From the NCBI GenBank assembly GCA_021845665.1, contig JAJZVO010000023.1, positions 1 to 64,000 on the forward strand: DNA of 64,000 bases, given 5' to 3'. A program made the position numbers and the translations under genes. Positions 1-64,000 of this stretch are shown here, in pieces (within the stretch, counting starts at the first letter, position 1; every line of letters starts with the position of its first letter). The notes beneath the pieces were generated by a model. The model was given only the letters and a program-made list of their open reading frames with translations. It did not search any database and was not told the origin of the DNA. Origin of the DNA: Bacteroidota bacterium (GTDB lineage: Bacteria; Bacteroidota; Ignavibacteria; Kryptoniales; JAKASW01).

Positions 1-1
1 G

Positions 2-580
2 AAGACACCGCAGGCCGCTCTTCGCGACTACTACGAACTGTCAACTTCTCATATCGTTTACGCCGATATCGACGCCGTGAATACCTTGACACACGATCGC
101 ATCAACGGCCGGTTTGAACTAGTCGGCATAAGGGATCCTAACACGCTTCTTTTCTCATCAGGGACGAATGTCTACACGCTCGGCGAGAACCCGGCGATGG
201 ACAATTACATGAGCAATTCCGTGGTCTGCATCCCTGGACCTGAAGCTAAGACGTCGGTCATTTCCGTCAACTTATCAGGCCAACTTCTGTCCTCTGTGAA
301 GAGCTTCATATCGCAGACAGGGGAGACACGGTTCTTCGGTTCGCTGGAAGCCGACCAGCGCGTCGAACTTCCCCAGAACTTCGATAGGTTCAACACGATA
401 TCCTCTTACGGCAGCATAGTAAAATTCGATCATGCCTCCTATGACGATATCCTTCGGCTCTCTATAGAAAACACTCTAATCCTGAAAGGCCAGCTCACCG
501 TAAAAACCATATCCGAAGAGTCCCATTCGTCTCCAAGTCACCTTGTCTCCAATTCTCCCAGTCTCCCCATCTCATTATAG
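2..580 (+). pseudogene. 3' part of an unidentified gene, cut by the window edge
   Basis: The reading frame is open from the left edge of the window, so the true start is not visible; the first in-frame start-like codon is a GTG at 77. I do not recognise the roughly 190-residue product. Its last 16 or so residues (SPSHLVSNSPSL...) come from a pyrimidine-rich low-complexity stretch at about 530-578 that does not look like the rest of the gene, so the natural C-terminus may have been replaced. The stop overlaps the start of the next frame, which encodes part of an HlyD-like adaptor. The two frames may be remains of one secretion-related locus. A real but diverged short gene cannot be excluded. 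Confidence 0.35.
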
Positions 581-1188
581 TGCCTCTCGGCGACTTCTCC
601 GCGGTGGACACTACGGGCGGCGCAGCTGAGCTGTCTGTTATAGTCAAGTCCGGTGACACCGTGGCAGCTGGAACCATACTCGCGAAGATCAGTACTCCCT
701 CAGAGCTGAAGGTTTTGAACACGATCTCTTCATTGCAGAGCCGTAAAGCTTCGCTCCAGACTCGACAAGAAAGTGCCCTTGCCAGGCTGCGTTACTCAGT
801 TCGCTCCGCAGAGGAAAAGCTGGAGAACTCGATTCGGGCCTACAATCTGAAACTCGATCTCCACAACAAGTCTCTTGCTTCCGGGACGGAACTTAACATC
901 GCCCAGAAGGACAAATCTGCTGCCCAATCTAATCTGGACAAAGCCAACAAGATTCTCGAATCCACCGAGGAGAAATACGTTGAGGACCTCCGCAACATTC
1001 AGAAAAGGATTAATCACCTGCACTCGGAACTTGCTGCCAGCCGGAACAAGCGTGTCATATCTTCGCCTGCCGACGGCATCGTCGTGGAACTTCGTTCCAC
1101 CCTGAAGAACCAAGGAAAGATGTGGTACTCTATTGTGCTCCAATTACTGGGTCCAGACCCCGACCAAAATGGCCTTCGGAACAAATGA
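580..1188 (+). pseudogene. truncated HlyD-like membrane-fusion (adaptor) protein
   Basis: About 202 residues from a GTG at 580. The first half-lipoyl motif (VKSGDTVAAGTILAKI, about 22-37) is followed by a long heptad-rich coiled coil (about 45-160) and the second half-lipoyl stretch (SSPADGIVVELR). This is the central architecture of HlyD/AcrA-family periplasmic adaptors, which link an inner-membrane transporter to an outer-membrane channel. Full-length family members also have an N-terminal membrane anchor and a C-terminal beta-barrel/membrane-proximal domain. Both are missing here, and the frame ends in unrelated residues soon after the second lipoyl half. No transporter or TolC gene is next to it. 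I read it as a decayed remnant; a frameshift joining it to the preceding frame is possible. Confidence 0.6.
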
Positions 1189-1328
1189 CAAACAGCAAGT
1201 TTCGGATCCCCGCTTGTAGCGTGGCACACTCTGCGTTAAGAGGCAAATATCTTCCTCTACCTTTGCTCGGAAATGAGGAGGGCATTCTCATCTCATTCCT
1301 CATTACGGAATCCCCTTGCGAAAATAGA

Positions 1329-1445
1329 GTCGCGTGCCCACACACCAAAACCTATCAGTTATCTGAAGAGGCGATTTTAGGAATCACATCTAACGTGCAG
1401 TTACCACCGTATATTAAAATCGCCTCTCATTACGGGGCACGCGAC
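1329..1445. repeat. nested inverted-repeat element
   Basis: Two perfect inverted repeats are nested. The outer arms GTCGCGTGCCC (1329-1339) pair with 1435-1445, and the inner arms GAGGCGATTTTA (1368-1379) pair with 1415-1426. A separate short hairpin, TTCCGAC-GAA-GTCGGAA, lies just right at about 1448-1464. No gene covers the surrounding non-coding stretch (about 1190-1570). The structure fits a small non-autonomous palindromic element or a strongly folded RNA; nothing in it codes for a transposase. Confidence 0.6.
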
Positions 1446-1572
1446 GTTTCCGACGAAGTCGGAAGCATTTTCGCGGGGTGCCCTTTTCTTTTGGTTCGTT
1501 TTCTTTTCGGCAAGGAAAAGAAAATGAACGCCGAGATTCTCTCTGCTTGCAGAAGGTAAATGGTTGAAAGTT

Positions 1573-2082
1573 ATGTGTACCCCCTTTAGGCAAACCACCG
1601 ATCTCCGACAGGATCCCTTCTTCATCGGCCGCTCAGCCGAGCTCCATCAAATCATCACCAACCTTCTTCAAAACCGCCACACACTCATCACCGGCGATCG
1701 CGGGATTGGGAAGACCCGTCTCATGCAGGAGGCACTTTCCATCCTCAACGGAACGGTTCACCACATTGATCTTGCCAAATTACCGCGCTCGTCAGAGCCT
1801 GGACTCTGCATCTACATTGATTCTCTGGAGACGCGGCCGAAAAGTCCAACGACAAAGAGCACGAAGATTTTTCACGAAGGACACGAAGGTCTCTATTCAT
1901 TTATCGCTCTTTCTTTGTGTTCTTTGCGCCCTTTCTTCGTGACCTTTGTGGTTAAATGGTTTTGCGGCGGGTTTTCGGCCCGGCTTCTAGCGCGACCGAG
2001 AGAAAGGCCCGAAATAGCTTTGTTTTACCTTCCTTCAAATGCAAAAGGTGGGAAATCGTGCAATAGGAGCCCGATTCTCTGA
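1573..2082 (+). pseudogene. AAA/STAND-type ATPase N-terminal fragment interrupted by a repeat
   Basis: The first 85 or so residues resemble the start of an ORC/STAND-like AAA ATPase: a 'FIGRSAELHQI' entry motif and a Walker A, GDRGIGKTR. Translation then runs into the dispersed palindromic repeat that begins at 1824 and continues as meaningless sequence to a stop at 2082. Walker B, sensor and C-terminal domains are absent. An ATG at 1573 is in frame; a TTG at 1564 is an alternative. The fragment was probably a regulator or defence ATPase before truncation, but which one cannot be told. Confidence 0.6.
1824..1990. repeat. dispersed palindromic (MITE/REP-like) repeat, long copy
   Basis: The first 107 bases (1824-1930) match 16539-16645 with only four differences and no gaps. 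The copy here extends further and shows imperfect terminal inverted repeats. The left arm contains GCGGCCGAAAA and CAAAGAGCACGAAG; the right arm, read in reverse complement, contains CACAAAGGTCACGAAG and GGGCCGAAAA. It carries no ORF of its own and has landed in the ATPase fragment. A non-autonomous mobile palindromic repeat is the simplest explanation. Confidence 0.7.
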
Positions 2083-2178
2083 TCTATTTGGCGTTTTCCG
2101 CTCTCTTCACGATTTCTTGAAACCATCTTGACATTGCAAAATCATCGTACTATCTTTGTTCCGACAAACGAGGTAATT

Positions 2179-4821
2179 ATGAGCCTTTCCGACATACTTA
2201 CACCACGGCCTGAGGTCCTCCGAAAAGAAGGCATCGATGGCGTTATTGATATCGAGAACCTCCGAGACCGGAAACAGAAATCGATCGAGTCCCGGCCGGA
2301 AGACTTCTTCGGATTGACTTACCCAACTTCCGATGTGAAAACCATTCTTAACCATCTGCATCATCGGTTCAATTCAGGAGAGAAGTCGGCAGGTTTATTC
2401 CTGCTCGAGGGACTTAAAGGCAGTGGTAAATCACATCTCGAACTCCTCGTTTATCATCTATTCAAGAACCCATCGGCTGCCGCAGTCTGGCTGAACAGAC
2501 ACAAGCTCGAATGCCTCTTACCAGACGATGCTATCGTCTCCATCCACAAGTTTACCGACTACCCGCGTGAGTCCTTGTGGGGACTTGCATTTGAAGAGCT
2601 TGGCGCAGAACGTGGAGCTAATCAGGATAAACTACCCAACCTCAAGGAACTGAGAGATGCCCTTTCTGGAAAGAAGCTTGTTCTCATACTTGACGAACTC
2701 GAGATGGGCATTCAAAGCATAGTCGATGACCATGTTCGTGCTCAGAACCTCGGCTTCCTGCAAATGTTGACCGAAGAGGCGTCTCGTTCAGAAAACGCCT
2801 CCGTCACGATATTTGCTTCTGTGTATGATTCCAATAAAGAACCCGGTGCGACGCTCAAGCGCGTTCCAAGGATCGATGTCAAGTTCGCTGAACCGCTCGA
2901 CCGACAAATGGTCGTGATGCACAGGCTGTTTACTGACGCTCTCGAAATTGATCCTAACAAGGTTGACACAATAGTCACGAGCTACGTAAATAAATGGAAG
3001 AAATCCGGCGTTGCCGTCGACAACACTTACCTTCACCGCTTCGTCAAAACTTATCCCTTCACTCCCGAACTCATTGACATGCTCTTGCATCGGGTGCTTC
3101 GTAGAGACTTTCAGGGCAACAGAGGCCCCCTAAGCCTCCTGGCGGGCGTCGTCAGGACGGCCTACAAGAAAGTCGACGTAATCTCAGCATCCCAACTTGA
3201 CGTTAATGACGCTGGCATTCGTAACATCCTTCTTGACTTGGACCCGGGGCAGACCATATTTCAGTGTGCCCAAAATGATCTCCACGATCTTCAGATACTT
3301 AAGTACGCTTCCGAAATTGTGTCCGCTGTTCTCGTCGCTACTTTGACATCCAGCGGAAACGTTGTGGGACTGAGCGAAGACCAGCTCGTGCATCAGGTGG
3401 TAAAACCCGATGATGATTACAACGAGTTCACCGCATCCTTGCGTGCGTTCGATAAAATGGGTTCGTATTTCCAACAAAGGGAAGGGAACTACCTGTTCGA
3501 TACTCAGGAAAAACCATACGCGAAGGTTGAGTATCGAGCACTTCGTGTTGACGCGTCTGATGCAAGAGACTTTGCCATCAATCGCTGGAAGATAAACGTT
3601 TTTGGCGATTCGAATGCCGTAGTTGTCCAGGACGTAGATCAGGTCAGGGCTGCTATCAATCAATTAGATAAGAACAGACTTCGCTTCGTCTTTGCACCAC
3701 GACGTTTGACGGATGACGAGCGGGCTCTGCTATACTATGGTGCCGAAAATCAAAACCAGATAATCCTTCTCGAACCTAAATCTGACACCTTCAACGCACT
3801 GGAACACCCAGACCTCATTAAATGGGGGCAACTCGCCATTGCTGCGAACGACCTGACTCGGACATCGCCCGACTCAGACCGCAGGCATCAGTACGAAAAA
3901 ATTTACGCGGAAAACTGCAAGTATATAGAAGAGGCTTTCAAGAAGGCCGCATTGTATTACGTCTCAATTCATGTCCCCTCAAGCGGGGAGGCGCAGAAAC
4001 AGTTTGAGCTCGAACCTCTCGGTTCTGCATTTAGCCACACAGACGTATTGGCAAAGCTGCAACAGGACATCTATCCACGTCAACGCTTTGAGGATCACAT
4101 TTCAGAGTGTTTGCACGACGATAGGAGAAAACTCCTGATAGATAGAACAGTCTCTGAGATCAAGGCTACGTACCGAAAGACCCTCGGATTTCCGGTCTTC
4201 ACAGCTGAGACAATTCTCACTCAGGCAATTACTCAACTCTGCAAAGACAAGAAAATCGGTCTCAAGAATTCCCGTTCCAGCCACTGCGGCAGTACGCCGC
4301 CTTACTCGGGTACTGAATGGAACGAAGTCGTTGTAGTAGAACCCTTCGTTGAAGACGCGCATTCGTCATCTTCGGTCGATTTTGTTGAATCGCCCCATTC
4401 GGAGAATACCGCCAATATTGGTACGGCCGAGGCTGCCGTTTCCATTGTAACACCTCAACCGGACGAAATGGCTGTCAGTATTCAGACGCCCAATGAAACT
4501 TCCTTGAGTCAGTTACGGTTGCGAGCCGCGGAGCGATTGGCTGAATTAGATGATCCTAAGATTCACCGTATAAAGGCTGTTATCTATGCCCACTCTGAAA
4601 AAGCGGAACTCGGAACTTTCCCCAGCGCACTTCGAGGTACGCTCAGCGGCTTAGGAGAGCTTACCGTGGAGATAACTATCGAGCAGCAGGGACTGTTCAA
4701 TAAAGCGCAGGTCGAGCAGGCCGTCGAACAACTTCCCTCTTATAATGAAGCTCACTATCATCTCGAGCTAAGAGGAGTTGCCAAAGCGAAAGTTGATGCG
4801 GAATCCAACGATGCGAAATGA
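2179..4821 (+). CDS. BrxC/PglY-like large P-loop ATPase of a BREX/Pgl-type defence system
   Basis: About 880 residues from the ATG at 2179, which has a GAGG motif 6-9 bases upstream; an in-frame start at 2128 lacks this support. The N-terminal third carries a Walker A (GLKGSGKSH, about residue 80) and a hydrophobic Walker B (KKLVLILDELEMG, about 165-178), followed by a long helical C-terminal part. This matches the BrxC/PglY (DUF499-like) ATPases that accompany PglZ in BREX and Pgl systems, though family members are often larger (about 1,100-1,200 aa). The stop overlaps the start of the pglZ-like gene, so the two are translationally linked. Role by family: ATP-driven component of a phage-exclusion complex in the cytoplasm. 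The assignment to the BREX-like group rests mostly on the neighbours. Confidence 0.7.
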   Translation: MSLSDILTPRPEVLRKEGIDGVIDIENLRDRKQKSIESRPEDFFGLTYPTSDVKTILNHLHHRFNSGEKSAGLFLLEGLKGSGKSHLELLVYHLFKNPSAAAVWLNRHKLECLLPDDAIVSIHKFTDYPRESLWGLAFEELGAERGANQDKLPNLKELRDALSGKKLVLILDELEMGIQSIVDDHVRAQNLGFLQMLTEEASRSENASVTIFASVYDSNKEPGATLKRVPRIDVKFAEPLDRQMVVMHRLFTDALEIDPNKVDTIVTSYVNKWKKSGVAVDNTYLHRFVKTYPFTPELIDMLLHRVLRRDFQGNRGPLSLLAGVVRTAYKKVDVISASQLDVNDAGIRNILLDLDPGQTIFQCAQNDLHDLQILKYASEIVSAVLVATLTSSGNVVGLSEDQLVHQVVKPDDDYNEFTASLRAFDKMGSYFQQREGNYLFDTQEKPYAKVEYRALRVDASDARDFAINRWKINVFGDSNAVVVQDVDQVRAAINQLDKNRLRFVFAPRRLTDDERALLYYGAENQNQIILLEPKSDTFNALEHPDLIKWGQLAIAANDLTRTSPDSDRRHQYEKIYAENCKYIEEAFKKAALYYVSIHVPSSGEAQKQFELEPLGSAFSHTDVLAKLQQDIYPRQRFEDHISECLHDDRRKLLIDRTVSEIKATYRKTLGFPVFTAETILTQAITQLCKDKKIGLKNSRSSHCGSTPPYSGTEWNEVVVVEPFVEDAHSSSSVDFVESPHSENTANIGTAEAAVSIVTPQPDEMAVSIQTPNETSLSQLRLRAAERLAELDDPKIHRIKAVIYAHSEKAELGTFPSALRGTLSGLGELTVEITIEQQGLFNKAQVEQAVEQLPSYNEAHYHLELRGVAKAKVDAESNDAK

Positions 4822-5794
4822 AGTGAACGAACAATTCCCTCTTTTGATGAGCATTCTTCTCGGAAAGGGAGAGAGGCTATCTTCATTAACGGATTGGCTG
4901 CGAAACTCGGTATGGTCCCAAAAGCGATTTGACGAAATGGAGCCGCAGAGATACTTCGAGTCTGGAGAGAAACTGGTACGATATGCAGAAGAGCTTGTAC
5001 TGACAACGGCCCCCACTTTATATGATGAATTCGTTGCCGCTTCTGAATCGACATCAGCGCTGATGACCGAGCTGAGTATTCCGAAAACCGCACTGGTTGT
5101 CTTTGATGGCATCTCAATAAGGGAGATCCCGCTGCTTGAACGACTCGCGAAATCAACAGGCATGACCGTCCATGAATCACGTTACAGTTTTGCGGCTCTG
5201 CCCAGCGAGACGATCTCATTCGTCGAGCAACGCTTGCTCGCCAAGAGAGTGTCTCCTTCGCAGCTTGAAGGAAGGAGGGAATTGAAAGACCTGAACATCG
5301 GCGCCAGATATTACGATGGCGTAATGAGAGTTTTTGAGCTGAAGGATGCCGGTGAGTCTCTCCTTCTTTGGTCGAGTTTTCCTGATGGTACATACATGAA
5401 TTTCGAGGCGCGTTCATCGGGACATTTTGAGACCATTGCAAAACAATTTGACGTCGCTTGGAAGAATATTGTCCTCAACATACCGCGGGATTACCGGATG
5501 ATCATTACGGGCGATCACGGTTACATCTATCTTGGAACCGGGTTCGAGTCCGAAATGAAAGCCGAAAAAGCCCTGAGTATTTTAGACAATGACCGTTTCA
5601 GAGTCTTCCAGGATGGCGAGGTAATCCCGTCTGACGTACCGGAGCTCCAAGTCCTTGGTCACAGGAATACCGCAATGCTCAGGGGCAGAATAAAGAACAG
5701 ACCGAAAGGCCAGAGTGCCAACAAAGTCTTCAGGCATGGCGGCATGTCTATAATGGAGATGCTCACTCCCTGGCTCGTCTTGAATCGATCGTAA
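4811..5794 (+). CDS. pglZ-like: small PglZ-domain protein
   Basis: About 327 residues from an ATG at 4811 that overlaps the preceding stop; an ATG at 4796 and a TTG at 4778 are alternatives. Motifs of the PglZ branch of the alkaline phosphatase superfamily are visible: LVVFDGISIREIPLL with its metal-binding Asp, IITGDHGYIYL, and the C-terminal HGGMSIMEMLTPWLV. PglZ is a core component of BREX and Pgl systems, but typical proteins have 650-850 residues. This one is close to the bare catalytic domain, without the usual N-terminal region. It lies between the BrxC/PglY-like ATPase and a toxin-antitoxin pair, with the methyltransferase further downstream. Confidence 0.8.
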   Translation: MRNEVNEQFPLLMSILLGKGERLSSLTDWLRNSVWSQKRFDEMEPQRYFESGEKLVRYAEELVLTTAPTLYDEFVAASESTSALMTELSIPKTALVVFDGISIREIPLLERLAKSTGMTVHESRYSFAALPSETISFVEQRLLAKRVSPSQLEGRRELKDLNIGARYYDGVMRVFELKDAGESLLLWSSFPDGTYMNFEARSSGHFETIAKQFDVAWKNIVLNIPRDYRMIITGDHGYIYLGTGFESEMKAEKALSILDNDRFRVFQDGEVIPSDVPELQVLGHRNTAMLRGRIKNRPKGQSANKVFRHGGMSIMEMLTPWLVLNRS

Positions 5795-5817
5795 CAACCG
5801 ATACGAGGAGAATATAT

Positions 5818-6090
5818 ATGGCAACGAAAGTCCACCAATCCAAACCGAAGAAAGTCAAGATCGGAACAATCCTGGACGAGGAGGTCCTTCAGCGACTGAA
5901 GGAACGCTCCGTAAAAGAGGGGCGCCCGCTGAATGCGCTCATAGAAGACGCTATCCTTAAGTATGAACAGGATGAAACCTCTTCACGGGAACTGCGTTTG
6001 CGGGCATTGGATTCCGTCCTCGCCATCAAGTTCAATATAGCCGATGATGATCTCCGGCAGATAATGGAGGAGGACTTTTACGAACAATGA
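5818..6090 (+). CDS. ribbon-helix-helix antitoxin
   Basis: 90 residues. A clear ribosome-binding site (GAGGAG) lies 8-9 bases before the ATG. After a basic N-terminus comes an RHH fold signature: a short strand (KIGTILDEEVL), then two helices with RLKERSVKEGRPLNALIEDAIL. Such proteins bind operator DNA as dimers and neutralise a partner toxin with their C-terminus. The stop overlaps the ATG of the PIN-domain gene (ATGA), the usual antitoxin-toxin arrangement. The pair sits inside the BREX-like set and may stabilise it or act as an extra abortive-infection layer. Confidence 0.85.
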   Translation: MATKVHQSKPKKVKIGTILDEEVLQRLKERSVKEGRPLNALIEDAILKYEQDETSSRELRLRALDSVLAIKFNIADDDLRQIMEEDFYEQ

Positions 6091-6590
6091 ACCTGAATGA
6101 GATTAAGAAATCAGAAGTCGTCCTTCTGGACGCCAACGTCATACTTTATGGAGTCCTTCTCAAGTCAGATCAATGCGTTAGCTTGCTTCGGAGATGCGCC
6201 GAAAGGGACGTGATGGGTGTGGTGGGGCTTCAGCAGCTCGCGGAAGTCATGCACCGTCTCATGATGGTCGAGGCAAGAGAAAACGAATGGACTTCGGGAG
6301 CCAATGCCGTCAAGACTCTATCCGAGCGTCCCGAACGGGTGCAGGCTTTATCTCGATATTCCGACGCGATCAGAGGATTGATGGCAGCCGGGTTCAGGTT
6401 CGAGTCGCTGCTGAAGGAAGATTTCGGGTCTGCCTTATCACTCCAGCGTCAGTACGGTCTGCTCACAAATGATGCACTGTTAATCGCCATTGCTGAAAGG
6501 CTGCGCATCCAGTCGGTCGCGAGCGCGGACAAAACTTTTTCGCGGGTTCGTGGAATTGTACTTTATTCACCAAGTGATGTCCTGATATGA
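6087..6590 (+). CDS. PIN-domain ribonuclease toxin (VapC-like)
   Basis: 167 residues, starting at the ATG that overlaps the antitoxin stop. The N-terminal VVLLDANVILYGVL supplies the first metal-binding Asp of a PIN domain. Central acidic residues (LAEVMHRL) and the C-terminal LLTNDALLIAIAE ... VASADKTF supply the later ones, in the order seen in VapC-type RNases. Length is slightly above the usual 130-145 aa. The expected role is cleavage of specific cellular RNAs when the antitoxin is lost. Confidence 0.85.
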   Translation: MNLNEIKKSEVVLLDANVILYGVLLKSDQCVSLLRRCAERDVMGVVGLQQLAEVMHRLMMVEARENEWTSGANAVKTLSERPERVQALSRYSDAIRGLMAAGFRFESLLKEDFGSALSLQRQYGLLTNDALLIAIAERLRIQSVASADKTFSRVRGIVLYSPSDVLI

Positions 6591-6603
6591 AGCGAAAGGT
6601 GAG

Positions 6604-6942
6604 ATGATGAAGAGCACCACAGTTCGCAAAACAGCTCCGTTGCCCAAGCATGTCCTCGATCTTCTTTGGGAATATCCGAAGGGTTCGGTTTCCTGGCAGA
6701 AAGACTCTGACCTTATAATCCGCAAGGTTCTCGAAAGTGGAGGATGGATCAGCATCAAATGGCTCCTCGCCACGACTGGATTCGCCTGGTTGAAAAGCTG
6801 GTTAATCCAACGGCAAGGCGCAGGGTTGGATCCCAAAAGATTGCGCTTCTGGCAACTTGCGCTGAATTTGTCCAAAGATACAGTCGATAAATGGATTCTG
6901 GAAAATCAATCAAATCCATGGCACGCAAGAGGGCAAAGATGA
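6604..6942 (+). CDS. small protein paired with an AbiEii-like nucleotidyltransferase (DUF6922-like)
   Basis: 112 residues. The pattern LPKHVLDLLWEYPKGSVSWQKDSDLIIRKVLESG ... ISIKWLL resembles the DUF6922 family, short proteins usually encoded just before a nucleotidyltransferase of the AbiEii/AbiGii type. The assignment is from memory of the family pattern. The stop overlaps the next start (ATGA), so the two are co-translated. By analogy with AbiE systems this would be the cognate antitoxin or regulator (AbiEi-like position), though no helix-turn-helix is obvious. Confidence 0.5.
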   Translation: MMKSTTVRKTAPLPKHVLDLLWEYPKGSVSWQKDSDLIIRKVLESGGWISIKWLLATTGFAWLKSWLIQRQGAGLDPKRLRFWQLALNLSKDTVDKWILENQSNPWHARGQR

Positions 6943-7571
6943 GATACTACCGCAGTGTACTTTCGTCTAACCAACTCGATCTTCTAAAATTGCTTGGACC
7001 ATTTCTCTCGGAGCAAGGTCTTTATCTTGCCGGAGGAACAGCCATTGCACTTATGCTCGGACATAGAAGGTCGATTGATCTTGATTGGTTTTCTCCGATA
7101 AATACCTCAAACCCACGCTTGTGGGTTAAGAAGATCAAGAGCGTATCTCTCACTCCAAAGAACATTGATGTCGATGAGGGAACATTCTACGCAACAATAA
7201 ACGGAGTTCGCACTTCTATTATTGATTACGAATATCCGATGCTAAAGCCGCTTGTGAAATGGGAAGCTATGAATTGTTCTTTATGTTCGCTCGACGATCT
7301 TTCATGCATGAAACTATCAGCCATCACTTCAAGAGGCTCAAAGAAAGATTTTGTCGATGTTTATGCATTGAAAATGAAACATAAAACATTGAACGCACTC
7401 ATTAAGCTCTATCAGAAGAAATATCCAGATTTCGATCTATTCCCGGCATTTCGAGGACTTGGCTACTTCGACGACGCTGATAAAGAACCGATGCCTGAGA
7501 TGATATGGAAAGTGTCCTGGCAAGAAATAAAAAATGAAATCGAGAAAGACTTGAAGCAAATAATCCGATGA
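6939..7571 (+). CDS. AbiEii/AbiGii-like nucleotidyltransferase toxin
   Basis: About 210 residues from the ATG at 6939, which overlaps the previous stop; an upstream in-frame ATG at 6891 lies inside the preceding gene and is less likely. The N-terminal LYLAGGTAIALMLGHRRSID and LDWFSP form the GG(T/S)x9-13DxD-type core of minimal DNA polymerase-beta nucleotidyltransferases; DLSCMKLSAITSRGSKKDFVDVYAL is the conserved C-terminal part. AbiEii-family enzymes add nucleotides to RNA (for example tRNA) and abort phage infection. The stop overlaps the methyltransferase start, so the pair is embedded in the BREX-like operon. Confidence 0.75.
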   Translation: MRYYRSVLSSNQLDLLKLLGPFLSEQGLYLAGGTAIALMLGHRRSIDLDWFSPINTSNPRLWVKKIKSVSLTPKNIDVDEGTFYATINGVRTSIIDYEYPMLKPLVKWEAMNCSLCSLDDLSCMKLSAITSRGSKKDFVDVYALKMKHKTLNALIKLYQKKYPDFDLFPAFRGLGYFDDADKEPMPEMIWKVSWQEIKNEIEKDLKQIIR

Positions 7572-10500
7572 AACTCGCTATCGAAGAATCCTTTCCTATC
7601 GTTGAGATAAACCGGCTCGCCGTTCCGGAGAGAAACGCATTCAAGCCGATCTACACCATGCACAAGTGGTTCGCGCGCCGTTCGTCCTCGGTCTTTCGTG
7701 CCATCCTGCTCGGTGCTTTGAAACCGTCCGGCACAGACATAATGAAGGAGTTCTACAAGGACCATACTAACGACCCCGACACGAAAGGGAAGGTGGTTCT
7801 CGACCCTTTCATGGGTGGAGGAACGACCGTCGTCGAAGCACTGCGTCTTGGCTGCAAAGTCATTGGCGTTGACCTCAACCCCGTCGCCTGGTTCATAGTC
7901 AAAACAGAAGTTGAGCCGGTTGACCTTGTTGAGCTTAAGGCTGCCTTTGACCGGCTCGCGAAACGGACTGTCGATTGGTCTGGCAAACCGCTCAAGGAAA
8001 CTCTTCTCAGCCTCTACAAGACCGAATGCCCATCCTGCGGCAACAAGGACTCTGATATCATTTATACTTTCTGGGTAAAATCTGCGCCTTGCACAACCGG
8101 CACATGCAACCACTACACACCTCTCTTCGCAGATTACATAATCGCTCAGAAGAAACCTTCCATCCGCTATTTCCCTGAATGCGAATGCCCCAAATGCAGG
8201 AAGACATTCGACTGGGAGCGCGAGCCCGCATCGCTCGTTGGGAATCTGAAGCTGATGGTAAACTCACCAAAGTTCTCTGCAGGCGAGGGACGCACGAGCG
8301 CTCGCTGGGCTTACTCTTCCGGCGACAGTGTCGTCTGCCCGTGGTGCGAACAATCAGTCAAGCCCACTCCGCCGTCAAGCAAACCGAAACGAAAAAAGGT
8401 TGACCTGTCAGTTCTCTACTGTCCGCACTGCGAAGAAGTCTGGCAATACCGCGGCGAACTTTCCGCAGGATCCTTCGGACAGGACAAAGTGGAGTGCCCA
8501 TCCTGTCATCACAGTTATAACCCGAACGAGGGCAATATTCCAGAGAAAGGGAAATTCATTTGCCGTGGAACGTGCAATGGTAACGTGGACGCGATAATAA
8601 CCGCCATCCGAACTCTACCTGAGGACAAACTCCTTCCTGCTCATCCCTACGGAATAGAAGGATATTGCTCAAAGTGTGCAGGGGAAAGGAAGAGCGGGCA
8701 GCCAAAGGATCTTTTTGATGATGCGTCAGACGAAGATCAGGGGGTAGAAGTCGAAACCGATTCGAACTCCTTGTTGAGCAGAAACAATGGCAAGTTTTTT
8801 AAGAGAGTATCGGCTACAGACGCGGCTCTGTACAAGAAAGCAGAAGAGTTGTGGGAAAAGAGCAAAGCATATCTTCCCCATCCGAAATCAGGAGTACCTG
8901 TCGGGGAAAAGACAAAATCAGGCCTGATCGCGCATCATTATAATTCCTGGCATCAGCTGTTCAACTCACGTCAGTTGTTAGAGCTGAGCACGCTATTGAA
9001 AGAAATTGAACGGGAGTCGGACGCGAGATTGAGAGAGTTGTTGATATTAACGTTCTCTCATACCTTGGAGGCCAACAACGTGTTTACACGAACATTGGGA
9101 CGTCGAAATACTCCAGGTGGAATTGCGCCAGGTGGAATATTCTCAAGGCACGATTTTCAACCGAAACTCACATTCTCCGAGCAGAACGTCTTCGGCACTG
9201 CTTCCGGTCGTAAGACATTCCAAAATTGTTGGGCGAAAGTGATCGAAGGTAAAGAGTTCAATTGGGCACCATTCGATCGAAAAATTCTTGATGGCAAGCA
9301 GATAAACGTGACTTCTCAAGAAGTGATTATTCCTAACGATTCTAACATTAGCCTGTTTGCACAGTCATCAACGCGCCTTCCCTTCGATGAGAGTGTGGAC
9401 GTAGTAATAACAGACCCGCCATACGCCGGGAATGTTAACTATGCCGAACTGGCTGAGTTCTTCTATGTTTGGCTCCGGCTCGCATTGAAAGATAGTTATC
9501 CGCAGTTCATGCCTGAATCCCCTCCAAAGGCTGAGGAGGCAATCGTGAACAGGACTCGTGGAAAATCTGCAGCAGATTTCAGTGAAACCCTTTTGGGCGT
9601 TTTCAAAGAGTCCGGCCGCATATCGCATCAGGATGCGCGGCTCATATTTACCTTCCATCACTCTGAGGACTCTGCGTGGGAAGCTCTTCTGAATGCCGTG
9701 TGCGAGGCAGGCTATTACGTGGAAGCTGTCTATCCTGTCCATGGCGAAGCCGAGAACTCATTGCATCTTATGGAAAATGAAGCCATTTCTTATGACCTTA
9801 TTCACGTTTGCAGAAAGAGGGAAAGCGGCGCCGAGTCATCTCGCAAATCTTGGGCAACGGTCAGACAGGACATAAGACGAAGGGCTCGCGACGAGTTGAA
9901 GCTTATCGAGTCCGGTCGTTACGGGAACGAGCCGTTGTCCTCGATGGACGTCGGGCTCCTCCTAATCGGTAAATGCCTCGAGGTTTACAGCAAGCATTAT
10001 GGGACGATTGTCGACTATGAAGACAAACCGGTCCCGATAAAGAGAGCACTGGAGGAAATTAAACTGCTAATCGATCAGCTCGTCACCAAAGGACAACCGA
10101 TGCCGGCCGAGCTTGAAGACCTCATGGTTGAGGACAAGGTTTCATATGTCTATTTCACAGCACTCTGCGGCTACAAGGAGATCAGTGCCGATGAGCTGAG
10201 CAAGGGAACGAGAGGTATCATCGAAACTTCAGTGTTGAAGGACTGCGGACTTGTCATAAAAGGAAGGCAGAACAGGGGCCGCAGCTTTGAGGTCAAGCTT
10301 CCTGTCGAGCGCGTGAACGAACTGAAGTCAAAGTTTCACGATAATATTTCGCTGCAAAGTGAGCTTTTCAACTCTGAGCCATCAGCTGCTTTGCTCCCCG
10401 GTACGATCTTCGTTGACTATGTCCATTATCTCATTGCACTGGCCGAGTTGGGCGAGAACGTCAGACCTTGGCTCGAGAAATTTAGCGGGATGCGTCCCCA

Positions 10501-10615
10501 GATCCGTGCCGCCCTTGATTATCTTCTCAATCACCCAAAAGTGAGTTTCAAAGAGTCTGTCAAGAAAGTGCTCGGCCTGATGGACGAAAGGACTTTGTTC
10601 ACAAAACAGGGATGA
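7568..10615 (+). CDS. DUF1156-type adenine-specific DNA methyltransferase with zinc ribbons
   Basis: 1,015 residues; the ATG overlaps the preceding stop. The N-terminus (NRLAVPERNAFKPIYTMHKW FARR) is the hallmark of DUF1156 proteins. SAM-binding motif I is VLDPFMGGGTTVVEALRLG (about 76-94), followed by the acidic VIGVDLNP. The catalytic motif IV is DPPYAGNVNYAEL (about 616), specifying N6-adenine methylation. Between them lie several CxxC pairs (CPSCG, CPKC, CPWC, CPHC, CPSC, CSKC) that look like zinc ribbons. In PglX-based systems such an enzyme marks self DNA; no matching endonuclease gene is seen. It is followed three bases later by the next gene. Confidence 0.8.
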   Translation: MKLAIEESFPIVEINRLAVPERNAFKPIYTMHKWFARRSSSVFRAILLGALKPSGTDIMKEFYKDHTNDPDTKGKVVLDPFMGGGTTVVEALRLGCKVIGVDLNPVAWFIVKTEVEPVDLVELKAAFDRLAKRTVDWSGKPLKETLLSLYKTECPSCGNKDSDIIYTFWVKSAPCTTGTCNHYTPLFADYIIAQKKPSIRYFPECECPKCRKTFDWEREPASLVGNLKLMVNSPKFSAGEGRTSARWAYSSGDSVVCPWCEQSVKPTPPSSKPKRKKVDLSVLYCPHCEEVWQYRGELSAGSFGQDKVECPSCHHSYNPNEGNIPEKGKFICRGTCNGNVDAIITAIRTLPEDKLLPAHPYGIEGYCSKCAGERKSGQPKDLFDDASDEDQGVEVETDSNSLLSRNNGKFFKRVSATDAALYKKAEELWEKSKAYLPHPKSGVPVGEKTKSGLIAHHYNSWHQLFNSRQLLELSTLLKEIERESDARLRELLILTFSHTLEANNVFTRTLGRRNTPGGIAPGGIFSRHDFQPKLTFSEQNVFGTASGRKTFQNCWAKVIEGKEFNWAPFDRKILDGKQINVTSQEVIIPNDSNISLFAQSSTRLPFDESVDVVITDPPYAGNVNYAELAEFFYVWLRLALKDSYPQFMPESPPKAEEAIVNRTRGKSAADFSETLLGVFKESGRISHQDARLIFTFHHSEDSAWEALLNAVCEAGYYVEAVYPVHGEAENSLHLMENEAISYDLIHVCRKRESGAESSRKSWATVRQDIRRRARDELKLIESGRYGNEPLSSMDVGLLLIGKCLEVYSKHYGTIVDYEDKPVPIKRALEEIKLLIDQLVTKGQPMPAELEDLMVEDKVSYVYFTALCGYKEISADELSKGTRGIIETSVLKDCGLVIKGRQNRGRSFEVKLPVERVNELKSKFHDNISLQSELFNSEPSAALLPGTIFVDYVHYLIALAELGENVRPWLEKFSGMRPQIRAALDYLLNHPKVSFKESVKKVLGLMDERTLFTKQG

Positions 10616-10618
10616 CTT

Positions 10619-11065
10619 ATGCCAGGCTATGTGCTATTGGAACAAGACAAACTGTCGCCGCCTCTCCCTCCCGGTAAGGGAGTGCCTGCGAACAAGACGC
10701 GCATCGCAATAGTTGACTTCTTGCGTTCGCTGGAAGACGAAACTTTCCCTTACGATGAGAACAGTAGTCTGCTCGTTACAGGAATTGAGGAGCTGCTCCT
10801 CGCATCGCGCCCCGACATGGAACATTACGCAAAAAAGATCGGGAGAAAGCTTCGAAAGGTTGCTGGACCGTTCACAAACCGCAGATGTGGCGATGTCCAG
10901 ATTGTCTTCAGGCAGTCTCTTAAGCGAGGCGACAAACTAATGGTGGATCATGTAACGGAGCCGATCCCGATTTATCTCATCTTCGGTACTCCGGTGCCGG
11001 AGACTATTTCAGGTCAAGTGGTTTATAGGACCGGCTCATTTAACCTTACCGGAGCCGGTTACTGA
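10619..11065 (+). CDS. unrecognised 148-residue protein of the defence operon
   Basis: I do not recognise this protein. It starts three bases after the methyltransferase stop, so it is in the same operon, and ends about 40 bases before the helicase. It is soluble, without signal peptide or membrane helix, and mixes a helical middle (IAIVDFLRSLEDE, GIEELLLASRPDMEHYAKKIGRKL) with a beta-rich C-terminal half (YLIFGTPVPETISGQVVYRTG). Conserved placement between a DUF1156 methyltransferase and a helicase suggests an accessory or targeting subunit, which is an inference from position only. Confidence 0.55.
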   Translation: MPGYVLLEQDKLSPPLPPGKGVPANKTRIAIVDFLRSLEDETFPYDENSSLLVTGIEELLLASRPDMEHYAKKIGRKLRKVAGPFTNRRCGDVQIVFRQSLKRGDKLMVDHVTEPIPIYLIFGTPVPETISGQVVYRTGSFNLTGAGY

Positions 11066-11107
11066 AGTTATGGCTTATCCACAGGACATTGCGGGGAGGT
11101 TTACAGA

Positions 11108-13966
11108 ATGTATGTGACTGAAAATAAAATGAAGTATGAGCCGAAAGTTGGCGATCGCGTCCGGGTCCGCGGAAGGGATGACCTGGGCATAGTGGAGGTC
11201 TATCGCCTCAGCGAGCTTTATGGAGTGTACCAGGCCGATGTGATGCACGAAGATTCATCGGGAAGACATTTGCAGAGTTTTCCTGTTGAGCGTCTTGAAC
11301 CGGCACCCGATCTTTGGGAGCGCGTCAGAAATGGTGAGTACGATAACAACATCGATTTTCTCTTGAAGCAGCTTGCCTTCCAGCTTCCGTTGCAGAATGC
11401 CGGCGGCCAACTCTCGAATAGCAGAACCGACCTTCTTCCGCACCAGATCCTGCTTACATCGGATGTCGTATCCATGAATCGCCGTCGTCTCCTCATCGCC
11501 GATGAAGTCGGGCTTGGGAAGACAATTGAGATGGGAATGATCCTCAGAGAACTGATTTCGCGCGGCGAAGCCGACAGGATTCTAATCATAACTCCTGCGG
11601 GACTCATAAAGAACTGGGAAGGTGAGCTGAGAGACGCATTCAGGCTGCATTTCGAGATACTCGGTATCGACTTCATGGATCACACCGCAGCGTCGTGGGA
11701 GACCCATCCTAAAGTCATTGCCTCGATCGACACTTTAAAGAGGCCGCAACGATTGGAGCGCTTGATCGGCGGGCCCCGATGGGACATTGTCGTCTTCGAC
11801 GAAGCGCACCACTTGAGCAAGACTCGCTATGGCAAGAAGGTTCAGCCGACTCAAAACTACAGACTTGCGGAAGCTTTGCGAAACCACACCCGCGATCTTT
11901 TCCTGCTGTCCGCCACGCCTCATCAGGGGAATTCATTTCAATTCTGGTCACTGATACAGATTCTCGACGACACACTTTTCGATTCGGAAGAATCCATGCT
12001 TCTGCACCGTGGTTTTCTGAACAGAGTCATGGTGCGCCGAACTAAGCGTGAAGTGACGGACAGGAATGGCAACCCGATATTCATGCGGCGTCAGGTACAG
12101 ACGCAGTCCTTTCAGCTCTCCATGCGCGAGAGTCTCTTTTATGACAAGCTCACCGAGTACCTGAGAGAAGGCTATACTCACGCCGGTATTGGAGATTCTA
12201 AGGGCAAAACCACAAGCGAACAGCGTGCAATCGGTTTCGTAATGACCACCTTTCAGAAGATCATGTCTTCGAGCATGCGAGCTATACGTCAGGCGCTCAG
12301 GCGCAGGTTATTGGTATTGCTGATTCGTCAGCAACTGGAATTGGAGAATAAGCGAAGGAAACCTTCTCCATCATCTAAACTTGCCGAGGAAATTGTGCGG
12401 CTGCAGGATGAAATGCGAGAGCTTGCCTCTGAAATTCTTGGAACATCAAATACAATCTCCAGGCAGGCCGAAATAGACACTTTCATTGCGCAGACGAGAC
12501 AGAGAGTAAGTAAAGCTTTTCAGCCGTTAGACGATACGACTCAGTGGTCGCTTGACGGTGATGAAGAAGGAGACGAGGGCATATATGCCGATGCGAGCAT
12601 CCCGGATGAAATCTCCAAAGTAAGAGGGTTGATTCGATTGGTGCCTGATGGAACAGACAGGAAATTCGACACGCTGTCGAGAGCCATTGACACAATCCGC
12701 CAGGAGAATCCGAATGAGAAGTTTGTAATATTCACACAGTACGTTGAGACAATGAACTTTCTCATTGACAAGCTGCAAAATATTTACGGCGAGAACAAGG
12801 TTGCCTGGATAAAGGGCGGACCTCTTGAAGATAAGATTGCTGCCAACGAGCGGTTCTGGGACGAGAGCGGAGCTCAGTTTCTCATCTCTACCTCAGCTGG
12901 AGGTGAAGGAATAAACCTTCAAGTTGGCCACATTCTCTTCAACTACGATCTTCCCTGGAACCCCATGGCCGTCGAGCAGCGTATCGGTCGAATTCACCGG
13001 TACGGGCAAAAGGATACAGTGCAGGTTTACAATCTGATTGCTGAAGATACTGTAGAAGAAAAGATCTACAGCATGCTTAACCAGAAACTGAAAGAGATTG
13101 CCTCGCAGATCGGCAAGATGGACACCCAGACCAACGAGCCGCAGGAGGATTTCAGAGCTGAGATACTCGGATACATGGGGTCTTCTCCGAACTATTTGGA
13201 ATGGTACCGGAAAGCCCTTGTGAACAAGGACTACAACAGAACCTCTCAGGAAATCGAAGACGCGATGAAGAAAGCTGTCCAGGCTGTCGATGTGCTTAAA
13301 TCTTTGACGATGGATTTGAGCACATTCAATGTCCAGGATTATCTGAAGATCGAAGGCCGTTTTTCACTCGACGACTTAAGACAATTTGTTGAGGCAGGAA
13401 TACTTCGGCTTGGAGGGTCCATCCTGCCGCGCGGAGAGTTCTTCCAGATCATTACGCCCAAGGCGCTCCTGCGCTTCCCGAATGTTCTCTCGAAGTATGA
13501 GCTTGCAACGTTCGACCGAAAAGCAGCGATGCGAAAACGATCTTCAGAACTCCTCGGAGTAGGTCACCCGCTTGTCGACGCGATTGTCAGCCACTTCCAG
13601 GAAATGACTGTTCCGGGCGATGCTGCAAGTTTAATCAAGCTTCCAACAGAAGGAGAACCCTTTTTCGTAGTCAACACATTAATCACCGTCGAACTCGAAG
13701 GTGGAAAACAGCACAGGGAGTTCAAGATGATTCGCATAAGTCCGTCCGGCGATGCTCACGTTCTTCCGGATGAGTGGTTGATTAGCCGGCTCGTAAGGAG
13801 AGCCACCGAACCTCCGAAGGAAACCTTACCTTCAAGATTCGATATAGAAATCATCCGGCAGGCGTACGAGGGCGCAATAGGCGCGATACTTAGCCAGGTA
13901 AAATCGTCGCTTGAGAAGCCGGTGACAGCAAGAGTAAGATTGTTAGGTGTGTCGGCGGTGTCATGA
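11108..13966 (+). CDS. SNF2-family helicase/translocase
   Basis: 952 residues; GGGGAGG lies about 9 bases before the ATG at 11108. After an N-terminal SH3-like stretch (VGDRVRVRGRDDLGIVEVYR) come the SNF2/RapA motifs: ADEVGLGKTIEMGMIL (Walker A, about 129-144), DIVVFDEAHHLSK (DEAH), LLSATPHQG, and in the second RecA domain FVIFTQYVETM, ISTSAGGEGINLQ and EQRIGRIHRYGQ. The C-terminal 300 residues are specific to defence-type helicases and have no motif I can name. Comparable DNA-tracking helicases occur in DISARM and several BREX types. With the methyltransferase and PglZ-like genes it probably forms the effector or sensing part of the system. Confidence 0.8.
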   Translation: MYVTENKMKYEPKVGDRVRVRGRDDLGIVEVYRLSELYGVYQADVMHEDSSGRHLQSFPVERLEPAPDLWERVRNGEYDNNIDFLLKQLAFQLPLQNAGGQLSNSRTDLLPHQILLTSDVVSMNRRRLLIADEVGLGKTIEMGMILRELISRGEADRILIITPAGLIKNWEGELRDAFRLHFEILGIDFMDHTAASWETHPKVIASIDTLKRPQRLERLIGGPRWDIVVFDEAHHLSKTRYGKKVQPTQNYRLAEALRNHTRDLFLLSATPHQGNSFQFWSLIQILDDTLFDSEESMLLHRGFLNRVMVRRTKREVTDRNGNPIFMRRQVQTQSFQLSMRESLFYDKLTEYLREGYTHAGIGDSKGKTTSEQRAIGFVMTTFQKIMSSSMRAIRQALRRRLLVLLIRQQLELENKRRKPSPSSKLAEEIVRLQDEMRELASEILGTSNTISRQAEIDTFIAQTRQRVSKAFQPLDDTTQWSLDGDEEGDEGIYADASIPDEISKVRGLIRLVPDGTDRKFDTLSRAIDTIRQENPNEKFVIFTQYVETMNFLIDKLQNIYGENKVAWIKGGPLEDKIAANERFWDESGAQFLISTSAGGEGINLQVGHILFNYDLPWNPMAVEQRIGRIHRYGQKDTVQVYNLIAEDTVEEKIYSMLNQKLKEIASQIGKMDTQTNEPQEDFRAEILGYMGSSPNYLEWYRKALVNKDYNRTSQEIEDAMKKAVQAVDVLKSLTMDLSTFNVQDYLKIEGRFSLDDLRQFVEAGILRLGGSILPRGEFFQIITPKALLRFPNVLSKYELATFDRKAAMRKRSSELLGVGHPLVDAIVSHFQEMTVPGDAASLIKLPTEGEPFFVVNTLITVELEGGKQHREFKMIRISPSGDAHVLPDEWLISRLVRRATEPPKETLPSRFDIEIIRQAYEGAIGAILSQVKSSLEKPVTARVRLLGVSAVS

Positions 13967-14033
13967 TGTCGACGGAGCGATCTGTGTGTGCAATGAGTCG
14001 ATACGGCTTTCATGGAAGACTAAGAGGTGATTG

Positions 14034-14747
14034 ATGACCTGGGAATTTGAAATCACCGGTGATCCTTGGGTCTTAGGACAACTGTCGGAAGCTCTTCAGT
14101 CCGAGGATATGAAGATTGTCAGGCAAAATGGATTGTTCAAACTGGTTGGTAGAGTGTTCGACGGTATAGATAGCAACGATAAAGCGCGGAAAACGGCGGA
14201 GGAGCAATTAGGCAGAATCAGTGGGCTTGCATTCTTGAACCTTCAGCTGAAGGCGCCACTTCAAATAAAAAGTGTCGCATCACTTGACGACGAAGGACAA
14301 GCGAAGTCCTGTTTTATCACTTCGCCTGCAGCCACCATTGACACATATTTGTCTTTGGCAGTCACTGATCCGCAAGGGAATGTCATCTCGAGGTCGCCGT
14401 CACCGGATTCAATCCATGCCAGTTTGAACTTGGCTGGTTCTGATAAAAATGTGGACAAGGTACTTCGGCTATTAGGAAGCGGCGATTTCGGATGGGTGAA
14501 TCTCTATCGGATTTACGAAGTCGTTGCAGCGGACGCGGGTGGGGAACACGCACTTGAGAAAACAAGATGGGTTGACCCGAAAGACTTGCCCCTGTTCCAC
14601 CATACCGCGAATAGTCCTCAAGCAGCAGGGAACTCTGCCCGACACGGAAAACCTGCTGGCAGCCCGCCAAGGCAGCCGATGTCCCTGAGTGAGGCTCAGG
14701 AACTCATTCGAACAATTGCGCAGAAGTGGCTGCAAGAAAAAACCTAA
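14034..14747 (+). CDS. unrecognised accessory protein of the defence island
   Basis: About 237 residues from the ATG at 14034, preceded by AGAGGTGA. I do not recognise a family. The product looks like a mixed alpha/beta soluble protein with a proline- and glycine-rich linker (about 195-215) before a short C-terminal helix (SEAQELIRTIAQKWLQEK). It begins about 70 bases after the helicase and ends 12 bases before the SWIM gene, so it belongs to the same transcription unit. No transmembrane segments or catalytic motifs are visible. Confidence 0.5.
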   Translation: MTWEFEITGDPWVLGQLSEALQSEDMKIVRQNGLFKLVGRVFDGIDSNDKARKTAEEQLGRISGLAFLNLQLKAPLQIKSVASLDDEGQAKSCFITSPAATIDTYLSLAVTDPQGNVISRSPSPDSIHASLNLAGSDKNVDKVLRLLGSGDFGWVNLYRIYEVVAADAGGEHALEKTRWVDPKDLPLFHHTANSPQAAGNSARHGKPAGSPPRQPMSLSEAQELIRTIAQKWLQEKT

Positions 14748-14759
14748 GATGGTGAGCTA

Positions 14760-16529
14760 ATGGATTCGGAGAGCAATATCGGAAAGCTTCTTTCGACGCA
14801 CATGCTTCGGGAGTTGGCAGGCGAGTCGTCCTATTCACGCGGAGCAGAATACTTTAATGAAGGACGAGTTTATGATGTCCATCTCGAAAACGAAAGCGTT
14901 CTTGCGAGCATAAAAGGCTCGCGGGTATATCGCGCTGAGCTTTGGGAAGAAGAGGATGGAGAACTTGGCTATTCATGTACGTGCCCGTTTTATCGAGACA
15001 CGATGACTTTCTGCAAGCACTGTGTTGCAACCGGGTTGGCGTTCATGTCGCGCAAGAACATGCCAGAACATCGATCCTCTAAGCAAAAAGCCGAGAGCGA
15101 GATGAGTATGAAAGACGTTGAAGCATTTTTGATGACGCAGGACAAGTCGTCTCTTATCACGCTGCTTCTTCATTATGCCAAAGATGATGAACAGCTCAGG
15201 TCCCGACTTTTATTGGAGGCGGGCGGAACTGGAAAGAAGGTACATCTCCCGACCTTCAAGCGAGCCATTGATCGTGCAGTTAATTGGGGCGATTTCGTTG
15301 ATTACCAGTCAATGTATGAGTACTCCGAAGGGATTAGCAAAGTGATTGAGTCTCTTCGTGGCCTTATGGCAAAGAATCATGCCGCCGACGTGGTGGATTT
15401 ATCAGAGTATTTTCTTGAGCGCCTCGAAGCGCAAATGGGGATGGTTGACGACTCCGATGGGTATATGAGTGGCATTCTAGCGGAGGTCCAAGAACTTCAT
15501 CACGATGCCTGTGTAAAAATTAAGCCTGACCCAAAACAGCTCGCCAAGAAATTGTTTGAGTGGGAGCTGCACAGTGACTGGGAAGTGTTCTTTGGAGCCG
15601 TAGAACGTTATGCGGTTGTCCTGGGAAAAGAGGGATTGAAAGTGTATGAAGATCTTGCCGAAGAGGAGTGGAAGAAGCTTCCGTCTCTGGTGCCCGGCCA
15701 ATCCGATCAGCGGCATGAGGAAAGACGATTCCGCATTACGAGCATTATGGAGCATCTTGCATCTCGAACAGGTGATATTGAAAAACTGGTGGCAGTCAAA
15801 GCAAAAGACCTTTCGCTTGCTTATTCCTACCTGGAGATCGCTGAATTGTACAAACAGGCCGGCAAGCCGGACAAGGCCCTGGAATGGGCTGAAAATGGAG
15901 TCCAGGCATTTCCAAAGCAAACCGATTCTCGTCTCCGCGAGTTTCTTGCAAATGAGTACCATAAGCGGAAGCGGCATGAAGATGCGATGCGTCTTATCTG
16001 GGCTGAATTCACAGATACCCCCGGTTTTGAGAAATACAAACTTCTCAAGATTCATGCTGAAAAGGCTGGCGGTGCCAAGGCATGGAAGCAGTGGAGGGAA
16101 AAGGCACTTCAGTCCATCCGGGAACGGATTGAAGAATCCAAGCGTACGGCGAAAGGGAAAAAGTATCTTTGGAACTCTTACGATCATTCGGATCTTGTTC
16201 AGATATTTTTATGGGAGAAAGATGTTGATGCGGCATGGGGAGAAGCCCGCGACGGAGGATGTCAGGAATCCTTGTGGCGTGAGCTGGCGGCTAAGCGAGA
16301 ACCCGAGCATCCTGAAGATGCATTGTCGGTGTACATGTCCCTCGTGGAACCACAAGTCAGACGAATGAATAGCGACGCCTATCGAGACGCAGCGGCACTT
16401 GTGAAAAAGATCGGCATCCTTTTCAAGCGACTGGGGAGAGCTGAAGAATGGAATCGTTACTTAAGTACTATCCGCGCAAATCATAAGCGGAAGCGCAACT
16501 TCGTGGCATTGTTGGAGAAACTAGAGTGA
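14760..16529 (+). CDS. SWIM zinc-finger protein
   Basis: 589 residues. The N-terminal 100 residues hold a SWIM-type zinc finger of the CxCxnCxH form (CTCPFYRDTMTFCKHC, about 74-89), usually involved in DNA or protein binding. The remaining 450 residues are almost entirely helical, with TPR/HEAT-like pairs (EIAELYKQAGKPDKALEWAENG; EWNRYLSTIRANHKRKRN). SWIM proteins of this layout accompany SNF2 helicases in bacteria, and this one lies downstream of such a helicase. The gene is followed within 10 bases by the second copy of the dispersed repeat, which probably marks the end of the BREX-like operon. Confidence 0.7.
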   Translation: MDSESNIGKLLSTHMLRELAGESSYSRGAEYFNEGRVYDVHLENESVLASIKGSRVYRAELWEEEDGELGYSCTCPFYRDTMTFCKHCVATGLAFMSRKNMPEHRSSKQKAESEMSMKDVEAFLMTQDKSSLITLLLHYAKDDEQLRSRLLLEAGGTGKKVHLPTFKRAIDRAVNWGDFVDYQSMYEYSEGISKVIESLRGLMAKNHAADVVDLSEYFLERLEAQMGMVDDSDGYMSGILAEVQELHHDACVKIKPDPKQLAKKLFEWELHSDWEVFFGAVERYAVVLGKEGLKVYEDLAEEEWKKLPSLVPGQSDQRHEERRFRITSIMEHLASRTGDIEKLVAVKAKDLSLAYSYLEIAELYKQAGKPDKALEWAENGVQAFPKQTDSRLREFLANEYHKRKRHEDAMRLIWAEFTDTPGFEKYKLLKIHAEKAGGAKAWKQWREKALQSIRERIEESKRTAKGKKYLWNSYDHSDLVQIFLWEKDVDAAWGEARDGGCQESLWRELAAKREPEHPEDALSVYMSLVEPQVRRMNSDAYRDAAALVKKIGILFKRLGRAEEWNRYLSTIRANHKRKRNFVALLEKLE

Positions 16530-16538
16530 TTATCATAG

Positions 16539-16645
16539 TCTGGAGACGCGGCCGAAAAGTCCAACCACAAAGAGCACGAAGATTTTTCATGAAGGACACG
16601 AAGGACTCTATTCATTTATCGCTCTTTCTTTGTGCTCTTTGCGCC
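16539..16645. repeat. dispersed palindromic repeat, short copy
   Basis: 107 bases matching 1824-1930 at 103 of 107 positions. CAAAGAGCAC near the left and GTGCTCTTTG near the right form an inverted repeat, so the transcript can fold into a hairpin and might act as a terminator between the SWIM gene and sbcD. The outer right arm present in the longer copy is missing. Confidence 0.75.
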
Positions 16646-16755
16646 ATTTAATTACATGAACAAGCTTCACGGGTGCATGCTTCAAAAAGAGAAGTTAGAG
16701 ATGCACCAGAATCTATCTTCGCAATTGATTAACCGAATTCAGGAAAAATCCCCAA

Positions 16756-17979
16756 ATGAAAATCCTTCATACCTCCGATTGGCATCTCGGCAAATCGCTG
16801 GGCAGCATTTCCCGTCATCCCGAGCAAGTCGAAGTGCTGAATGAAATCTGCGAAATTGCAGATGAAGAACAAGTGAACGCCGTTATTGTTGCGGGCGATC
16901 TTTTCGATACCTTCAATCCCCCTGTCGAGTCCACCGAATTGTTCTACCGAACACTCAAGCGACTCGCAAATGACGGCAAAAGAGTCGTCATTGCAATTGC
17001 TGGTAATCATGATTCCCCTGAACGAGTCGAATCTCCGGACCCATTGGCCCGCGAGTGCGGCATAATATTCCTCGGCTATCCTCATACAAAAACGCCGACG
17101 TTCAGCTTGCCATCCGGGCTGCAAGTGACCAGGTCCGATGAGGGCTTTGTAGAGGTCGTTGTTCCCGGACAGACTCAAGCGCTTAGGCTGATCACCACGC
17201 CCTATGCAAACGAGAAGCGGTTGCGCTCATACCTGGGGATTGAAAACCCTGAAGAACAACTGAGAAACATCCTTCAGACCAGGTGGAATTCAACCGGCGA
17301 GAAGTACTGCGATGAAAACGGCGTAAACATCCTAACAGCTCACTTGTATCTCGCGTCACGGCTTGGAGAGAAATTTGAGGAGCCGGAAGACGAGAAACCC
17401 ATCCTCGACGTTGGCGGGGCGCAAGCGGTATTCCTTGAGAACCTTCCTGACGGCATTCAGTACGTCGCGCTCGGACATCTTCACCGAAGGATCAAGATGC
17501 AAAACAGGAATGTCCCCGTCATTTATAGTGGCAGTCCGTTGTCATATAGTATGAGCGAGGCCGACCAGGAAAAGGCCGTGACTATCGTTGAGGTCACCCC
17601 TGGAAAGGCAGCAGCCACAAAAGAGATCCCTCTGCATTCTGGTCGGAGGGTCCATCGCAAGAGCTTTGATTCCGTTACCGAAGCAATCGCCTGGCTCCAA
17701 GGCAATCCCAACACCTTGGTGGAACTCACAATCATTTCCGATACATATCTCACTGCGGATCAGAGGAAGTCACTCACCTCGGCGCATGATGGAATCGTCG
17801 ACGTCATTCCCCAGGTGAAGAATGCGGAAGAAGGAGCAGGGGCGGTGATTACCCCCGCCAATTTGTCGGAGTCCGTCGAAGACCTCTTCAAGGAATTCTT
17901 CAAGCACGAGAAAAATCAGGAACCGAACGGTGAAATGATTAACCTACTCCGTGAGATCATGAAAGTAGAGGAAGAATGA
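16756..17979 (+). CDS. sbcD: SbcD, nuclease subunit of the SbcCD exonuclease
   Basis: 407 residues, normal for SbcD. All Mre11-type phosphoesterase motifs are present in order: HTSDWHLGKSLG at the N-terminus, VAGDLFDT, AIAGNHDSP and YVALGHLHRRIK, which bind two Mn2+ ions. SbcD with SbcC forms an ATP-dependent nuclease that opens hairpins and processes DNA ends, including palindromes and phage recombination intermediates. Its stop overlaps the sbcC start (ATGA), indicating translational coupling. It is a housekeeping repair function, but placement at the end of a defence island leaves open a link to anti-phage activity. Confidence 0.95.
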   Translation: MKILHTSDWHLGKSLGSISRHPEQVEVLNEICEIADEEQVNAVIVAGDLFDTFNPPVESTELFYRTLKRLANDGKRVVIAIAGNHDSPERVESPDPLARECGIIFLGYPHTKTPTFSLPSGLQVTRSDEGFVEVVVPGQTQALRLITTPYANEKRLRSYLGIENPEEQLRNILQTRWNSTGEKYCDENGVNILTAHLYLASRLGEKFEEPEDEKPILDVGGAQAVFLENLPDGIQYVALGHLHRRIKMQNRNVPVIYSGSPLSYSMSEADQEKAVTIVEVTPGKAAATKEIPLHSGRRVHRKSFDSVTEAIAWLQGNPNTLVELTIISDTYLTADQRKSLTSAHDGIVDVIPQVKNAEEGAGAVITPANLSESVEDLFKEFFKHEKNQEPNGEMINLLREIMKVEEE

Positions 17980-20900
17980 TACCGATTGAAATAACCCTCA
18001 AGGGCATTTACTCTTACCAGGACGAGCAGACCATAGACTTCACCTCTCTATCTAAGAACCACCTTTTTGGCATTTTTGGTCCGGTCGGCAGCGGCAAGTC
18101 TACAATCCTGGAGGCAATGACTTTTGCCCTTTACGGTGACACAGACCGTCTCAATAGCAAGAATGACTTGCGTAATTACAACATGATGAATTTGAAATCC
18201 GATGAGCTCTCTATCGACTTCACATTCACTGCTGGTAAAGACCACGCAGACATTTACCGCTTCACGGTAAAAGCGAAACGGAATAAGAAGAATTTTGAAG
18301 ACGTGGGCAAATACGAGCGCAGGGCCTTTAAAAAGGAGGGAGACGGTTGGACTCCTATAGAGCCTGGCACAGTGGAAGAAATAGTCGGGTTAAGTTATGA
18401 CAACTTTCGAAGAACCATAATAATACCCCAGGGTAAATTTGCCGAGTTCCTGCAGCTCGGTGATTCTGACCGCAGCGAGATGCTAAAAGAGATTTTCGCC
18501 CTCGGCAGATTTGATTTGTATTCAAAAGCTGAAGTTGTGGACGGAAGGAACAACCGGGAATTAGAGGGCTTGAGGGGCCAACTCCAACAGATAGGCGACG
18601 TTACTCAGGAAAAGATCGATTCGGATAAGGAGCAGCTGACAGGTCTGAATGCAAACAGGAAGAACCTCAACGACAATCTGAGAGAAGAGGAGAAGAAGGA
18701 GAAGGCGCTTGAGGATTTGCGAAAACTCCAGGACAAGATCGTAGAGCAAACGAATACTCTTGCTGCACTCAAGAATAAAGAGCCTGAATTCATGAAAAGG
18801 GAGAAAGAGGTCGAACAATTCGAGACTTGCGAAAGAGAATTCCGTGACATCCTTGCGGGTTACGAAGATCGAAAGCGGAGGCTGGACGACCTTGATGTCC
18901 AGATAACTGCCAACAAGACTAAGGAGTCAAAGCTAACCGGCGAACTGGCAGAAGTGCAGACTCAGTTTGATGCGAACAAGGAGAAATACAATAATCGTGC
19001 GGATATTCAATCACAATGGGAGGAGCATGAATCCATGCTCGATGTTCTCCAACTTGACGGCGAGATCAAACGACTCTCAGATCAGGAGGAAAAGCTGCTC
19101 GATGAAGAAAAAGAATTCAAGGACAAATTGTCTGAACTCAAGCTCCAACTCGACAATACCGATCGTTCAATAAAGGGCTTCAAACAATCCTTGCCCGATG
19201 AAACAGCCTTGGTCGAGATGAGCAAATGGTTTACAAAAAGACAAGGGCTCGTCGAACAGATCAAAGATTACGACCATGCAGTTAGGGATGCACGAGATCG
19301 ATTGAAAGCGCTCGGAGAGCGGAAAGACGAAATCCTTACCTCGGACGATCTCTCGCAATTCATAAAACCGGGTGAGCGAAGCTGGCAGGCCGGCAAGCTG
19401 GTTGAGAAGTTGCAATCAATCAAAAAGGATTTCAAAGCGAAGGTTCGAAGCCTTGAAAAGACTGTGGGATCACTTCGGGAAACCGCAGCTCTCGAAGACT
19501 TCGCCAAAGAACTTAAGGATGGCACACCATGCCCGCTGTGCGGTTCTGAACATCACCCGAAGGTTTATCACGCAAGGGGAGTCAAATCACAAATCTTGGA
19601 GTATGAAAGGCAAGAACGAGAATTTGAGGAGCAGATCGAAGTTATTGATCAGTCATTATCCGGCCTTGGAAAGCTCGGCGGAACAATTGAAGCGGCGGAA
19701 AAGGAGTTTGCAAAGGCTGAGGACAATAAAGAATCCAAGAAAACGGCACTTGCTCAGCACGACGACACTTTCAACTGGAATGGATTTTCAATCGACGATC
19801 AAAAGAAAGTCGAGGAGGAACTCGAAAGCCTGAAGAAGCTGAAAGAAAAGATTGCCAGGGAAGAGAACGTCAAAGCCAAGCTTGAGCAGGATCGTGAACA
19901 GGCGGATGAGAACCTGAATAAAATGCATGACCAGCTGCAGGCAACCAAACAGACTCTTGCCGCAAAGAAAAGCGAGAGAACAGTCCTTCTCGGAAAAGTG
20001 AAGCATGTGAACGCCGATTCAGCGTTGCGACTAACTGCAAAGGAGATCAAGTCCACGATCGAGAGCCTCAGGAAACAATACGTGGAAATAGAACGACAGC
20101 ACACCGCTCTGGAGCGCGAGTTAAGCGAGCACACTATACAATTGAACCAGCTGAAAGGTGAAATCACGAAGGAGGCGCAATTTCTAAAGCAGACCGACAA
20201 GGAGCTCAAAGAAACCGAAAAAGAGCTGACGCATCGCCTCGAAGAGCATGGGTACAGTGCCATTACAGAAGTGAAGAAAGTCCTTTTGTCGGCAGTCGAC
20301 GTCAAAAACGAACGAAAGGCAATACAGAAGTTCCGTGAAGATCTCAAGTCTGCAAAGGAACAGCTCGATAAGCTCAATGATGAAAAAGGGGCAGGGGCAT
20401 ACGATAGGACACAACACGTCCTCGCCAAGGAGCGACTGTCGGAACTTCGCGCTACACTCGAAAGTATGGACAAAGAAATTGGAAAGCTTGAAAGCGCCAT
20501 TCATGAAAACGCCGACAAGTTGAAAAAGAAAGATAAGCTGGAAAAGGAAAAGACCAAGCTCGAAGGCAAGGCTTCCAATCTCAGGGTACTCAAGAACCTT
20601 CTTAAGGGGAAGAGTTTTGTCGGTTTTGTCTCGAGAGTTTACCTCCAAAATCTTTGTGGTGCTGCCAACGATAGGTTTGCACAGCTCACAAAGCAAAAAC
20701 TCAGACTGGAGCTCACAGGCAATAATTCATTCCAGGTAAGAGACTACCTCAACGACGGCAAAGTCAGGAATGTGAAGACGCTCTCAGGTGGCCAAACATT
20801 TCAGGCGTCGTTGTCCCTCGCACTTGCCCTCGCCGACAACATCCAGCATTTTGCCCAGTCTTCCCAGAGCTTCTTTTTCCTCGATGAAGGGTTTGGCTCG

Positions 20901-21068
20901 CTCGACAGGGACTCCCTGCAAATCGTCTTTGATGCCCTCAAGTCACTTCGCCGCGAGAATAGAATTGTCGGAGTAATTTCACATGTCGAGGACATGAATC
21001 AGGAAATAGAGAATTACGTGTCGGTTGAACTCCAGGAGACTCATGGGAGTGTAGTCACCGTCAATTAA
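17976..21068 (+). CDS. sbcC: SbcC, SMC-like ATPase subunit of SbcCD
   Basis: 1,030 residues, typical length. The N-terminal ATPase half has Walker A GPVGSGKST (about 33-41) and the Q-loop IIIPQGKFAEFL. Two long coiled-coil arms flank a zinc hook with CPLCGSEHHP (about residue 520), and the C-terminal half has the ABC signature LSGGQTF and Walker B FFFLDEGFGSLD. The architecture is complete, so the nuclease complex should be functional. It is cotranscribed with sbcD by overlap and with the small gene at 21106 by proximity. Confidence 0.95.
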   Translation: MIPIEITLKGIYSYQDEQTIDFTSLSKNHLFGIFGPVGSGKSTILEAMTFALYGDTDRLNSKNDLRNYNMMNLKSDELSIDFTFTAGKDHADIYRFTVKAKRNKKNFEDVGKYERRAFKKEGDGWTPIEPGTVEEIVGLSYDNFRRTIIIPQGKFAEFLQLGDSDRSEMLKEIFALGRFDLYSKAEVVDGRNNRELEGLRGQLQQIGDVTQEKIDSDKEQLTGLNANRKNLNDNLREEEKKEKALEDLRKLQDKIVEQTNTLAALKNKEPEFMKREKEVEQFETCEREFRDILAGYEDRKRRLDDLDVQITANKTKESKLTGELAEVQTQFDANKEKYNNRADIQSQWEEHESMLDVLQLDGEIKRLSDQEEKLLDEEKEFKDKLSELKLQLDNTDRSIKGFKQSLPDETALVEMSKWFTKRQGLVEQIKDYDHAVRDARDRLKALGERKDEILTSDDLSQFIKPGERSWQAGKLVEKLQSIKKDFKAKVRSLEKTVGSLRETAALEDFAKELKDGTPCPLCGSEHHPKVYHARGVKSQILEYERQEREFEEQIEVIDQSLSGLGKLGGTIEAAEKEFAKAEDNKESKKTALAQHDDTFNWNGFSIDDQKKVEEELESLKKLKEKIAREENVKAKLEQDREQADENLNKMHDQLQATKQTLAAKKSERTVLLGKVKHVNADSALRLTAKEIKSTIESLRKQYVEIERQHTALERELSEHTIQLNQLKGEITKEAQFLKQTDKELKETEKELTHRLEEHGYSAITEVKKVLLSAVDVKNERKAIQKFREDLKSAKEQLDKLNDEKGAGAYDRTQHVLAKERLSELRATLESMDKEIGKLESAIHENADKLKKKDKLEKEKTKLEGKASNLRVLKNLLKGKSFVGFVSRVYLQNLCGAANDRFAQLTKQKLRLELTGNNSFQVRDYLNDGKVRNVKTLSGGQTFQASLSLALALADNIQHFAQSSQSFFFLDEGFGSLDRDSLQIVFDALKSLRRENRIVGVISHVEDMNQEIENYVSVELQETHGSVVTVN

Positions 21069-21105
21069 GTGCGGTTATTAAAATGAATGCATCAACTGGT
21101 GGAAC

Positions 21106-21366
21106 ATGAACCTTGAAAACCTTCTTGTCCTATTCGGTAACGAACCAGCCAGGCAAACCTTTCTTGGCCTCTGCAAACAATACTATGCCGAACGGGTTCG
21201 ACAGGAAGCAGCCAAATCCGCTGGCATTCCCGTCCCCGACTCCCGCCGTGCTGAAATCCATACAGAAATAATGAAAATTGTTCAGAAGCTTTATCTGCAG
21301 AGGAAAGAGCCGATGCCATCGAGAACAGAGGTGGGGCTGATGATCATGAAGCACTTCAGGCAATAG
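21106..21366 (+). CDS. small helical protein downstream of sbcC
   Basis: 86 residues beginning 37 bases after sbcC. It has no recognised family. The sequence looks all-alpha with a high charge density (QYYAERVRQEAAKSAG; EIHTEIMKIVQKLYLQRKEP). Only the proximity and orientation link it to sbcDC. No signal peptide or membrane segment is seen. A hairpin follows within 10 bases. Confidence 0.5.
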   Translation: MNLENLLVLFGNEPARQTFLGLCKQYYAERVRQEAAKSAGIPVPDSRRAEIHTEIMKIVQKLYLQRKEPMPSRTEVGLMIMKHFRQ

Positions 21367-21373
21367 GCAGATG

Positions 21374-21421
21374 CCTCCGCATAGTGCCGATCCTGACCCG
21401 AATATCGGTGCGTGCGGAGCC
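21374..21421. terminator. bidirectional hairpin between convergent genes
   Basis: An imperfect inverted repeat has arms at about 21374-21391 and 21404-21421, with CTCCGCA and GCCGAT paired to ATCGGTGC and TGCGGAG. It fills the gap between the converging genes ending at 21366 and 21423. On the plus strand it is followed by a moderately T-rich stretch. Transcription termination in both directions is the likely role. Confidence 0.5.
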
Positions 21422-21422
21422 G

Positions 21423-21851
21423 CTATTTCTTCTTTAGGACCCTTTGAAGGAACGCCGCAACCCTATTCTTCTCCAGTTCCTCGCGCAGCCGGTTAAAAGG
21501 TATCATCACTGCGTTCTCCAGGATCCCAACCATATACTCAGCAGCCCTGATGTTCATGGAATGCACGACAACAGGTGTTGACTTGTTAATCGTTTCAGAC
21601 AAACGTTTCGCAACATAAATACCCGTCCCCTTTTCCACAAGCGCTTGAGATGGTACAGCCGTCAGATCATAGTCTAGGAAGATTACATCGTAATTGGCGT
21701 GATTCAGGAGCTCAACCGCTGCGAGAGGTTCTTCGACTATCTGAACCGCCTGTTCACTAAATTTGTCCGAAAGAAATTGCGACCGCAGTGCGCTATCCTC
21801 TACTACCAAAATTCTAAGTCTCTTCTTTCCCACTGTTCCGGTCTGTGCCAT
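21423..21851 (-). CDS. cyclic-phosphate-processing receiver-like (CheY-fold) protein
   Basis: About 142 residues from an ATG at 21851 (a TTG at 21863 is also in frame). The fold is CheY-like: LRILVVEDSALR gives the acidic pair and VIFLDYDLTAVP the phospho-acceptor-position Asp. Instead of the usual T/S-K pair of a response regulator it has VVVHSMNIRAAEYM. The 'HS-N' motif and 'LDxDL' resemble the receiver variant predicted to process cyclic phosphates in RNA repair or RNA-targeting conflict systems. No output domain is present. It is divergent from the CARF gene at 22012, with a perfect palindrome between them, so the two may share control. Identification is from motif resemblance only. Confidence 0.55.
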   Translation of the reverse strand: MAQTGTVGKKRLRILVVEDSALRSQFLSDKFSEQAVQIVEEPLAAVELLNHANYDVIFLDYDLTAVPSQALVEKGTGIYVAKRLSETINKSTPVVVHSMNIRAAEYMVGILENAVMIPFNRLREELEKNRVAAFLQRVLKKK

Positions 21852-21914
21852 GCCAATTCGCAATATACATCATCCACCCCGACTTTTCTCGGCGGCTTCC
21901 ATGTAAGACATGCC

Positions 21915-21928
21915 TCGTAGCGCTACGA
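21915..21928. promoter_or_regulatory. 14-bp perfect palindrome in a divergent promoter region
   Basis: TCGTAGCGCTACGA is a perfect 14-base palindrome placed between the receiver-like gene (minus) and the CARF gene (plus). Its position 64 bases from one start and 84 from the other fits a shared operator. No obvious -10/-35 pair was assigned. Confidence 0.4.
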
Positions 21929-22011
21929 AGCGGCCACTACTACAAGCGCGCCCTTTTCTTGCTTGAAGTAATAGTAAGGTGTATCTTCAAGAAAACCGCG
22001 GATCCATTTCT

Positions 22012-23487
22012 ATGAACAAGTTGGTTATATGCACAACAGGAACATCGATCGCCAACGCTTGTCTTGCGCAGCGAGAAATGTTGAGGCAGCGCAAATCGTG
22101 GGATGAGGATGCTCAGCCCCTCAAGCTTCAGATACTCGACTTCTTGAGCAAACCGGAGAACGACTTGCGTCATCAGGACTTCAGGCGCAAGGTGTGCGCT
22201 GAAATGAATTCACTCGACAGGCTGGGCATGGAACGCACCGACCGGGTGGTTCTTCTTGCGAGTGATACAGCACAGGGACGTGTATGTGCTGAGATGATTA
22301 AGAAAGTAATTCAGGAATCATATTCCATGAGCAATGCGCAGGTCGAGGTCAGAAGAGTTGAAGGCCTTCAGGTTCATAATTCGGCAATGCTCAGGGAACG
22401 GGGTCTCATGAACCTTGTCGAAATCCTCTTGGACGACTATCTCACAAAAGATGAGTTGCGATACTCTTATGATGTAATTCTGAATGCCACCGGCGGATTC
22501 AAAGGTACCGTTCCATTCCTGACAATTCTTGGGATGCTTTACGGAGCGAGGACCGTTTATACATTCGAGTTCTCCAATGAACTGATAACTCTCCCTCCCT
22601 TGCCCTTTACCTTCGATGTCGAGGTTTACAATCGGGTGCGTCCCGCTCTTAACTACATTGAAGAGGAGGTTGCCGTTCGGGAACAAGCTTTTCTGAGCAA
22701 GGTGTTGAATTATTCATCTTCTGAAAAAGATATGTTCATGGCATTTACAGAGCCATACGAGAACGGCCGCGTAACCCTTTCTCCATTGGCTTATGCGTTT
22801 TTGAAGATTGACACAAGGCAAATTGTCCTCGTCAGCGAGCAGGTGTTGGATACAGTCAGACGAAGTCAGGGGATACACAAGGTTGAGTTTGAACGTCTCC
22901 TTTCCAACGTGGGTTTACCACTCTGGCGCAGGATCCACATGGAGCGCTGGCGGTTGACAGATCTCCTTGTCATCAAACAAAAACGAACTGGCGAACGAAT
23001 TGCGGGATTTGTCAGAGCTGGAGTGTTTCATGCAGCCCTTGCTTTTGCCGAGCATGAGGATTATCAACGTGTGCTTGGTAACTATAGAATGACAGATTTC
23101 GACAATGTGAATTTTGTTCAATGGGTACCCCAAGAAGATCTTGGGATCGACGAAGACTACAGCGATGGAATTGTAGAAGAACGGGATAAGCTCATCGTTG
23201 AGAAGCGGGAACTGAAAGAGCGGGTTGAGCGACTGAACGAAGACGTCATAGGTCTTCAACTGAAGACCGAAGGACAGCGAAACGCAGAGGAGAAACTCAA
23301 AGCGTTGCTCAAGGAGAGGGATCTGGAATTGGCCAGCTTGAGCCAGCAAGTGCTCTCTCTCCAGGGCGCCAAACAGATGCTTAAACAAGAAACACTTTCA
23401 TTGAAAGATGAGCTTGGGAAAGACAAAGCCTCAGGTAAAATAGACCTTAAGCAATTGATTAGAAAACTCTTTAAAGGGCACACCTAA
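22012..23487 (+). CDS. CARF-domain CRISPR-associated protein (APE2256/Csm6-like sensor) with coiled-coil tail
   Basis: About 491 residues from the ATG at 22012; an upstream in-frame GTG at 21979 is less likely because the CARF fold begins at MNKLVICTTGTSIANA. NATGGFKGTVPFLTILGMLYG (about 160-180) is the typical nucleotide-binding loop of the APE2256-like CARF group, which binds cyclic oligoadenylates made by type III Cas10. The middle region (about 240-365) is a separate domain; no HEPN R-x4-6-H motif is apparent, and parts such as HEDYQRVLG recall RelE-fold toxins as in CARF-RelE proteins (Cami1), but this is uncertain. The last 110 residues are a coiled coil with a basic tip. It lies about 1.3 kb upstream of cmr1 in the same direction and is probably an ancillary effector of that locus. 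Confidence 0.75.
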   Translation: MNKLVICTTGTSIANACLAQREMLRQRKSWDEDAQPLKLQILDFLSKPENDLRHQDFRRKVCAEMNSLDRLGMERTDRVVLLASDTAQGRVCAEMIKKVIQESYSMSNAQVEVRRVEGLQVHNSAMLRERGLMNLVEILLDDYLTKDELRYSYDVILNATGGFKGTVPFLTILGMLYGARTVYTFEFSNELITLPPLPFTFDVEVYNRVRPALNYIEEEVAVREQAFLSKVLNYSSSEKDMFMAFTEPYENGRVTLSPLAYAFLKIDTRQIVLVSEQVLDTVRRSQGIHKVEFERLLSNVGLPLWRRIHMERWRLTDLLVIKQKRTGERIAGFVRAGVFHAALAFAEHEDYQRVLGNYRMTDFDNVNFVQWVPQEDLGIDEDYSDGIVEERDKLIVEKRELKERVERLNEDVIGLQLKTEGQRNAEEKLKALLKERDLELASLSQQVLSLQGAKQMLKQETLSLKDELGKDKASGKIDLKQLIRKLFKGHT

Positions 23488-23580
23488 AGAGAAATAAGGT
23501 GTTTCTCATCTTCATGAACAATCCAATCGCGAGGCCACCGTTGGTACCGGGATCGTGACGGTGAAATATAATATAACGGT

Positions 23581-23655
23581 TCATTTTTTAAGCTTCTTAG
23601 CAATCCGTGCAGCGGTACCAAGCACTATGGCGATAACTTCAATTATTTCCCACAT
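23581..23655 (-). CDS. tiny amphipathic peptide ORF (24 aa)
   Basis: An ATG at 23655 is preceded on the minus strand by GGAAAGAAAGGAAG, a good Shine-Dalgarno. The product is MWEIIEVIAIVLG followed by TAARIAKKLKK: a hydrophobic helix with a basic C-terminal tip, as in small membrane-active peptides. It is too short for routine gene calling. Two similar ORFs lie upstream on the same strand (23728-23817 and 24039-24116). Confidence 0.45.
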   Translation of the reverse strand: MWEIIEVIAIVLGTAARIAKKLKK

Positions 23656-23727
23656 ATAACTTCCTTTCTTTCCAGGTCGGAAAAAATTCCGACAGCTTAT
23701 TTACCTTCCCCGGCTCCATTGTGCCGG

Positions 23728-23817
23728 CTACTCACGTGTAATCGTTTCAACGATCGTGCGCGCTGCCATGACAATGACAATGGCAATTGCGATCTTTATT
23801 CCTTTCGTGATTTTCAC
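23728..23817 (-). CDS. tiny hydrophobic peptide ORF (29 aa)
   Basis: A GTG at 23817 is preceded by AAAAGGA at about 8 bases. The product begins MKITKGIKIAIAIVIVM and ends AARTIVETITRE, again a hydrophobic helix followed by a charged segment. The same frame is open upstream to an ATG at 23943, which would give a 71-residue protein. The short form is preferred because it resembles the two neighbouring tiny ORFs. Confidence 0.35.
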   Translation of the reverse strand: MKITKGIKIAIAIVIVMAARTIVETITRE

Positions 23818-24038
23818 GATTCTTGTCCTTTTAAGAATTTGAGTGCCCGTTGGATACGATTCCTCGAGCCTGGGATACTGAAAGGCCCTCTGATTCGAGT
23901 TTAGGAAAGCGCTGAACAGATAGCAGGCAATCTCCATTTTCATCCCACCTTTGTGGAACGTCATTATTGTAGGTCGATAATTGCATCCTTCTCGCACAAA
24001 GGCATTTTAAGTGATATAGTGCCTACTGTCCTGCGTGA

Positions 24039-24116
24039 TTAAAGCTTTCCGAACTGACGCGCAATCTCAGTTACTGCTGCTGCTAATGCAACTAATGCCA
24101 CCTTAGCCCAGTTCAT
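24039..24116 (-). CDS. tiny hydrophobic peptide ORF (25 aa)
   Basis: The ATG at 24116 has a near-perfect Shine-Dalgarno (AAAGGAGG) 6-8 bases upstream, the strongest in this area. The product is MNWAKVALVALAAAV followed by TEIARQFGKL. The ribosome-binding site makes translation likely. It shares layout with the ORFs at 23581 and 23728. Confidence 0.5.
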   Translation of the reverse strand: MNWAKVALVALAAAVTEIARQFGKL

Positions 24117-24187
24117 AAGATTCCTCCTTTTGTGAACTCAACTTCGTAGACCTCTTGTCCTTGCATTCATTTGACCCTTTTTCTCGT

Positions 24188-24391
24188 TCACGGTTTCCTT
24201 CTTTTCGCAACCTCCTTCCCGTCTTTGTATCCTTCCCAATAGGCGCTGCTACCGGGTCTGGAGCCACCACTCATACCGAGGGTGAGCAGCGACATTGAAG
24301 CACTGAACCTGTCATCCGGCTTTCTGCCCGAGAGAGCGTCCCGCATCCCGCGATTGTATTCACGAATCTCGTCTTTAGTCTGCTTATCCAC
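24188..24391 (-). CDS. small unrecognised protein (67 aa)
   Basis: The best start is a GTG at 24391 with AAAGGAG about 7-13 bases upstream; a TTG at 24412 would overlap that ribosome-binding site. The product is hydrophilic at both ends (EIREYNRGMRDALSG; YWEGYKDGKEVAKRRKP) with a serine/glycine-rich middle. It has repeated Y-x-x-G-x-x-D/DG patterns (YNRGMRDA, YWEGYKDG) that I cannot place in a family. It is the first gene of the minus-strand cluster of small ORFs, with the three tiny peptides downstream. Confidence 0.45.
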   Translation of the reverse strand: MDKQTKDEIREYNRGMRDALSGRKPDDRFSASMSLLTLGMSGGSRPGSSAYWEGYKDGKEVAKRRKP

Positions 24392-24799
24392 TTTTCGAAT
24401 CTCCTTTAACAATCTGACCTCACTGTTAATAGAGTCAGCCTAAGTCTCATTTTCCACCGAGCACGCCGAAGATTTTTACCAAAAGTCGATGTCTTTCGCC
24501 ACCGATTCTACGAGACATCATGTTGGCCCCCGTCACCAGGGATGTTCAGACCCCGAAACTTTTGGTCATTCATGATTTCTCTCGTTGAGACTTTTTTCGA
24601 CGCTCATTTGGAAAATCCCGACTCTCTCCACTCTATAGTTAATGATGAGCAATTGCATGGACATTAGACCGGCATCTCTGCGTCAGCAAAACGACCTGCA
24701 AATCTTGTTCACGGGAAAGTCGGACTTTTCGGTTGACAGTTTGCTAATGTTGTTCTGAGTCACTAAAATTGGTAATCAAATAGGGAGTGCATTCTGATT
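24392..24799. other. non-coding interval upstream of cmr1
   Basis: No ORF with a ribosome-binding site was found. A TTGACA at 24733-24738 is the only promoter-like element noted and lacks a convincing -10 partner. The interval separates the minus-strand small ORFs from the plus-strand cmr operon and should hold divergent promoters. Confidence 0.3.
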
Positions 24800-25951
24800 A
24801 TGGAACAGATCAAATTCGAGTGCGAGGTAGTAACCCCTATGTTCCTCGGTGGGGCTGATCAACGGGCTGAATTGCGCGCGCCTTCTATACGCGGTGCCAT
24901 GCGGTGGTGGTTCAGGGCTATGATGGGAGGTAATCTCTTCGGCCGTTCGAGGGATTTTCTCAAAGAGGTAAAAGATATTGAAGACGCGACTTTCGGGAGC
25001 ACGTCTGGTCAAGGAAGTTTCTCTTTGTCTGTCGAGCATAATGGGATCAAAGAGAAGGACTTTAGTTCACTCAACGGTTTCTTCTTGACATACTTGGGGT
25101 TTGGTTTGAAGGATAATAAGCGAAGATACATCCCGCCACTTTTTCCCTTTGATGTCGTCTTCAGATTCCATTCCTCCGATAGCCAGATCAAGAAGCTAGT
25201 CTTGGCGACCTTCTGGATGCTCTCAAATTTCGGAAATTTAGGCGCGAGAGCTACACGCGGTTTTGGATCATTCATTGTGAAAACCCCATTGGGAGACAAC
25301 CTTCCTATTGTCGAAAGTGCTGACAAACTAGAAGAGGGTCTCAGATGCGTCGCAGGGGAGAAATATTTCAATATCCCTTCCACTCCAACCGTCACCACGG
25401 TCCCGGCGTTTTCGATTGTCTATCCCGGTTTCTGGCAATGCATCGTCCCCACAAGCAGTAAATTTCAAAACAGTGACGCTGTGCTGTTAATGAACACGAT
25501 AGGTAAAGAATTCAGATTGAGCCGAGAGAATACTAGTAGTTCATTTATGAAAACCATCGGCGGAAAGACAATCAAGGGTTTTCACACAAATGACTATGCA
25601 GCAATTTCAAAATGGTCACCGCCACCTGCTGGAGCACCAGGCACCACAATCCCGAGTCAGACAGCGTTTGGGCTGCCTCATCAATTCCAGGGCTCTGGCG
25701 GTCTAAAGATCATGGTTGAAGGTGAGAATCGGTCCAGGCGCACATCACCCCTTCATATTCACGTGCACAAATTTGGCAAGACTTATTCTGTCAGCTTTCA
25801 GGTTTTCAAGTCACAATTCCTTGATTCGAATATCAAGATTCGAGACATGAACAATGCGACTCGAACTGAAATTCTGAGTGGTACACCTTCATACTCAGAC
25901 CTCGATGCCTTCATGACAAGTTTCTCGGGCAAGAAGGACATAGTCCTATGA
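24800..25951 (+). CDS. cmr1: Cmr1, type III-B RAMP subunit
   Basis: 383 residues; AGGGAG lies about 12 bases before the ATG. The N-terminal RAMP strand FECEVVTPMFLGGADQ is followed by the diagnostic LRAPSIRGAMRWWFRAMMGG (about 28-47), and LGARATRGFGSF gives the glycine-rich loop. Cmr1 caps the 3' end of the crRNA in the Cmr complex and helps engage target RNA. It is the first gene of a tight operon; its stop overlaps the cmr2 start. Confidence 0.93.
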   Translation: MEQIKFECEVVTPMFLGGADQRAELRAPSIRGAMRWWFRAMMGGNLFGRSRDFLKEVKDIEDATFGSTSGQGSFSLSVEHNGIKEKDFSSLNGFFLTYLGFGLKDNKRRYIPPLFPFDVVFRFHSSDSQIKKLVLATFWMLSNFGNLGARATRGFGSFIVKTPLGDNLPIVESADKLEEGLRCVAGEKYFNIPSTPTVTTVPAFSIVYPGFWQCIVPTSSKFQNSDAVLLMNTIGKEFRLSRENTSSSFMKTIGGKTIKGFHTNDYAAISKWSPPPAGAPGTTIPSQTAFGLPHQFQGSGGLKIMVEGENRSRRTSPLHIHVHKFGKTYSVSFQVFKSQFLDSNIKIRDMNNATRTEILSGTPSYSDLDAFMTSFSGKKDIVL

Positions 25952-27822
25952 CATCTTCTAATTCCCTTCTCCTCTTTTCTCTAGGTCCTGTTCAGGACTT
26001 CATAGCAGCTTCTCGTAAGACCAAGGACCTTTTTGGAGGGAGCTTGCTCCTATCCTATCTCTCTGGAATTGCTATAGAAACCGTCTCAAAATACACAGTG
26101 AACGGCAAACCGCTCGGAGTCGAGTCAATCATTTTTCCGTCGTTGAAGCATGAGAAGATAACTCCCCTCGGCACAGCATTTCCCAACAGATTTCTCGCAA
26201 TAGTTCCATCTGAAGAAGTGAAAGGAATCGCTACCGCAGCCGAGAAGTCTGTCCGCGACAAGATGCAGGAAATAGCCAACGGCGTCATCTCCCTGGGCTC
26301 GGCCCATTCTCTAGTAAACGAGATAAAGAGTGCGGGTGTCGATCAATACAAGTCACAGGTTGAAAACTTTGTGGAGTGTTACTGGGCTGCAGTTGAGTGG
26401 AATGGAGTACCAGCCGATTATGGAAGTACTTATGAACGGGTGGAAGGTGCTCTTGGCCAGCGAAAGCTGATAAGGAATTTCAAACAGATCGCGGAGCAAG
26501 GTGAGAAGTGTTCGCTCATCCCATCGCTCGTGGATGTGGTTAACGCCAAATCAAGTGGCGGAAAAGAGCGTCTCTCAGGGGTCGCTATTGTAAAACGCTT
26601 TTTTCCAGACTGGCAAAAAGCGGAATCTAAATTTCCTTCAACCAGCACAGTAGCCGTTTCTGATTTCGTGAAGGACATCCTCTTGCTCAGTAAGCAGCAC
26701 GAGAAAATCCGTAATCTGGCAGGAACCTTTGCCGAGAAGGTAAAAGCGGTCACATCGGAATTTGCAAGCCAACCACTGCCAATGACAAAGACACTCGCCG
26801 ATCAGAACAACCTGTCCGAATTTGCCACAATTGACGGCGACTGGTTCTTCGAAGATCAGTACGAATCTGAAAACCTTAGGAAAGCTCTCGAGGAAGAGAA
26901 GTCGAACTGGATATATCCAAGAGGGCCGGCTACCGCGGCTAAAAATGCATTACGAGCGTTGCTCAAAGGAGCGAAGGAATTGGATATTAATTCTCCCTCG
27001 AAATACTACGCGGTTATAAGGTTCGACGGAGACAGGATGGGGAAGTGGTTATCGGGTGCTTTTAGAAACTCCGTCTCCATTGATGCACACCGGCAATTGA
27101 GCGACAAGCTTCTTGAATTCTCCGGCAAGCTGAAGGAAATTGTTGAACGCCGACATTGTGGCCAAATAGTCTATGCCGGGGGCGACGATGTCCTTGCATT
27201 TGTTACCTTGCGAGATTGTCTAAATGTCTCAAAGGACATTCGGGAGGCTTACGCAATCATGGAGAATGCCGCCGCTGGCGGGGCGGGGGAGAAACCCACC
27301 GGAAGTCTTGGCATAGTAATCGCCCACCATAAAGATGATCTTAAGTCTGTCATGACCGAATCTAGAAGCGCTGAACATTTTGCCAAGGAGGCAATAGGTC
27401 GTGATGCTGTTTCCATATCTCTCCTGAAGAGATCCGGTGATCACACCACCAGCGGGGCAAAATGGAAACTTGATGGAAATCTCGATACTGTTGAGATACT
27501 CAACCAGTTCGGTAACTTTGTGAAGAACCGTGATCTTGCCAAGGGATTCATCTATGATTATGCCACTGAGTCGGATGTGCTGTCTGATGTTAACGTAGAC
27601 GCTGCCGGACAAGAGTTCAAAAGGCTTTTCCTCCGCCGACTTTCGCAGAAGAAAAAGAAAGCCACACCAAAGGCTGAGATAGTTGAAACAGTTTCAAAAT
27701 TCTGGAAGCTTGCAAAACTCAAGTATGAACAAAAAGACGAAAACGAGAAAGTCATTGCGACTTATCCGGCCTTTCCTCTGTTCGCAGCTGCACAGTTCAT
27801 CGCGAAAGGAGGCAATCAATGA
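25948..27822 (+). CDS. cmr2: Cmr2 (Cas10), cyclic-oligoadenylate synthetase, HD-less
   Basis: 624 residues, short for Cas10/Cmr2 (commonly 700-1,000). The N-terminus LLLFSLGPVQDFIAASRKTKDLFGGS is the normal start of the Cmr2 palm-like region, so no N-terminal HD nuclease domain is present. RFDGDRMGKWL (about 358) belongs to the first nucleotide-binding site, and YAGGDDVLAF (GGDD about 411-414) is the intact catalytic palm motif that makes cyclic oligoadenylates from ATP. The complex should therefore signal rather than cut DNA directly, which fits the many CARF proteins nearby. The stop overlaps cmr3. Confidence 0.93.
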   Translation: MTSSNSLLLFSLGPVQDFIAASRKTKDLFGGSLLLSYLSGIAIETVSKYTVNGKPLGVESIIFPSLKHEKITPLGTAFPNRFLAIVPSEEVKGIATAAEKSVRDKMQEIANGVISLGSAHSLVNEIKSAGVDQYKSQVENFVECYWAAVEWNGVPADYGSTYERVEGALGQRKLIRNFKQIAEQGEKCSLIPSLVDVVNAKSSGGKERLSGVAIVKRFFPDWQKAESKFPSTSTVAVSDFVKDILLLSKQHEKIRNLAGTFAEKVKAVTSEFASQPLPMTKTLADQNNLSEFATIDGDWFFEDQYESENLRKALEEEKSNWIYPRGPATAAKNALRALLKGAKELDINSPSKYYAVIRFDGDRMGKWLSGAFRNSVSIDAHRQLSDKLLEFSGKLKEIVERRHCGQIVYAGGDDVLAFVTLRDCLNVSKDIREAYAIMENAAAGGAGEKPTGSLGIVIAHHKDDLKSVMTESRSAEHFAKEAIGRDAVSISLLKRSGDHTTSGAKWKLDGNLDTVEILNQFGNFVKNRDLAKGFIYDYATESDVLSDVNVDAAGQEFKRLFLRRLSQKKKKATPKAEIVETVSKFWKLAKLKYEQKDENEKVIATYPAFPLFAAAQFIAKGGNQ

Positions 27823-28970
27823 AAGCGTTCATTGAGCCTTCCGACGTGCTCTTTTTCAGAGACGCACGCACTTTTAATCGCGGCGACGATCATATTGCGC
27901 GACTGATCTTTCCTCCATTGCCTATGCCATTCTACGGCGCGATCCGCAGTTCGATAATTGCAGAGAACTGGAACAACTTCAAAGAATTTGCAGGTGGGGC
28001 TAGTACAGGGGCGAGCAATGCCGTCGGGAGCAGCTCAAAACTCGGCACCATGTCTATTAGTCATTTCTCGCTTGCATCCAAGAAAGGGACAATTGTTGAA
28101 AGGCTCTACCCCATTCCGGGTGACCTGGTAGAAATCAAGGGAGGAAACGGCGCGAAGTTCCTGGTACTTTCGCCAAGAAAGATCCCTGCCGGGACCAAGA
28201 CAAATTTGCCTTCACCTGTGGACACGTGCGTTCTGGGACATGGAAGCGTTGGGCTTGAGGAGGCAAGGGGCTTTCTGAACACCCAGGGCCTTTCTAAATA
28301 CCTAGAGGGCAAAGAGATTACCGAGGACGACATCGTGAAGGAGGACGAAGTCTTCAGACGAGAATACAGGGTTGGCATTGCCAGAAGCAAAGAAACCGGC
28401 GTCGCTAAGGAGGGAATGCTATATAGTGCAGAGTTTGCGAGGCTCAACAAAAGTCACCGAGGCCAGGCAAGCTCGATCGGGTTCTTGCTTGAAATAAACG
28501 GCGAAGACGGCCTCCTAAAACCACGAAATGACAAGCCGAGAATACTCCGACTCGGCGGCGAGACTCGGACTGCCTATCTCGAAACGGAATTCAGTGAAGC
28601 ACCCGCCCCCGTATCAACTTCAAAAGTCCCGCGATTCAAATCTACCCTTCTCACTCCGGCGGTCTTCACTAATGGTTGGATTCCCGATGGAATCGATGCG
28701 ATCAGTGGAGAGGGGATTTTGAATGGGCACAGAGTAAGACTTGTCTCAGCAGCTGTTAATCGGCATGTCCCAGTCGGTGGGTGGGATATAGCGGCGCGGA
28801 GATCCAAGACAACGAAACGGGCAGTGCCGCAGGGAAGCGTGTATTATTTTGAGCTTCTTGACTCCACAACAATAGAGACGCCGCAGTTTTATTTCCCGCT
28901 TTGCAGGGACGAGTATTATTCCAAACAGGGCTTCGGCCTATCAATCATAGGAGACTGGAACTATGTATGA
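27819..28970 (+). CDS. cmr3: Cmr3, type III-B RAMP subunit
   Basis: 383 residues. PSDVLFFRDARTFNRGDDHI, RLIFPPLPMPFYGAIRSS and the C-terminal GFGLSIIGDWNYV are characteristic of Cmr3, the Csm4-like subunit that binds the crRNA 5' handle and contacts Cas10. The start overlaps the cmr2 stop and its own stop overlaps cmr4, so stoichiometric production is likely. No unusual features. Confidence 0.92.
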   Translation: MKAFIEPSDVLFFRDARTFNRGDDHIARLIFPPLPMPFYGAIRSSIIAENWNNFKEFAGGASTGASNAVGSSSKLGTMSISHFSLASKKGTIVERLYPIPGDLVEIKGGNGAKFLVLSPRKIPAGTKTNLPSPVDTCVLGHGSVGLEEARGFLNTQGLSKYLEGKEITEDDIVKEDEVFRREYRVGIARSKETGVAKEGMLYSAEFARLNKSHRGQASSIGFLLEINGEDGLLKPRNDKPRILRLGGETRTAYLETEFSEAPAPVSTSKVPRFKSTLLTPAVFTNGWIPDGIDAISGEGILNGHRVRLVSAAVNRHVPVGGWDIAARRSKTTKRAVPQGSVYYFELLDSTTIETPQFYFPLCRDEYYSKQGFGLSIIGDWNYV

Positions 28971-29877
28971 GCAAACCTTATTAGTTAGCCTTTACGCAGA
29001 AACCTCGCTTCATGTTGGAAGTGGTTCAAGCTTCGGAGTAATTGATCTTCCGATCCAGCGAGAAAAATACACGGATTTCCCGATGTGTGCCGCCAGTAGC
29101 CTGAAGGGAGCTGTAAGAGAATGGTTTGAAATCAAAGGAAAAGAAAAAGAGGATGGCATCACGCAGGATGATATCAACATCGTTTTCGGACCGAAAGACG
29201 GAAGCGATTTCGCCTCTTGCGTTGCTTTTGGCGACGCGCGTGTCCTCTTGTTCCCTGTTCGATCTGCCAAAGGAGTCTTCGCGTGGATAACATGCCCCAT
29301 GGTATTTAGCCGCTTTCTGATCGAACTTCATCGAGCTGGGTTCAAAGACATCCCAAAGCCACCCGACCAGGACGGTGGGAAGATCGGGGTCGAGGTTAAG
29401 ACCCAGGTCGTCCTTGCAGGCAATAAGATCTTGCTTGAAGAAAGCATTTTCGATATTTCAGAAAGAATATCCAGAGAGATGGAGGGGTTAGGAAAGTGGG
29501 TTTCGGACAACCTCTTCCCGAAGGGAGATGAATATAAATTTTGGAGAGACAGTGTAGCTTCCAGGTTGGTAGTTTTGCCGGACGATGACTTCACATACTT
29601 TGTTAAGCACTCCACCGAAGTCAACGCCAGAGTAAAGCTGAGTGACAAAAAGACAACCGAGGATGGAGGCAATCTATTCTATGAAGAGAATTTGCCGCCG
29701 GAAAGTATTCTATATGCTTCCATCTTTGCTTCACATCCTCATAGCGATGGTGGAAAGAGTCTACCTGATGCCTCGAGTGCAGCGACATTCATAAAGAAAC
29801 TCGGCGGAAAGAGGATGCAGCTTGGCGGCGATGAGACTGTCGGTCGCGGAATAATTAACGTCAGAATGCTGGGATAG
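28963..29877 (+). CDS. cmr4: Cmr4, backbone RNase subunit
   Basis: 304 residues, the usual size. The start of the fold (SLYAETSLHVGSGSSFGVIDLPIQRE) contains Asp28 in the loop equivalent to the catalytic aspartate that cuts target RNA at 6-nt intervals. CAASSLKGAVREWF is the conserved G-rich helix entry. The subunit repeats along the crRNA in the Cmr filament. The catalytic residue is present, so target RNA cleavage is expected. Confidence 0.93.
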   Translation: MYEQTLLVSLYAETSLHVGSGSSFGVIDLPIQREKYTDFPMCAASSLKGAVREWFEIKGKEKEDGITQDDINIVFGPKDGSDFASCVAFGDARVLLFPVRSAKGVFAWITCPMVFSRFLIELHRAGFKDIPKPPDQDGGKIGVEVKTQVVLAGNKILLEESIFDISERISREMEGLGKWVSDNLFPKGDEYKFWRDSVASRLVVLPDDDFTYFVKHSTEVNARVKLSDKKTTEDGGNLFYEENLPPESILYASIFASHPHSDGGKSLPDASSAATFIKKLGGKRMQLGGDETVGRGIINVRMLG

Positions 29878-29886
29878 GAGGCTCAC

Positions 29887-30279
29887 ATGAGTAAGGATCT
29901 TGAAAAACTTCGCGCGAAGAAGGCATGGGATATTGTTTCAGAAATTAACCGGGGTGAGGCTGAGCTCAAAGAGAAATACTCACAGGAGGCCCAGGGATTT
30001 CCCGTCGACATCATCTCGAACGGACTGTTGCAGACTCTCGCCTTTTATAGATTGGGTGGGGATGACATAACAAAGAAGGCAAGACGTAAACTTGCCGGGC
30101 ACCTGGAAAATTGGCTTTTCTCGACTGGCGAAGATGGTCCCAATATTCCATTCAGCACAGGCACAGCGAACTCCGTCCACAAGTTGATAAGTTCATCTGG
30201 CGAAGTATATCGTCAAGCCACGCTGGAGTCTCTTGCTTTCCTGCAATGGCTCAAACGCTTCTCAAAGATGGAGGAGTAA
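29887..30279 (+). CDS. cmr5: Cmr5, small helical subunit
   Basis: 130 residues, entirely helical. RAKKAWDIVSEIN and PVDIISNGLLQTLAFYRLGG match the Cmr5 pattern. GGAGG lies about 6 bases before its ATG. The protein forms the minor filament that stacks on Cmr4 and stabilises target binding. It sits in the canonical position between cmr4 and cmr6. Confidence 0.9.
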   Translation: MSKDLEKLRAKKAWDIVSEINRGEAELKEKYSQEAQGFPVDIISNGLLQTLAFYRLGGDDITKKARRKLAGHLENWLFSTGEDGPNIPFSTGTANSVHKLISSSGEVYRQATLESLAFLQWLKRFSKMEE

Positions 30280-30283
30280 GGAA

Positions 30284-31348
30284 ATGGCTCAATACCTATT
30301 GCCTGATGAAACGAGAAATGCTCTAACTGGTGCAAATCTAAATTTGCAGGAGCTGAATCTTTCCCTTCTCTCTAATCTCTACCTCAAAGTCTGGACCGAG
30401 ACCGCCGGGAATTGGGAAATTACCACGGACAGCAAGGAAGGGGGTTTCAACGCCATGAAGAGCGTTTACCAAAACCCTTTTCTGGAGAGCGTGAGAAACA
30501 GAGCTGAAGCATCTCTGGGTGGTTTCAAACAAAAAAAGTCATTCTCCCTTAAGACCAGCTGGCGAATGGTAGTAGGACTCGGAGCTCCCAATCCTCTGGA
30601 GAGCTCCATGACACTTCATCCAGTCTACGGCTTCCCTTACATACCGGCAACCGCTGTGAAGGGCATCGCCAGAGCGTGGGCCGAGAAACATGCCCCAATA
30701 ACACCTGCTGATAGAAAACAAATACTTCTCGAGATATTCGGTTCTGAGGACAAGTATAGTAAGGACAGCGAGAACCAGCAGGTTGGCGGAATAATATTCT
30801 TCGATGCACTTCCCAACGGTTTTCCAAAATTTGAAATTGACGTTATGACACCTCATTACTCTCAATATTACACGAAGGGGGAAGTGCCAGGTGATTGGTA
30901 CAGTCCAGTGCCGATTAAATTCTTGACGGTGGACACGGGATCTGAGTTCACCTTCTCGCTGGCAGCATCCAGAAGGTTGGATTCATCACGTTCCGATGAG
31001 CTCTTGAACCATGCCGCAGCTTTTCTCGAAGAAGGTCTCGTTAATTTGGGAGTAGGCGCGAAGTCTAATGCAGGCTACGGCTACTTTCTAGATCAGTCAG
31101 GCAAGCCTTCATCTGCCGCAGGATCTTCGGTTGAACCGGACATTTTTCGCGGTCAACTGACGCGTGAAGCACAAGTACCTGCCCATGTAGTTAGAAGCGA
31201 TGCAGGCAAGATAACCGTCAGGCTGCACACCGAAACACCTAATGAGGCTACCTTTACATACGCAGCGGGTATCCAGGTCGGGAAATGGGTCTGGGTTAAG
31301 GTCACAAACCCAAAATCTCTTTCCGTGCAATTCATAAAGTTTATCTGA
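30284..31348 (+). CDS. cmr6: Cmr6, type III-B RAMP subunit
   Basis: 354 residues from the ATG at 30284, preceded by GAGGAGTAAGG; an in-frame start at 30233 lies inside cmr5. VVGLGAPNPLESSMTLHPVY, PYIPATAVKGIARAW and the C-terminal GAKSNAGYGYF are typical Cmr6 motifs. The protein ends about 100 residues after the last RAMP motif with a basic beta-rich tail (about 285-354), slightly longer than many homologues. It forms the crRNA 3'-end side of the filament with Cmr1. Confidence 0.92.
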   Translation: MAQYLLPDETRNALTGANLNLQELNLSLLSNLYLKVWTETAGNWEITTDSKEGGFNAMKSVYQNPFLESVRNRAEASLGGFKQKKSFSLKTSWRMVVGLGAPNPLESSMTLHPVYGFPYIPATAVKGIARAWAEKHAPITPADRKQILLEIFGSEDKYSKDSENQQVGGIIFFDALPNGFPKFEIDVMTPHYSQYYTKGEVPGDWYSPVPIKFLTVDTGSEFTFSLAASRRLDSSRSDELLNHAAAFLEEGLVNLGVGAKSNAGYGYFLDQSGKPSSAAGSSVEPDIFRGQLTREAQVPAHVVRSDAGKITVRLHTETPNEATFTYAAGIQVGKWVWVKVTNPKSLSVQFIKFI

Positions 31349-31381
31349 CTTCTCTCAAGAATTGCAGATTCCGAGTTTCGC

Positions 31382-32443
31382 TTGAATGCAAAGCAGCCAG
31401 CAGAATCGGCTATTCCTGATAATGGGAGCGCTGAGAATGACTTATTAGGCAAGGTACTCTCCTACGCTAAGCGTCTTCGCATCCTCGACCTTGGCTTTGA
31501 GATAGAATTCCTCTCCGATGTCGTCTTGCCAACTTACAAAGGCTCCACGCTCCACGGCGGGCTTGGCAGGGCTTTCCGAAAGCTCTACTGCACATGCGCA
31601 GAGCCGTTGCGGACACCGGATGAGAATGATAGCGAGGAGCAGTCCATCCATCACGAGGCAGAAGCCTGTCCTTATCATTTCATCTTCGAAACAAGAATCA
31701 ACGACAACGTCTTCAAGTTCCTGCGCAATGTCCCGAGCGTGCCGCACCCGTATTTGCTCGAACCGCCTCTCGACGAAAAGAAGGAATACATGGCAGGAGA
31801 AAGGCTGGCGTTCACCCTCAGGATTTTCGGTTCTGCCACAGGGTATGCGGTTAACATGATCGAAGCAGTTGCACTCTTCGGCAGACTCGGCGTGACCAGG
31901 GCAAGCGTTCACTTCAGGATTGTTCGGGTGACATCAATAGGCGCCGGAAGGAAACAGAATGTCATTTATGATGGCGCCTCGAACACCTATCTGGCGATTC
32001 CAAAACCCTATCGTTGGAAGCCCCGGGAAGAAAGCCCTCTATCTCACGAGTTGATGATCCGTTTTCTTTCACCGACTCGGCTTGTCAAGAGCGAACATTT
32101 ACAGGAGAACGTTGACTTCTTGATTATTTTGACCTCTCTCATCAGAAGGCTCGCGGCTCTCGCATACTACGCTGAAGGATTGAAGAACGCCGTGAAACTG
32201 ACCGAAGGAGTCAACATCTCCGCCAATAACGTTAGATTGATCAAACAGGACATCGATTGGAAAGCCTGGCGTCGGTATTCCAACCGGCAATCAACCGCCA
32301 TGCTGTTAGGGGGAGTGGTCGGAGAGTTGACTTTTGGAAACGTCACCGAGGATTTGCTGCTGTTGCTTGAATTCGGAAAGCTACTCCATCTTGGAAAGCA
32401 GACTACCTTTGGCCTGGGAAAATATGAAATCGCTCAGAAGTGA
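31382..32443 (+). CDS. cas6: Cas6, pre-crRNA processing endoribonuclease
   Basis: About 353 residues from a TTG at 31382; no ATG is available before the RAMP fold. LPTYKGSTLHGGLGRAFRKLYC opens the ferredoxin-like fold of the Cas6 group that has a cysteine-containing insertion (C-T-C-A...EACPYHFIFETR). The C-terminal glycine-rich loop is LHLGKQTTFGLGKYEI. It cuts the repeat RNA to leave an 8-nt 5' handle, here predicted to be ATGGAAAC. It overlaps cas2 by four bases, so the adaptation and processing genes follow cmr in one transcript. Confidence 0.9.
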   Translation: MNAKQPAESAIPDNGSAENDLLGKVLSYAKRLRILDLGFEIEFLSDVVLPTYKGSTLHGGLGRAFRKLYCTCAEPLRTPDENDSEEQSIHHEAEACPYHFIFETRINDNVFKFLRNVPSVPHPYLLEPPLDEKKEYMAGERLAFTLRIFGSATGYAVNMIEAVALFGRLGVTRASVHFRIVRVTSIGAGRKQNVIYDGASNTYLAIPKPYRWKPREESPLSHELMIRFLSPTRLVKSEHLQENVDFLIILTSLIRRLAALAYYAEGLKNAVKLTEGVNISANNVRLIKQDIDWKAWRRYSNRQSTAMLLGGVVGELTFGNVTEDLLLLLEFGKLLHLGKQTTFGLGKYEIAQK

Positions 32444-32721
32444 AACCGGAGCTGCTCGACTTTGTCGTCTCCTACGACATAACGGATAACAGAAAGAGAA
32501 AGAAGATAGCCGACATACTCGACGAGTATGGACACAGGGTTCAATACAGTGTCTTTGAAATCACCGTACCATCGAATGATTTCAGTAAGCTTCGTTCGCG
32601 ACTGATAAAACATCTTCGACAATCGACTGATACGATCAGGTATTATTCTCTCTGCCAGAAATGCGTCGCTAAGGTTTCATTTGACAGTGCCAAACGAAAA
32701 GGTGGTGAGAATAAACCCTGA
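32440..32721 (+). CDS. cas2: Cas2, adaptation protein
   Basis: 93 residues from a GTG that overlaps the cas6 stop. VVSYDITDNRKRKKIADILDE and HRVQYSVFE are the classic Cas2 ferredoxin-fold motifs, with the conserved Asp in SYDI. TIRYYSLCQKC is the C-terminal part. It forms the integration complex with Cas1. About 400 structured non-coding bases separate it from the RT-cas1 gene. Confidence 0.95.
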   Translation: MKPELLDFVVSYDITDNRKRKKIADILDEYGHRVQYSVFEITVPSNDFSKLRSRLIKHLRQSTDTIRYYSLCQKCVAKVSFDSAKRKGGENKP

Positions 32722-32859
32722 TTTGTCATTAGAAGAAGGATCGCAACGGAATGAATGCAAGTTCCAACTCCCTAACTGCAACTCCTTCGCCATCTTCCCC
32801 GAATAGAAGAAGCTGCGACACTCAGAATAACACTCTGAGAAAATATTAGTAAGGAAACG

Positions 32860-33055
32860 ACCTGAGAATATTCGACGAAAAGAAATTTGTGGAACGAAGC
32901 GTAAAGCGGAACATGCTGTTTGACCTCGACAAATCTCCGATTTGTCGAGGGAGTCTCATTTTCCGCAGCGAAGTGGAACAAATTCCAGTCGAATATTTTC
33001 CAGTCTTGACCCTTAGGTTCTGGAGCCTGCCCCGCCGTAAGCGGGGTGTCAAGAC
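32860..33055. ncRNA. long imperfect hairpin plus second nested hairpin upstream of RT-cas1
   Basis: The core is a perfect 12-bp stem, CCTCGACAAATC (32924-32935) paired with 32939-32950 across a 3-base loop. Further matching blocks extend the arms outward: GCGGAA (32906-32911) with 32961-32966, AATTTGT (32884-32890) with 32978-32984, and AATATTCGAC (32867-32876) with 32988-32997. A second hairpin follows: GTCTTGAC (33003-33010) pairs with 33048-33055, enclosing CCCCGC-CGTAA-GCGGGG (33030-33046). No ORF is supported in 32722-33126. It could be a structured RNA, a palindromic mobile element or a regulator of RT-cas1; the type given is provisional. Confidence 0.4.
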
Positions 33056-33126
33056 GAAAGAACAGAAAATCAAAACTTATTCACTGTGCAGCGGTTCTAA
33101 CACCAATTCCCGGATAAAGTCACTCG

Positions 33127-35409
33127 ATGAATCAGCAGTACAAATTTGAATGGGCGGAACAATCCTTGCGTTACGCGTTTCAAGGTATAGCTGCCAAAGG
33201 CTCCCGCGGAGGCATCGACAGAGTAACCGCAGAAGCCTATTCAAAGAACCTGCACTCAAATCTGTCAGCGCTGCTCAAACGCTTGCAGGAGGGGACTTAT
33301 GTTCCGTCACCCTATGAAAAGATATCCATACCAAAAGATGGCGGGTCGGTACGTATTCTCAGCCTCGCGACGGTCGAGGACAAAATAGTCCAGAGCATTG
33401 TAATGCATTATCTCGATGATACCTTCAAAGGCGTTTTTCTTGATTGCTCCTATGCTTACCGGGAAAACAAAGGCCATAAGAAAGCTATCGGCAGAGTCGA
33501 GCATTCACTCAGGGCTGCCCGCTCAGAGATGACTGCCGATGTAGACAATTTCTTTGACTCGATCGATCATTCAATCCTCGAATCCCAGCTTGCAGAAAGA
33601 ATCAAGGATGACCGGCTGCTCACACTAATCCGATTATGGATCACCACCGATTCTATCCATGATTCAAGACTCCAGAAAAGAAACATCGGCATTCCGCAGG
33701 GCGGACCCGTCTCGCCCATACTCTCGAACATCTACCTTTCTCCATTCGACAGGTTCATGGTCGGCCTCGGCAGGGCTTATATCCGCTATGCGGATAATTT
33801 CATTGTCTTCTCCGAAAACAAAAACGAGCTGGTCGAGATATTTAACCGGGCAGTCGATTACCTTCGCAGAAACCTCAGGCTCAGGCTCAACGAAGCAACT
33901 CCCGTGATATGTACTGAGGAGGAAGGCTTCGATTTTCTCGGCATCCATTTTAAAAACGGGAAGAGGACCATTGCCGACAGTAAGTTCACAAAGGCACTCA
34001 AGGAACCGGACGAGCTGAGGAGGAGACATCGTAAGGATAGCCTGGAGCGCTTGCGCGACCACTGGAACAAGATGGTACAATCATGGAGATTCTACTATGG
34101 GCCGTTTGACGTTGCAGAGCAGTTCTCATCACTAAGGCAGGAATTGCAAAAGAACCTCAGGCAGGAAATACTCTACCGGGCACAGCATGAAGAGATTCCC
34201 GAAGCAAAACTCGGAGAGATCATTTGTTCATTTGACTCCCTGACTGCGAACCCGAATGAGAACCGTGACTTTGCCGGAAGGATACTCGGTGAGATTAAGG
34301 AATTCCGAAAAGGGCGGGCCGACGGGAAGGAGGTACAGATTGCCCGAACGAGAGCCGCAAAAGTGAGGAAATTTATTCACCTCCACGTTGCCGAACACAA
34401 TCTCCTTGTGTCAACCCCGGGTTTCTTCATCGGAAGGTCGCAGGGAAAGATCCAGGTGAGGAAAGGACAGGAAGTTGTGACCGAACAACCCCTGCGAAGC
34501 ATTCACAATCTGATGCTTTCCGATCATGGCATCGGCATCTCCACCGATGTGATTGCCGAATGCGTTGAGAAGAAAACCCAGATTTTTATCGTGGACTCGA
34601 TCGGACATTACAGGGCGCTCATTATAGGAGACCCGTGGCCTCAGTTTAGCATCACTCTTTCCCAGGTCAATGCAGCCAACAGCTGGCTGGGCTCCCAGTG
34701 CGCGTTCAATTTCGTCGATGCGAAGATCAGGAATCAGGTCAACCTTCTTCGTTACTACGCCAAGTATCATTACGATGCAAACAGAAACTACGCTGAGGTC
34801 ATCTCCAAAGAAATCCCACGGATGGAGAAGGTGCTGACCGACATTTCCGCGCTGAATAGGAAAGGGTCTCTTCCAGGTGAGTACAATTCGGCAGTTTTCG
34901 GTCTTGAGGGACAGGCGGCCATTTCCTACTGGGCATGCATCGCCGCATTAATTGGAGACGAATGGGCCTTTACAAAGAGAGAACATCAGAACGCCGCAAA
35001 TATTGTTAACAAGATGCTCAATTACGGTTACGGCGTCCTGTCGTCGAAAATCCTCATCGCGATTATTTCGAGCGGATTGAACCCAATGATCAGCTTCCTG
35101 CATTCTGCCCAGGAAGGGAGACCATCTTTGGTCTTCGATGTCATGGAGCAATTCCGCCCCACTTGTGTGGACAGGGTCGTGGTCAGCATGTTGCTTCGAA
35201 AGGAAAGAGTCGAGAAAGACGGTGAGAAACTCCCGATCGAGCTGAGGAAAAGGATTGCCAGCGGGGTGCTGACGAAGATGGGCACTGAGTTCCAGTACCG
35301 CGGGAAAAGGCAGACAATCGAGGAAATACTGGCTAAACAGCTCGGCGATGTAGTCGAATTCCTCCAGGGGAAAACAAGAAACTTCAGGGCATTCCTCTCG
35401 AGATGGTGA
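33127..35409 (+). CDS. RT-cas1: reverse transcriptase-Cas1 fusion
   Basis: 760 residues. The N-terminal 330 or so are a group II intron-like RT: IDRVTAEAY, YEKISIPKDGGSVRILSL, the motif A aspartates in ADVDNFFDSIDH (about 137-148), GIPQGGPVSPILSNIY (188-203), and the active-site box YADN (221-224), where most RTs have YADD. The C-terminal 350 residues are a full Cas1: HNLLVSTPGFFIG, the catalytic Glu region VFGLEGQAAISYW, and SFLHSAQEGRPSLVFDVMEQFRP with the catalytic His and acidic residues. Fusions of this type let type III systems acquire spacers from RNA. There is no N-terminal Cas6 domain; cas6 is a separate gene. Confidence 0.95.
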   Translation: MNQQYKFEWAEQSLRYAFQGIAAKGSRGGIDRVTAEAYSKNLHSNLSALLKRLQEGTYVPSPYEKISIPKDGGSVRILSLATVEDKIVQSIVMHYLDDTFKGVFLDCSYAYRENKGHKKAIGRVEHSLRAARSEMTADVDNFFDSIDHSILESQLAERIKDDRLLTLIRLWITTDSIHDSRLQKRNIGIPQGGPVSPILSNIYLSPFDRFMVGLGRAYIRYADNFIVFSENKNELVEIFNRAVDYLRRNLRLRLNEATPVICTEEEGFDFLGIHFKNGKRTIADSKFTKALKEPDELRRRHRKDSLERLRDHWNKMVQSWRFYYGPFDVAEQFSSLRQELQKNLRQEILYRAQHEEIPEAKLGEIICSFDSLTANPNENRDFAGRILGEIKEFRKGRADGKEVQIARTRAAKVRKFIHLHVAEHNLLVSTPGFFIGRSQGKIQVRKGQEVVTEQPLRSIHNLMLSDHGIGISTDVIAECVEKKTQIFIVDSIGHYRALIIGDPWPQFSITLSQVNAANSWLGSQCAFNFVDAKIRNQVNLLRYYAKYHYDANRNYAEVISKEIPRMEKVLTDISALNRKGSLPGEYNSAVFGLEGQAAISYWACIAALIGDEWAFTKREHQNAANIVNKMLNYGYGVLSSKILIAIISSGLNPMISFLHSAQEGRPSLVFDVMEQFRPTCVDRVVVSMLLRKERVEKDGEKLPIELRKRIASGVLTKMGTEFQYRGKRQTIEEILAKQLGDVVEFLQGKTRNFRAFLSRW

Positions 35410-35820
35410 AGAGAGTTGCGAAGATCGGATATCCAAAAAGGTAGCGGAAATGCACATTCTTGAAAAAAGACTTTCGCAAATCCATCTGACTGAGTAGGTG
35501 GAAAGACGAGTTGCGAACAATGAGCATTTCATAGTCGGAAATTCGGCAGAAAATCGTGTTTGCGAGGGGCGATTTTCTCAAAAGCCCTTTCTCCTAAATG
35601 GACCAGAAGAGTTGCGACTTCAACTGAACCTTACATTTCATGGAGGGATAAATGGTTAAGACGACACTGAGAAGTAGTCGAGTTCAAATAAGCGCCAAGT
35701 GTGAATGGAGTTGCGAAAGAAATGAGTACGGATATGTAAACTGCAGTGACGGCGCGAGTTCCGCCGCGCGGGGCTACTTGCAACGAGGAGACGAGATTCA
35801 TAACTTATTGCGGAAGCGCT
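35410..35820 (+). promoter_or_regulatory. CRISPR leader with a regularly spaced GAGTTGCGA motif
   Basis: The region between RT-cas1 and the first repeat carries GAGTTGCGA at 35413, 35508, 35609 and 35708, spaced 95, 101 and 99 bases. A fifth partial copy (TTGCGGA) starts at 35808, just before repeat 1. It also has an 8-bp hairpin, GAAAATCG (35549-35556) paired to CGATTTTC. The degenerate last repeat is at the other end of the array, so this side is taken as the leader, holding the array promoter and the site of new spacer insertion. Confidence 0.6.
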
Positions 35821-35834
35821 CTTTGAAAACCTGA
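35652..35834 (+). CDS. doubtful small ORF inside the leader
   Basis: 60 codons with GGAGGG about 6 bases before the ATG, a good ribosome-binding site. The product is basic, contains three cysteines and runs into the first CRISPR repeat before stopping. It resembles nothing known. It might be a fortuitous frame in the leader; the ribosome-binding site is the only positive evidence. Confidence 0.2.
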   Translation: MVKTTLRSSRVQISAKCEWSCERNEYGYVNCSDGASSAARGYLQRGDEIHNLLRKRSLKT

Positions 35835-37717
35835 CTTATGGTTGAAGGATGGAAACCAAAACAGATTTTAATGTTTCGCTGTCAAATGTTTCTTTGAAAA
35901 CCTGACTTATGGTTGAAGGATGGAAACAATCTCCACGAGACATTACCACACTAACTATCTTGTCCTTTGAAAACCTGACTTATGGTTGAAGGATGGAAAC
36001 AAATATGGAACAGTTTTTGCGGCGGTATACGCAAACCACTTTGAAAACCTGACTTATGGTTGAAGGATGGAAACGACCGTCAAAGTCCCCAATTAATCCG
36101 CGGTCGTGCATGTCTTTGAAAACCTGACTTATGGTTGAAGGATGGAAACCCTGGAGCCAATAGAAATAGGTTCCGGAAGGAAGACGCGCTTTGAAAACCT
36201 GACTTATGGTTGAAGGATGGAAACAGTCCGGACAGTCGTCGGGACACTGCTCGCAAGGGCACTTTGAAAACCTGACTTATGGTTGAAGGATGGAAACTGT
36301 CCTCCTCAATGTAGGAGGTGTGAAGTATCTGTATCTCTTTGAAAACCTGACTTATGGTTGAAGGATGGAAACTGTCCACGGCGCTCCAAGTAAGGCCGCC
36401 ATCGGTACTTTGAAAACCTGACTTATGGTTGAAGGATGGAAACAGAGATGTGATGTCCGCATTCCAATCGGTGGTATCTGGCTTTGAAAACCTGACTTAT
36501 GGTTGAAGGATGGAAACTCTGACTCAACGCGAAGGTTGTTGGAACAGGCGGGTTATCCTTTGAAAACCTGACTTATGGTTGAAGGATGGAAACGCGCAGA
36601 AGTGATGGTTCACGTCCGAACAAACGGCGACCTTTGAAAACCTGACTTATGGTTGAAGGATGGAAACGCCGGAGTTACTACACGTTTCGAGATACACCAC
36701 TGAATCGCTTTGAAAACCTGACTTATGGTTGAAGGATGGAAACGGGACATAATGTCTCGCACCTCGTGCTCGGTCACATCACCCTTTGAAAACCTGACTT
36801 ATGGTTGAAGGATGGAAACGAACTTTCCGGGCTATCAGTGTAACCACTAAAAAGGACCCTTTGAAAACCTGACTTATGGTTGAAGGATGGAAACAGATTG
36901 GTGAAAATCAGTTGCGGGGAACTTGCCGCTTTGAAAACCTGACTTATGGTTGAAGGATGGAAACAGTAGTACTGAGACCAATAAATATTTCCTACAGCTT
37001 CTGGCTTTGAAAACCTGACTTATGGTTGAAGGATGGAAACTCTGCGAGTTTCCGTCTTGCGGTAGTAGATGTAACCTACTTTGAAAACCTGACTTATGGT
37101 TGAAGGATGGAAACAGATAACCACCATAATCGCCGTTTGAATAACTAATATTCCCTTTGAAAACCTGACTTATGGTTGAAGGATGGAAACAAGCTGAACG
37201 TTGTGGCGACGGGCGGGTTATCAACGACCTTTGAAAACCTGACTTATGGTTGAAGGATGGAAACTATACAGCTCTTCCGCTGTCCCCTCGGGGAATTCCT
37301 CGGGCTTTGAAAACCTGACTTATGGTTGAAGGATGGAAACGCTTTTTTCGAGCTTTCTTCCAACCCCATGTCGTACTTTGAAAACCTGACTTATGGTTGA
37401 AGGATGGAAACTCTGTTCTTCAGAAGGTTTTCCATCGAAACACTTCCGTTTTCTTTGAAAACCTGACTTATGGTTGAAGGATGGAAACAATTTCTGGTCG
37501 ATAGGAGACCGACTGAACGGCTGCCTCGAGAGGCTTTGAAAACCTGACTTATGGTTGAAGGATGGAAACGTGGTCGCAGCGGTAGGTGGAATTTGGATCC
37601 ACCGCTTTGAAAACCTGACTTATGGTTGAAGGATGGAAACGAGAATTTGGCTGAACCTTCCCCGGTCGGTACCAATAAGACCTTTGAAAACCTGACTTAT
37701 GGTTGAAGGATGGAAAT
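35821..37717 (+). CRISPR. type III CRISPR array, 26 repeats and 25 spacers
   Basis: The 36-base repeat begins CTTTGAAAACCTGACTTATG and ends GTTGAAGGATGGAAAC. Repeat starts are at 35821, 35892, 35965, 36039, 36114, 36189, 36262, 36337, 36408, 36482, 36558, 36632, 36708, 36784, 36859, 36929, 37005, 37079, 37155, 37229, 37305, 37376, 37453, 37534, 37605 and 37682. Spacers are 34-45 bases, mostly 35-41. The repeats looked uniform except the last, which ends GGAAAT, marking the distal end. The expected crRNA 5' handle is ATGGAAAC. Spacers at 36518-36557 and 37191-37228 target related coding sequences. Confidence 0.98.
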
Positions 37718-37896
37718 TCCAAAGTTGCCCACTTAGACCGCGAAGCGGGGTAAGCGGCAGCAACTCTGAGAATCCCGCCGAAGGCTTACTCGAGGCGTCG
37801 ATCGATACCCGTTGGTTTGTAGTGCGCTTGTAAGTTTCGCTGAATCTTGCTATCGTATTTTCAACAATCGGTGCCTTAGATACGAGGTTGAGCAGA

Positions 37897-38367
37897 ATGG
37901 ACGAGTTCTTCGAACACTTGGAGTATGATCTGACAAGCCGGCTCTTGCATCAGCTTAGATTTGAAAAGAAGTTACAGAAGAGGTTGCGTTCGCGGAGAAA
38001 CGCGACCGAAGAGACGGATGATGCGTATTCTGACTATAGTTTAGGGACGATCTGGGTCGTTGACGACCACAAGGTGCATTTTCGCGGTCGGCGCGACGAA
38101 AAATCATATCATGACGGAAGGCGGCCAGGGGTAGTTATCGTCTCTCCCTGCAAAGAGACGCGTTACGAGGTCTGCTGGATCCCGGGATCATCCAAAATCG
38201 CGGGGCGACCTATAGCCCGTATAGTGGTCAGCGAGAACTCGGCCTATCTCTTGTGCGAAAAAGAGTGGTATCGTCCTCAGACTCTCGAATCGAAGAGAGG
38301 AGACTTGCCCCCCGACAAGCTTCTCGAACTGCGGCACAAATGGGATGAACTGGAATGCGATGAGTAA
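37897..38367 (+). CDS. PemK/MazF-like protein
   Basis: About 156 residues from the ATG at 37897, with GAGG about 10 bases upstream; a TTG at 37888 is in frame. After an N-terminal charged helical segment (about 1-45) comes a PemK/MazF-type SH3-like barrel: SLGTIWVVDD, RRPGVVIVSP, IARIVVSENSAYLL and a C-terminal helix LPPDKLLELRHKWDEL. MazF-family proteins are usually mRNA interferases, but a homologue serves as the sigma-binding partner in the CalpL-CalpT-CalpS type III signalling module. It overlaps the sigma-like gene by eight bases and is the first gene after the CRISPR array. Confidence 0.65.
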   Translation: MDEFFEHLEYDLTSRLLHQLRFEKKLQKRLRSRRNATEETDDAYSDYSLGTIWVVDDHKVHFRGRRDEKSYHDGRRPGVVIVSPCKETRYEVCWIPGSSKIAGRPIARIVVSENSAYLLCEKEWYRPQTLESKRGDLPPDKLLELRHKWDELECDE

Positions 38368-39364
38368 CCGCTTTCAGGATAACCTGGCAGAACTTGTAAC
38401 TCTTATCCGCAAGCTCCGAAATGAATCTACTCTGAAGCCGAAAGAGCACGCGAGTGTTAACAAGCGGTTTGATCGAGTTCTTGCCGAGTTCGTTCACTCT
38501 ATGGCGTCCTCATACTCAACTTACCCCTATACATTAGATGAGTTCAAGGATCTCCTGGGAGAAGTTCAAAAGAACATCGCAACAAATCTTCTTAGAAAAG
38601 ATGCCTTTGAAAATGGAGATACCATCGACGGAGCCCCCGACGATCGGATTAAAGGATGGATAAAAACAACCACGAGTAACGCGCTCAGGAACGACCCCTC
38701 CCCTCAAAAGAGAGACTATCGTTACCTGTTGACGACAATCAATAACACTCTGAAGAGGATGGAAAATTCAGGAGAATTTGACTCTTCTAAAATTGTGGAA
38801 TATCGTTTTGAAGAGTTGAGACGAAAGATTCTTAATGAGATTGACGTGTCAGAGTCCAAAGGGAAAAGCCTTGCCAGGAAGGTCGCAGAAATTGCGAGGA
38901 GGATACTAAAATTGGCCGGCGGTATGATCGAGCGACGCGATTTGAATGATTTGGTTAGCGAGATCACTGGCATTTACAAACCCGTCAAGGAGAGTCCTGG
39001 AGACGAGTCGAACAAGAATGTTGTCGATGATATTCCATCGGTTGACGATTTACCAAAAGAGATAATCATTGACATTGAGTCTGCAACCGAACGCCTTCTG
39101 ACACGCCTCGAAGGGCGGAAGGATCCACGATTGTTGCCAATACTTTGCTATAAATTTGTTCATGAGTTGACTTATAGGGAGATTCAATCGAGGACTAAGA
39201 TACCGAAGCAGACTCAGGATTTTCTTCTTAAACGAAGGATACTACCAGATCTCTACAACGCGATCAAGAATTGCAGCAGGGATCCCGACTATAGAATCGT
39301 TGCAAAGTTTCGTGAAAAGGTTTTAGAAGGTTTGAGCAAAAGGGGGATACAATGCGAAGCCTGA
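38360..39364 (+). CDS. sigma-factor-like protein
   Basis: About 334 residues from the ATG at 38360, overlapping the previous stop. Residues about 45-115 resemble sigma region 2 (LDEFKDLLGEVQKNIATNL, RIKGWIKTTTSNALRND). Near the C-terminus, LLPILCYKFVHELTYREIQSRTKIPKQTQDFLLKRRILPDL reads as a region 4-type helix-turn-helix. The two parts are separated by a long charged, helical linker, so it is larger than an ECF sigma factor (about 180-200 aa). It would redirect RNA polymerase once freed from an inhibitor. The next gene starts 13 bases before its stop, the usual arrangement for sigma/anti-sigma pairs. The sigma call is from motif resemblance. Confidence 0.6.
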   Translation: MSNRFQDNLAELVTLIRKLRNESTLKPKEHASVNKRFDRVLAEFVHSMASSYSTYPYTLDEFKDLLGEVQKNIATNLLRKDAFENGDTIDGAPDDRIKGWIKTTTSNALRNDPSPQKRDYRYLLTTINNTLKRMENSGEFDSSKIVEYRFEELRRKILNEIDVSESKGKSLARKVAEIARRILKLAGGMIERRDLNDLVSEITGIYKPVKESPGDESNKNVVDDIPSVDDLPKEIIIDIESATERLLTRLEGRKDPRLLPILCYKFVHELTYREIQSRTKIPKQTQDFLLKRRILPDLYNAIKNCSRDPDYRIVAKFREKVLEGLSKRGIQCEA

Positions 39365-40545
39365 GCCAGAGAAAGGGCAAATCGCAACGTCTCCCGGAGA
39401 TTCCGGACAGATATGAGATTGCCGAGTATGTTCAGGGGAGACTTTCAAAAAGCCGGCGAAAGCAGATAAAAGAGTTGCTTGAGTCTGATGACCCTGTTGC
39501 AATAGGTGTGAAGATTGACTTTGAAGAAATAAAGAGCCGTATTAAAGCCATGCCCTTCAGACCGCTTTCTAGTAATGCAACCGGTGTGCTTCAAGCTCGC
39601 ATGCAGGCGGTCCTCAGACATTCAGGGATGCCAGCCCCGGGGGAAATATGGTCACTTCAGTTGCAGAAATCTAATTCCGGGATCTCCAGAGATCGATCCG
39701 TTTTGATCTTTCATATCCATGGCGGATTCGCGCGAGTTGCACCAGTGACTAAGGAAACCGATTTTGCCGGTCCGCGTGATATTATTGTGCGCGACCGATC
39801 CTATGCCTTCGTGCCTTTCATGCTCGAGTTGTTCGCGTCATTCTGGACTGATTTGAGTCTGCTAACTGATCAAGGCGAATTCGAAGCCCGTGTTTCAGAG
39901 AAGACTCTTTCTGCAGCACGTAGAGCGGACAGGGGCATCTATAGCAATTTGCCTCGCGGCGTCAGACGCGGCTCCGTCCAGGAAATATCAGACATTGAAG
40001 AGTTCCATGAGGAATGGCGAGAAGGAGAGCGGATGCTCTTTGAAAAATTCAAAACAACACCGTACGTGCTGGAAGAATTCGAAGCGGCTGATGTCGAGAA
40101 GGTAGCTGAACCACAGTCGATACCCATCCCTGTCTCTTTCATTTCGTACCAACAGCCCACGCAATACGTGTACCGTCTCGCCGCGGCTGACCAGACATTC
40201 ACGGTCTCTGAATTCCAATTCTGGGAAAAGGAAAGGGGCCTTTCTGGCCAAATGCGTCGCCTCATTCTCCAGGCCCCATCCTTTGAAGTGCGTGTCTCGA
40301 TAGTCGATGGCCACCTCTTCTTGGTTGCTGAACGAGCCGACAAGTCACCGAAGATTGTATCAGACGTTTCCTTGTCCAGTGGTGAAACAAACATTCTCAC
40401 TACGGAGAACTCCGTTCAGTTCTCAACATCCCAGAGAGTTCATCTTCATTTTGATGTTGATCCTGCACTCCCTCTCACAGGGCGGTGGATTTTGCGTTTC
40501 AGCCTTGATGATAAGGGGTATCAGAACGAGGTCGAATTCAAATGA
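39352..40545 (+). CDS. PemK/MazF-core protein, candidate anti-sigma factor
   Basis: 397 residues. The N-terminal 55 residues (RYEIAEYVQGRLSKSRRKQIKELLES) look like the helical sigma-binding segment of cytoplasmic anti-sigma factors, without the zinc ligands. Residues about 95-145 have a PemK/MazF-like barrel: GEIWSLQLQKSNSGISRDRSVLIF, FARVAPVTKETDFAGPRDIIV. The remainder is an unrecognised beta-rich region with an Ig-like end (TGRWILRFSLDDKGYQNEVEF). Position between a sigma-like gene and a Lon-like protease gene mirrors CalpS-CalpT-CalpL, where a MazF homologue holds the sigma factor until cleaved. The anti-sigma role is an inference. Confidence 0.55.
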   Translation: MRSLSQRKGKSQRLPEIPDRYEIAEYVQGRLSKSRRKQIKELLESDDPVAIGVKIDFEEIKSRIKAMPFRPLSSNATGVLQARMQAVLRHSGMPAPGEIWSLQLQKSNSGISRDRSVLIFHIHGGFARVAPVTKETDFAGPRDIIVRDRSYAFVPFMLELFASFWTDLSLLTDQGEFEARVSEKTLSAARRADRGIYSNLPRGVRRGSVQEISDIEEFHEEWREGERMLFEKFKTTPYVLEEFEAADVEKVAEPQSIPIPVSFISYQQPTQYVYRLAAADQTFTVSEFQFWEKERGLSGQMRRLILQAPSFEVRVSIVDGHLFLVAERADKSPKIVSDVSLSSGETNILTTENSVQFSTSQRVHLHFDVDPALPLTGRWILRFSLDDKGYQNEVEFK

Positions 40546-41714
40546 ACATCGTGCGACGCGAGCAGGAAGCACAAGGTCACCTTGAGCTGGGCAACTATCG
40601 ACAAGCACAGGAAATCTACAAAGAACTTGCAGAGAACGAAAGCGATCTTAGTTCGAAGAACCACTTCAACGATTCTGCAAATGCTGCCGAGGCGTTTGCC
40701 ACAGAATTCACTGGCTTGCGTGTGGGAGAAGCCCTATGTCCTATCGTCGACAAGAGGACAGGTCATGGTTGTCTCTGTGTAGTCCAAACGGGTAAAGTGC
40801 GTGACTTACATGGCCGCCTCGTTTCGCAGTCCATCGGGACCTCATTTGAACTGTTTCCTCAGCTGATGTTGAATTGGACGCCGGTAACGGAACTAATTGC
40901 AACTTTCCTTTCTCCTCTGGTAAGTTCGTTCGGGAGATTATCGGTACTCAACTGGGGTTGGGATTGTTGGAAGCCTTCAGTTCGCAAATTGCCACACCGC
41001 TCTAATGAGAGAGCCAAGGATCCACAAGGTGAGTCATCTCAACTGGCCATGGCATTGGCGATTATATCTGAAATTACCTCCAGGCCCATCGGTGCGGGAT
41101 TTGCATTCACAGGAAGACTTGTAACGGAGGGAGGAAAGGTTTGCGTAGAACGGGTTGAAGACATTGCTGAGAAAGTCAGAGTATCCCTGAAGGAACTGCC
41201 TCAGGTAGGAACGATATTTGTTCCTCATTCAAATGAGCGTGAGGCACTTCAGGAAGCTCGGCAGATCGGAAAAGAAGCGCAGACAAGAGCCGTGTCAACT
41301 CTCGAAGAGGTTATCGAAGTTGTTTTCCCGGGCTTCAATGCGGATTTCTTGCGGATGGTTGAGGACAGGCACATCGGATCTGATTGGCTGTATCTGGACC
41401 TAAGAGAGAATTCTGAACATGTTCTGCAGTTCGAGTCTCTCCGAAACGGTTCCGCTTTGGTCGATCATAAAACAATTGGGTCTATTCAATTGCCCTCGCT
41501 TCCTGATGGGACTCGGGGGCTAATCTTAAATGGCCCGTTGCCTATTTTTCTAACATCCACGCTGACTCCAAGATATATTAGACACTATCAGATTTTTTTC
41601 GCGGTGAGTCTTGGCAAGGACCGGAAGTACGCGGTCGTCACCGCCGGACATGCGCTCGCGCCTCGACAAGTTGGAGATGTTGTTTCATTCGAGCCGTCTC
41701 CGGAACAAGACTGA
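40542..41714 (+). CDS. TPR-Lon-like protease with Csx3-like C-terminal domain
   Basis: 390 residues; the ATG overlaps the preceding stop. Residues 1-35 look like one TPR repeat. About 160-245 align with the Lon proteolytic domain: GESSQLAMALAIISEIT matches GPSAG..., FAFTGRL matches the MTGE strand, and EDIAEKV matches KEKL. The catalytic dyad would be Ser165 and Lys211, both present, with a three-residue insertion compared with E. coli Lon. Residues about 315-390 (LPSLPDGTRGLILNGPLPIF, FFAVSLGKDRKYAVVTAGHA, VGDVVSFEP) resemble Csx3, a cyclic tetra-adenylate-binding protein. There is no AAA module and no SAVED domain. It is probably a ligand-controlled protease. Confidence 0.65.
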   Translation: MNIVRREQEAQGHLELGNYRQAQEIYKELAENESDLSSKNHFNDSANAAEAFATEFTGLRVGEALCPIVDKRTGHGCLCVVQTGKVRDLHGRLVSQSIGTSFELFPQLMLNWTPVTELIATFLSPLVSSFGRLSVLNWGWDCWKPSVRKLPHRSNERAKDPQGESSQLAMALAIISEITSRPIGAGFAFTGRLVTEGGKVCVERVEDIAEKVRVSLKELPQVGTIFVPHSNEREALQEARQIGKEAQTRAVSTLEEVIEVVFPGFNADFLRMVEDRHIGSDWLYLDLRENSEHVLQFESLRNGSALVDHKTIGSIQLPSLPDGTRGLILNGPLPIFLTSTLTPRYIRHYQIFFAVSLGKDRKYAVVTAGHALAPRQVGDVVSFEPSPEQD

Positions 41715-41721
41715 CGCGACC

Positions 41722-43041
41722 ATGAAAGAAAACGTCCTCTTTTCTACCCTGGGTGTCACCGCCCCTGTAATCTCAGAAACAATCAACTTGCTTGAGGCCG
41801 AGGGAAAATCGATTAACAAACTTGTAGTCGTTCACACCTCCTTCAAAGACGTTCTTCACAAACAAACTCCATCAGGGAAAGATATAGGGCTCGTGGCACT
41901 GAAGGAGTATATCGGAAGTAAACGCGGCAACATCGCGGTTGAATCAATAGACTTGGGGATTGAAGACATTCTCACGGAAAATGATAACACAAAGGTCCTC
42001 CACGTTTTGATGAATGCCATCGAGGAGGAAAGAAATAAGCAAAACACTGTCTATGTAAGCATCGCTGGCGGGCGAAAAACGATGTCCGCCGCCGCCTTGT
42101 TTGCCGCTTATGCAGTAGGCTGTGACGGAATATATCATGTCCTGGTTAATGGCAGAGAAGAGGAACTTACAGACGCATATGGTTTCGATGTTCCACTGGA
42201 TAAGCTTACTCTGATTAGAATTCCTCCAGTCAATCTTTCACTGATGTTGAAGACGGTGATTGAGGAGATTGACACAAACAACCTCTTTCGCGGAGATATC
42301 TCTGCATATCTGCAGGATAAGGAGAGAGTTGAAGAAGTATTCAGTTATCTAAACGACGGATTACGGGCGTCACTGGATCTGCGTAAACTTCACGAGGAAC
42401 ATAACCGGCGTTATTCGCTTTACGAGAGAATGAACCAAACCGTTCTCGCTATCCTGCAAGGCCGGATCCGGAAATCCGCGGTTATGAAACCGCAATATGA
42501 GAGCAGGGTGAAAACCTTCGAAAGCTTCATACGGAAAATTGCCGAGAAACGGGGCAGAGGAGAAACGTTCCAAGATCCGTTCGAAAGGATACATGACCTA
42601 TCGGCGGTCAGAATTGTCACGTACTTTCAAGAGGATCTGGATACCCTCGAAAAGATGATCGATGGCATGATTACCGAACGGGTGGATTTTGAACCTTATC
42701 CCGATCCCGACAAGGCAAAAAAGATTAAGAAGCCGGAGGTGGTTGGATATACCGGAATTCATTATCTGGTCGGACTTCGCCCCGATCGGACAGCTCTCCT
42801 GGAATATGAAAGGCTGTCCGGATTATGGTGTGAAATTCAGCTCAAGACAATTTTCGATCATGCCTGGTCCCAGGTCGATCATCGTCTCCGGTTCAAGTCA
42901 GAAGAATTCCATGCGATGTCGAAAGAACAAAAGGACGAAGTCCTGGCGGTGTTCGCAGATGCGGCCAGGTTGTTGAACGAAAGCAAAGCCGTTTTCAGTA
43001 CTCTGCGCGAAACTTACGAGCATTTCAGAAAAGAGACCTAG
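41722..43041 (+). CDS. CARF-RelA/SpoT alarmone synthetase fusion
   Basis: About 439 residues from the ATG at 41722; an upstream frame at 41611 lies inside the protease gene. The N-terminal half is a CARF fold of the NE0113-like group: LFSTLGVTAPVISETINLL and VSIAGGRKTMSAAALFAAY (about 112-130). The C-terminal half is a (p)ppGpp synthetase domain with all key motifs: SRVKTFESF (R262, K264), IHDLSAVRI (D292), GYTGIHYLV (Y343, H347) and EIQLKTIFDHAWSQVDH (E371, Q373). A helical linker (about 175-250) joins them. No HD hydrolase domain is present. Binding of cyclic oligoadenylate to CARF would switch on alarmone synthesis, or tRNA pyrophosphorylation as in toxSAS enzymes, and so cause growth arrest. 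Confidence 0.85.
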   Translation: MKENVLFSTLGVTAPVISETINLLEAEGKSINKLVVVHTSFKDVLHKQTPSGKDIGLVALKEYIGSKRGNIAVESIDLGIEDILTENDNTKVLHVLMNAIEEERNKQNTVYVSIAGGRKTMSAAALFAAYAVGCDGIYHVLVNGREEELTDAYGFDVPLDKLTLIRIPPVNLSLMLKTVIEEIDTNNLFRGDISAYLQDKERVEEVFSYLNDGLRASLDLRKLHEEHNRRYSLYERMNQTVLAILQGRIRKSAVMKPQYESRVKTFESFIRKIAEKRGRGETFQDPFERIHDLSAVRIVTYFQEDLDTLEKMIDGMITERVDFEPYPDPDKAKKIKKPEVVGYTGIHYLVGLRPDRTALLEYERLSGLWCEIQLKTIFDHAWSQVDHRLRFKSEEFHAMSKEQKDEVLAVFADAARLLNESKAVFSTLRETYEHFRKET

Positions 43042-43128
43042 ACAACCTCTTCGGAGATTTCATCATTGATTAATGGATCCAAAGTTCGGCGAGGATCTTC
43101 TATTGCAACAAACACTTCACAATGACAA

Positions 43129-43521
43129 ATGCTTATCAACCTCTCAAATCACCCGCTAACAGCATGGGATAACTCGCAGCGACATGCCGCACAAGAAGAG
43201 TACGGTCTGTTAGCCGACCTTCCGTTCCCACCTGTTCCAGCTAACGCCGGGTTGCAGGAAGTCCAACAGAAAGTGGAAGAATACATTTCGCTCTGTCAGG
43301 CTATGTTTGACGATTACTTCCAGACCGGAGGAATTGCTGACAAGAATCGCAACGCAATACATGTTATGGGGGAATTCACTTTCGTCTATTTGTTTGTTGC
43401 CCGTTGCCGGAAGTTGTCGATTCCGTGTGTCGCGTCCACCACGGATCGCATTGTTGTCGATAATACGGACGGTTCCAAGACAACCCGCTTCAACTTCTTG
43501 CAATTCAGGCCTTACTTCTAA
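43129..43521 (+). CDS. small CRISPR-associated protein, candidate ring nuclease
   Basis: 130 residues. MLINLSNHPLTAWDNSQ, YGLLADLPFPPVPANA and the C-terminal VVDNTDGSKTTRFNFLQF give a Rossmann-like pattern seen in short proteins encoded next to type III effector genes, some considered candidates for cyclic-oligoadenylate ring nucleases (Csx15-like). The resemblance is from memory and no catalytic residues are established. It lies between two CARF effector genes and ends one base before the next ATG, so it could limit the lifetime of the signal. Confidence 0.45.
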   Translation: MLINLSNHPLTAWDNSQRHAAQEEYGLLADLPFPPVPANAGLQEVQQKVEEYISLCQAMFDDYFQTGGIADKNRNAIHVMGEFTFVYLFVARCRKLSIPCVASTTDRIVVDNTDGSKTTRFNFLQFRPYF

Positions 43522-43522
43522 G

Positions 43523-45163
43523 ATGTCCCAACCAAGAAGAAATATTCTCGTTGCCGTTGTAGGTATGACCCCGCAAGTGGTCACGGAAACACTCTATGCA
43601 CTGGAGGTGGAACAGCGTATAAAAGTGTCAGAGACTTATGTTATCACTACCGAAGAGGGCAAGAAGAATATCCTGGGTGACAAAGGCCTACATTCTCTTG
43701 CTGATGAAATCGCAAGACTATCACAAATATATGAATGTCAGCTTCCAACTTTTTCCGTTGAGAAGAACTGCATCACCGTCGAAGATGAAAGCTTTCAGAT
43801 TGCTGACATCGATTCGGCCGAGAAGAGTCTCGCCTTCTTCAACGCGATGACAGAGTTCGTTCGCAATTTGTCCGCTGATTCCAACTCAGCGATACATTGC
43901 TCCATAGCAGGCGGTCGTAAAACAATGGGCCTCGCTGCCGGCTATGCTATGTCGCTTTTCGGCCGCCCTCAAGACACACTGTCTCATGTCTTGGCTAGCA
44001 AGGAACTTGAAGACAGTAAGAAATTCTTCCCAGAGCCAGGCCATGATGCCGAAAAGGTTGTCCTTGTCGAGATACCTTTCATCCGGCTGAGGGACTTCAT
44101 TGACATAGAGTTGTCAAAAGGATCATACTCTGATTTTGTAAGTCTTGCTCAAGCTAGGGTTGATATTCGAACCGGTGATTTCGGTGCACGATTCGGTATC
44201 ATAGGCCACTCCCCGAAAATGATTGATGTTTTTTCGAGAATAGAGGATTACTCGGAATCGGATTACCCCATCTTGATTATCGGAGAGACTGGGACAGGAA
44301 AAGAACTCGTCGCACGCGCAATTCACCAAAACAGCAATCGAGCTGAATCAGAATTTGTCGCGGTGAATTGTGGGTCAGTTTCTCACGACCTTCTTGAGAG
44401 TGAACTATTCGGTCACGTCAAAGGTGCATTTACGGGAGCAGGTCAAGATAGAGCTGGCTTTTTCGAAACAGCTGACAATGGCACGATCTTCCTTGATGAG
44501 GTAACCGAGACTGATTCTAATTTTCAGAAAAATCTTCTTCGCGTTCTTCAGGAAGGAGAATACCGCCGAGTTGGCGAGACTCTCCTCAGGAAAACAAATG
44601 CACGGGTCATCGCAGCAACTAATCGAGTTGATCTAAGAAGAGAGATCACCGGTGGGGATTTCCGCCAAGACCTTTACTACCGGCTCGATGTCTTGCGCAT
44701 TTCGATCCCACCATTGAGAGAGAGAAAAGAGGATATACCCGAACTGGTCGATTACTTCCTCATGAAGCACTCTAAAAAGGTAGGGAAAAGTTTTGACGGT
44801 CTATCCCCAGTTTTTCAGGACGCACTCCAATCTTATGATTATCCTGGAAATGTTCGCGAATTAGAGAACAACATCATCCAGACGGTTGTTGGCACTGGCG
44901 GCAAGACCATTACCGACAAATATCTTGGCCAAGAGATTAAAGATGCGTGGTCGAGGATCTTAGCTACCATAGTTATTGAAGAACCTCCCGAGACCATTCT
45001 GCCATTTGAAGATATGAAGAAACATTGGCTGATCCACGTACTTCGCATAACTCGCGGCAATCGCTCGAAGGCTGCTCAGTTAATGCAACTCGACTATGAC
45101 ACTGTTCTAAACTGGATTAAGAAGTACGGAATAGAAGAGCACCATTACCGAAATACTCGGTAA
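43523..45163 (+). CDS. CARF-sigma54 AAA+ enhancer-binding transcription activator
   Basis: About 546 residues from the ATG at 43523. The N-terminus is an NE0113-type CARF domain (ILVAVVGMTPQVVTETLYAL; HCSIAGGRKTMGLAAGYAM). From about 230 a complete sigma54-interaction AAA+ domain follows: Walker A GETGTGKE (about 254), the sigma54-contact loop GAFTGA (about 301), Walker B GTIFLDEV, FRQDLYYRLDVLRISIPPLRERKEDI, and YPGNVRELEN. The C-terminal Fis-type helix-turn-helix is NRSKAAQLMQLDYDTVLNWIKKYGI. The layout matches RtcR, a CARF-containing sigma54 activator, but with a CRISPR-type CARF. Ligand binding should allow it to remodel sigma54-RNA polymerase at target promoters. Confidence 0.9.
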   Translation: MSQPRRNILVAVVGMTPQVVTETLYALEVEQRIKVSETYVITTEEGKKNILGDKGLHSLADEIARLSQIYECQLPTFSVEKNCITVEDESFQIADIDSAEKSLAFFNAMTEFVRNLSADSNSAIHCSIAGGRKTMGLAAGYAMSLFGRPQDTLSHVLASKELEDSKKFFPEPGHDAEKVVLVEIPFIRLRDFIDIELSKGSYSDFVSLAQARVDIRTGDFGARFGIIGHSPKMIDVFSRIEDYSESDYPILIIGETGTGKELVARAIHQNSNRAESEFVAVNCGSVSHDLLESELFGHVKGAFTGAGQDRAGFFETADNGTIFLDEVTETDSNFQKNLLRVLQEGEYRRVGETLLRKTNARVIAATNRVDLRREITGGDFRQDLYYRLDVLRISIPPLRERKEDIPELVDYFLMKHSKKVGKSFDGLSPVFQDALQSYDYPGNVRELENNIIQTVVGTGGKTITDKYLGQEIKDAWSRILATIVIEEPPETILPFEDMKKHWLIHVLRITRGNRSKAAQLMQLDYDTVLNWIKKYGIEEHHYRNTR

Positions 45164-45194
45164 TACCTGAAACTTCGGCACCGAAAATTTCGGT
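45144..45194. promoter_or_regulatory. pair of ACCGAAA-type inverted repeats at the end of the activator gene
   Basis: ATTACCGA (45144-45151) pairs with TCGGTAAT (45157-45164) across AATAC and contains the stop codon. ACCGAAA-A-TTTCGGT (45180-45194) is a second, nearly perfect palindrome 16 bases on. The two share the half-site ACCGAA. They could be protein-binding sites for the activator just upstream or parts of a transcription end signal; no T-run follows. Confidence 0.4.
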
Positions 45195-45524
45195 CTCCGC
45201 AAGTCCCACCCATCAAAACCCTACCAATCTTTCCCAAAACCTCATCTTTAATGCGGCATATCATTTGAACTAATACGAATTAGTTCTTTGATTTGGCTGA
45301 GCAGGACTTCCTGGTGAACCTTCATTTGCTTCTGGTCCTCACTGATAGTCGGCATGCAACGTAACCGCGGAAGCTTACTGAAACTGAGCCGAAAAATCTT
45401 CAACTGAACTTATCGACGGTAAAAAAAGTGAGGGTTGATTTGGAAATGGATCTAGATTCTCACTCTTAGTATAGCGAGAGGTTAAACGCATCAACTTCAA
45501 GGCATCGTACTTGTTGGAGGTCAA
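45195..45524. other. non-coding interval
   Basis: No supported gene. I looked for a sigma54 promoter (GG-N10-GC in TGGC...TTGC context) and did not find a convincing one. It probably contains the promoter for the genes starting at 45525. Confidence 0.3.
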
Positions 45525-45752
45525 ATGAATCGGAAAGTAATTGGAAGAGTGAAAGCTGATATGGAAGCTTCAGAGCACGGCAAGGTGGAGCGAGTCCCCG
45601 GCAAGCACACCTGGCGGCTCAAGAGACGCGGAGTTCCCGGCTCGGAGTACAAAGTGGTCGAGAACTTCCCGGGTTGCACGATTGACTACGAAGGCCTAAA
45701 CGCCATGCTGCGGGGGCTGGGCTACAAAACTTCCAGCTGGGATCCGAGATAG
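45525..45752 (+). CDS. small basic protein
   Basis: 75 residues with GGAGGTCAA directly before the ATG, a very strong ribosome-binding site. The product is basic (RVKADMEASEHGKVERVPGKHTWRLKRRG) and ends GYKTSSWDPR. No family recognised. It begins a run of small genes (45906, 46026) leading into a large membrane-protein gene, all with strong ribosome-binding sites and the same direction. Confidence 0.6.
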   Translation: MNRKVIGRVKADMEASEHGKVERVPGKHTWRLKRRGVPGSEYKVVENFPGCTIDYEGLNAMLRGLGYKTSSWDPR

Positions 45753-45905
45753 TAGACTCAGCGGTCGCCGCTCGGTTCCCAGGGCACAGCGATACGGCCC
45801 GAATCGTTCTTTGACAAATTTGATCCAGCTTCGATTCTTATTTCTCTACGCAGGCAGTATTCATCGCTATTCTGGATGTAGTCAACAAAAAAGGGAGGTT
45901 TTTCT

Positions 45906-46001
45906 ATGGATGAAGCAATCATTAAACACTTATGGAGGCAGACACCCGGGGCAGTCACCAACGACGAACCAACTGCTGATTCGATGACTTGGTACATCTA
46001 A
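45906..46001 (+). CDS. very small ORF (31 aa) with strong ribosome-binding site
   Basis: GGGAGG lies about 8 bases before the ATG at 45906. The product begins MDEAIIKHLWRQTPGAVTND and ends DSMTWYI. It is too short for standard gene calling but sits between two small genes with equally strong ribosome-binding sites. Confidence 0.4.
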   Translation: MDEAIIKHLWRQTPGAVTNDEPTADSMTWYI

Positions 46002-46025
46002 CGAATAATAATTGGAGGTTCCGAC

Positions 46026-46316
46026 ATGAATGATCTAAAGAAAATCTTTGAGAGGCAGGATGACCCTAAAAAGCAGGAGTTCCTCAAGGAGGTTGTTGCT
46101 CGTGGAACACTGATCACTGATGATCCCACTGCGGACCTGTTGGCCTACGCAGCGAAGAAGGACGAGCGTGAGAAGGCTGAGCAGACGGCTTCGAGTGAAT
46201 CCGACTTAACCGATGACACCGATCTTGAGCTGCATCCCCCAGAGCTGCCCACGATACCTAAGGAGTTACTGGATAAATGCATCAGGCTAGCCCGGAAAAT
46301 TGCCGGAGCCAAGTAG
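46026..46316 (+). CDS. small acidic helical protein
   Basis: 96 residues; GGAGG precedes the ATG by 7 bases. The product is helical and acidic (ERQDDPKKQEFLKEVVARG, AYAAKKDEREKAEQTASSES) with a proline-containing turn (LHPPELPTIP) and a basic C-terminal helix (KCIRLARKIAGAK). No family recognised. It precedes the large membrane protein by about 100 bases. Confidence 0.55.
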   Translation: MNDLKKIFERQDDPKKQEFLKEVVARGTLITDDPTADLLAYAAKKDEREKAEQTASSESDLTDDTDLELHPPELPTIPKELLDKCIRLARKIAGAK

Positions 46317-46415
46317 TCGCGTCGGTACGGATAGGACAAATAAGCGTGATGAAAGAGTAAATAGCGTGAGAAATTTAGTGTTCAATTGGATCTATAATAA
46401 TCAAACGGAGCTGAT

Positions 46416-48224
46416 ATGAAGTCAATCTTAGATTTTATGTTCGGTTTGATGTATGCGTTCAGAGGCCGTCCACTCCAAATTGCTGAGGAAACTCGGCGCA
46501 ACCAGCTTCTGGCGAAAGCTCCCCTCTCGGTATCGCCCGCGTCCTTTCAAATACAACCTGACGGAGAGGTCATTCATGTTACCGAGGACACAGCCGATGA
46601 TCAACCTGACGATGAAGATGAGCTCAGTCTCAGGCGGCTTATCGGTCAAAAATCGATTCAAAGAATCATCCGCCACGTGCAGGAGCTGGGCGAGCGGCTA
46701 AGTCAACTCATTCTCGAGAGGACAGAGAAAGCAGCCCAGCTTGACGAACTCCGAGCCGCATCTCGCTCATCCATGCTTGACTCCGGCGGAGAACTCGAGC
46801 ACAAGCGCCGCGACCGCAAACGGCTCATTCCATTAATGATATTAACCGCGCTCGCGGCAATCCTTTTTGATGCCTTCACTCTCGCTGACTGCGTGACGGG
46901 CCTCGATATCTCGAATTTGTTCCGGGCCGGTCCACTTTCAATATTCACAACTTCTGTCCTTTCGCTCGGGATGTTCTTCGTGCAATACTGGGCGGCGCAC
47001 CTTTTCAGCGAGGAGAAAACAACCCACAAAATATCAGGCATATTTGTCCTGGTATCCTTGGCTTTCATCCTCATGATGTTCAGATTGCATGAAAATTACG
47101 GGGCTGGTCTGCAAGCATCATCGCAGATTACGGATTTTCTTGGCGCCCTCTTTTTCCTTCTTACGGTGAGCTTGGCTTTACTCTTTCACTCCCTTTACCA
47201 AGAATCCCGTCAAATTCAAAAATGGCTTGATATGTACGATGGAAATCTCAAGGCAAGGAGACAGGCTGAACTGGAATTACAAGCCGAAACGAGATCCATC
47301 GACGAGCGAATACAAGAATGCGAAAGAGAGATTGAAAGCGATATAAGAGAATTCGAGAACGCCCACCGCGCAGAGGAATCCAGAAAGGAAACTGAGGCAC
47401 AACGGTCAGATGCCTTTGCAAAAAGGCTTCTTGCCCGTCTTGCCACGTTCCGCTTCGGCTACCTGATGGGAGAACGAACAAAGAAGGCCCCGGCACTCAA
47501 ACCAGTACTCGTGGCTTCGATAATAATTCCGCTCCTTTTCCTCCTCTTCGGGTGCGGCTATTACGCTAATCGTGGTGGAGCTGATTGCGAGGTTATCACA
47601 GACCAGAGCACATCGGTCGGAAGCTACCACATAAACTCCGCTGAACTCGCTGAGATCGGCACCTCATGGGTTCACGACGCTGAGAGAATGGGTGGCGGCA
47701 GATTTGAAATATTGCTGGTCGGCCATTCCTTCGACGATGTGCCGGTACTTTTTTCCCAGGATTACCCAACACGGTTTCCTGCACCCATAAGTGAAAGCAA
47801 GGCCAGGTGGGGAAGGCAATTCATTGCTCGCCTCAGCGGAGTCGCCGACAGCCTGCCTCAAAATGGAGGCTCGGCGATAGCCGAGGCAATTTACCGGGCC
47901 TCACTTCGAATTCCCGACAAAGGGGAAACCACAATCTTTGTCTACTCCGACCTTCGGGAAGTGAACAGGAGATTCGATCTGGAGAGGAACGTTCCCACTT
48001 ATACGGAGTTTGCAGACTGGCTCAAAGGGGATGGTATATCTCCAGTATTTCCGAAAGACACTCGATTGCAGGTAATCGGAGTTCACCCTTACAGCGGGCC
48101 GAACACTTCCAGACTGACTGCCCAAAACTACGATAAAACAATTCGACTCTGGGAGCAGGTTTTCAAAAGCTGGAAAGTTAAAGCATCAATCTCAGAGACT
48201 TTGAACTTGAATTCGATCCAATAA
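46416..48224 (+). CDS. five-helix membrane protein with coiled coils and a vWA-like domain
   Basis: 602 residues. A cytoplasmic N-terminus with a coiled coil (about 75-115) is followed by four hydrophobic segments (about 133-155, 172-196, 205-225, 237-260), a second coiled coil (about 265-345), and a fifth segment (VLVASIIIPLLFLLFG, about 366-381). The C-terminal 215 residues begin CEVITDQSTSVG, where DQSTS matches the DxSxS metal site (MIDAS) of von Willebrand A domains, and continue with IFVYSDLREV in the place of the second conserved Asp. The function is unknown. The next gene starts 22 bases downstream and is probably its partner. Confidence 0.6.
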   Translation: MKSILDFMFGLMYAFRGRPLQIAEETRRNQLLAKAPLSVSPASFQIQPDGEVIHVTEDTADDQPDDEDELSLRRLIGQKSIQRIIRHVQELGERLSQLILERTEKAAQLDELRAASRSSMLDSGGELEHKRRDRKRLIPLMILTALAAILFDAFTLADCVTGLDISNLFRAGPLSIFTTSVLSLGMFFVQYWAAHLFSEEKTTHKISGIFVLVSLAFILMMFRLHENYGAGLQASSQITDFLGALFFLLTVSLALLFHSLYQESRQIQKWLDMYDGNLKARRQAELELQAETRSIDERIQECEREIESDIREFENAHRAEESRKETEAQRSDAFAKRLLARLATFRFGYLMGERTKKAPALKPVLVASIIIPLLFLLFGCGYYANRGGADCEVITDQSTSVGSYHINSAELAEIGTSWVHDAERMGGGRFEILLVGHSFDDVPVLFSQDYPTRFPAPISESKARWGRQFIARLSGVADSLPQNGGSAIAEAIYRASLRIPDKGETTIFVYSDLREVNRRFDLERNVPTYTEFADWLKGDGISPVFPKDTRLQVIGVHPYSGPNTSRLTAQNYDKTIRLWEQVFKSWKVKASISETLNLNSIQ

Positions 48225-48246
48225 GAAAACAAAAAGGGAGACTATC

Positions 48247-49179
48247 ATGAAAAAGAATATCTTCATCGGCGGGGCCCACAGGGGCGGCAAGGCAATCACA
48301 GAGGCGGCTCTGAAAGACGACGCCATCGACAAATTCGACTCGGTACTGATTTCAGATCCCAAGGAAAATCGCGCGAAGCAACTGGCGCTCGACTGGAGCC
48401 GGGCGGGGATACGATCTCAAGCCTATGAGGTGCCCTGCGAAGTAGCTATTCGCAGGATCAATACACCTCTCGATGCCGCACTTCTCTCAATCGATACAAT
48501 TAATCCCATGAAAGATGTCATGCGAGAGAGGAAAGTCCCGACTCAGTGGCAGCTTATGGTGAAGGGTCTCGGTGCCACGGGACCGCTTATCGGGATCTCC
48601 GGCTCAGTTCCCAGAGGTGACAATGATGTGAGAGGATTGTCAGAGACTCTGATCGATTCGCTGGGCAGGTTTATCAAGCCGACTAGCTCCTCGGCGGTTA
48701 GAGAAAATCTGCTGAATGCAGACTTGCTTTACTCCTTGAGAAAATCTGTCTCCTGGCACAGCGTCACCAGGCTCGACATGCTCGACCGCGACCCGGATGA
48801 CATGCCCGGCGGGAGCCTGAATTTCTTCTGGGGGGACGAGAGACTCCCTTTGATCATTGAGCAGAAATCTCCGTCGCAGGAGCTCGTCGAAAGCAAGAAG
48901 CAGGCGCTGGAGGTGAATGTGCCTCAGCGACTACAGGGCTCGAAAACCCACGCTGTCGCGCTAGTGTCGAGTCAGAATGTGGACTTTTTCGTAGTTAATC
49001 AAGTGCGCGGAAAACGTTTCGCGCGGCTTCATGTGCCGTTGATGCATTCGCTCCCGGCGCCGGCTTCGTCGACACGATCGGGATCGGCGGCGGGACTCCT
49101 GCTGCTCGCCGGCATTGCGCTCCCATTTCTTGGTGCGGCTGCGGCCCCGGCAGCAATGGCAGCTGCTGTGACGGACTGA
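48247..49179 (+). CDS. Rossmann-like protein with a hydrophobic tail
   Basis: 310 residues; GGGAG precedes the ATG. The N-terminus KNIFIGGAHRGGKAITEAAL is a beta strand plus glycine-rich loop of a dinucleotide-binding-like fold, with an acidic second strand (SVLISDPKENRA). The C-terminal 35 residues (SAAGLLLLAGIALPFLGAAA) form a hydrophobic anchor. I cannot name a family. Close spacing to the vWA membrane protein suggests that they work together, possibly at the inner membrane. Confidence 0.5.
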   Translation: MKKNIFIGGAHRGGKAITEAALKDDAIDKFDSVLISDPKENRAKQLALDWSRAGIRSQAYEVPCEVAIRRINTPLDAALLSIDTINPMKDVMRERKVPTQWQLMVKGLGATGPLIGISGSVPRGDNDVRGLSETLIDSLGRFIKPTSSSAVRENLLNADLLYSLRKSVSWHSVTRLDMLDRDPDDMPGGSLNFFWGDERLPLIIEQKSPSQELVESKKQALEVNVPQRLQGSKTHAVALVSSQNVDFFVVNQVRGKRFARLHVPLMHSLPAPASSTRSGSAAGLLLLAGIALPFLGAAAAPAAMAAAVTD

Positions 49180-49252
49180 CAGCCGATATCCACCGAGCAA
49201 CGCCAGCGTACCAGTATGGGTGTGAGGCCATTTACATAAGGAATGGTGGAAC

Positions 49253-49414
49253 ATGAGTGCATTACTACTGCTGTTCTTGATATTTGCATTGCCGGTACTC
49301 CTAATCAAGATTCTCAAGTCGCTATTCGCATTCGTGCTGAGCGCGGCCCGGTTGTACTTCTATCTGATCCTCGTTCTGCTATTATCTGCGCTCGTAATCG
49401 GAGGATTCAAATGA
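49253..49414 (+). CDS. small membrane protein (53 aa)
   Basis: The ATG at 49253 follows GGTGGAAC. The product starts MSALLLLFLIFALPVLLIKI and contains two hydrophobic helices separated by KSLFAFVLSAARLY, ending LSALVIGGFK. It is missed by length filters above 60 residues. It lies in the operon between the Rossmann-like protein and the secreted protein at 49497. Confidence 0.55.
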   Translation: MSALLLLFLIFALPVLLIKILKSLFAFVLSAARLYFYLILVLLLSALVIGGFK

Positions 49415-49496
49415 CAATCGCTCTTCTCATGAACATACTGCAAATCCGAAGACGAACCTTGGAAAGAATATCTCTTATCGACTCTATGACAATTGG

Positions 49497-50192
49497 ATGC
49501 AAAAAATGAAAACAGACATTTACATAGCGAAAGTCGGCGTTTTGATCTTCGCAGCCTCGCTGCTCACTTCGACGGTTTGTTTCGCCCAATTTCGCATCAG
49601 GCCTGACTGGGTCACCAATCCTCCACGCGGCTATATCAATTATTATTATGTCGGATTGGGCATCAGTCCCGATTACCAATTGTCGGTACAATACGCGATT
49701 TCTGATGCGGCACAGATGTTGGAAAATCGCTACGACATTGAGAGCTACACACTAATCGACAAAACTCCGGTCGCCGATTATTCGAGAGTAATTGTTAGTC
49801 TTCACGGGCAGAAGAAGACAGTTCTCCTTAAAGTCGTCGACAGTTATGTAGAGCAGGGATATGACGGCTACAAGACCTTTCTTCTTATTAGTTCGCCGAG
49901 ACCGGCTTCTGATATCAGGCACATCCCCGGCGATCTGGGAGCGTTGTTGAGGTCAACCTTGATCCCTGGCTGGGGGCAATACTATAAACATTACCGGGAA
50001 CGCGGAATGATTTTCCTCATAGCTGAGGGGATCGCACTGGGAACGGCAGCCGTGCTGTACCATGAAGCAACTACCGGGCTTGATCGCCAGGCTAGATCAG
50101 GCTTCAATATCGCCTTCAGCATTGGAATTGCAATCCATATCCTGGATATGATCGATAGCGCGACAATTAAGCCAAATATTCAATATGAATAG
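49497..50192 (+). CDS. secreted/envelope protein, LPP20-like with a DUF5683-like tail
   Basis: 231 residues; starts at 49497 or 49506. A signal peptide (VGVLIFAASLLTSTVCFA) ends at about residue 31. WVTNPPRGYINYYYVGLGIS resembles the entry to the LPP20-type domain of envelope lipoproteins. The C-terminal part, LRSTLIPGWGQYYKHYRERGMIFLIAEG followed by hydrophobic helices, resembles DUF5683, common in Bacteroidetes. No lipobox is seen. It overlaps the frame of the next gene's upstream region and is probably co-expressed with the lipoprotein that follows. Confidence 0.55.
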   Translation: MQKMKTDIYIAKVGVLIFAASLLTSTVCFAQFRIRPDWVTNPPRGYINYYYVGLGISPDYQLSVQYAISDAAQMLENRYDIESYTLIDKTPVADYSRVIVSLHGQKKTVLLKVVDSYVEQGYDGYKTFLLISSPRPASDIRHIPGDLGALLRSTLIPGWGQYYKHYRERGMIFLIAEGIALGTAAVLYHEATTGLDRQARSGFNIAFSIGIAIHILDMIDSATIKPNIQYE

Positions 50193-50229
50193 CACTCTTC
50201 AAAAGATTTACAAAACGGAGGTTGATAAG

Positions 50230-50844
50230 ATGAAAACCAAATTGTTCTTCCTGTTGTTTCTTGCCGTTCTCACGTACGGTTGCGGAGCAAGTTCGCTCCT
50301 GAATACACCCGGTACTGTTCAGAAAACGCTCTTTGAAACAAGCACCTCCAAGGAGCCACAATGGGTGCTTGGTTCCAAAGTATTCTGGTACGACCCTAAG
50401 GATCAATGTTACTACGTGGTGGGAGTCGCAAACGACCAGTCGGACTTGGGATTCGGCAGCTCGATCGCGCAGGCCATTGCGCTCAAAAACCTGGCGCAAA
50501 GAATTCAGACTATCTTCAATTCAAGATTTGCACTCATCGAGACTGGCAAATCTGATGAAGTCCGTAATCTCGGTGACCTGCTTGTATCGGCGGTCACGAA
50601 CAACATTCAGCTATCAGTCGCTATGACAGAACAGTACTGGAAAGAGTGGCAGATCAATGATGGTTATCAGGCCAGGTTTCGGTACGACATCTACACACTG
50701 AACCAGATAAGCAGGGCAGATTTGGATCGGGCAATCGCTTCGGCGGTCGAAGGTTCAAAGCAGCATGTCGAAGATCCGGAGCTTCGAAGTCGATTGGACA
50801 AGTTTGAGAACGACGTTCAGAAAGAACTGGGTAACGTCCGATGA
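50230..50844 (+). CDS. lipoprotein, LPP20-like
   Basis: About 204 residues from the ATG at 50230, with GGAGG about 9 bases upstream. The signal is MKTKLFFLLFLAVLTYGC, with Cys18 as the lipid attachment site. CYYVVGVANDQSDLGFGSSIAQAIALKNLAQRI has the pattern of LPP20-type domains, in which a helix follows a strand carrying a GxA motif. The stop overlaps the next ATG (ATGATGA). The protein should sit in the inner leaflet of the outer membrane. Confidence 0.6.
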   Translation: MKTKLFFLLFLAVLTYGCGASSLLNTPGTVQKTLFETSTSKEPQWVLGSKVFWYDPKDQCYYVVGVANDQSDLGFGSSIAQAIALKNLAQRIQTIFNSRFALIETGKSDEVRNLGDLLVSAVTNNIQLSVAMTEQYWKEWQINDGYQARFRYDIYTLNQISRADLDRAIASAVEGSKQHVEDPELRSRLDKFENDVQKELGNVR

Positions 50845-51473
50845 TGAAAGCTTTGTTCATGGCGCTGATTGTCCTTCAGGCTGGCCAAGTCGCTGCCCAG
50901 CAGGTATACCCGCGATCCCGAGTGTGCTTCAGCTACGCCGTCGACATGACGACATATCACGTCGTTGAAAACAATGGATTCGCAGTGGCTGTCGGTCAAC
51001 CGCCCAGTCCTGCGCCAGTGCTCCTTAACGTCCTTGAAGTGTCATACTTCTCGTACAACAATGAACTGATGATTGGAATCAACGGAGGATTGAGCCTCGG
51101 TCAGCCCAACGGCGCTCTTCGTTTTACAAAGGCTGCACTCGACATAGAACTTGGAATCAGCGGCGGCTCGATAGACTTATATGGCGGTCTTAAGGGATTT
51201 TTATTGATAAATATGAGGCAGAGAGGAATATCCAGCTTCGATTTTTCGACAGTAAATGTGGCATATACCGAAGGACAAATCTTTGGATTCGCACCGATCG
51301 CGGGCATCAGGGCATACATAGGTATCCTGACGGTTTACGCTGAAGGATCGGTAAATGTCCTCCCCGATAGCGGCGCGCTCACCGATTGGTATAATACCGG
51401 TTCCATCGCACCATTTCAGAACGTCTCTCTCGAACCATTTTCGTTGAAGGGAGGAATAGGGATTGATTTCTGA
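50841..51473 (+). CDS. outer-membrane beta-barrel-like protein
   Basis: 210 residues. A signal peptide (MMKALFMALIVLQAGQVAAQ) is followed by alternating hydrophobic/polar beta strands (YFSYNNELMIGINGGLSLG; LDIELGISGGSIDLYGGLKG) ending in FSLKGGIGIDF with a terminal aromatic residue, as in small outer-membrane barrels. No family can be named. It is cotranslated with the preceding lipoprotein. Confidence 0.6.
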   Translation: MMKALFMALIVLQAGQVAAQQVYPRSRVCFSYAVDMTTYHVVENNGFAVAVGQPPSPAPVLLNVLEVSYFSYNNELMIGINGGLSLGQPNGALRFTKAALDIELGISGGSIDLYGGLKGFLLINMRQRGISSFDFSTVNVAYTEGQIFGFAPIAGIRAYIGILTVYAEGSVNVLPDSGALTDWYNTGSIAPFQNVSLEPFSLKGGIGIDF

Positions 51474-51527
51474 ACTCGATTTTCCTGCATCGGTTGCTCG
51501 AAATATTATTGAAGAGGAGAAATGTCT

Positions 51528-52343
51528 ATGAAAACCTTCCTGATGTTCACTGCTATTGTTTTCACCGCCGCGAATACAAATTTGTACGGCAGCACATTAA
51601 AAGTCGGGATAGGCCAACCATACTCTACCATTCAGAGTGCCATCAACGCCGCAGCGACTGGTGACACAGTCAAGGTCTTCCCCGGGACCTACAACGAGGC
51701 AATCATTATCAATAAAAATATCGTCATCCAAGGTTCGGGTTATGAGACCACAAGAATTACAAGTGCCAACAATCCGACTGTGACCATGAGCAGCGGTAAG
51801 CTGATGTGGTTTTCCATCACGTCGATTTCCGGGGACGGCATACAGGCGACAGCCGGACTAATAACCAACGACGTGATCGCGGGATGCGGCCGCTACGGCG
51901 TTAATTTTCTCCAAAATAGCACGGCAAGCATTAAGAATTCTGTAATTCTCGGAAATTCATCTCATGGCGTAGAGGGTTACAATAACGGCTATAACGGGAC
52001 CGCTGTTAACTGCATCAGTTGGAACAACGGGCAATACTCCAGGGGGTTTGACGGTCTCAAAGGTGTCACATATTGTGACGGATCAGTGTCGGCTCAATCA
52101 AGCAGCAACACGATCAACGTTGATCCAATGTTCATCAGCGGGAACGATTTTCACATTCCACCCACCTCGCCGTGCTATGAGACCGGCAATCCAGCCGATG
52201 TCAACCCCGACGGTTCTCGCAGCGATATGGGATATTTTGGCGGATCGGATTGTGCCATTTATCCTGTCATAACCAGAATACTAATCGTGCCGGTGGGAAA
52301 CGGCCAGGTCCAGATCCAGGCAACTGCTCAGGCAAACTACTGA
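51528..52343 (+). CDS. secreted right-handed beta-helix protein (first copy)
   Basis: About 271 residues from the ATG at 51528, which is better spaced from GAGGAG than the ATG at 51522. A signal peptide is followed by the parallel beta-helix hallmark YSTIQSAINAAATGDTVKVF, PGTYNEAIIINKNIVIQGSG, and NPDGSRSDMGYFGG. Such proteins of the pectin-lyase-like superfamily bind or cleave surface polysaccharides, but no catalytic residues are identifiable here. It has a clear paralogue at 60222, and the following gene is likewise duplicated. Confidence 0.75.
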   Translation: MKTFLMFTAIVFTAANTNLYGSTLKVGIGQPYSTIQSAINAAATGDTVKVFPGTYNEAIIINKNIVIQGSGYETTRITSANNPTVTMSSGKLMWFSITSISGDGIQATAGLITNDVIAGCGRYGVNFLQNSTASIKNSVILGNSSHGVEGYNNGYNGTAVNCISWNNGQYSRGFDGLKGVTYCDGSVSAQSSSNTINVDPMFISGNDFHIPPTSPCYETGNPADVNPDGSRSDMGYFGGSDCAIYPVITRILIVPVGNGQVQIQATAQANY

Positions 52344-52352
52344 GGTATGACC

Positions 52353-53372
52353 ATGAAGAATGCAATTCTGATTACTCTGGTGATCATTGTTTCCGGTCTG
52401 AAGTGCTATTCCCAGAACATTTCTCGGGGCCAAACAATCGTTGCCGGTGAATATTTCACCAATATAGACCCTGGCGCTGGGAACGGAACGCCGATATCTG
52501 CAAACTATGGGTCCGCAGCTGCCAATGCGTCATTCACCGCTCAGGTTCCGCCCGGAGAGGTCCTCTATTTCAGATTCGAGAGTTCCGACGGTACTTGGAG
52601 TACTCCGCAACCGGTCCTCGGTGGAGCCTCGTCAAGTTCCGGAGCCAGTCTAGTCGCCGGAGAATATTCCATAGACTCTGATCCTGGAATCGGAAAGGCG
52701 ACATCGTTCTCCGTTAGCACAAATGGAAAGATCGCTATTTCCCCACCTCCGATGACAAGAGGTGACACACTCTATATGCGGGTTAAGGATTCTTACGGAA
52801 GGTGGAGTCCGACAAGCGTGGTCAAGTACGATTTTATTAGCATTGCTGATGCGCAGTACTACATAAAGTATGCAAATGGAACAACAACTCAGTCAGCTGA
52901 GATGTCTCTCATAGACTCACTTCAGAACTACCCGGTCTTCGTTGCCGTGTCATCTAGCATACCGGCACTTACGAATTTCGATACAGTTTACGCCCGTGTC
53001 CGGAGTGAGAACGGATTTTGGAGCGCATGGTCCCAATCAGCCGGCGTTCTAACGGCAATCCAAGGGGATGACATAAGCGTTCCCGGAGAGTTTAGACTCT
53101 TTCAGGCTTATCCCAATCCTTTTAATCCATCGACGACAATCGAGTATGAGCTTCCTGAAAGATCACATATCTCGATAATCGTATATGATGTTCTAGGCAG
53201 AAATGTCAGGACATTGGTAAATGAGAATGAACCAGCGGGGACTTACCGGGTCATTTTTGACGCAGCCAATGTCCCTAGCGGAGTGTACTTCTATAGGCTT
53301 GTTGCGAGTGGAGTCGAGCCGTCCGCCGCAGGAGGTTTTGCAGACACAAAAAAATTCACGGTTCTTAAATAG
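52353..53372 (+). CDS. secreted protein with type IX sorting domain (first copy)
   Basis: About 339 residues from the ATG at 52353 (52347 also in frame). After a signal peptide, two EYF/EYS...DPG repeats with FRFESSDGTWS-type strands form the body. The C-terminal 80 residues are a type IX secretion signal: AYPNPFNPSTTIEYELPE, ISIIVYDVLGRNVRTLV, VPSGVYFYRLVA. The cargo is exported by the T9SS and cleaved at the cell surface. It starts a few bases after the beta-helix gene and is paralogous to 61069-62187. Confidence 0.8.
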   Translation: MKNAILITLVIIVSGLKCYSQNISRGQTIVAGEYFTNIDPGAGNGTPISANYGSAAANASFTAQVPPGEVLYFRFESSDGTWSTPQPVLGGASSSSGASLVAGEYSIDSDPGIGKATSFSVSTNGKIAISPPPMTRGDTLYMRVKDSYGRWSPTSVVKYDFISIADAQYYIKYANGTTTQSAEMSLIDSLQNYPVFVAVSSSIPALTNFDTVYARVRSENGFWSAWSQSAGVLTAIQGDDISVPGEFRLFQAYPNPFNPSTTIEYELPERSHISIIVYDVLGRNVRTLVNENEPAGTYRVIFDAANVPSGVYFYRLVASGVEPSAAGGFADTKKFTVLK

Positions 53373-53410
53373 GACTATATGTTACCAGCTATAAATGACG
53401 GGGAAATGTT

Positions 53411-56131
53411 ATGAGCACGGCTAATAACTATGAGGTCTTATTTATAGACCTTGAAGGCAAGAACATCGTTCCATCCTTGGAGCCTTTGGCAAGTCGACAT
53501 GGGCTGCATCTTTTGTCCACTGCAAGCATTGATGAGGGGATCCGCCTTCTCGAAACCTACCGTCCGATCCTCGACGCGGTCGTGGTCACGTCGAAACTGG
53601 CTGGCGCTTCAAACCTCGATGACCTCCATGTCCAAGCCATAAAGGCAAAGGGCAACGACATTCCTGTCCTTATTTTCCCGTCTGACGATTCAGATTGCCT
53701 CATGACTTCCAGTGGTCAGCAACCCGAAAGTTATACGCAAATCCTCCACCACGAAATTGGCGCTGATCCACAACACGTGTTCTCTCAAATCCGAAGCGCG
53801 ATAGAATTAGACCGCGTAACCAATGCACATGATTCATCGACCTTCGAATCAAGCTGGGACAGTCGTTCAGGATTCTATCTTCAGCAGAAAAGGGACGGTG
53901 AATGCCGCGCCTTGTTTGCTTTCCCCCTTCAATCTGTTCTCGCACTCCGTTCGCAGCTGGAATCTGCGACTGCACTGCGTGCAGCAATTCGTTGGCATTA
54001 TCATTTCTTGAGCTTGCTGACCTTCTTCTCGTTCCCGCTCGACGTAACCCTGCGGATTATTTCTCCTCAGGTGGAAGGCCAGAAAGACAAGAAGTTGCTC
54101 ATTTCGCTGATCTTTTCTACAACAGGCAGCAGTTATGAATTGGCCACGGATAACGCGAAGACGCTTCAAGACGAATTACAGGCTCACCTGAGCCAGAGTA
54201 ACGATGGTCTTTCCCATCCATACAGCTTCGCTCCAATTCTCGATCAATTGGAATTTGAACGGATCATCACACCATTTCCTCTTCAGTCTGTCGTGAACTT
54301 AGAAAGACGAACTCTCAAGTTGGGAAACCCTGGCCACGGTCTGCTCAGGAACGCGGCGGACAATGAGGAGGGGATAGGGCTAGCACTTCCGACAGGGGGA
54401 TCCTTCTCAGCTCCCTCTCCCCTTAATCATATCTGCGCAGTACTTTCTGACCAATCCAGCCAGAGTCTTCTTGACATTACCATCACCCCTTCTAAGCTCC
54501 TCCCTTCGGAAATTGACTTGCTTCACGATATGAGGAACGATCTGAGTCAAGACGCTGAGAATGTTCTTTCTGAAGAAAAGGAATCCGTGATTCCGTTTGC
54601 ACAAGCAATGATGGAGCAAGCCGGTCAGACTTTTTATCTCCAGTCCCGTCTCGCAACCGCAGCCCCTGCAGTTTCCGGTAATCTTATCACCGCGGCGGCC
54701 ATTGACCTTTTCGGCCAGGTTTCCAGCGTGCAAGTCTCCCAATTAAACACTGACGAGGGTGGGATCCTTAACCCGATGTCCTTTCAGACAACTCAACCAA
54801 TCGTGAGGCTGCGGCACATTTTCCCGCTTAGCCATCTCGTTACCATATTTCACCTCCCTTTGCCATTTCAAGGAGACGCACCTTGGATCAACACGACCCA
54901 TCCGCTGGACCGTTTTCTTCCAGATAACATTTCGACTAACGGTCCCGTCTTGGGCTACAAAGAAGCCGGGAAACGTCAGCAGCTGATCAGAATTGCACCC
55001 GAAGATTTACGTCGCCATCTCTGGATTCTCGGTCAGACTGGTACTGGCAAATCAACCACGCTTATGTCAATGATAAAAGAGAGAATTGATTCCGGTGCTG
55101 GCGTAGCATTGATTGACCCCCATGCTGATTTGTGGCAGAAAGTCTATGAGAGCATACCGAAGCGGAGACGAGACGATGTAGTTGTATTCGATCCCACTGA
55201 TTTGACAAACCCACCCGGCTTGAACTTGCTTGAATATGACAAGCGTTTTCCGGAACAAAAGACATCCCTTATAGATGAAATGCTAAAGCTCTTCGACGAG
55301 ATGTATGACCTCAAGTCCACCGGCGGTCCGGTGTTTGAAATGTACATGCGAAACGCAATGCTCCTTGCCATGGATGATCCGAGTGATCCCGGTACTCTAC
55401 TCGATGTTGTCAGGATATTTCAGGACAGCGACTTTCGCAGCCAGCTTCTTGAGAAGAGCACAGATCAACAGGTTGTCAATTTTTGGCGCATCGAAGCTGA
55501 AAAAGCCGGCGGTGAATTATCCTTGCGGAACGTAGCCCCCTATGTTACAAGCAAGTTGACAAAATTTGTCCAGAATCATTATCTCACACCGATCGTTGGT
55601 CAACAGCACAGCACAATCGATTTTCGTGAAATTCTGGACAACAGAAAGATTCTTCTGGTGAAACTGACAAAAGGAAAGTTGGGCCAGCTCGGCGCCAGGT
55701 TGCTCGGCACAATTCTTTTTGCCAGGCTCCTAATGGCAGCACTTTCAAGGGAGGACACTCAGGAAGAAAAGAGGGCAGACTTCACACTCTTTGTCGACGA
55801 ATTTCAGGACTTCGTATCGGACTCCCTGGAATTGATGCTGTCGGAGGTAAGAAAATATCGGCTCAGCCTTGTCTTGGCAAACCAGGCTCTTGGCCAATTG
55901 CGCCCAAGCACACTGAAAACCCTATTTGGTAATGTGGGGAGTTACGTTTTCTTCAGACCCGGCATAGATGACGCAACCATTATGGAACCTTATGTGTGTC
56001 CTCCTTTTGTCAAGGAGGAACTCTTAAACATGCCGAATTTCGTTGCCGTCGCTCGGCTAATGATCAATAACACGCCTTCTTTTCCGTTTATAATGAACAC
56101 GCTGTCACCCGAAATGCTGAAACGATATTAG
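53411..56131 (+). CDS. VirD4/HerA-like DNA-translocating ATPase
   Basis: 906 residues. The first 130 look like a degenerate receiver-like fold (EVLFIDLEGKNIVPSLEPLA). Residues about 150-520 are beta-rich with no motif I can name. From about 530: ILGQTGTGKSTTLMSMIKE (Walker A), GVALIDPHADLW, FTLFVDEFQDFVSDSLELML (Walker B), VLANQALGQL and GNVGSYVFFRPG, typical of HerA/VirD4-type coupling ATPases. No relaxase or other conjugation gene is near, so it may be a stand-alone DNA translocase of a mobile or defence module. Confidence 0.75.
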   Translation: MSTANNYEVLFIDLEGKNIVPSLEPLASRHGLHLLSTASIDEGIRLLETYRPILDAVVVTSKLAGASNLDDLHVQAIKAKGNDIPVLIFPSDDSDCLMTSSGQQPESYTQILHHEIGADPQHVFSQIRSAIELDRVTNAHDSSTFESSWDSRSGFYLQQKRDGECRALFAFPLQSVLALRSQLESATALRAAIRWHYHFLSLLTFFSFPLDVTLRIISPQVEGQKDKKLLISLIFSTTGSSYELATDNAKTLQDELQAHLSQSNDGLSHPYSFAPILDQLEFERIITPFPLQSVVNLERRTLKLGNPGHGLLRNAADNEEGIGLALPTGGSFSAPSPLNHICAVLSDQSSQSLLDITITPSKLLPSEIDLLHDMRNDLSQDAENVLSEEKESVIPFAQAMMEQAGQTFYLQSRLATAAPAVSGNLITAAAIDLFGQVSSVQVSQLNTDEGGILNPMSFQTTQPIVRLRHIFPLSHLVTIFHLPLPFQGDAPWINTTHPLDRFLPDNISTNGPVLGYKEAGKRQQLIRIAPEDLRRHLWILGQTGTGKSTTLMSMIKERIDSGAGVALIDPHADLWQKVYESIPKRRRDDVVVFDPTDLTNPPGLNLLEYDKRFPEQKTSLIDEMLKLFDEMYDLKSTGGPVFEMYMRNAMLLAMDDPSDPGTLLDVVRIFQDSDFRSQLLEKSTDQQVVNFWRIEAEKAGGELSLRNVAPYVTSKLTKFVQNHYLTPIVGQQHSTIDFREILDNRKILLVKLTKGKLGQLGARLLGTILFARLLMAALSREDTQEEKRADFTLFVDEFQDFVSDSLELMLSEVRKYRLSLVLANQALGQLRPSTLKTLFGNVGSYVFFRPGIDDATIMEPYVCPPFVKEELLNMPNFVAVARLMINNTPSFPFIMNTLSPEMLKRY

Positions 56132-56229
56132 GCTGTGGGAGGTTGGAAGACGAAACAAGGAAATGGATGGCAGGCACCGAATCCACTCGTGATTCTTCCG
56201 AAACCATGGAAAAACATTGGACCAATTAT

Positions 56230-56922
56230 ATGATTAAGAATTTTCTACTGGCACTCGCATTTCTGCTCTCGGTTTCCCTGGCCGACGCACAGTCTGCCGG
56301 ATGGTCTAACCTGACCCGTGGCAAGGCTGCAGGTTCCTTCTCTTTCAAAGATGATGGCACGCTCCTGTTCGGTGGGAGGCCTTTCAATTACCGAATCACC
56401 GTGCCGGGGGATAACGAACAACCCTTTACACCCACGGACATCTGGATTAGCTCTGCGAATCCATCTGGCCAGTACGCGATATTGCAGGCATCAAATCGCC
56501 ATCACGATTTCGGTTATTGCTGGTTACTGGATCTCAGGCATCTTACCGTAACCGACATCAATTACACCCACTTCGGACCCGCTCGCTGGGTAATGTGGTC
56601 GCCGGACGGTCGATACGCAATTCTTGAAGATCCTGAAGCGCAGGTTCTGCAAAGGATAGAGCTGAACACAGGACACGTAGGGAATCTGCAGGTCACTGGC
56701 TATTGGGATGGTCTGCAAAATATAACATCTGACAATACAAGACCTGCCATCGAGAATAGTAATGAATATGAGCAGATCAACCTTCACAGTTTCTATTGGA
56801 TAACAGGGACTCTGAAATTCATGGTAAGAGTTGACGTCAAGTACTACAACAAAGCCGGGATTGACCATTCATTCTTCGTCGAAGTCGACGTCCCAAGCGG
56901 GCTAAGCAGGCAGATTCGCTGA
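56230..56922 (+). CDS. secreted protein of unknown function
   Basis: About 230 residues from an ATG at 56230, which starts a good signal peptide (MIKNFLLALAFLLSVSLADA); the frame is open upstream to 56143 but those residues are hydrophilic. The mature part is beta-rich with WVMWSPDGRYAILEDPEAQV, like a single beta-propeller blade. No family assigned. Confidence 0.55.
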   Translation: MIKNFLLALAFLLSVSLADAQSAGWSNLTRGKAAGSFSFKDDGTLLFGGRPFNYRITVPGDNEQPFTPTDIWISSANPSGQYAILQASNRHHDFGYCWLLDLRHLTVTDINYTHFGPARWVMWSPDGRYAILEDPEAQVLQRIELNTGHVGNLQVTGYWDGLQNITSDNTRPAIENSNEYEQINLHSFYWITGTLKFMVRVDVKYYNKAGIDHSFFVEVDVPSGLSRQIR

Positions 56923-57072
56923 TTCAATCTGGCAATGGGAATGTAACCCACATACGATCCTCAGATAGACAGTCAGGCATTTCATAAGCGCCGTCTCAAA
57001 CAGAATCGGATACGAGCCACTGTCATTGAAGCACGAAAGGAATTGCTGACAACAGATGAAGGGGGACAAACT

Positions 57073-57642
57073 ATGAGCAAGAAATCCGAACGACAGTTCA
57101 TGAAAGACAACCTACGAATAGAAATCAAAAATGGAAGCGGTACCCGAGTGGCGAAAATCGGTTTCTCAAGAGTCGAAAAAATTCACAAAAGTTATAGTGT
57201 CGATTCCCTCGATACCCGGCAGGCGGAGCATCTTTTTCATCTCATGGCAAACGCGGAACGAATTCATGCTAAATACAGTGCCGAGACCGGGCGACATGCA
57301 ACATTCTTGCTTTGGGACGAGCAGATCGCAAAAATTGCGCGCGGCTTCTCGCGGGATATGAGCACAAGTAAAGCCTTTAACCTTGCTCTTTCGGACGGGA
57401 CCGCTATGCAAAGTCGTCTTTCAAAGGCTGGAATAAAGTGGTCATCCTTCGGCGTAAATCTAGGTATATCTTCCGGATATGCACTGGCGGCGCACATGGC
57501 GTTCATGCGGGAACAACCACACCGGAGGAATCATCGTGCAAACATCCTCAATCCGAGGTTCACTCGATTTGGGGCCGGGGTTATCTTGTCAAGGGGAGTC
57601 TTCTATGTATGCGAAATCTTTCTCGAACCAACAGAGAAGTGA
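57073..57642 (+). CDS. CAP (SCP/PR1)-domain protein
   Basis: About 189 residues from an ATG at 57073 with GGGGGA upstream; a frame at 57043 lacks this support. NAERIHAKYSAETGRHATFLLWDEQIAKIARGFSRDMS and RRNHRANILNPRFTRFGAGVI, FYVCEIFL match the CAP superfamily (N-x-x-R, W-D-x-x-I-A-x-x-A-R, H-R-x-N-I-L-x-P). CAP proteins are usually secreted, but no signal peptide is visible here. Bacterial members are poorly understood; none of the expected metal-binding positions can be verified without an alignment. Confidence 0.7.
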   Translation: MSKKSERQFMKDNLRIEIKNGSGTRVAKIGFSRVEKIHKSYSVDSLDTRQAEHLFHLMANAERIHAKYSAETGRHATFLLWDEQIAKIARGFSRDMSTSKAFNLALSDGTAMQSRLSKAGIKWSSFGVNLGISSGYALAAHMAFMREQPHRRNHRANILNPRFTRFGAGVILSRGVFYVCEIFLEPTEK

Positions 57643-57694
57643 CCATCTCCGCTTTACTGAACGCCGGTGTCCTTTCCGAATGACTTAATTCGGG

Positions 57695-58147
57695 CTAGCT
57701 CTTTCGCCTATCCCCGTGCTTCTTTCCTTTTTGATGCTCTATCTGATACTCCTTAACAGCCCATTTACGAAGTGCTCCTCGTAGCTCCCGCGCCGAAGAG
57801 GAGGTCATCGGCTGAGATGTGTCCCGCGCAGCCTTTATGAGTCTTACCATCTTCTCCACCTCCTCTTCAACCGCGTCCATCTCTCTTGAGCTAAGGTCAT
57901 TCTTTCCCTCTATAGCTACAGGCAGAAGTATGGCGCTGCTTTCACCTGATATTAACCAATTGGGATCGCATCCTAATTCTCGCAGCTTTGCAAGTAATTC
58001 GAAACCCGGGAACGATTGCCCATTTAGATATACATACAGCTGCTGACTGTTCTTGAGTCCAAGGGCACGCGCAAACTCGGCCCTTCTCCCGAATCGGTCG
58101 GCAAACTCCGTCAGCCTTTTTCCGATTTCCTTTTTGTCGATACTCAC
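57695..58147 (-). CDS. phage-type helix-turn-helix repressor (CI-like)
   Basis: 150 residues from a GTG. The N-terminal helix-turn-helix, RRAEFARALGLKNSQQLYVYLNGQSFPGFELLAKL, with DPNWLISGE after it, is the pattern of short CI-like repressors from temperate phages. The C-terminal half is a helical, charged region without an identifiable peptidase. It is divergent from a Cro-sized HTH gene, with a palindrome between them. This is probably a remnant of a prophage control switch. Confidence 0.8.
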   Translation of the reverse strand: MSIDKKEIGKRLTEFADRFGRRAEFARALGLKNSQQLYVYLNGQSFPGFELLAKLRELGCDPNWLISGESSAILLPVAIEGKNDLSSREMDAVEEEVEKMVRLIKAARDTSQPMTSSSARELRGALRKWAVKEYQIEHQKGKKHGDRRKS

Positions 58148-58173
58148 AAAATTGTGATACCTCTTGACAATAC

Positions 58174-58210
58174 TGTATTAAATATGTTACATTGTTCCCA
58201 ATCGGGAACA
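58174..58210. promoter_or_regulatory. divergent promoter with palindromic operator
   Basis: TTGACA (58174-58179) followed 17 bases later by TTACAT forms a plausible promoter for the rightward gene. The palindrome TGTTCCC-AATC-GGGAACA (58193-58210) lies immediately downstream, where a bound repressor would block it. Both HTH genes flank it, in the style of a phage CI/Cro switch. Confidence 0.55.
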
Positions 58211-58218
58211 TACAAAGT

Positions 58219-58506
58219 ATGCAAAAGGAAAATGCAAAAATCAAACCCGGCAGATACCTGATCAATAGGGCAGAAGTGGCTAGGAAACTCGGGGTTTCTT
58301 CAAGGTATATCAACATGTTGTTTCGTGGACAACGACAAAATCCGAAAAGGCTGGCGCAGATCAAAAAGCTCATCAGTGACGAGTTAAATATCCTGACGAG
58401 ATCTATTAATTGCCAAAGAGCCGCACCGCTGGTCCACCATAGGTCCGGACAGCGTCACACAGACCATAAGAGAATTCAAAACAAAAAAGAAGGAGAATCG
58501 CTGTGA
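58219..58506 (+). CDS. small helix-turn-helix protein (Cro-like)
   Basis: About 95 residues from an ATG at 58219. The HTH is RYLINRAEVARKLGVSSRYINMLFRGQRQNPKRLAQIKKLI. The remaining 30 residues are polar and basic. Divergent orientation to the CI-like gene with a shared operator indicates a regulatory pair. It overlaps the start of the outer-membrane gene at 58503, so this pair may now control host envelope genes. Confidence 0.7.
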   Translation: MQKENAKIKPGRYLINRAEVARKLGVSSRYINMLFRGQRQNPKRLAQIKKLISDELNILTRSINCQRAAPLVHHRSGQRHTDHKRIQNKKEGESL

Positions 58507-59069
58507 AAACAATTATGGGATCGCTGCTGCTTTTCATCATGTCCTCATCTGTTGCAATATCGCAGACCGCTTTCGAAGAAGGCCACTCTGTCCTCCAATT
58601 TGGCGTCGGCTACGGTTTGCTCAATTCTTACGGCAACGTGACCGTTCCACCCGTTACACTGGCGCTTGACTACGGGAGTACCTCTAACCTTTCTGTCGGC
58701 GGCTATGTCGGTTACTCGGCCTCCAGGGACGTGATGTTCCCGAGCGGCTCGTATGGTGGCCTTATTACCGAAGATGCAGGCATTAACTACACCTACTTCA
58801 TCTTGGGAGGAAGGCTGTGCTACCACTTCGACACAGGGGACAAGAACCTGGACGGCTACATCGGCGCGATGCTCGGATATAATGCCGTTTCTGCTTCCTC
58901 ATTTGGACTGTCGTCGCTTGGTGGAATCGACGTGACAGCCAAAGGGAGCGCATTGATATACGGCGGGCAGCTGGGAGGGAGATACTTCGTGAGCCCTAAT
59001 GTTGCGCTCTTCGCCGAAGTGGGATACGGAATCGGCTATATAACCGGTGGCCTTTCCATCAAATTGTGA
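58503..59069 (+). CDS. outer-membrane beta-barrel protein (OmpW/OprF-like)
   Basis: 188 residues. A signal peptide ends near residue 20 (SSSVAISQT). The mature protein is a small beta barrel with glycine-rich turns (LQFGVGYGLLNSYG; YFILGGRLCYHFDTGDKN; LFAEVGYGIGYITGGLSIKL). The start overlaps the HTH gene by four bases. The general class is outer-membrane protein beta-barrel; the subfamily is uncertain. Confidence 0.65.
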   Translation: MKTIMGSLLLFIMSSSVAISQTAFEEGHSVLQFGVGYGLLNSYGNVTVPPVTLALDYGSTSNLSVGGYVGYSASRDVMFPSGSYGGLITEDAGINYTYFILGGRLCYHFDTGDKNLDGYIGAMLGYNAVSASSFGLSSLGGIDVTAKGSALIYGGQLGGRYFVSPNVALFAEVGYGIGYITGGLSIKL

Positions 59070-59153
59070 ACCGAGTGAAAATCAGCAACCTCAAGAAAAT
59101 GGAAAAAGATTCTATTTACTAACACACAACAATCAATAACAAGGGAGTACGAA

Positions 59154-59513
59154 ATGAAACGTTTACCATTTGCAGTGGTTCTGGTCATTGCCATCCTCGC
59201 AGTCGGCATTCAATCCTGTGCCACCTCCGAGGCGATCACGGGTAGTCCAATCGATCCAGCGTTGGTTGCTAAGATTGTTGACGGCCAGACTACCCAGGAC
59301 CAGATCATCTCCTGGTTTGGAGCGCCAACCACAACATCTCAATTAGGCGACAATGTCCTCTACATTTATAAGTACTGTAAGACGAGCGGGTCGGGCCTCT
59401 ACACCGGATACTTCGGACAGACAAAGAGCGTGGAGAAGTGCAATGAGCTCACCGTAACATTTGATAAGGCCACAGGGACCGTTAAGGCGCATAACTTCCA
59501 GAAAGCATTCTGA
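59154..59513 (+). CDS. lipoprotein, BamE/SmpA-like fold
   Basis: 119 residues. A signal sequence ends with a lipobox (VGIQSC, Cys22). IVDGQTTQDQIISWFGAPTTTSQLGDNVLYIYKY has the helix-loop-strand pattern (GxTTxxxVxxxFGxPxxT) of BamE/SmpA-type lipoproteins. The true BamE partners are not nearby, so a direct role in outer-membrane assembly cannot be concluded. Confidence 0.7.
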   Translation: MKRLPFAVVLVIAILAVGIQSCATSEAITGSPIDPALVAKIVDGQTTQDQIISWFGAPTTTSQLGDNVLYIYKYCKTSGSGLYTGYFGQTKSVEKCNELTVTFDKATGTVKAHNFQKAF

Positions 59514-59575
59514 CCCGACATTGCCGCGACCTTTTCATGGTCGCGACACTTACGACTTGAATAGGAGAAAGCGCC

Positions 59576-60151
59576 ATGTTTAGAAGCTCAACACGATTTA
59601 CTTCGGTCATTGCAGTTCTGGCTGCCTTCGCCCTGTCTTCGTGCGCGGAAATCCGGCAAGCGCAGGACTCGGCTCTTTTTCAGATGGAGACCACAGCCAA
59701 GCCGAGCGGGCCGCAGGTGTATCCGGAGGATCACGAGTTCGTTTTCTTGCCTTATCCCACGGTCTACGCCAAAGTGGATTCTTCGTACTGGACGGACCAG
59801 CTCGAGAATGGCGCCACGCCGGCCGCTTATTTCCTCGTCGTCTGGCTCACGTTCACGAACGTCGGGAACTCCCCGGTGACCTTCGACCAGTACCACGTCG
59901 TAGCCACCTTCGGACTCATAACCGACGACGGCGTCAATTATCATTTCAACGGCAACTTGACCGGCCGTCTCTTCGAATCCGCCCTGAACCCCCGCGTGCC
60001 CGGGAAATTCAGGGTAGTCTTCGACGTGCCGAAAGGCAGTTACATACTCATAGTCGGCCGGGACATCTACAACAGCATGTCGTACCGGACCGACCATTAT
60101 GATGAAACGGAGGTGTGCAGGCTTCGCCTTCAGCCGCGAGGTGGCAATTAA
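59576..60151 (+). CDS. lipoprotein of unknown function
   Basis: 191 residues with lipobox ALSSC (Cys23). GGAG precedes the ATG by about 12 bases. The mature part is beta-rich: VFLPYPTVYAKVDSSYW, LVVWLTFTNVGNSPVTFDQY, IDDGV-type turn, KFRVVFDVPKG. It resembles an immunoglobulin-like or C2-like fold. No family is recognised. The region from here rightward is visibly more GC-rich than the left half of the window. Confidence 0.55.
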   Translation: MFRSSTRFTSVIAVLAAFALSSCAEIRQAQDSALFQMETTAKPSGPQVYPEDHEFVFLPYPTVYAKVDSSYWTDQLENGATPAAYFLVVWLTFTNVGNSPVTFDQYHVVATFGLITDDGVNYHFNGNLTGRLFESALNPRVPGKFRVVFDVPKGSYILIVGRDIYNSMSYRTDHYDETEVCRLRLQPRGGN

Positions 60152-60221
60152 CCGGCCACTCCTCGTTTTATGGAGAATGCCATGCGACCGGTTTTTTTGA
60201 ACTTTCATTCAGGAGGATACA

Positions 60222-61058
60222 ATGTCCATCAGATTCGCTTTGTTTGCGGCTTATGCACTCGCGCTTTCGGCAGAGATGGCGTCTGCCAGAACGATCATCG
60301 TCGATCAGTCCGGCTTGGGCCAATACACGACCATCCAGGCCGGCATCGATGCCGCCGCCGCGGGTGACACGGTCAAGGTCTATCCCGGCGTGTACCACGA
60401 ACAAGTGAGCGTCACGATAAACATCGTGGTACAGGGGTCGGGGTACGAGCGTACCCAGATCGTCCCGGACGCATATCCCGCCGTGAGCATCGGAACTGGC
60501 AAGATGATGTGGTTCGCCATATCCAGCAATACCGGTTACGGCGTCATCATGTCCGGGGGAATCCTGACGAACTGCGTCGTCTGGAACTGCCCATCGTACG
60601 GAGTGGCCGTGGTCTCGGGGTCATCGCCCATCATCGAGAACGACGATATCGTGGACAACAATAATTGCGGAATCTACGTCTCGAGCGGATACGCAACCGT
60701 CATCAACACGATCGTCGTGGGGAGCCTGGATCCCGCCGAATCCAGGAACATAAGCGGCAACACGAGCATCCTCTATTCGTTGTACTACAACGTTCTCGGT
60801 GTCAACGGCACTGGCGACATCAACCTGCTCGACTCCGACCCGGAGTTCGTCTCGTCGACCGACTTCCGGCTTCAGACCGGTTCCCCGTGCATCGATGCCG
60901 GGAAGCCGGATATCTACGATCCCGACGGCTCGCGATCTGACATGGGTTATTACGGCGGCCCTGATGCCCCGGTCTTTCCCGTCGTGACGAACCTCCGTCT
61001 TTACCTGAACTCCGACGGTTCCGTGAGCGTCCAGGCGACCGCTGAATCGAGATATTAG
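60222..61058 (+). CDS. secreted right-handed beta-helix protein (second copy)
   Basis: 278 residues; AGGAGG lies 7-12 bases before the ATG. A signal peptide (MSIRFALFAAYALALSAEMASA) precedes the parallel beta-helix: YTTIQAGIDAAAAGDTVKVY, PGVYHEQVSVTINIVVQGSG, DPDGSRSDMGYYGG. The product aligns with the protein at 51528 over its length. The DNA is more GC-rich than in that copy, so the duplication is old or one copy was imported. Confidence 0.75.
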   Translation: MSIRFALFAAYALALSAEMASARTIIVDQSGLGQYTTIQAGIDAAAAGDTVKVYPGVYHEQVSVTINIVVQGSGYERTQIVPDAYPAVSIGTGKMMWFAISSNTGYGVIMSGGILTNCVVWNCPSYGVAVVSGSSPIIENDDIVDNNNCGIYVSSGYATVINTIVVGSLDPAESRNISGNTSILYSLYYNVLGVNGTGDINLLDSDPEFVSSTDFRLQTGSPCIDAGKPDIYDPDGSRSDMGYYGGPDAPVFPVVTNLRLYLNSDGSVSVQATAESRY

Positions 61059-61068
61059 GAGGTCCGCG

Positions 61069-62187
61069 ATGTCCACTAAGTTCAAGATCCTTGTATGCGT
61101 CTCAGCGCTCGTGTGGGTTGCCGCGTCAGCAGAGGCTCAGGTGATTCCGAGGCAGGCGCCGGTAACCGCCGCCGAATACTTCATAGGAAACGATCCCGGC
61201 GAAGGGAAGGGGACGCCAATCACGATTCCGAATTCATCCACGAGCGTTCCGTTGGATCTGTCCAGCATCAAGCTGTCGCAAGGGCAGTTCATTCACATCA
61301 GGGTGGAAAACTCCCAGGGAACATGGAGCGCACCTGTCAACTTGATGTACCCGGCGAGGACGATCACCGCAGCGGAGGTCGTCGTCGGCAGCAATCCGGG
61401 TAGTGTGGTGCTTGGTCATGGAATTCCCATGATGCCGGTCGGCGGGAGTTTCGGGACGGGGGTAGTCAACGTTCAGGCGAGCATATCTAATTGGAATCAC
61501 ACCGACACGATCTGGGTACGAGCGCGGTCGTCGCAGTATCTCTGGAGTGAACCGGTGGGAAACATCGCCCTCGTGGACACGATCCTTAAGCCAGTCGAAC
61601 TCATCGCGCCGTCCGATGACGACACGCTCCAGCTTTATTATCCCGTGAGACCGATTACCTTTTCTTGGTCGAGATCGACTATTACTACTGGCATCCCGGT
61701 CGAATATTCGTTTCACTTGGTGGGGCCGGGGCTGGACACGACAATCGTGAATTTGCAGGATACAACGTTAACGACTGATCTTATGTCGCTCCTTAAAATC
61801 TCCTCGGTATACGGGTGGTCGGTAAGCGCGACTGACGGGTATGCCGTGGTCGCTTCCCCGGACAGCTTCTTGTTCAGGACGTCGGACGGGATCACGGCGG
61901 TTCACGATGTCAATCAGGTGCCCAAGGTTTTCGCTCTTTACCAGAACTACCCGAACCCCTTCAACCCGACCACGATCATTGGTTATGACGTACCGAGGCG
62001 ATCCCTGGTAAGCCTTGTCGTGTATGATGTCCTTGGAAGACGAATCGAAACGCTTGTCAACGGGCAGAAGCAGGCCGGACATTACCAAGTGACTTTCGAT
62101 GCGGACAACTTGCCGAGCGGCGTTTATTTCTACACTCTGCGAACCGGAAATTCCATTGTCACGAAGAAGCTCACGCTCATCAAGTAG
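61069..62187 (+). CDS. secreted protein with type IX sorting domain (second copy)
   Basis: 372 residues. Signal peptide, then AAEYFIGNDPGEGKGTP and HIRVENSQGTWSAPV, homologous to the 52353 gene, then a fibronectin/Ig-like stretch, and a terminal T9SS signal (NYPNPFNPTTIIGYDVPR, LVVYDVLGRRIETLV, LPSGVYFYTLR). It follows the beta-helix gene by 10 bases, exactly as in the first copy, so the pair was duplicated together. Confidence 0.8.
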   Translation: MSTKFKILVCVSALVWVAASAEAQVIPRQAPVTAAEYFIGNDPGEGKGTPITIPNSSTSVPLDLSSIKLSQGQFIHIRVENSQGTWSAPVNLMYPARTITAAEVVVGSNPGSVVLGHGIPMMPVGGSFGTGVVNVQASISNWNHTDTIWVRARSSQYLWSEPVGNIALVDTILKPVELIAPSDDDTLQLYYPVRPITFSWSRSTITTGIPVEYSFHLVGPGLDTTIVNLQDTTLTTDLMSLLKISSVYGWSVSATDGYAVVASPDSFLFRTSDGITAVHDVNQVPKVFALYQNYPNPFNPTTIIGYDVPRRSLVSLVVYDVLGRRIETLVNGQKQAGHYQVTFDADNLPSGVYFYTLRTGNSIVTKKLTLIK

Positions 62188-62252
62188 CATCGAATGATCC
62201 ATGTGACAGGTTTCCGTTTCACAGCCACAGCGTTAAGATTGAGAGGGAACAT

Positions 62253-63509
62253 ATGAAAAACATTTTCGGATTCTTGTTGGCGATCCTCTTTATGTACGGC
62301 AACTCCGCTTCAGTATGCGCCCAATGGGTGCAAACCGGCATCCTTGGTGGCGGCGCTCCGCAGGTCAAGTCGCTTGCCGCGACCGGGAAGTACGTTTTTG
62401 CGGGAACCGACAGCGGCGTCTTCGTGTCCACGAACGAGGGAGCGACTTGGACCCAGTCGAACGCGGGCCTAACGGACACGAACGTGCCGAGTCTTGCCGT
62501 GTACGGTTCGGCGGTCTTCGCTGGCACCCATGACGGGGTCTTCCGTTCGATCGACTACGGCACGACATGGAACGCGGCGAACTCCGGGCCGATGCAAAAC
62601 ACTGACGTTGCAGCCCTTGTTTTCAAGGGGTCAGATCTCTTCGCAGCCACTTTCGGGAACGGCATTTTCGTCTCTTCCGACCAAGGCACATCTTGGAGCC
62701 AGACGGATTCGGGAATCACCGATTCCTATTTCTTCTGCCTCGCGGTGAGCGGATCCAATATCGTGGCAGGAGGGGAGGCCGGTGCCTTCCTCTCAACTGA
62801 TAACGGAGCAAGCTGGAATGCGGTATCGAACGGCCCTTGGGGATACAATGTCCGAGCGCTCGCTGTCTCAGGTGGGAATCTCTACGCCGGAGTGGATGGG
62901 AACTACGATACCAAGTGCATCTACCGCTCGACCGACAACGGGGCGAGCTGGACAGCGCTCGATGGAAGCTCGTCGGGTGGCACTGTGTACGCCTTTGCGG
63001 TGAGTGGCATGAGCGTATTCGCGGGCGGGAATGTCAGTGTCGTCTTGTCCACGGATAACGGGACGTCGTGGACGGATGCGGCCTCTTGGGATAACTGTAC
63101 CTTCGCGAACAGCATCGTTTCCGCTCTGGCCATAGGAGACACGAATCTGTATGCCGGAACGGCACTCATTCAACCCATCGGCGTATTCCGGCGGCCTCTT
63201 TCGCAGATGGTAACTGCTGTGCGAGATGAGGGGACGGCACCCCCTCATGCATTCCTTCTCTCCCAGAACTATCCCAATCCATTCAACCCTTCAACCATAA
63301 TCGAATACGCCGTACCGAACAAGCTTCACGTGATACTGATTGTCTACGATGTACTTGGCAGAACAGTTGAGACACTCGTCGATGAAAAAGAAGCTCCGGG
63401 AACATACAAGGTTCTCTTCGACGCGAGTTGCCTGCCGAGCGGCGTGTATTTCTACAGAATCTTCGCTGGACACTTCGTGGAAACAAAAAAATGCTTGGTA
63501 ATCAAGTGA
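62253..63509 (+). CDS. secreted BNR/sialidase-repeat-like protein with type IX sorting domain
   Basis: 418 residues. After a signal peptide, repeated blades of the form GVFVSTNEGATWTQSNAG, GVFRSIDYGTTWNA, GIFVSSDQGTSWSQ, AFLSTDNGASW contain the Asp-box-like S-x-D-x-G-x-(T/S)-W motif of beta-propeller proteins (photosystem II HCF136/sialidase type). The C-terminus is a T9SS sorting signal (NYPNPFNPSTIIEYAVPN, LIVYDVLGRTVETLV, LPSGVYFYRIF). It is probably a surface protein; no enzymatic residues were identified. Confidence 0.8.
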   Translation: MKNIFGFLLAILFMYGNSASVCAQWVQTGILGGGAPQVKSLAATGKYVFAGTDSGVFVSTNEGATWTQSNAGLTDTNVPSLAVYGSAVFAGTHDGVFRSIDYGTTWNAANSGPMQNTDVAALVFKGSDLFAATFGNGIFVSSDQGTSWSQTDSGITDSYFFCLAVSGSNIVAGGEAGAFLSTDNGASWNAVSNGPWGYNVRALAVSGGNLYAGVDGNYDTKCIYRSTDNGASWTALDGSSSGGTVYAFAVSGMSVFAGGNVSVVLSTDNGTSWTDAASWDNCTFANSIVSALAIGDTNLYAGTALIQPIGVFRRPLSQMVTAVRDEGTAPPHAFLLSQNYPNPFNPSTIIEYAVPNKLHVILIVYDVLGRTVETLVDEKEAPGTYKVLFDASCLPSGVYFYRIFAGHFVETKKCLVIK

Positions 63510-64000
63510 AGTCGGAGCGCACTCAGGAGCAAACCATACTCCTGCGAGAAGGATCATCTTAGCCGCACAGAACTCACGAGTATGCGCCAGGTTCAGCACG
63601 AATCCCGCCCACCCGCCCAAACAGGCTCACTTGATGACTGCCAGCAGCCGAGAAATAATCTCCCTCTCTCCGCCGAACAATTCGGCGTCGATTCACCCCG
63701 TCCACCATGTGAAGGCATAGCGGTACACGATTACTTCTCTTCTTGCACCATGCTCTTTGCTCCATGCTCACAAAAGGGGTATTTCTCGGCTCGCCTGTCA
63801 GTATCTGCGTTCGCAGAAAACAAAGGACCCTGAAGAGATGCCCGCAACAGGTTCAGTCACGCCGATTAAGATGAAGACATAGCTTCATCTCGAGTAGATC
63901 GAGACTCCGCTGCGTCTTCATCACTCGCTCCTTGTCCCGACCGAATATTCATTCGGTCGCGATCCTTCGGACCAGAAAGACAGCTGCGCTGTCTTACAGG
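63510..64000. other. non-coding right end with short hairpins
   Basis: I see no supported gene from 63510 to the window edge. Two inverted repeats are present: GATGAAG ... CTTCATC near 63870-63890, and CGACCGAAT-ATTC-ATTCGGTCG at 63938-63959. Either may belong to a terminator or to a palindromic intergenic repeat. Confidence 0.4.

What the first reader, a model, noticed from the sequence alone, without database searches (positions are those of the whole stretch)
41722..43041. CARF domain fused to a complete RelA/SpoT alarmone synthetase
The N-terminal half has the CARF GGRK-type loop and the C-terminal half has all synthetase motifs (R262/K264, D292, Y343/H347, E371/Q373), with no hydrolase domain. 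This predicts direct conversion of a CRISPR alarm (cyclic oligoadenylate) into a stringent-response alarmone or, as in toxSAS toxins, tRNA pyrophosphorylation. It would be a dormancy switch distinct from the known RNase, DNase, protease and membrane effectors.
Basis: partly seen in the sequence, partly recalled or inferred. Interest (0 to 1): 0.93.

Follow-up and report, generated by a model that had tools for sequence, protein, structure and literature searches.

The report
CRISPR sensor fused to alarmone synthetase
A rare bacterial protein joins the sensor domain that reads the CRISPR infection alarm to an intact enzyme of the kind that makes the "magic spot" starvation alarmone, which suggests that some CRISPR systems can switch an infected cell straight into a dormant or stressed state.

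Summary
Window 41722-43041 (+) encodes one 439-aa protein: an N-terminal CARF domain (closest folds: cA4 ring nuclease Sso2081 and Cad1-CARF) and a complete C-terminal RelA/SpoT synthetase domain (closest folds: RelQ and RelP). All catalytic positions are intact; there is no hydrolase domain. It ends a tightly packed operon inside a complete type III-B CRISPR locus with cyclase-competent Cas10 (GGDD), a 26-repeat array and a Csx20-like (cA4) ring nuclease next door. Two independent genomes of the same phylum carry full-length relatives (34% and 44% identity), both inside type III-D cas loci. The three fusions form one clade in both domains, so the fusion is old and kept, not an assembly accident. 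In one relative, a small alarmone hydrolase (41% identical to a solved (p)ppApp hydrolase) overlaps the fusion's start by 4 bases: a synthetase/hydrolase pair in a CRISPR locus. Most likely mechanism: cA4 activates 3'-pyrophosphorylation of a purine nucleotide ((p)ppGpp or (p)ppApp); tRNA as acceptor is less likely but open. No enzyme assay exists. No CARF-RelA effector was found in PADLOC or the open literature searched. New variant of a known kind (cyclic-oligoadenylate effectors).

The parts
41722..43041 (+). CARF-SYNTH fusion gene (439 aa, P0001)
41722..42231 (+). CARF sensor domain (residues 1-170; motif IAGGRKTMS at 114-122)
   Evidence: Pfam Cas_NE0113 E=1.9e-22; fold match to Sso2081 Z 18.8 and Cad1-CARF Z 18.6
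42232..42489 (+). helical connector, residues 171-256 (H172-185, long helix 200-250); pLDDT falls to 69-80 in residues 171-220
   Evidence: AF2 model
42490..43038 (+). RelA/SpoT synthetase (SYNTH) domain, residues 257-439
   Evidence: Pfam RelA_SpoT E=3.8e-17; fold match to RelQ Z 18.7, RelP Z 18.0, CapRel Z 13.9
40542..41714 (+). Lon-type peptidase domain plus Csx3-like domain; gene directly upstream, 7 bp before the fusion gene
   Evidence: Lon_C E=5.2e-6 over cut-off; Csx3 E=1.4e-3, below cut-off; S165 and K211 kept in homolog
39352..40545 (+). 397-aa protein of unknown function, same operon (overlaps its neighbours)
   Evidence: weak homolog next to the Lon-like gene in G547
38345..39364 (+). 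339-aa protein, sigma-like by eye only; same operon
   Evidence: no family match, AF2 low confidence
37888..38367 (+). 159-aa first gene of the operon
   Evidence: homolog in G547 E=4e-7
43129..43521 (+). Csx20-like ring nuclease
   Evidence: NF040559 E=5.3e-8, below its cut-off; 40% identical homolog in G547
35799..37717 (+). CRISPR array, 26 repeats
24800..32443 (+). type III-B cas genes Cmr1, Cas10/Cmr2 (GGDD from residue 411), Cmr3, Cmr4, Cmr5, Cmr6, Cas6
33127..35409 (+). reverse transcriptase-Cas1 fusion
21979..23487 (+). CARF-RelE (Cami1-like) second candidate cA4 effector
   Evidence: PADLOC CARF_RelE E=3.7e-52

Best explanation
It is an ancillary effector of a type III CRISPR system. 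When the Cmr complex meets foreign RNA, Cas10 makes cyclic oligoadenylate, most likely cA4. cA4 binds the CARF domain (presumably as a dimer) and, through the helical connector, switches on the SYNTH domain. That domain moves pyrophosphate from ATP to the 3' position of a purine nucleotide, giving (p)ppGpp or (p)ppApp, which stops growth by stringent response or by draining GTP or ATP. Ring nucleases (Csx20; perhaps also the CARF domain itself) remove the signal. Alarmone hydrolases remove the product: a dedicated one in relative G547, chromosomal Rel and a Mesh1/Lmo0812-type hydrolase in the window's genome. Shown by computation: the two-domain protein, intact residues, folds, type III context in three loci, a single fusion clade, a linked hydrolase gene in one. 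Inferred: cA4 as ligand, allosteric activation, product, cell arrest.
For: Domains and residues, AF2 model and fold matches. Two further full-length fusions: L004/L010 between a RAMP gene and an RT-Cas1 gene and L018/L021 between a RAMP gene and cas6, both with Cas10d carrying GGDD. Fusions monophyletic in both domains, 99/97 and 100/98. ATGA overlap with a small alarmone hydrolase in L021, 14567-15004 / 15001, E=1.6e-32 and 41% identity to 7smg '(p)ppApp hydrolase'. cA4: Csx20-like gene next door here and in the G547 locus, Csx3-AAA in G547; Csx20 and Csx3 degrade cA4 and occur only with cA4 effectors (PMC12409355). Nucleotide rather than tRNA acceptor: profile finds RelQ at 8.6e-31 and RelP-type at 1e-25 to 1e-30 against CapRel at 3e-7. 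Hydrolases in own genome.
Against: No biochemistry. Only three examples in about 1,375 genome searches (overlapping samples), all in one phylum. The window locus and L010 have no hydrolase beside the fusion. The guanosine-recognising syn3 motif SxH is GxH in the window and AxH in G547 (SxH only in G011), so the acceptor could differ from GTP/GDP. The nearest free-standing synthetases are uncharacterised 350-380-aa prophage proteins. pTM 0.71: the relative placing of the two domains is less certain than the domains themselves.
Confidence: 0.68

Rival explanations
1. Same effector, product specifically (p)ppApp: a toxSAS-like enzyme that drains ATP/ADP and kills or arrests the cell, kept in check by a (p)ppApp hydrolase.
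For: Hydrolase overlapping the fusion in G547 is closest to the solved (p)ppApp hydrolase 7smg, 41% identity; in toxSAS loci such hydrolases sit beside (p)ppApp synthetases (PMC11782079, PMC12226406). The syn3 serine is lost in two of three fusions.
Against: H347 is kept (SxH/GxH/AxH, not the GxN of Apk2) and syn2 is A/G-V-R as in (p)ppGpp enzymes, not RYT. Nearest solved relatives make (p)ppGpp. The specificity of the linked hydrolase is inferred from identity only.
Confidence: 0.3
2. Same effector, acceptor is the 3'-CCA end of tRNA (as CapRel/FaRel2): a translation shut-off switch.
For: CapRel shares the fold (Z 13.9); tRNA-modifying toxSAS already serve in phage defence (PMC9712102, PMC11559606, abstracts); the window locus also has a CARF-RelE translation-targeting candidate.
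Against: CapRel scores far below RelQ/RelP by profile and fold; no antitoxin-like zinc-finger domain follows the SYNTH domain.
Confidence: 0.17
3. The SYNTH domain is not a growth-stopping effector: the protein is mainly a CARF ring nuclease, or a mild regulator that primes a stress response rather than causing dormancy.
For: CARF is closest to the Crn1 ring nuclease Sso2081, with IAGGRKTMS against ITGGRKSMS; RelQ/RelP-type enzymes are non-toxic stress enzymes (PMC11782079).
Against: All synthetase catalytic positions are conserved over deep divergence, and a dedicated hydrolase in one locus argues that synthesis matters.
Confidence: 0.15
4. Chance fusion, assembly error or decaying gene.
For: Only one such gene in 20 genomes of its order.
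Against: Three independent assemblies, same architecture, one clade in both domains, no stops, all in type III loci.
Confidence: 0.01

Closest known systems
Cad1 (CARF-adenosine deaminase) and other CARF-fused type III effectors (Can1/2, Card1, Cami1, Cam1, Cat1)
   Same: CARF sensor fused to an effector enzyme in a type III CRISPR locus; CARF fold nearly identical (Cad1-CARF Z 18.6); like Cad1, predicted to act on the nucleotide pool
   Different: Effector domain is a RelA/SpoT pyrophosphokinase, unrelated to deaminase, nuclease, TIR, protease or membrane effectors
Crn1 ring nuclease (Sso2081)
   Same: Closest CARF by sequence and fold, IxGGRK(S/T)MS motif
   Different: Crn1 is stand-alone; this has a catalytic domain attached; ring nuclease activity untested
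RelQ/RelP small alarmone synthetases
   Same: Closest SYNTH domain by sequence profile (E 1e-25 to 1e-30) and fold (Z 17-19), all catalytic residues
   Different: RelQ/RelP have no CARF domain and no CRISPR link; syn3 serine replaced in two of three fusions
toxSAS toxin-antitoxin systems (FaRel with SAH antitoxin; Apk2 with Aph1; CapRel)
   Same: Growth-stopping SYNTH enzymes; in relative G547 a (p)ppApp-hydrolase-type gene lies beside the synthetase, as in faRel and apk2 loci
   Different: Control would be by a second-messenger sensor domain instead of an antitoxin or phage-protein sensor; no antitoxin in the window locus
Csm6/Csx1 (CARF-HEPN)
   Same: Same signalling logic: Cas10 to cyclic oligoadenylate to CARF to effector
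   Different: HEPN RNase replaced by an alarmone synthetase: one second messenger would be turned into another

Membership tests
CARF superfamily | CARF Rossmann fold | tested here: met
   Pfam Cas_NE0113 E=1.9e-22; AF2 model vs Sso2081 Z 18.8, rmsd 2.0 A over 148
CARF superfamily | conserved GGRK-type ligand loop | tested here: met
   IAGGRKTMS 114-122; GGRKTM in 37/37 relatives
Type III CRISPR cyclic-oligoadenylate effectors | encoded in a type III locus with cyclase-competent Cas10 | tested here: met
   Cmr1-6, Cas10 GGDD, CRISPR array; also in L010 and L021
Type III CRISPR cyclic-oligoadenylate effectors | binds and is activated by a cyclic oligoadenylate | not testable with these tools
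   cA4 inferred from Csx20/Csx3 in the loci
RelA/SpoT (SYNTH) pyrophosphokinases | SYNTH fold and catalytic residues (R262, K264, D292, Y343, H347, E371, Q373) | tested here: met
RelA/SpoT (SYNTH) pyrophosphokinases | 3'-pyrophosphokinase activity | not testable with these tools
   no assay
small alarmone synthetases (SAS) | SYNTH domain without HD, TGS and ACT domains | tested here: met
   no HD_4, TGS or ACT match in P0001; but it carries a CARF domain that SAS lack
toxSAS | cognate antitoxin or hydrolase gene adjacent | tested here: inconclusive
   no SAH beside the window gene or L010, present as an ATGA-overlapping SAH in L021
toxSAS | toxicity on expression | not testable with these tools
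   no assay
CapRel (fused toxin-antitoxin) | C-terminal pseudo-zinc-finger antitoxin domain after SYNTH | tested here: not met
   model ends with the SYNTH C-terminal helix 401-438
Apk-type (p)ppApp synthetases | syn3 GxN and syn2 RYT signatures | tested here: not met
   syn3 GxH, syn2 AVR in P0001

The most novel reading that the evidence does not exclude
A type III CRISPR system that converts its infection alarm (cA4) directly into another second messenger, (p)ppGpp or (p)ppApp, with a dedicated alarmone hydrolase as off-switch in one lineage: a direct molecular wire from adaptive immunity to the stringent response.
Probability: 0.62. Interest if true: 0.9.

Novelty: new variant of a known kind. 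Interest (0 to 1): 0.82.

Why it matters
Known cyclic-oligoadenylate effectors cut RNA, DNA or proteins, open membranes, or consume NAD+ or ATP. An effector that makes an alarmone would join two of the best-known nucleotide signalling systems of bacteria, offer a reversible dormancy route, and give a one-protein, directly testable link between CRISPR immunity and the stringent response. The hydrolase/fusion pair of the relative would allow on and off switches to be studied together.

Tried and rejected
Chance or mis-assembly: rejected by two independent homologs and trees. Frame or strand error: the minus strand is full of stops. Search for the fusion on plasmids and phages: only SYNTH-domain matches, no place covering 80% of the query. 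Viral contigs: no fusion. Class of G095, 395 genomes: none. Literature search for CARF with SpoT, ppGpp, alarmone or pyrophosphokinase found no such effector; the 2020 CARF classification paper and the 2023 (p)ppApp hydrolase paper were not held, so their rare architectures were not checked. No PADLOC model among the best 25 of 52 covers both domains. A sigma-factor reading of the 38345-39364 protein could not be confirmed. Promoter/terminator scan uninformative.

Full report
What is there. The plus-strand ORF 41722-43041 encodes a 439-aa protein. Pfam finds a CARF domain (Cas_NE0113, residues 15-149, E=1.9e-22) and a RelA/SpoT synthetase domain (residues 261-394, E=3.8e-17), both above the curated cut-offs. 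In 37 related synthetase sequences R262, K264, K272, D292, R297, G342, Y343, H347, W382, H387 and K392 are invariant, and GGRKTM is invariant in 37 CARF sequences. An AlphaFold2 model on a 71-row alignment has mean pLDDT 90.6 and pTM 0.71. VIA-align places residues 4-169 on the cA4 ring nuclease Sso2081 (Z 18.8, 2.0 A over 148) and on the Cad1 CARF domain (Z 18.6), and residues 224-435 on RelQ (Z 18.7, 3.0 A over 187), RelP (Z 18.0) and CapRel (Z 13.9).

Where it sits. The window holds a complete type III-B locus: Cmr1, Cas10 with GGDD, Cmr3-6, Cas6, RT-Cas1 and a 26-repeat array at 35799-37717. Just after the array a run of overlapping genes (37888-41714) ends 7 bp before the fusion gene. A Csx20-like gene follows at 43129 and a CARF-sigma54 activator at 43523. 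A CARF-RelE gene at 21979 is a second candidate effector. Csx20 and Csx3 ring nucleases act on cA4 and are found only with cA4-dependent effectors (PMC12409355); hence cA4 is the predicted activator. The Csx20 assignment scores below its curated cut-off, so this step is an inference.

Relatives. A phylum-wide and a class-wide genome search found two more full-length fusions, 34% and 44% identical to the window protein. L010 (Bacteroidetes bacterium UWPOB_BACT1, as L025) has the fusion between a RAMP gene and an RT-Cas1 gene, with Cas10d and, in L011, a CRISPR array. L021 (genome G547, same class as the window) has it between a large RAMP gene and cas6, again with Cas10d. Both Cas10d proteins carry GGDD (sequences). 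Trees of each domain put the three fusions in one clade (99/97 and 100/98), although branches are long. A single old fusion, found with different type III subtypes, is the simplest reading. It is rare: three in about 1,375 genome searches (overlapping samples).

The hydrolase. In L021 a 145-aa ORF (14567-15004) overlaps the ATG of the fusion (15001) by 4 bases. Its full length matches the solved (p)ppApp hydrolase 7smg (E=1.6e-32, 41% identity over 135 aa), with the HP, HD and ED motifs kept, followed by RSH hydrolase domains. None of the free-standing synthetase relatives in hand, nor the window locus or L010, has such a neighbour. The window's genome does hold the HD domain of its long Rel and a 224-aa Mesh1/Lmo0812-type hydrolase elsewhere. 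A hydrolase apparently translated together with a CARF-controlled synthetase is the strongest pointer that alarmone making is the real function.

Which product. Profile comparison favours RelQ/RelP ((p)ppGpp makers; E 1e-25 to 1e-30) over CapRel (3e-7). syn2 (AVR/GVR) and the syn3 histidine resemble (p)ppGpp enzymes rather than the Apk2 signatures (motifs from PMC12226406), but the syn3 serine is replaced by glycine or alanine in two of three fusions, and the partner hydrolase in G547 is of the (p)ppApp type. I give roughly 0.45 to (p)ppGpp, 0.3 to (p)ppApp and 0.17 to tRNA. The closest free-standing synthetases are 350-380-aa proteins on prophage-like contigs and the PADLOC candidate family PDC-S33.

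Novelty. The November 2025 classification lists HEPN, PIN and RelE RNases, PD-(D/E)xK and HD DNases, caspase and Lon proteases, other enzymes, regulators and membrane proteins as cyclic-oligoadenylate effectors and does not mention RelA or SpoT in its text (PMC12669027). Full-text searches found no report of a CARF-RelA/SpoT effector. The supplements of that paper and the 2020 CARF survey could not be read, so an unremarked listing there is possible. The signalling logic is known, the effector chemistry is new to it: a new variant of a known kind.

Shown and inferred. Shown by computation: fusion, intact residues, folds, locus, conservation, linked hydrolase in one relative. Inferred: ligand, activation, product, effect on the cell.

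Noticed in passing
window 37888-41714; L166 128-3750: A conserved four-gene operon (159 aa; 339 aa; 397 aa; Lon-type peptidase with Csx3-like C-terminus, Ser165/Lys211 kept) recalls the Calp protease/anti-sigma/sigma cascade, but with a Csx3-like part where CalpL has SAVED. The sigma reading of the 339-aa protein is by eye only.
   Followed up: partly
window 43523-45163: CARF (Cas_NE0113) fused to a sigma-54 AAA+ activator and HTH, RtcR/PspF2-like, directly after a Csx20-like gene: a possible cyclic-oligoadenylate-controlled transcription activator.
   Followed up: partly
window 46416-48224; L021 4584-6511; L022 9931-11716: Membrane/vWA-like proteins (one long gene in the window, gene pairs in G547) near the CRISPR loci of both genomes; function unknown.
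   Followed up: no
window 33127-35409; L010 17321-19690: Reverse transcriptase-Cas1 fusions in two of the three CARF-RelA loci.
   Followed up: no
L019 1432-2520 and 2592-3437: Free-standing synthetase relative followed by a gene that looks by eye like TIR plus Mrr-like endonuclease: possible separate defence pair.
   Followed up: no
L109-L165 (IMG/VR contigs): A family of 350-380-aa SYNTH-domain proteins on prophage-like contigs is the closest free-standing relative of the synthetase half; function unknown.
   Followed up: partly
G000:C25:46680-46856 (L108, P0003): The window's genome carries a 224-aa Mesh1/Lmo0812-type alarmone hydrolase away from the CRISPR locus.
   Followed up: partly
L010 3342-5966: Tandem duplications of a 175-aa gene and its upstream region just before the type III locus of G011.
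   Followed up: no
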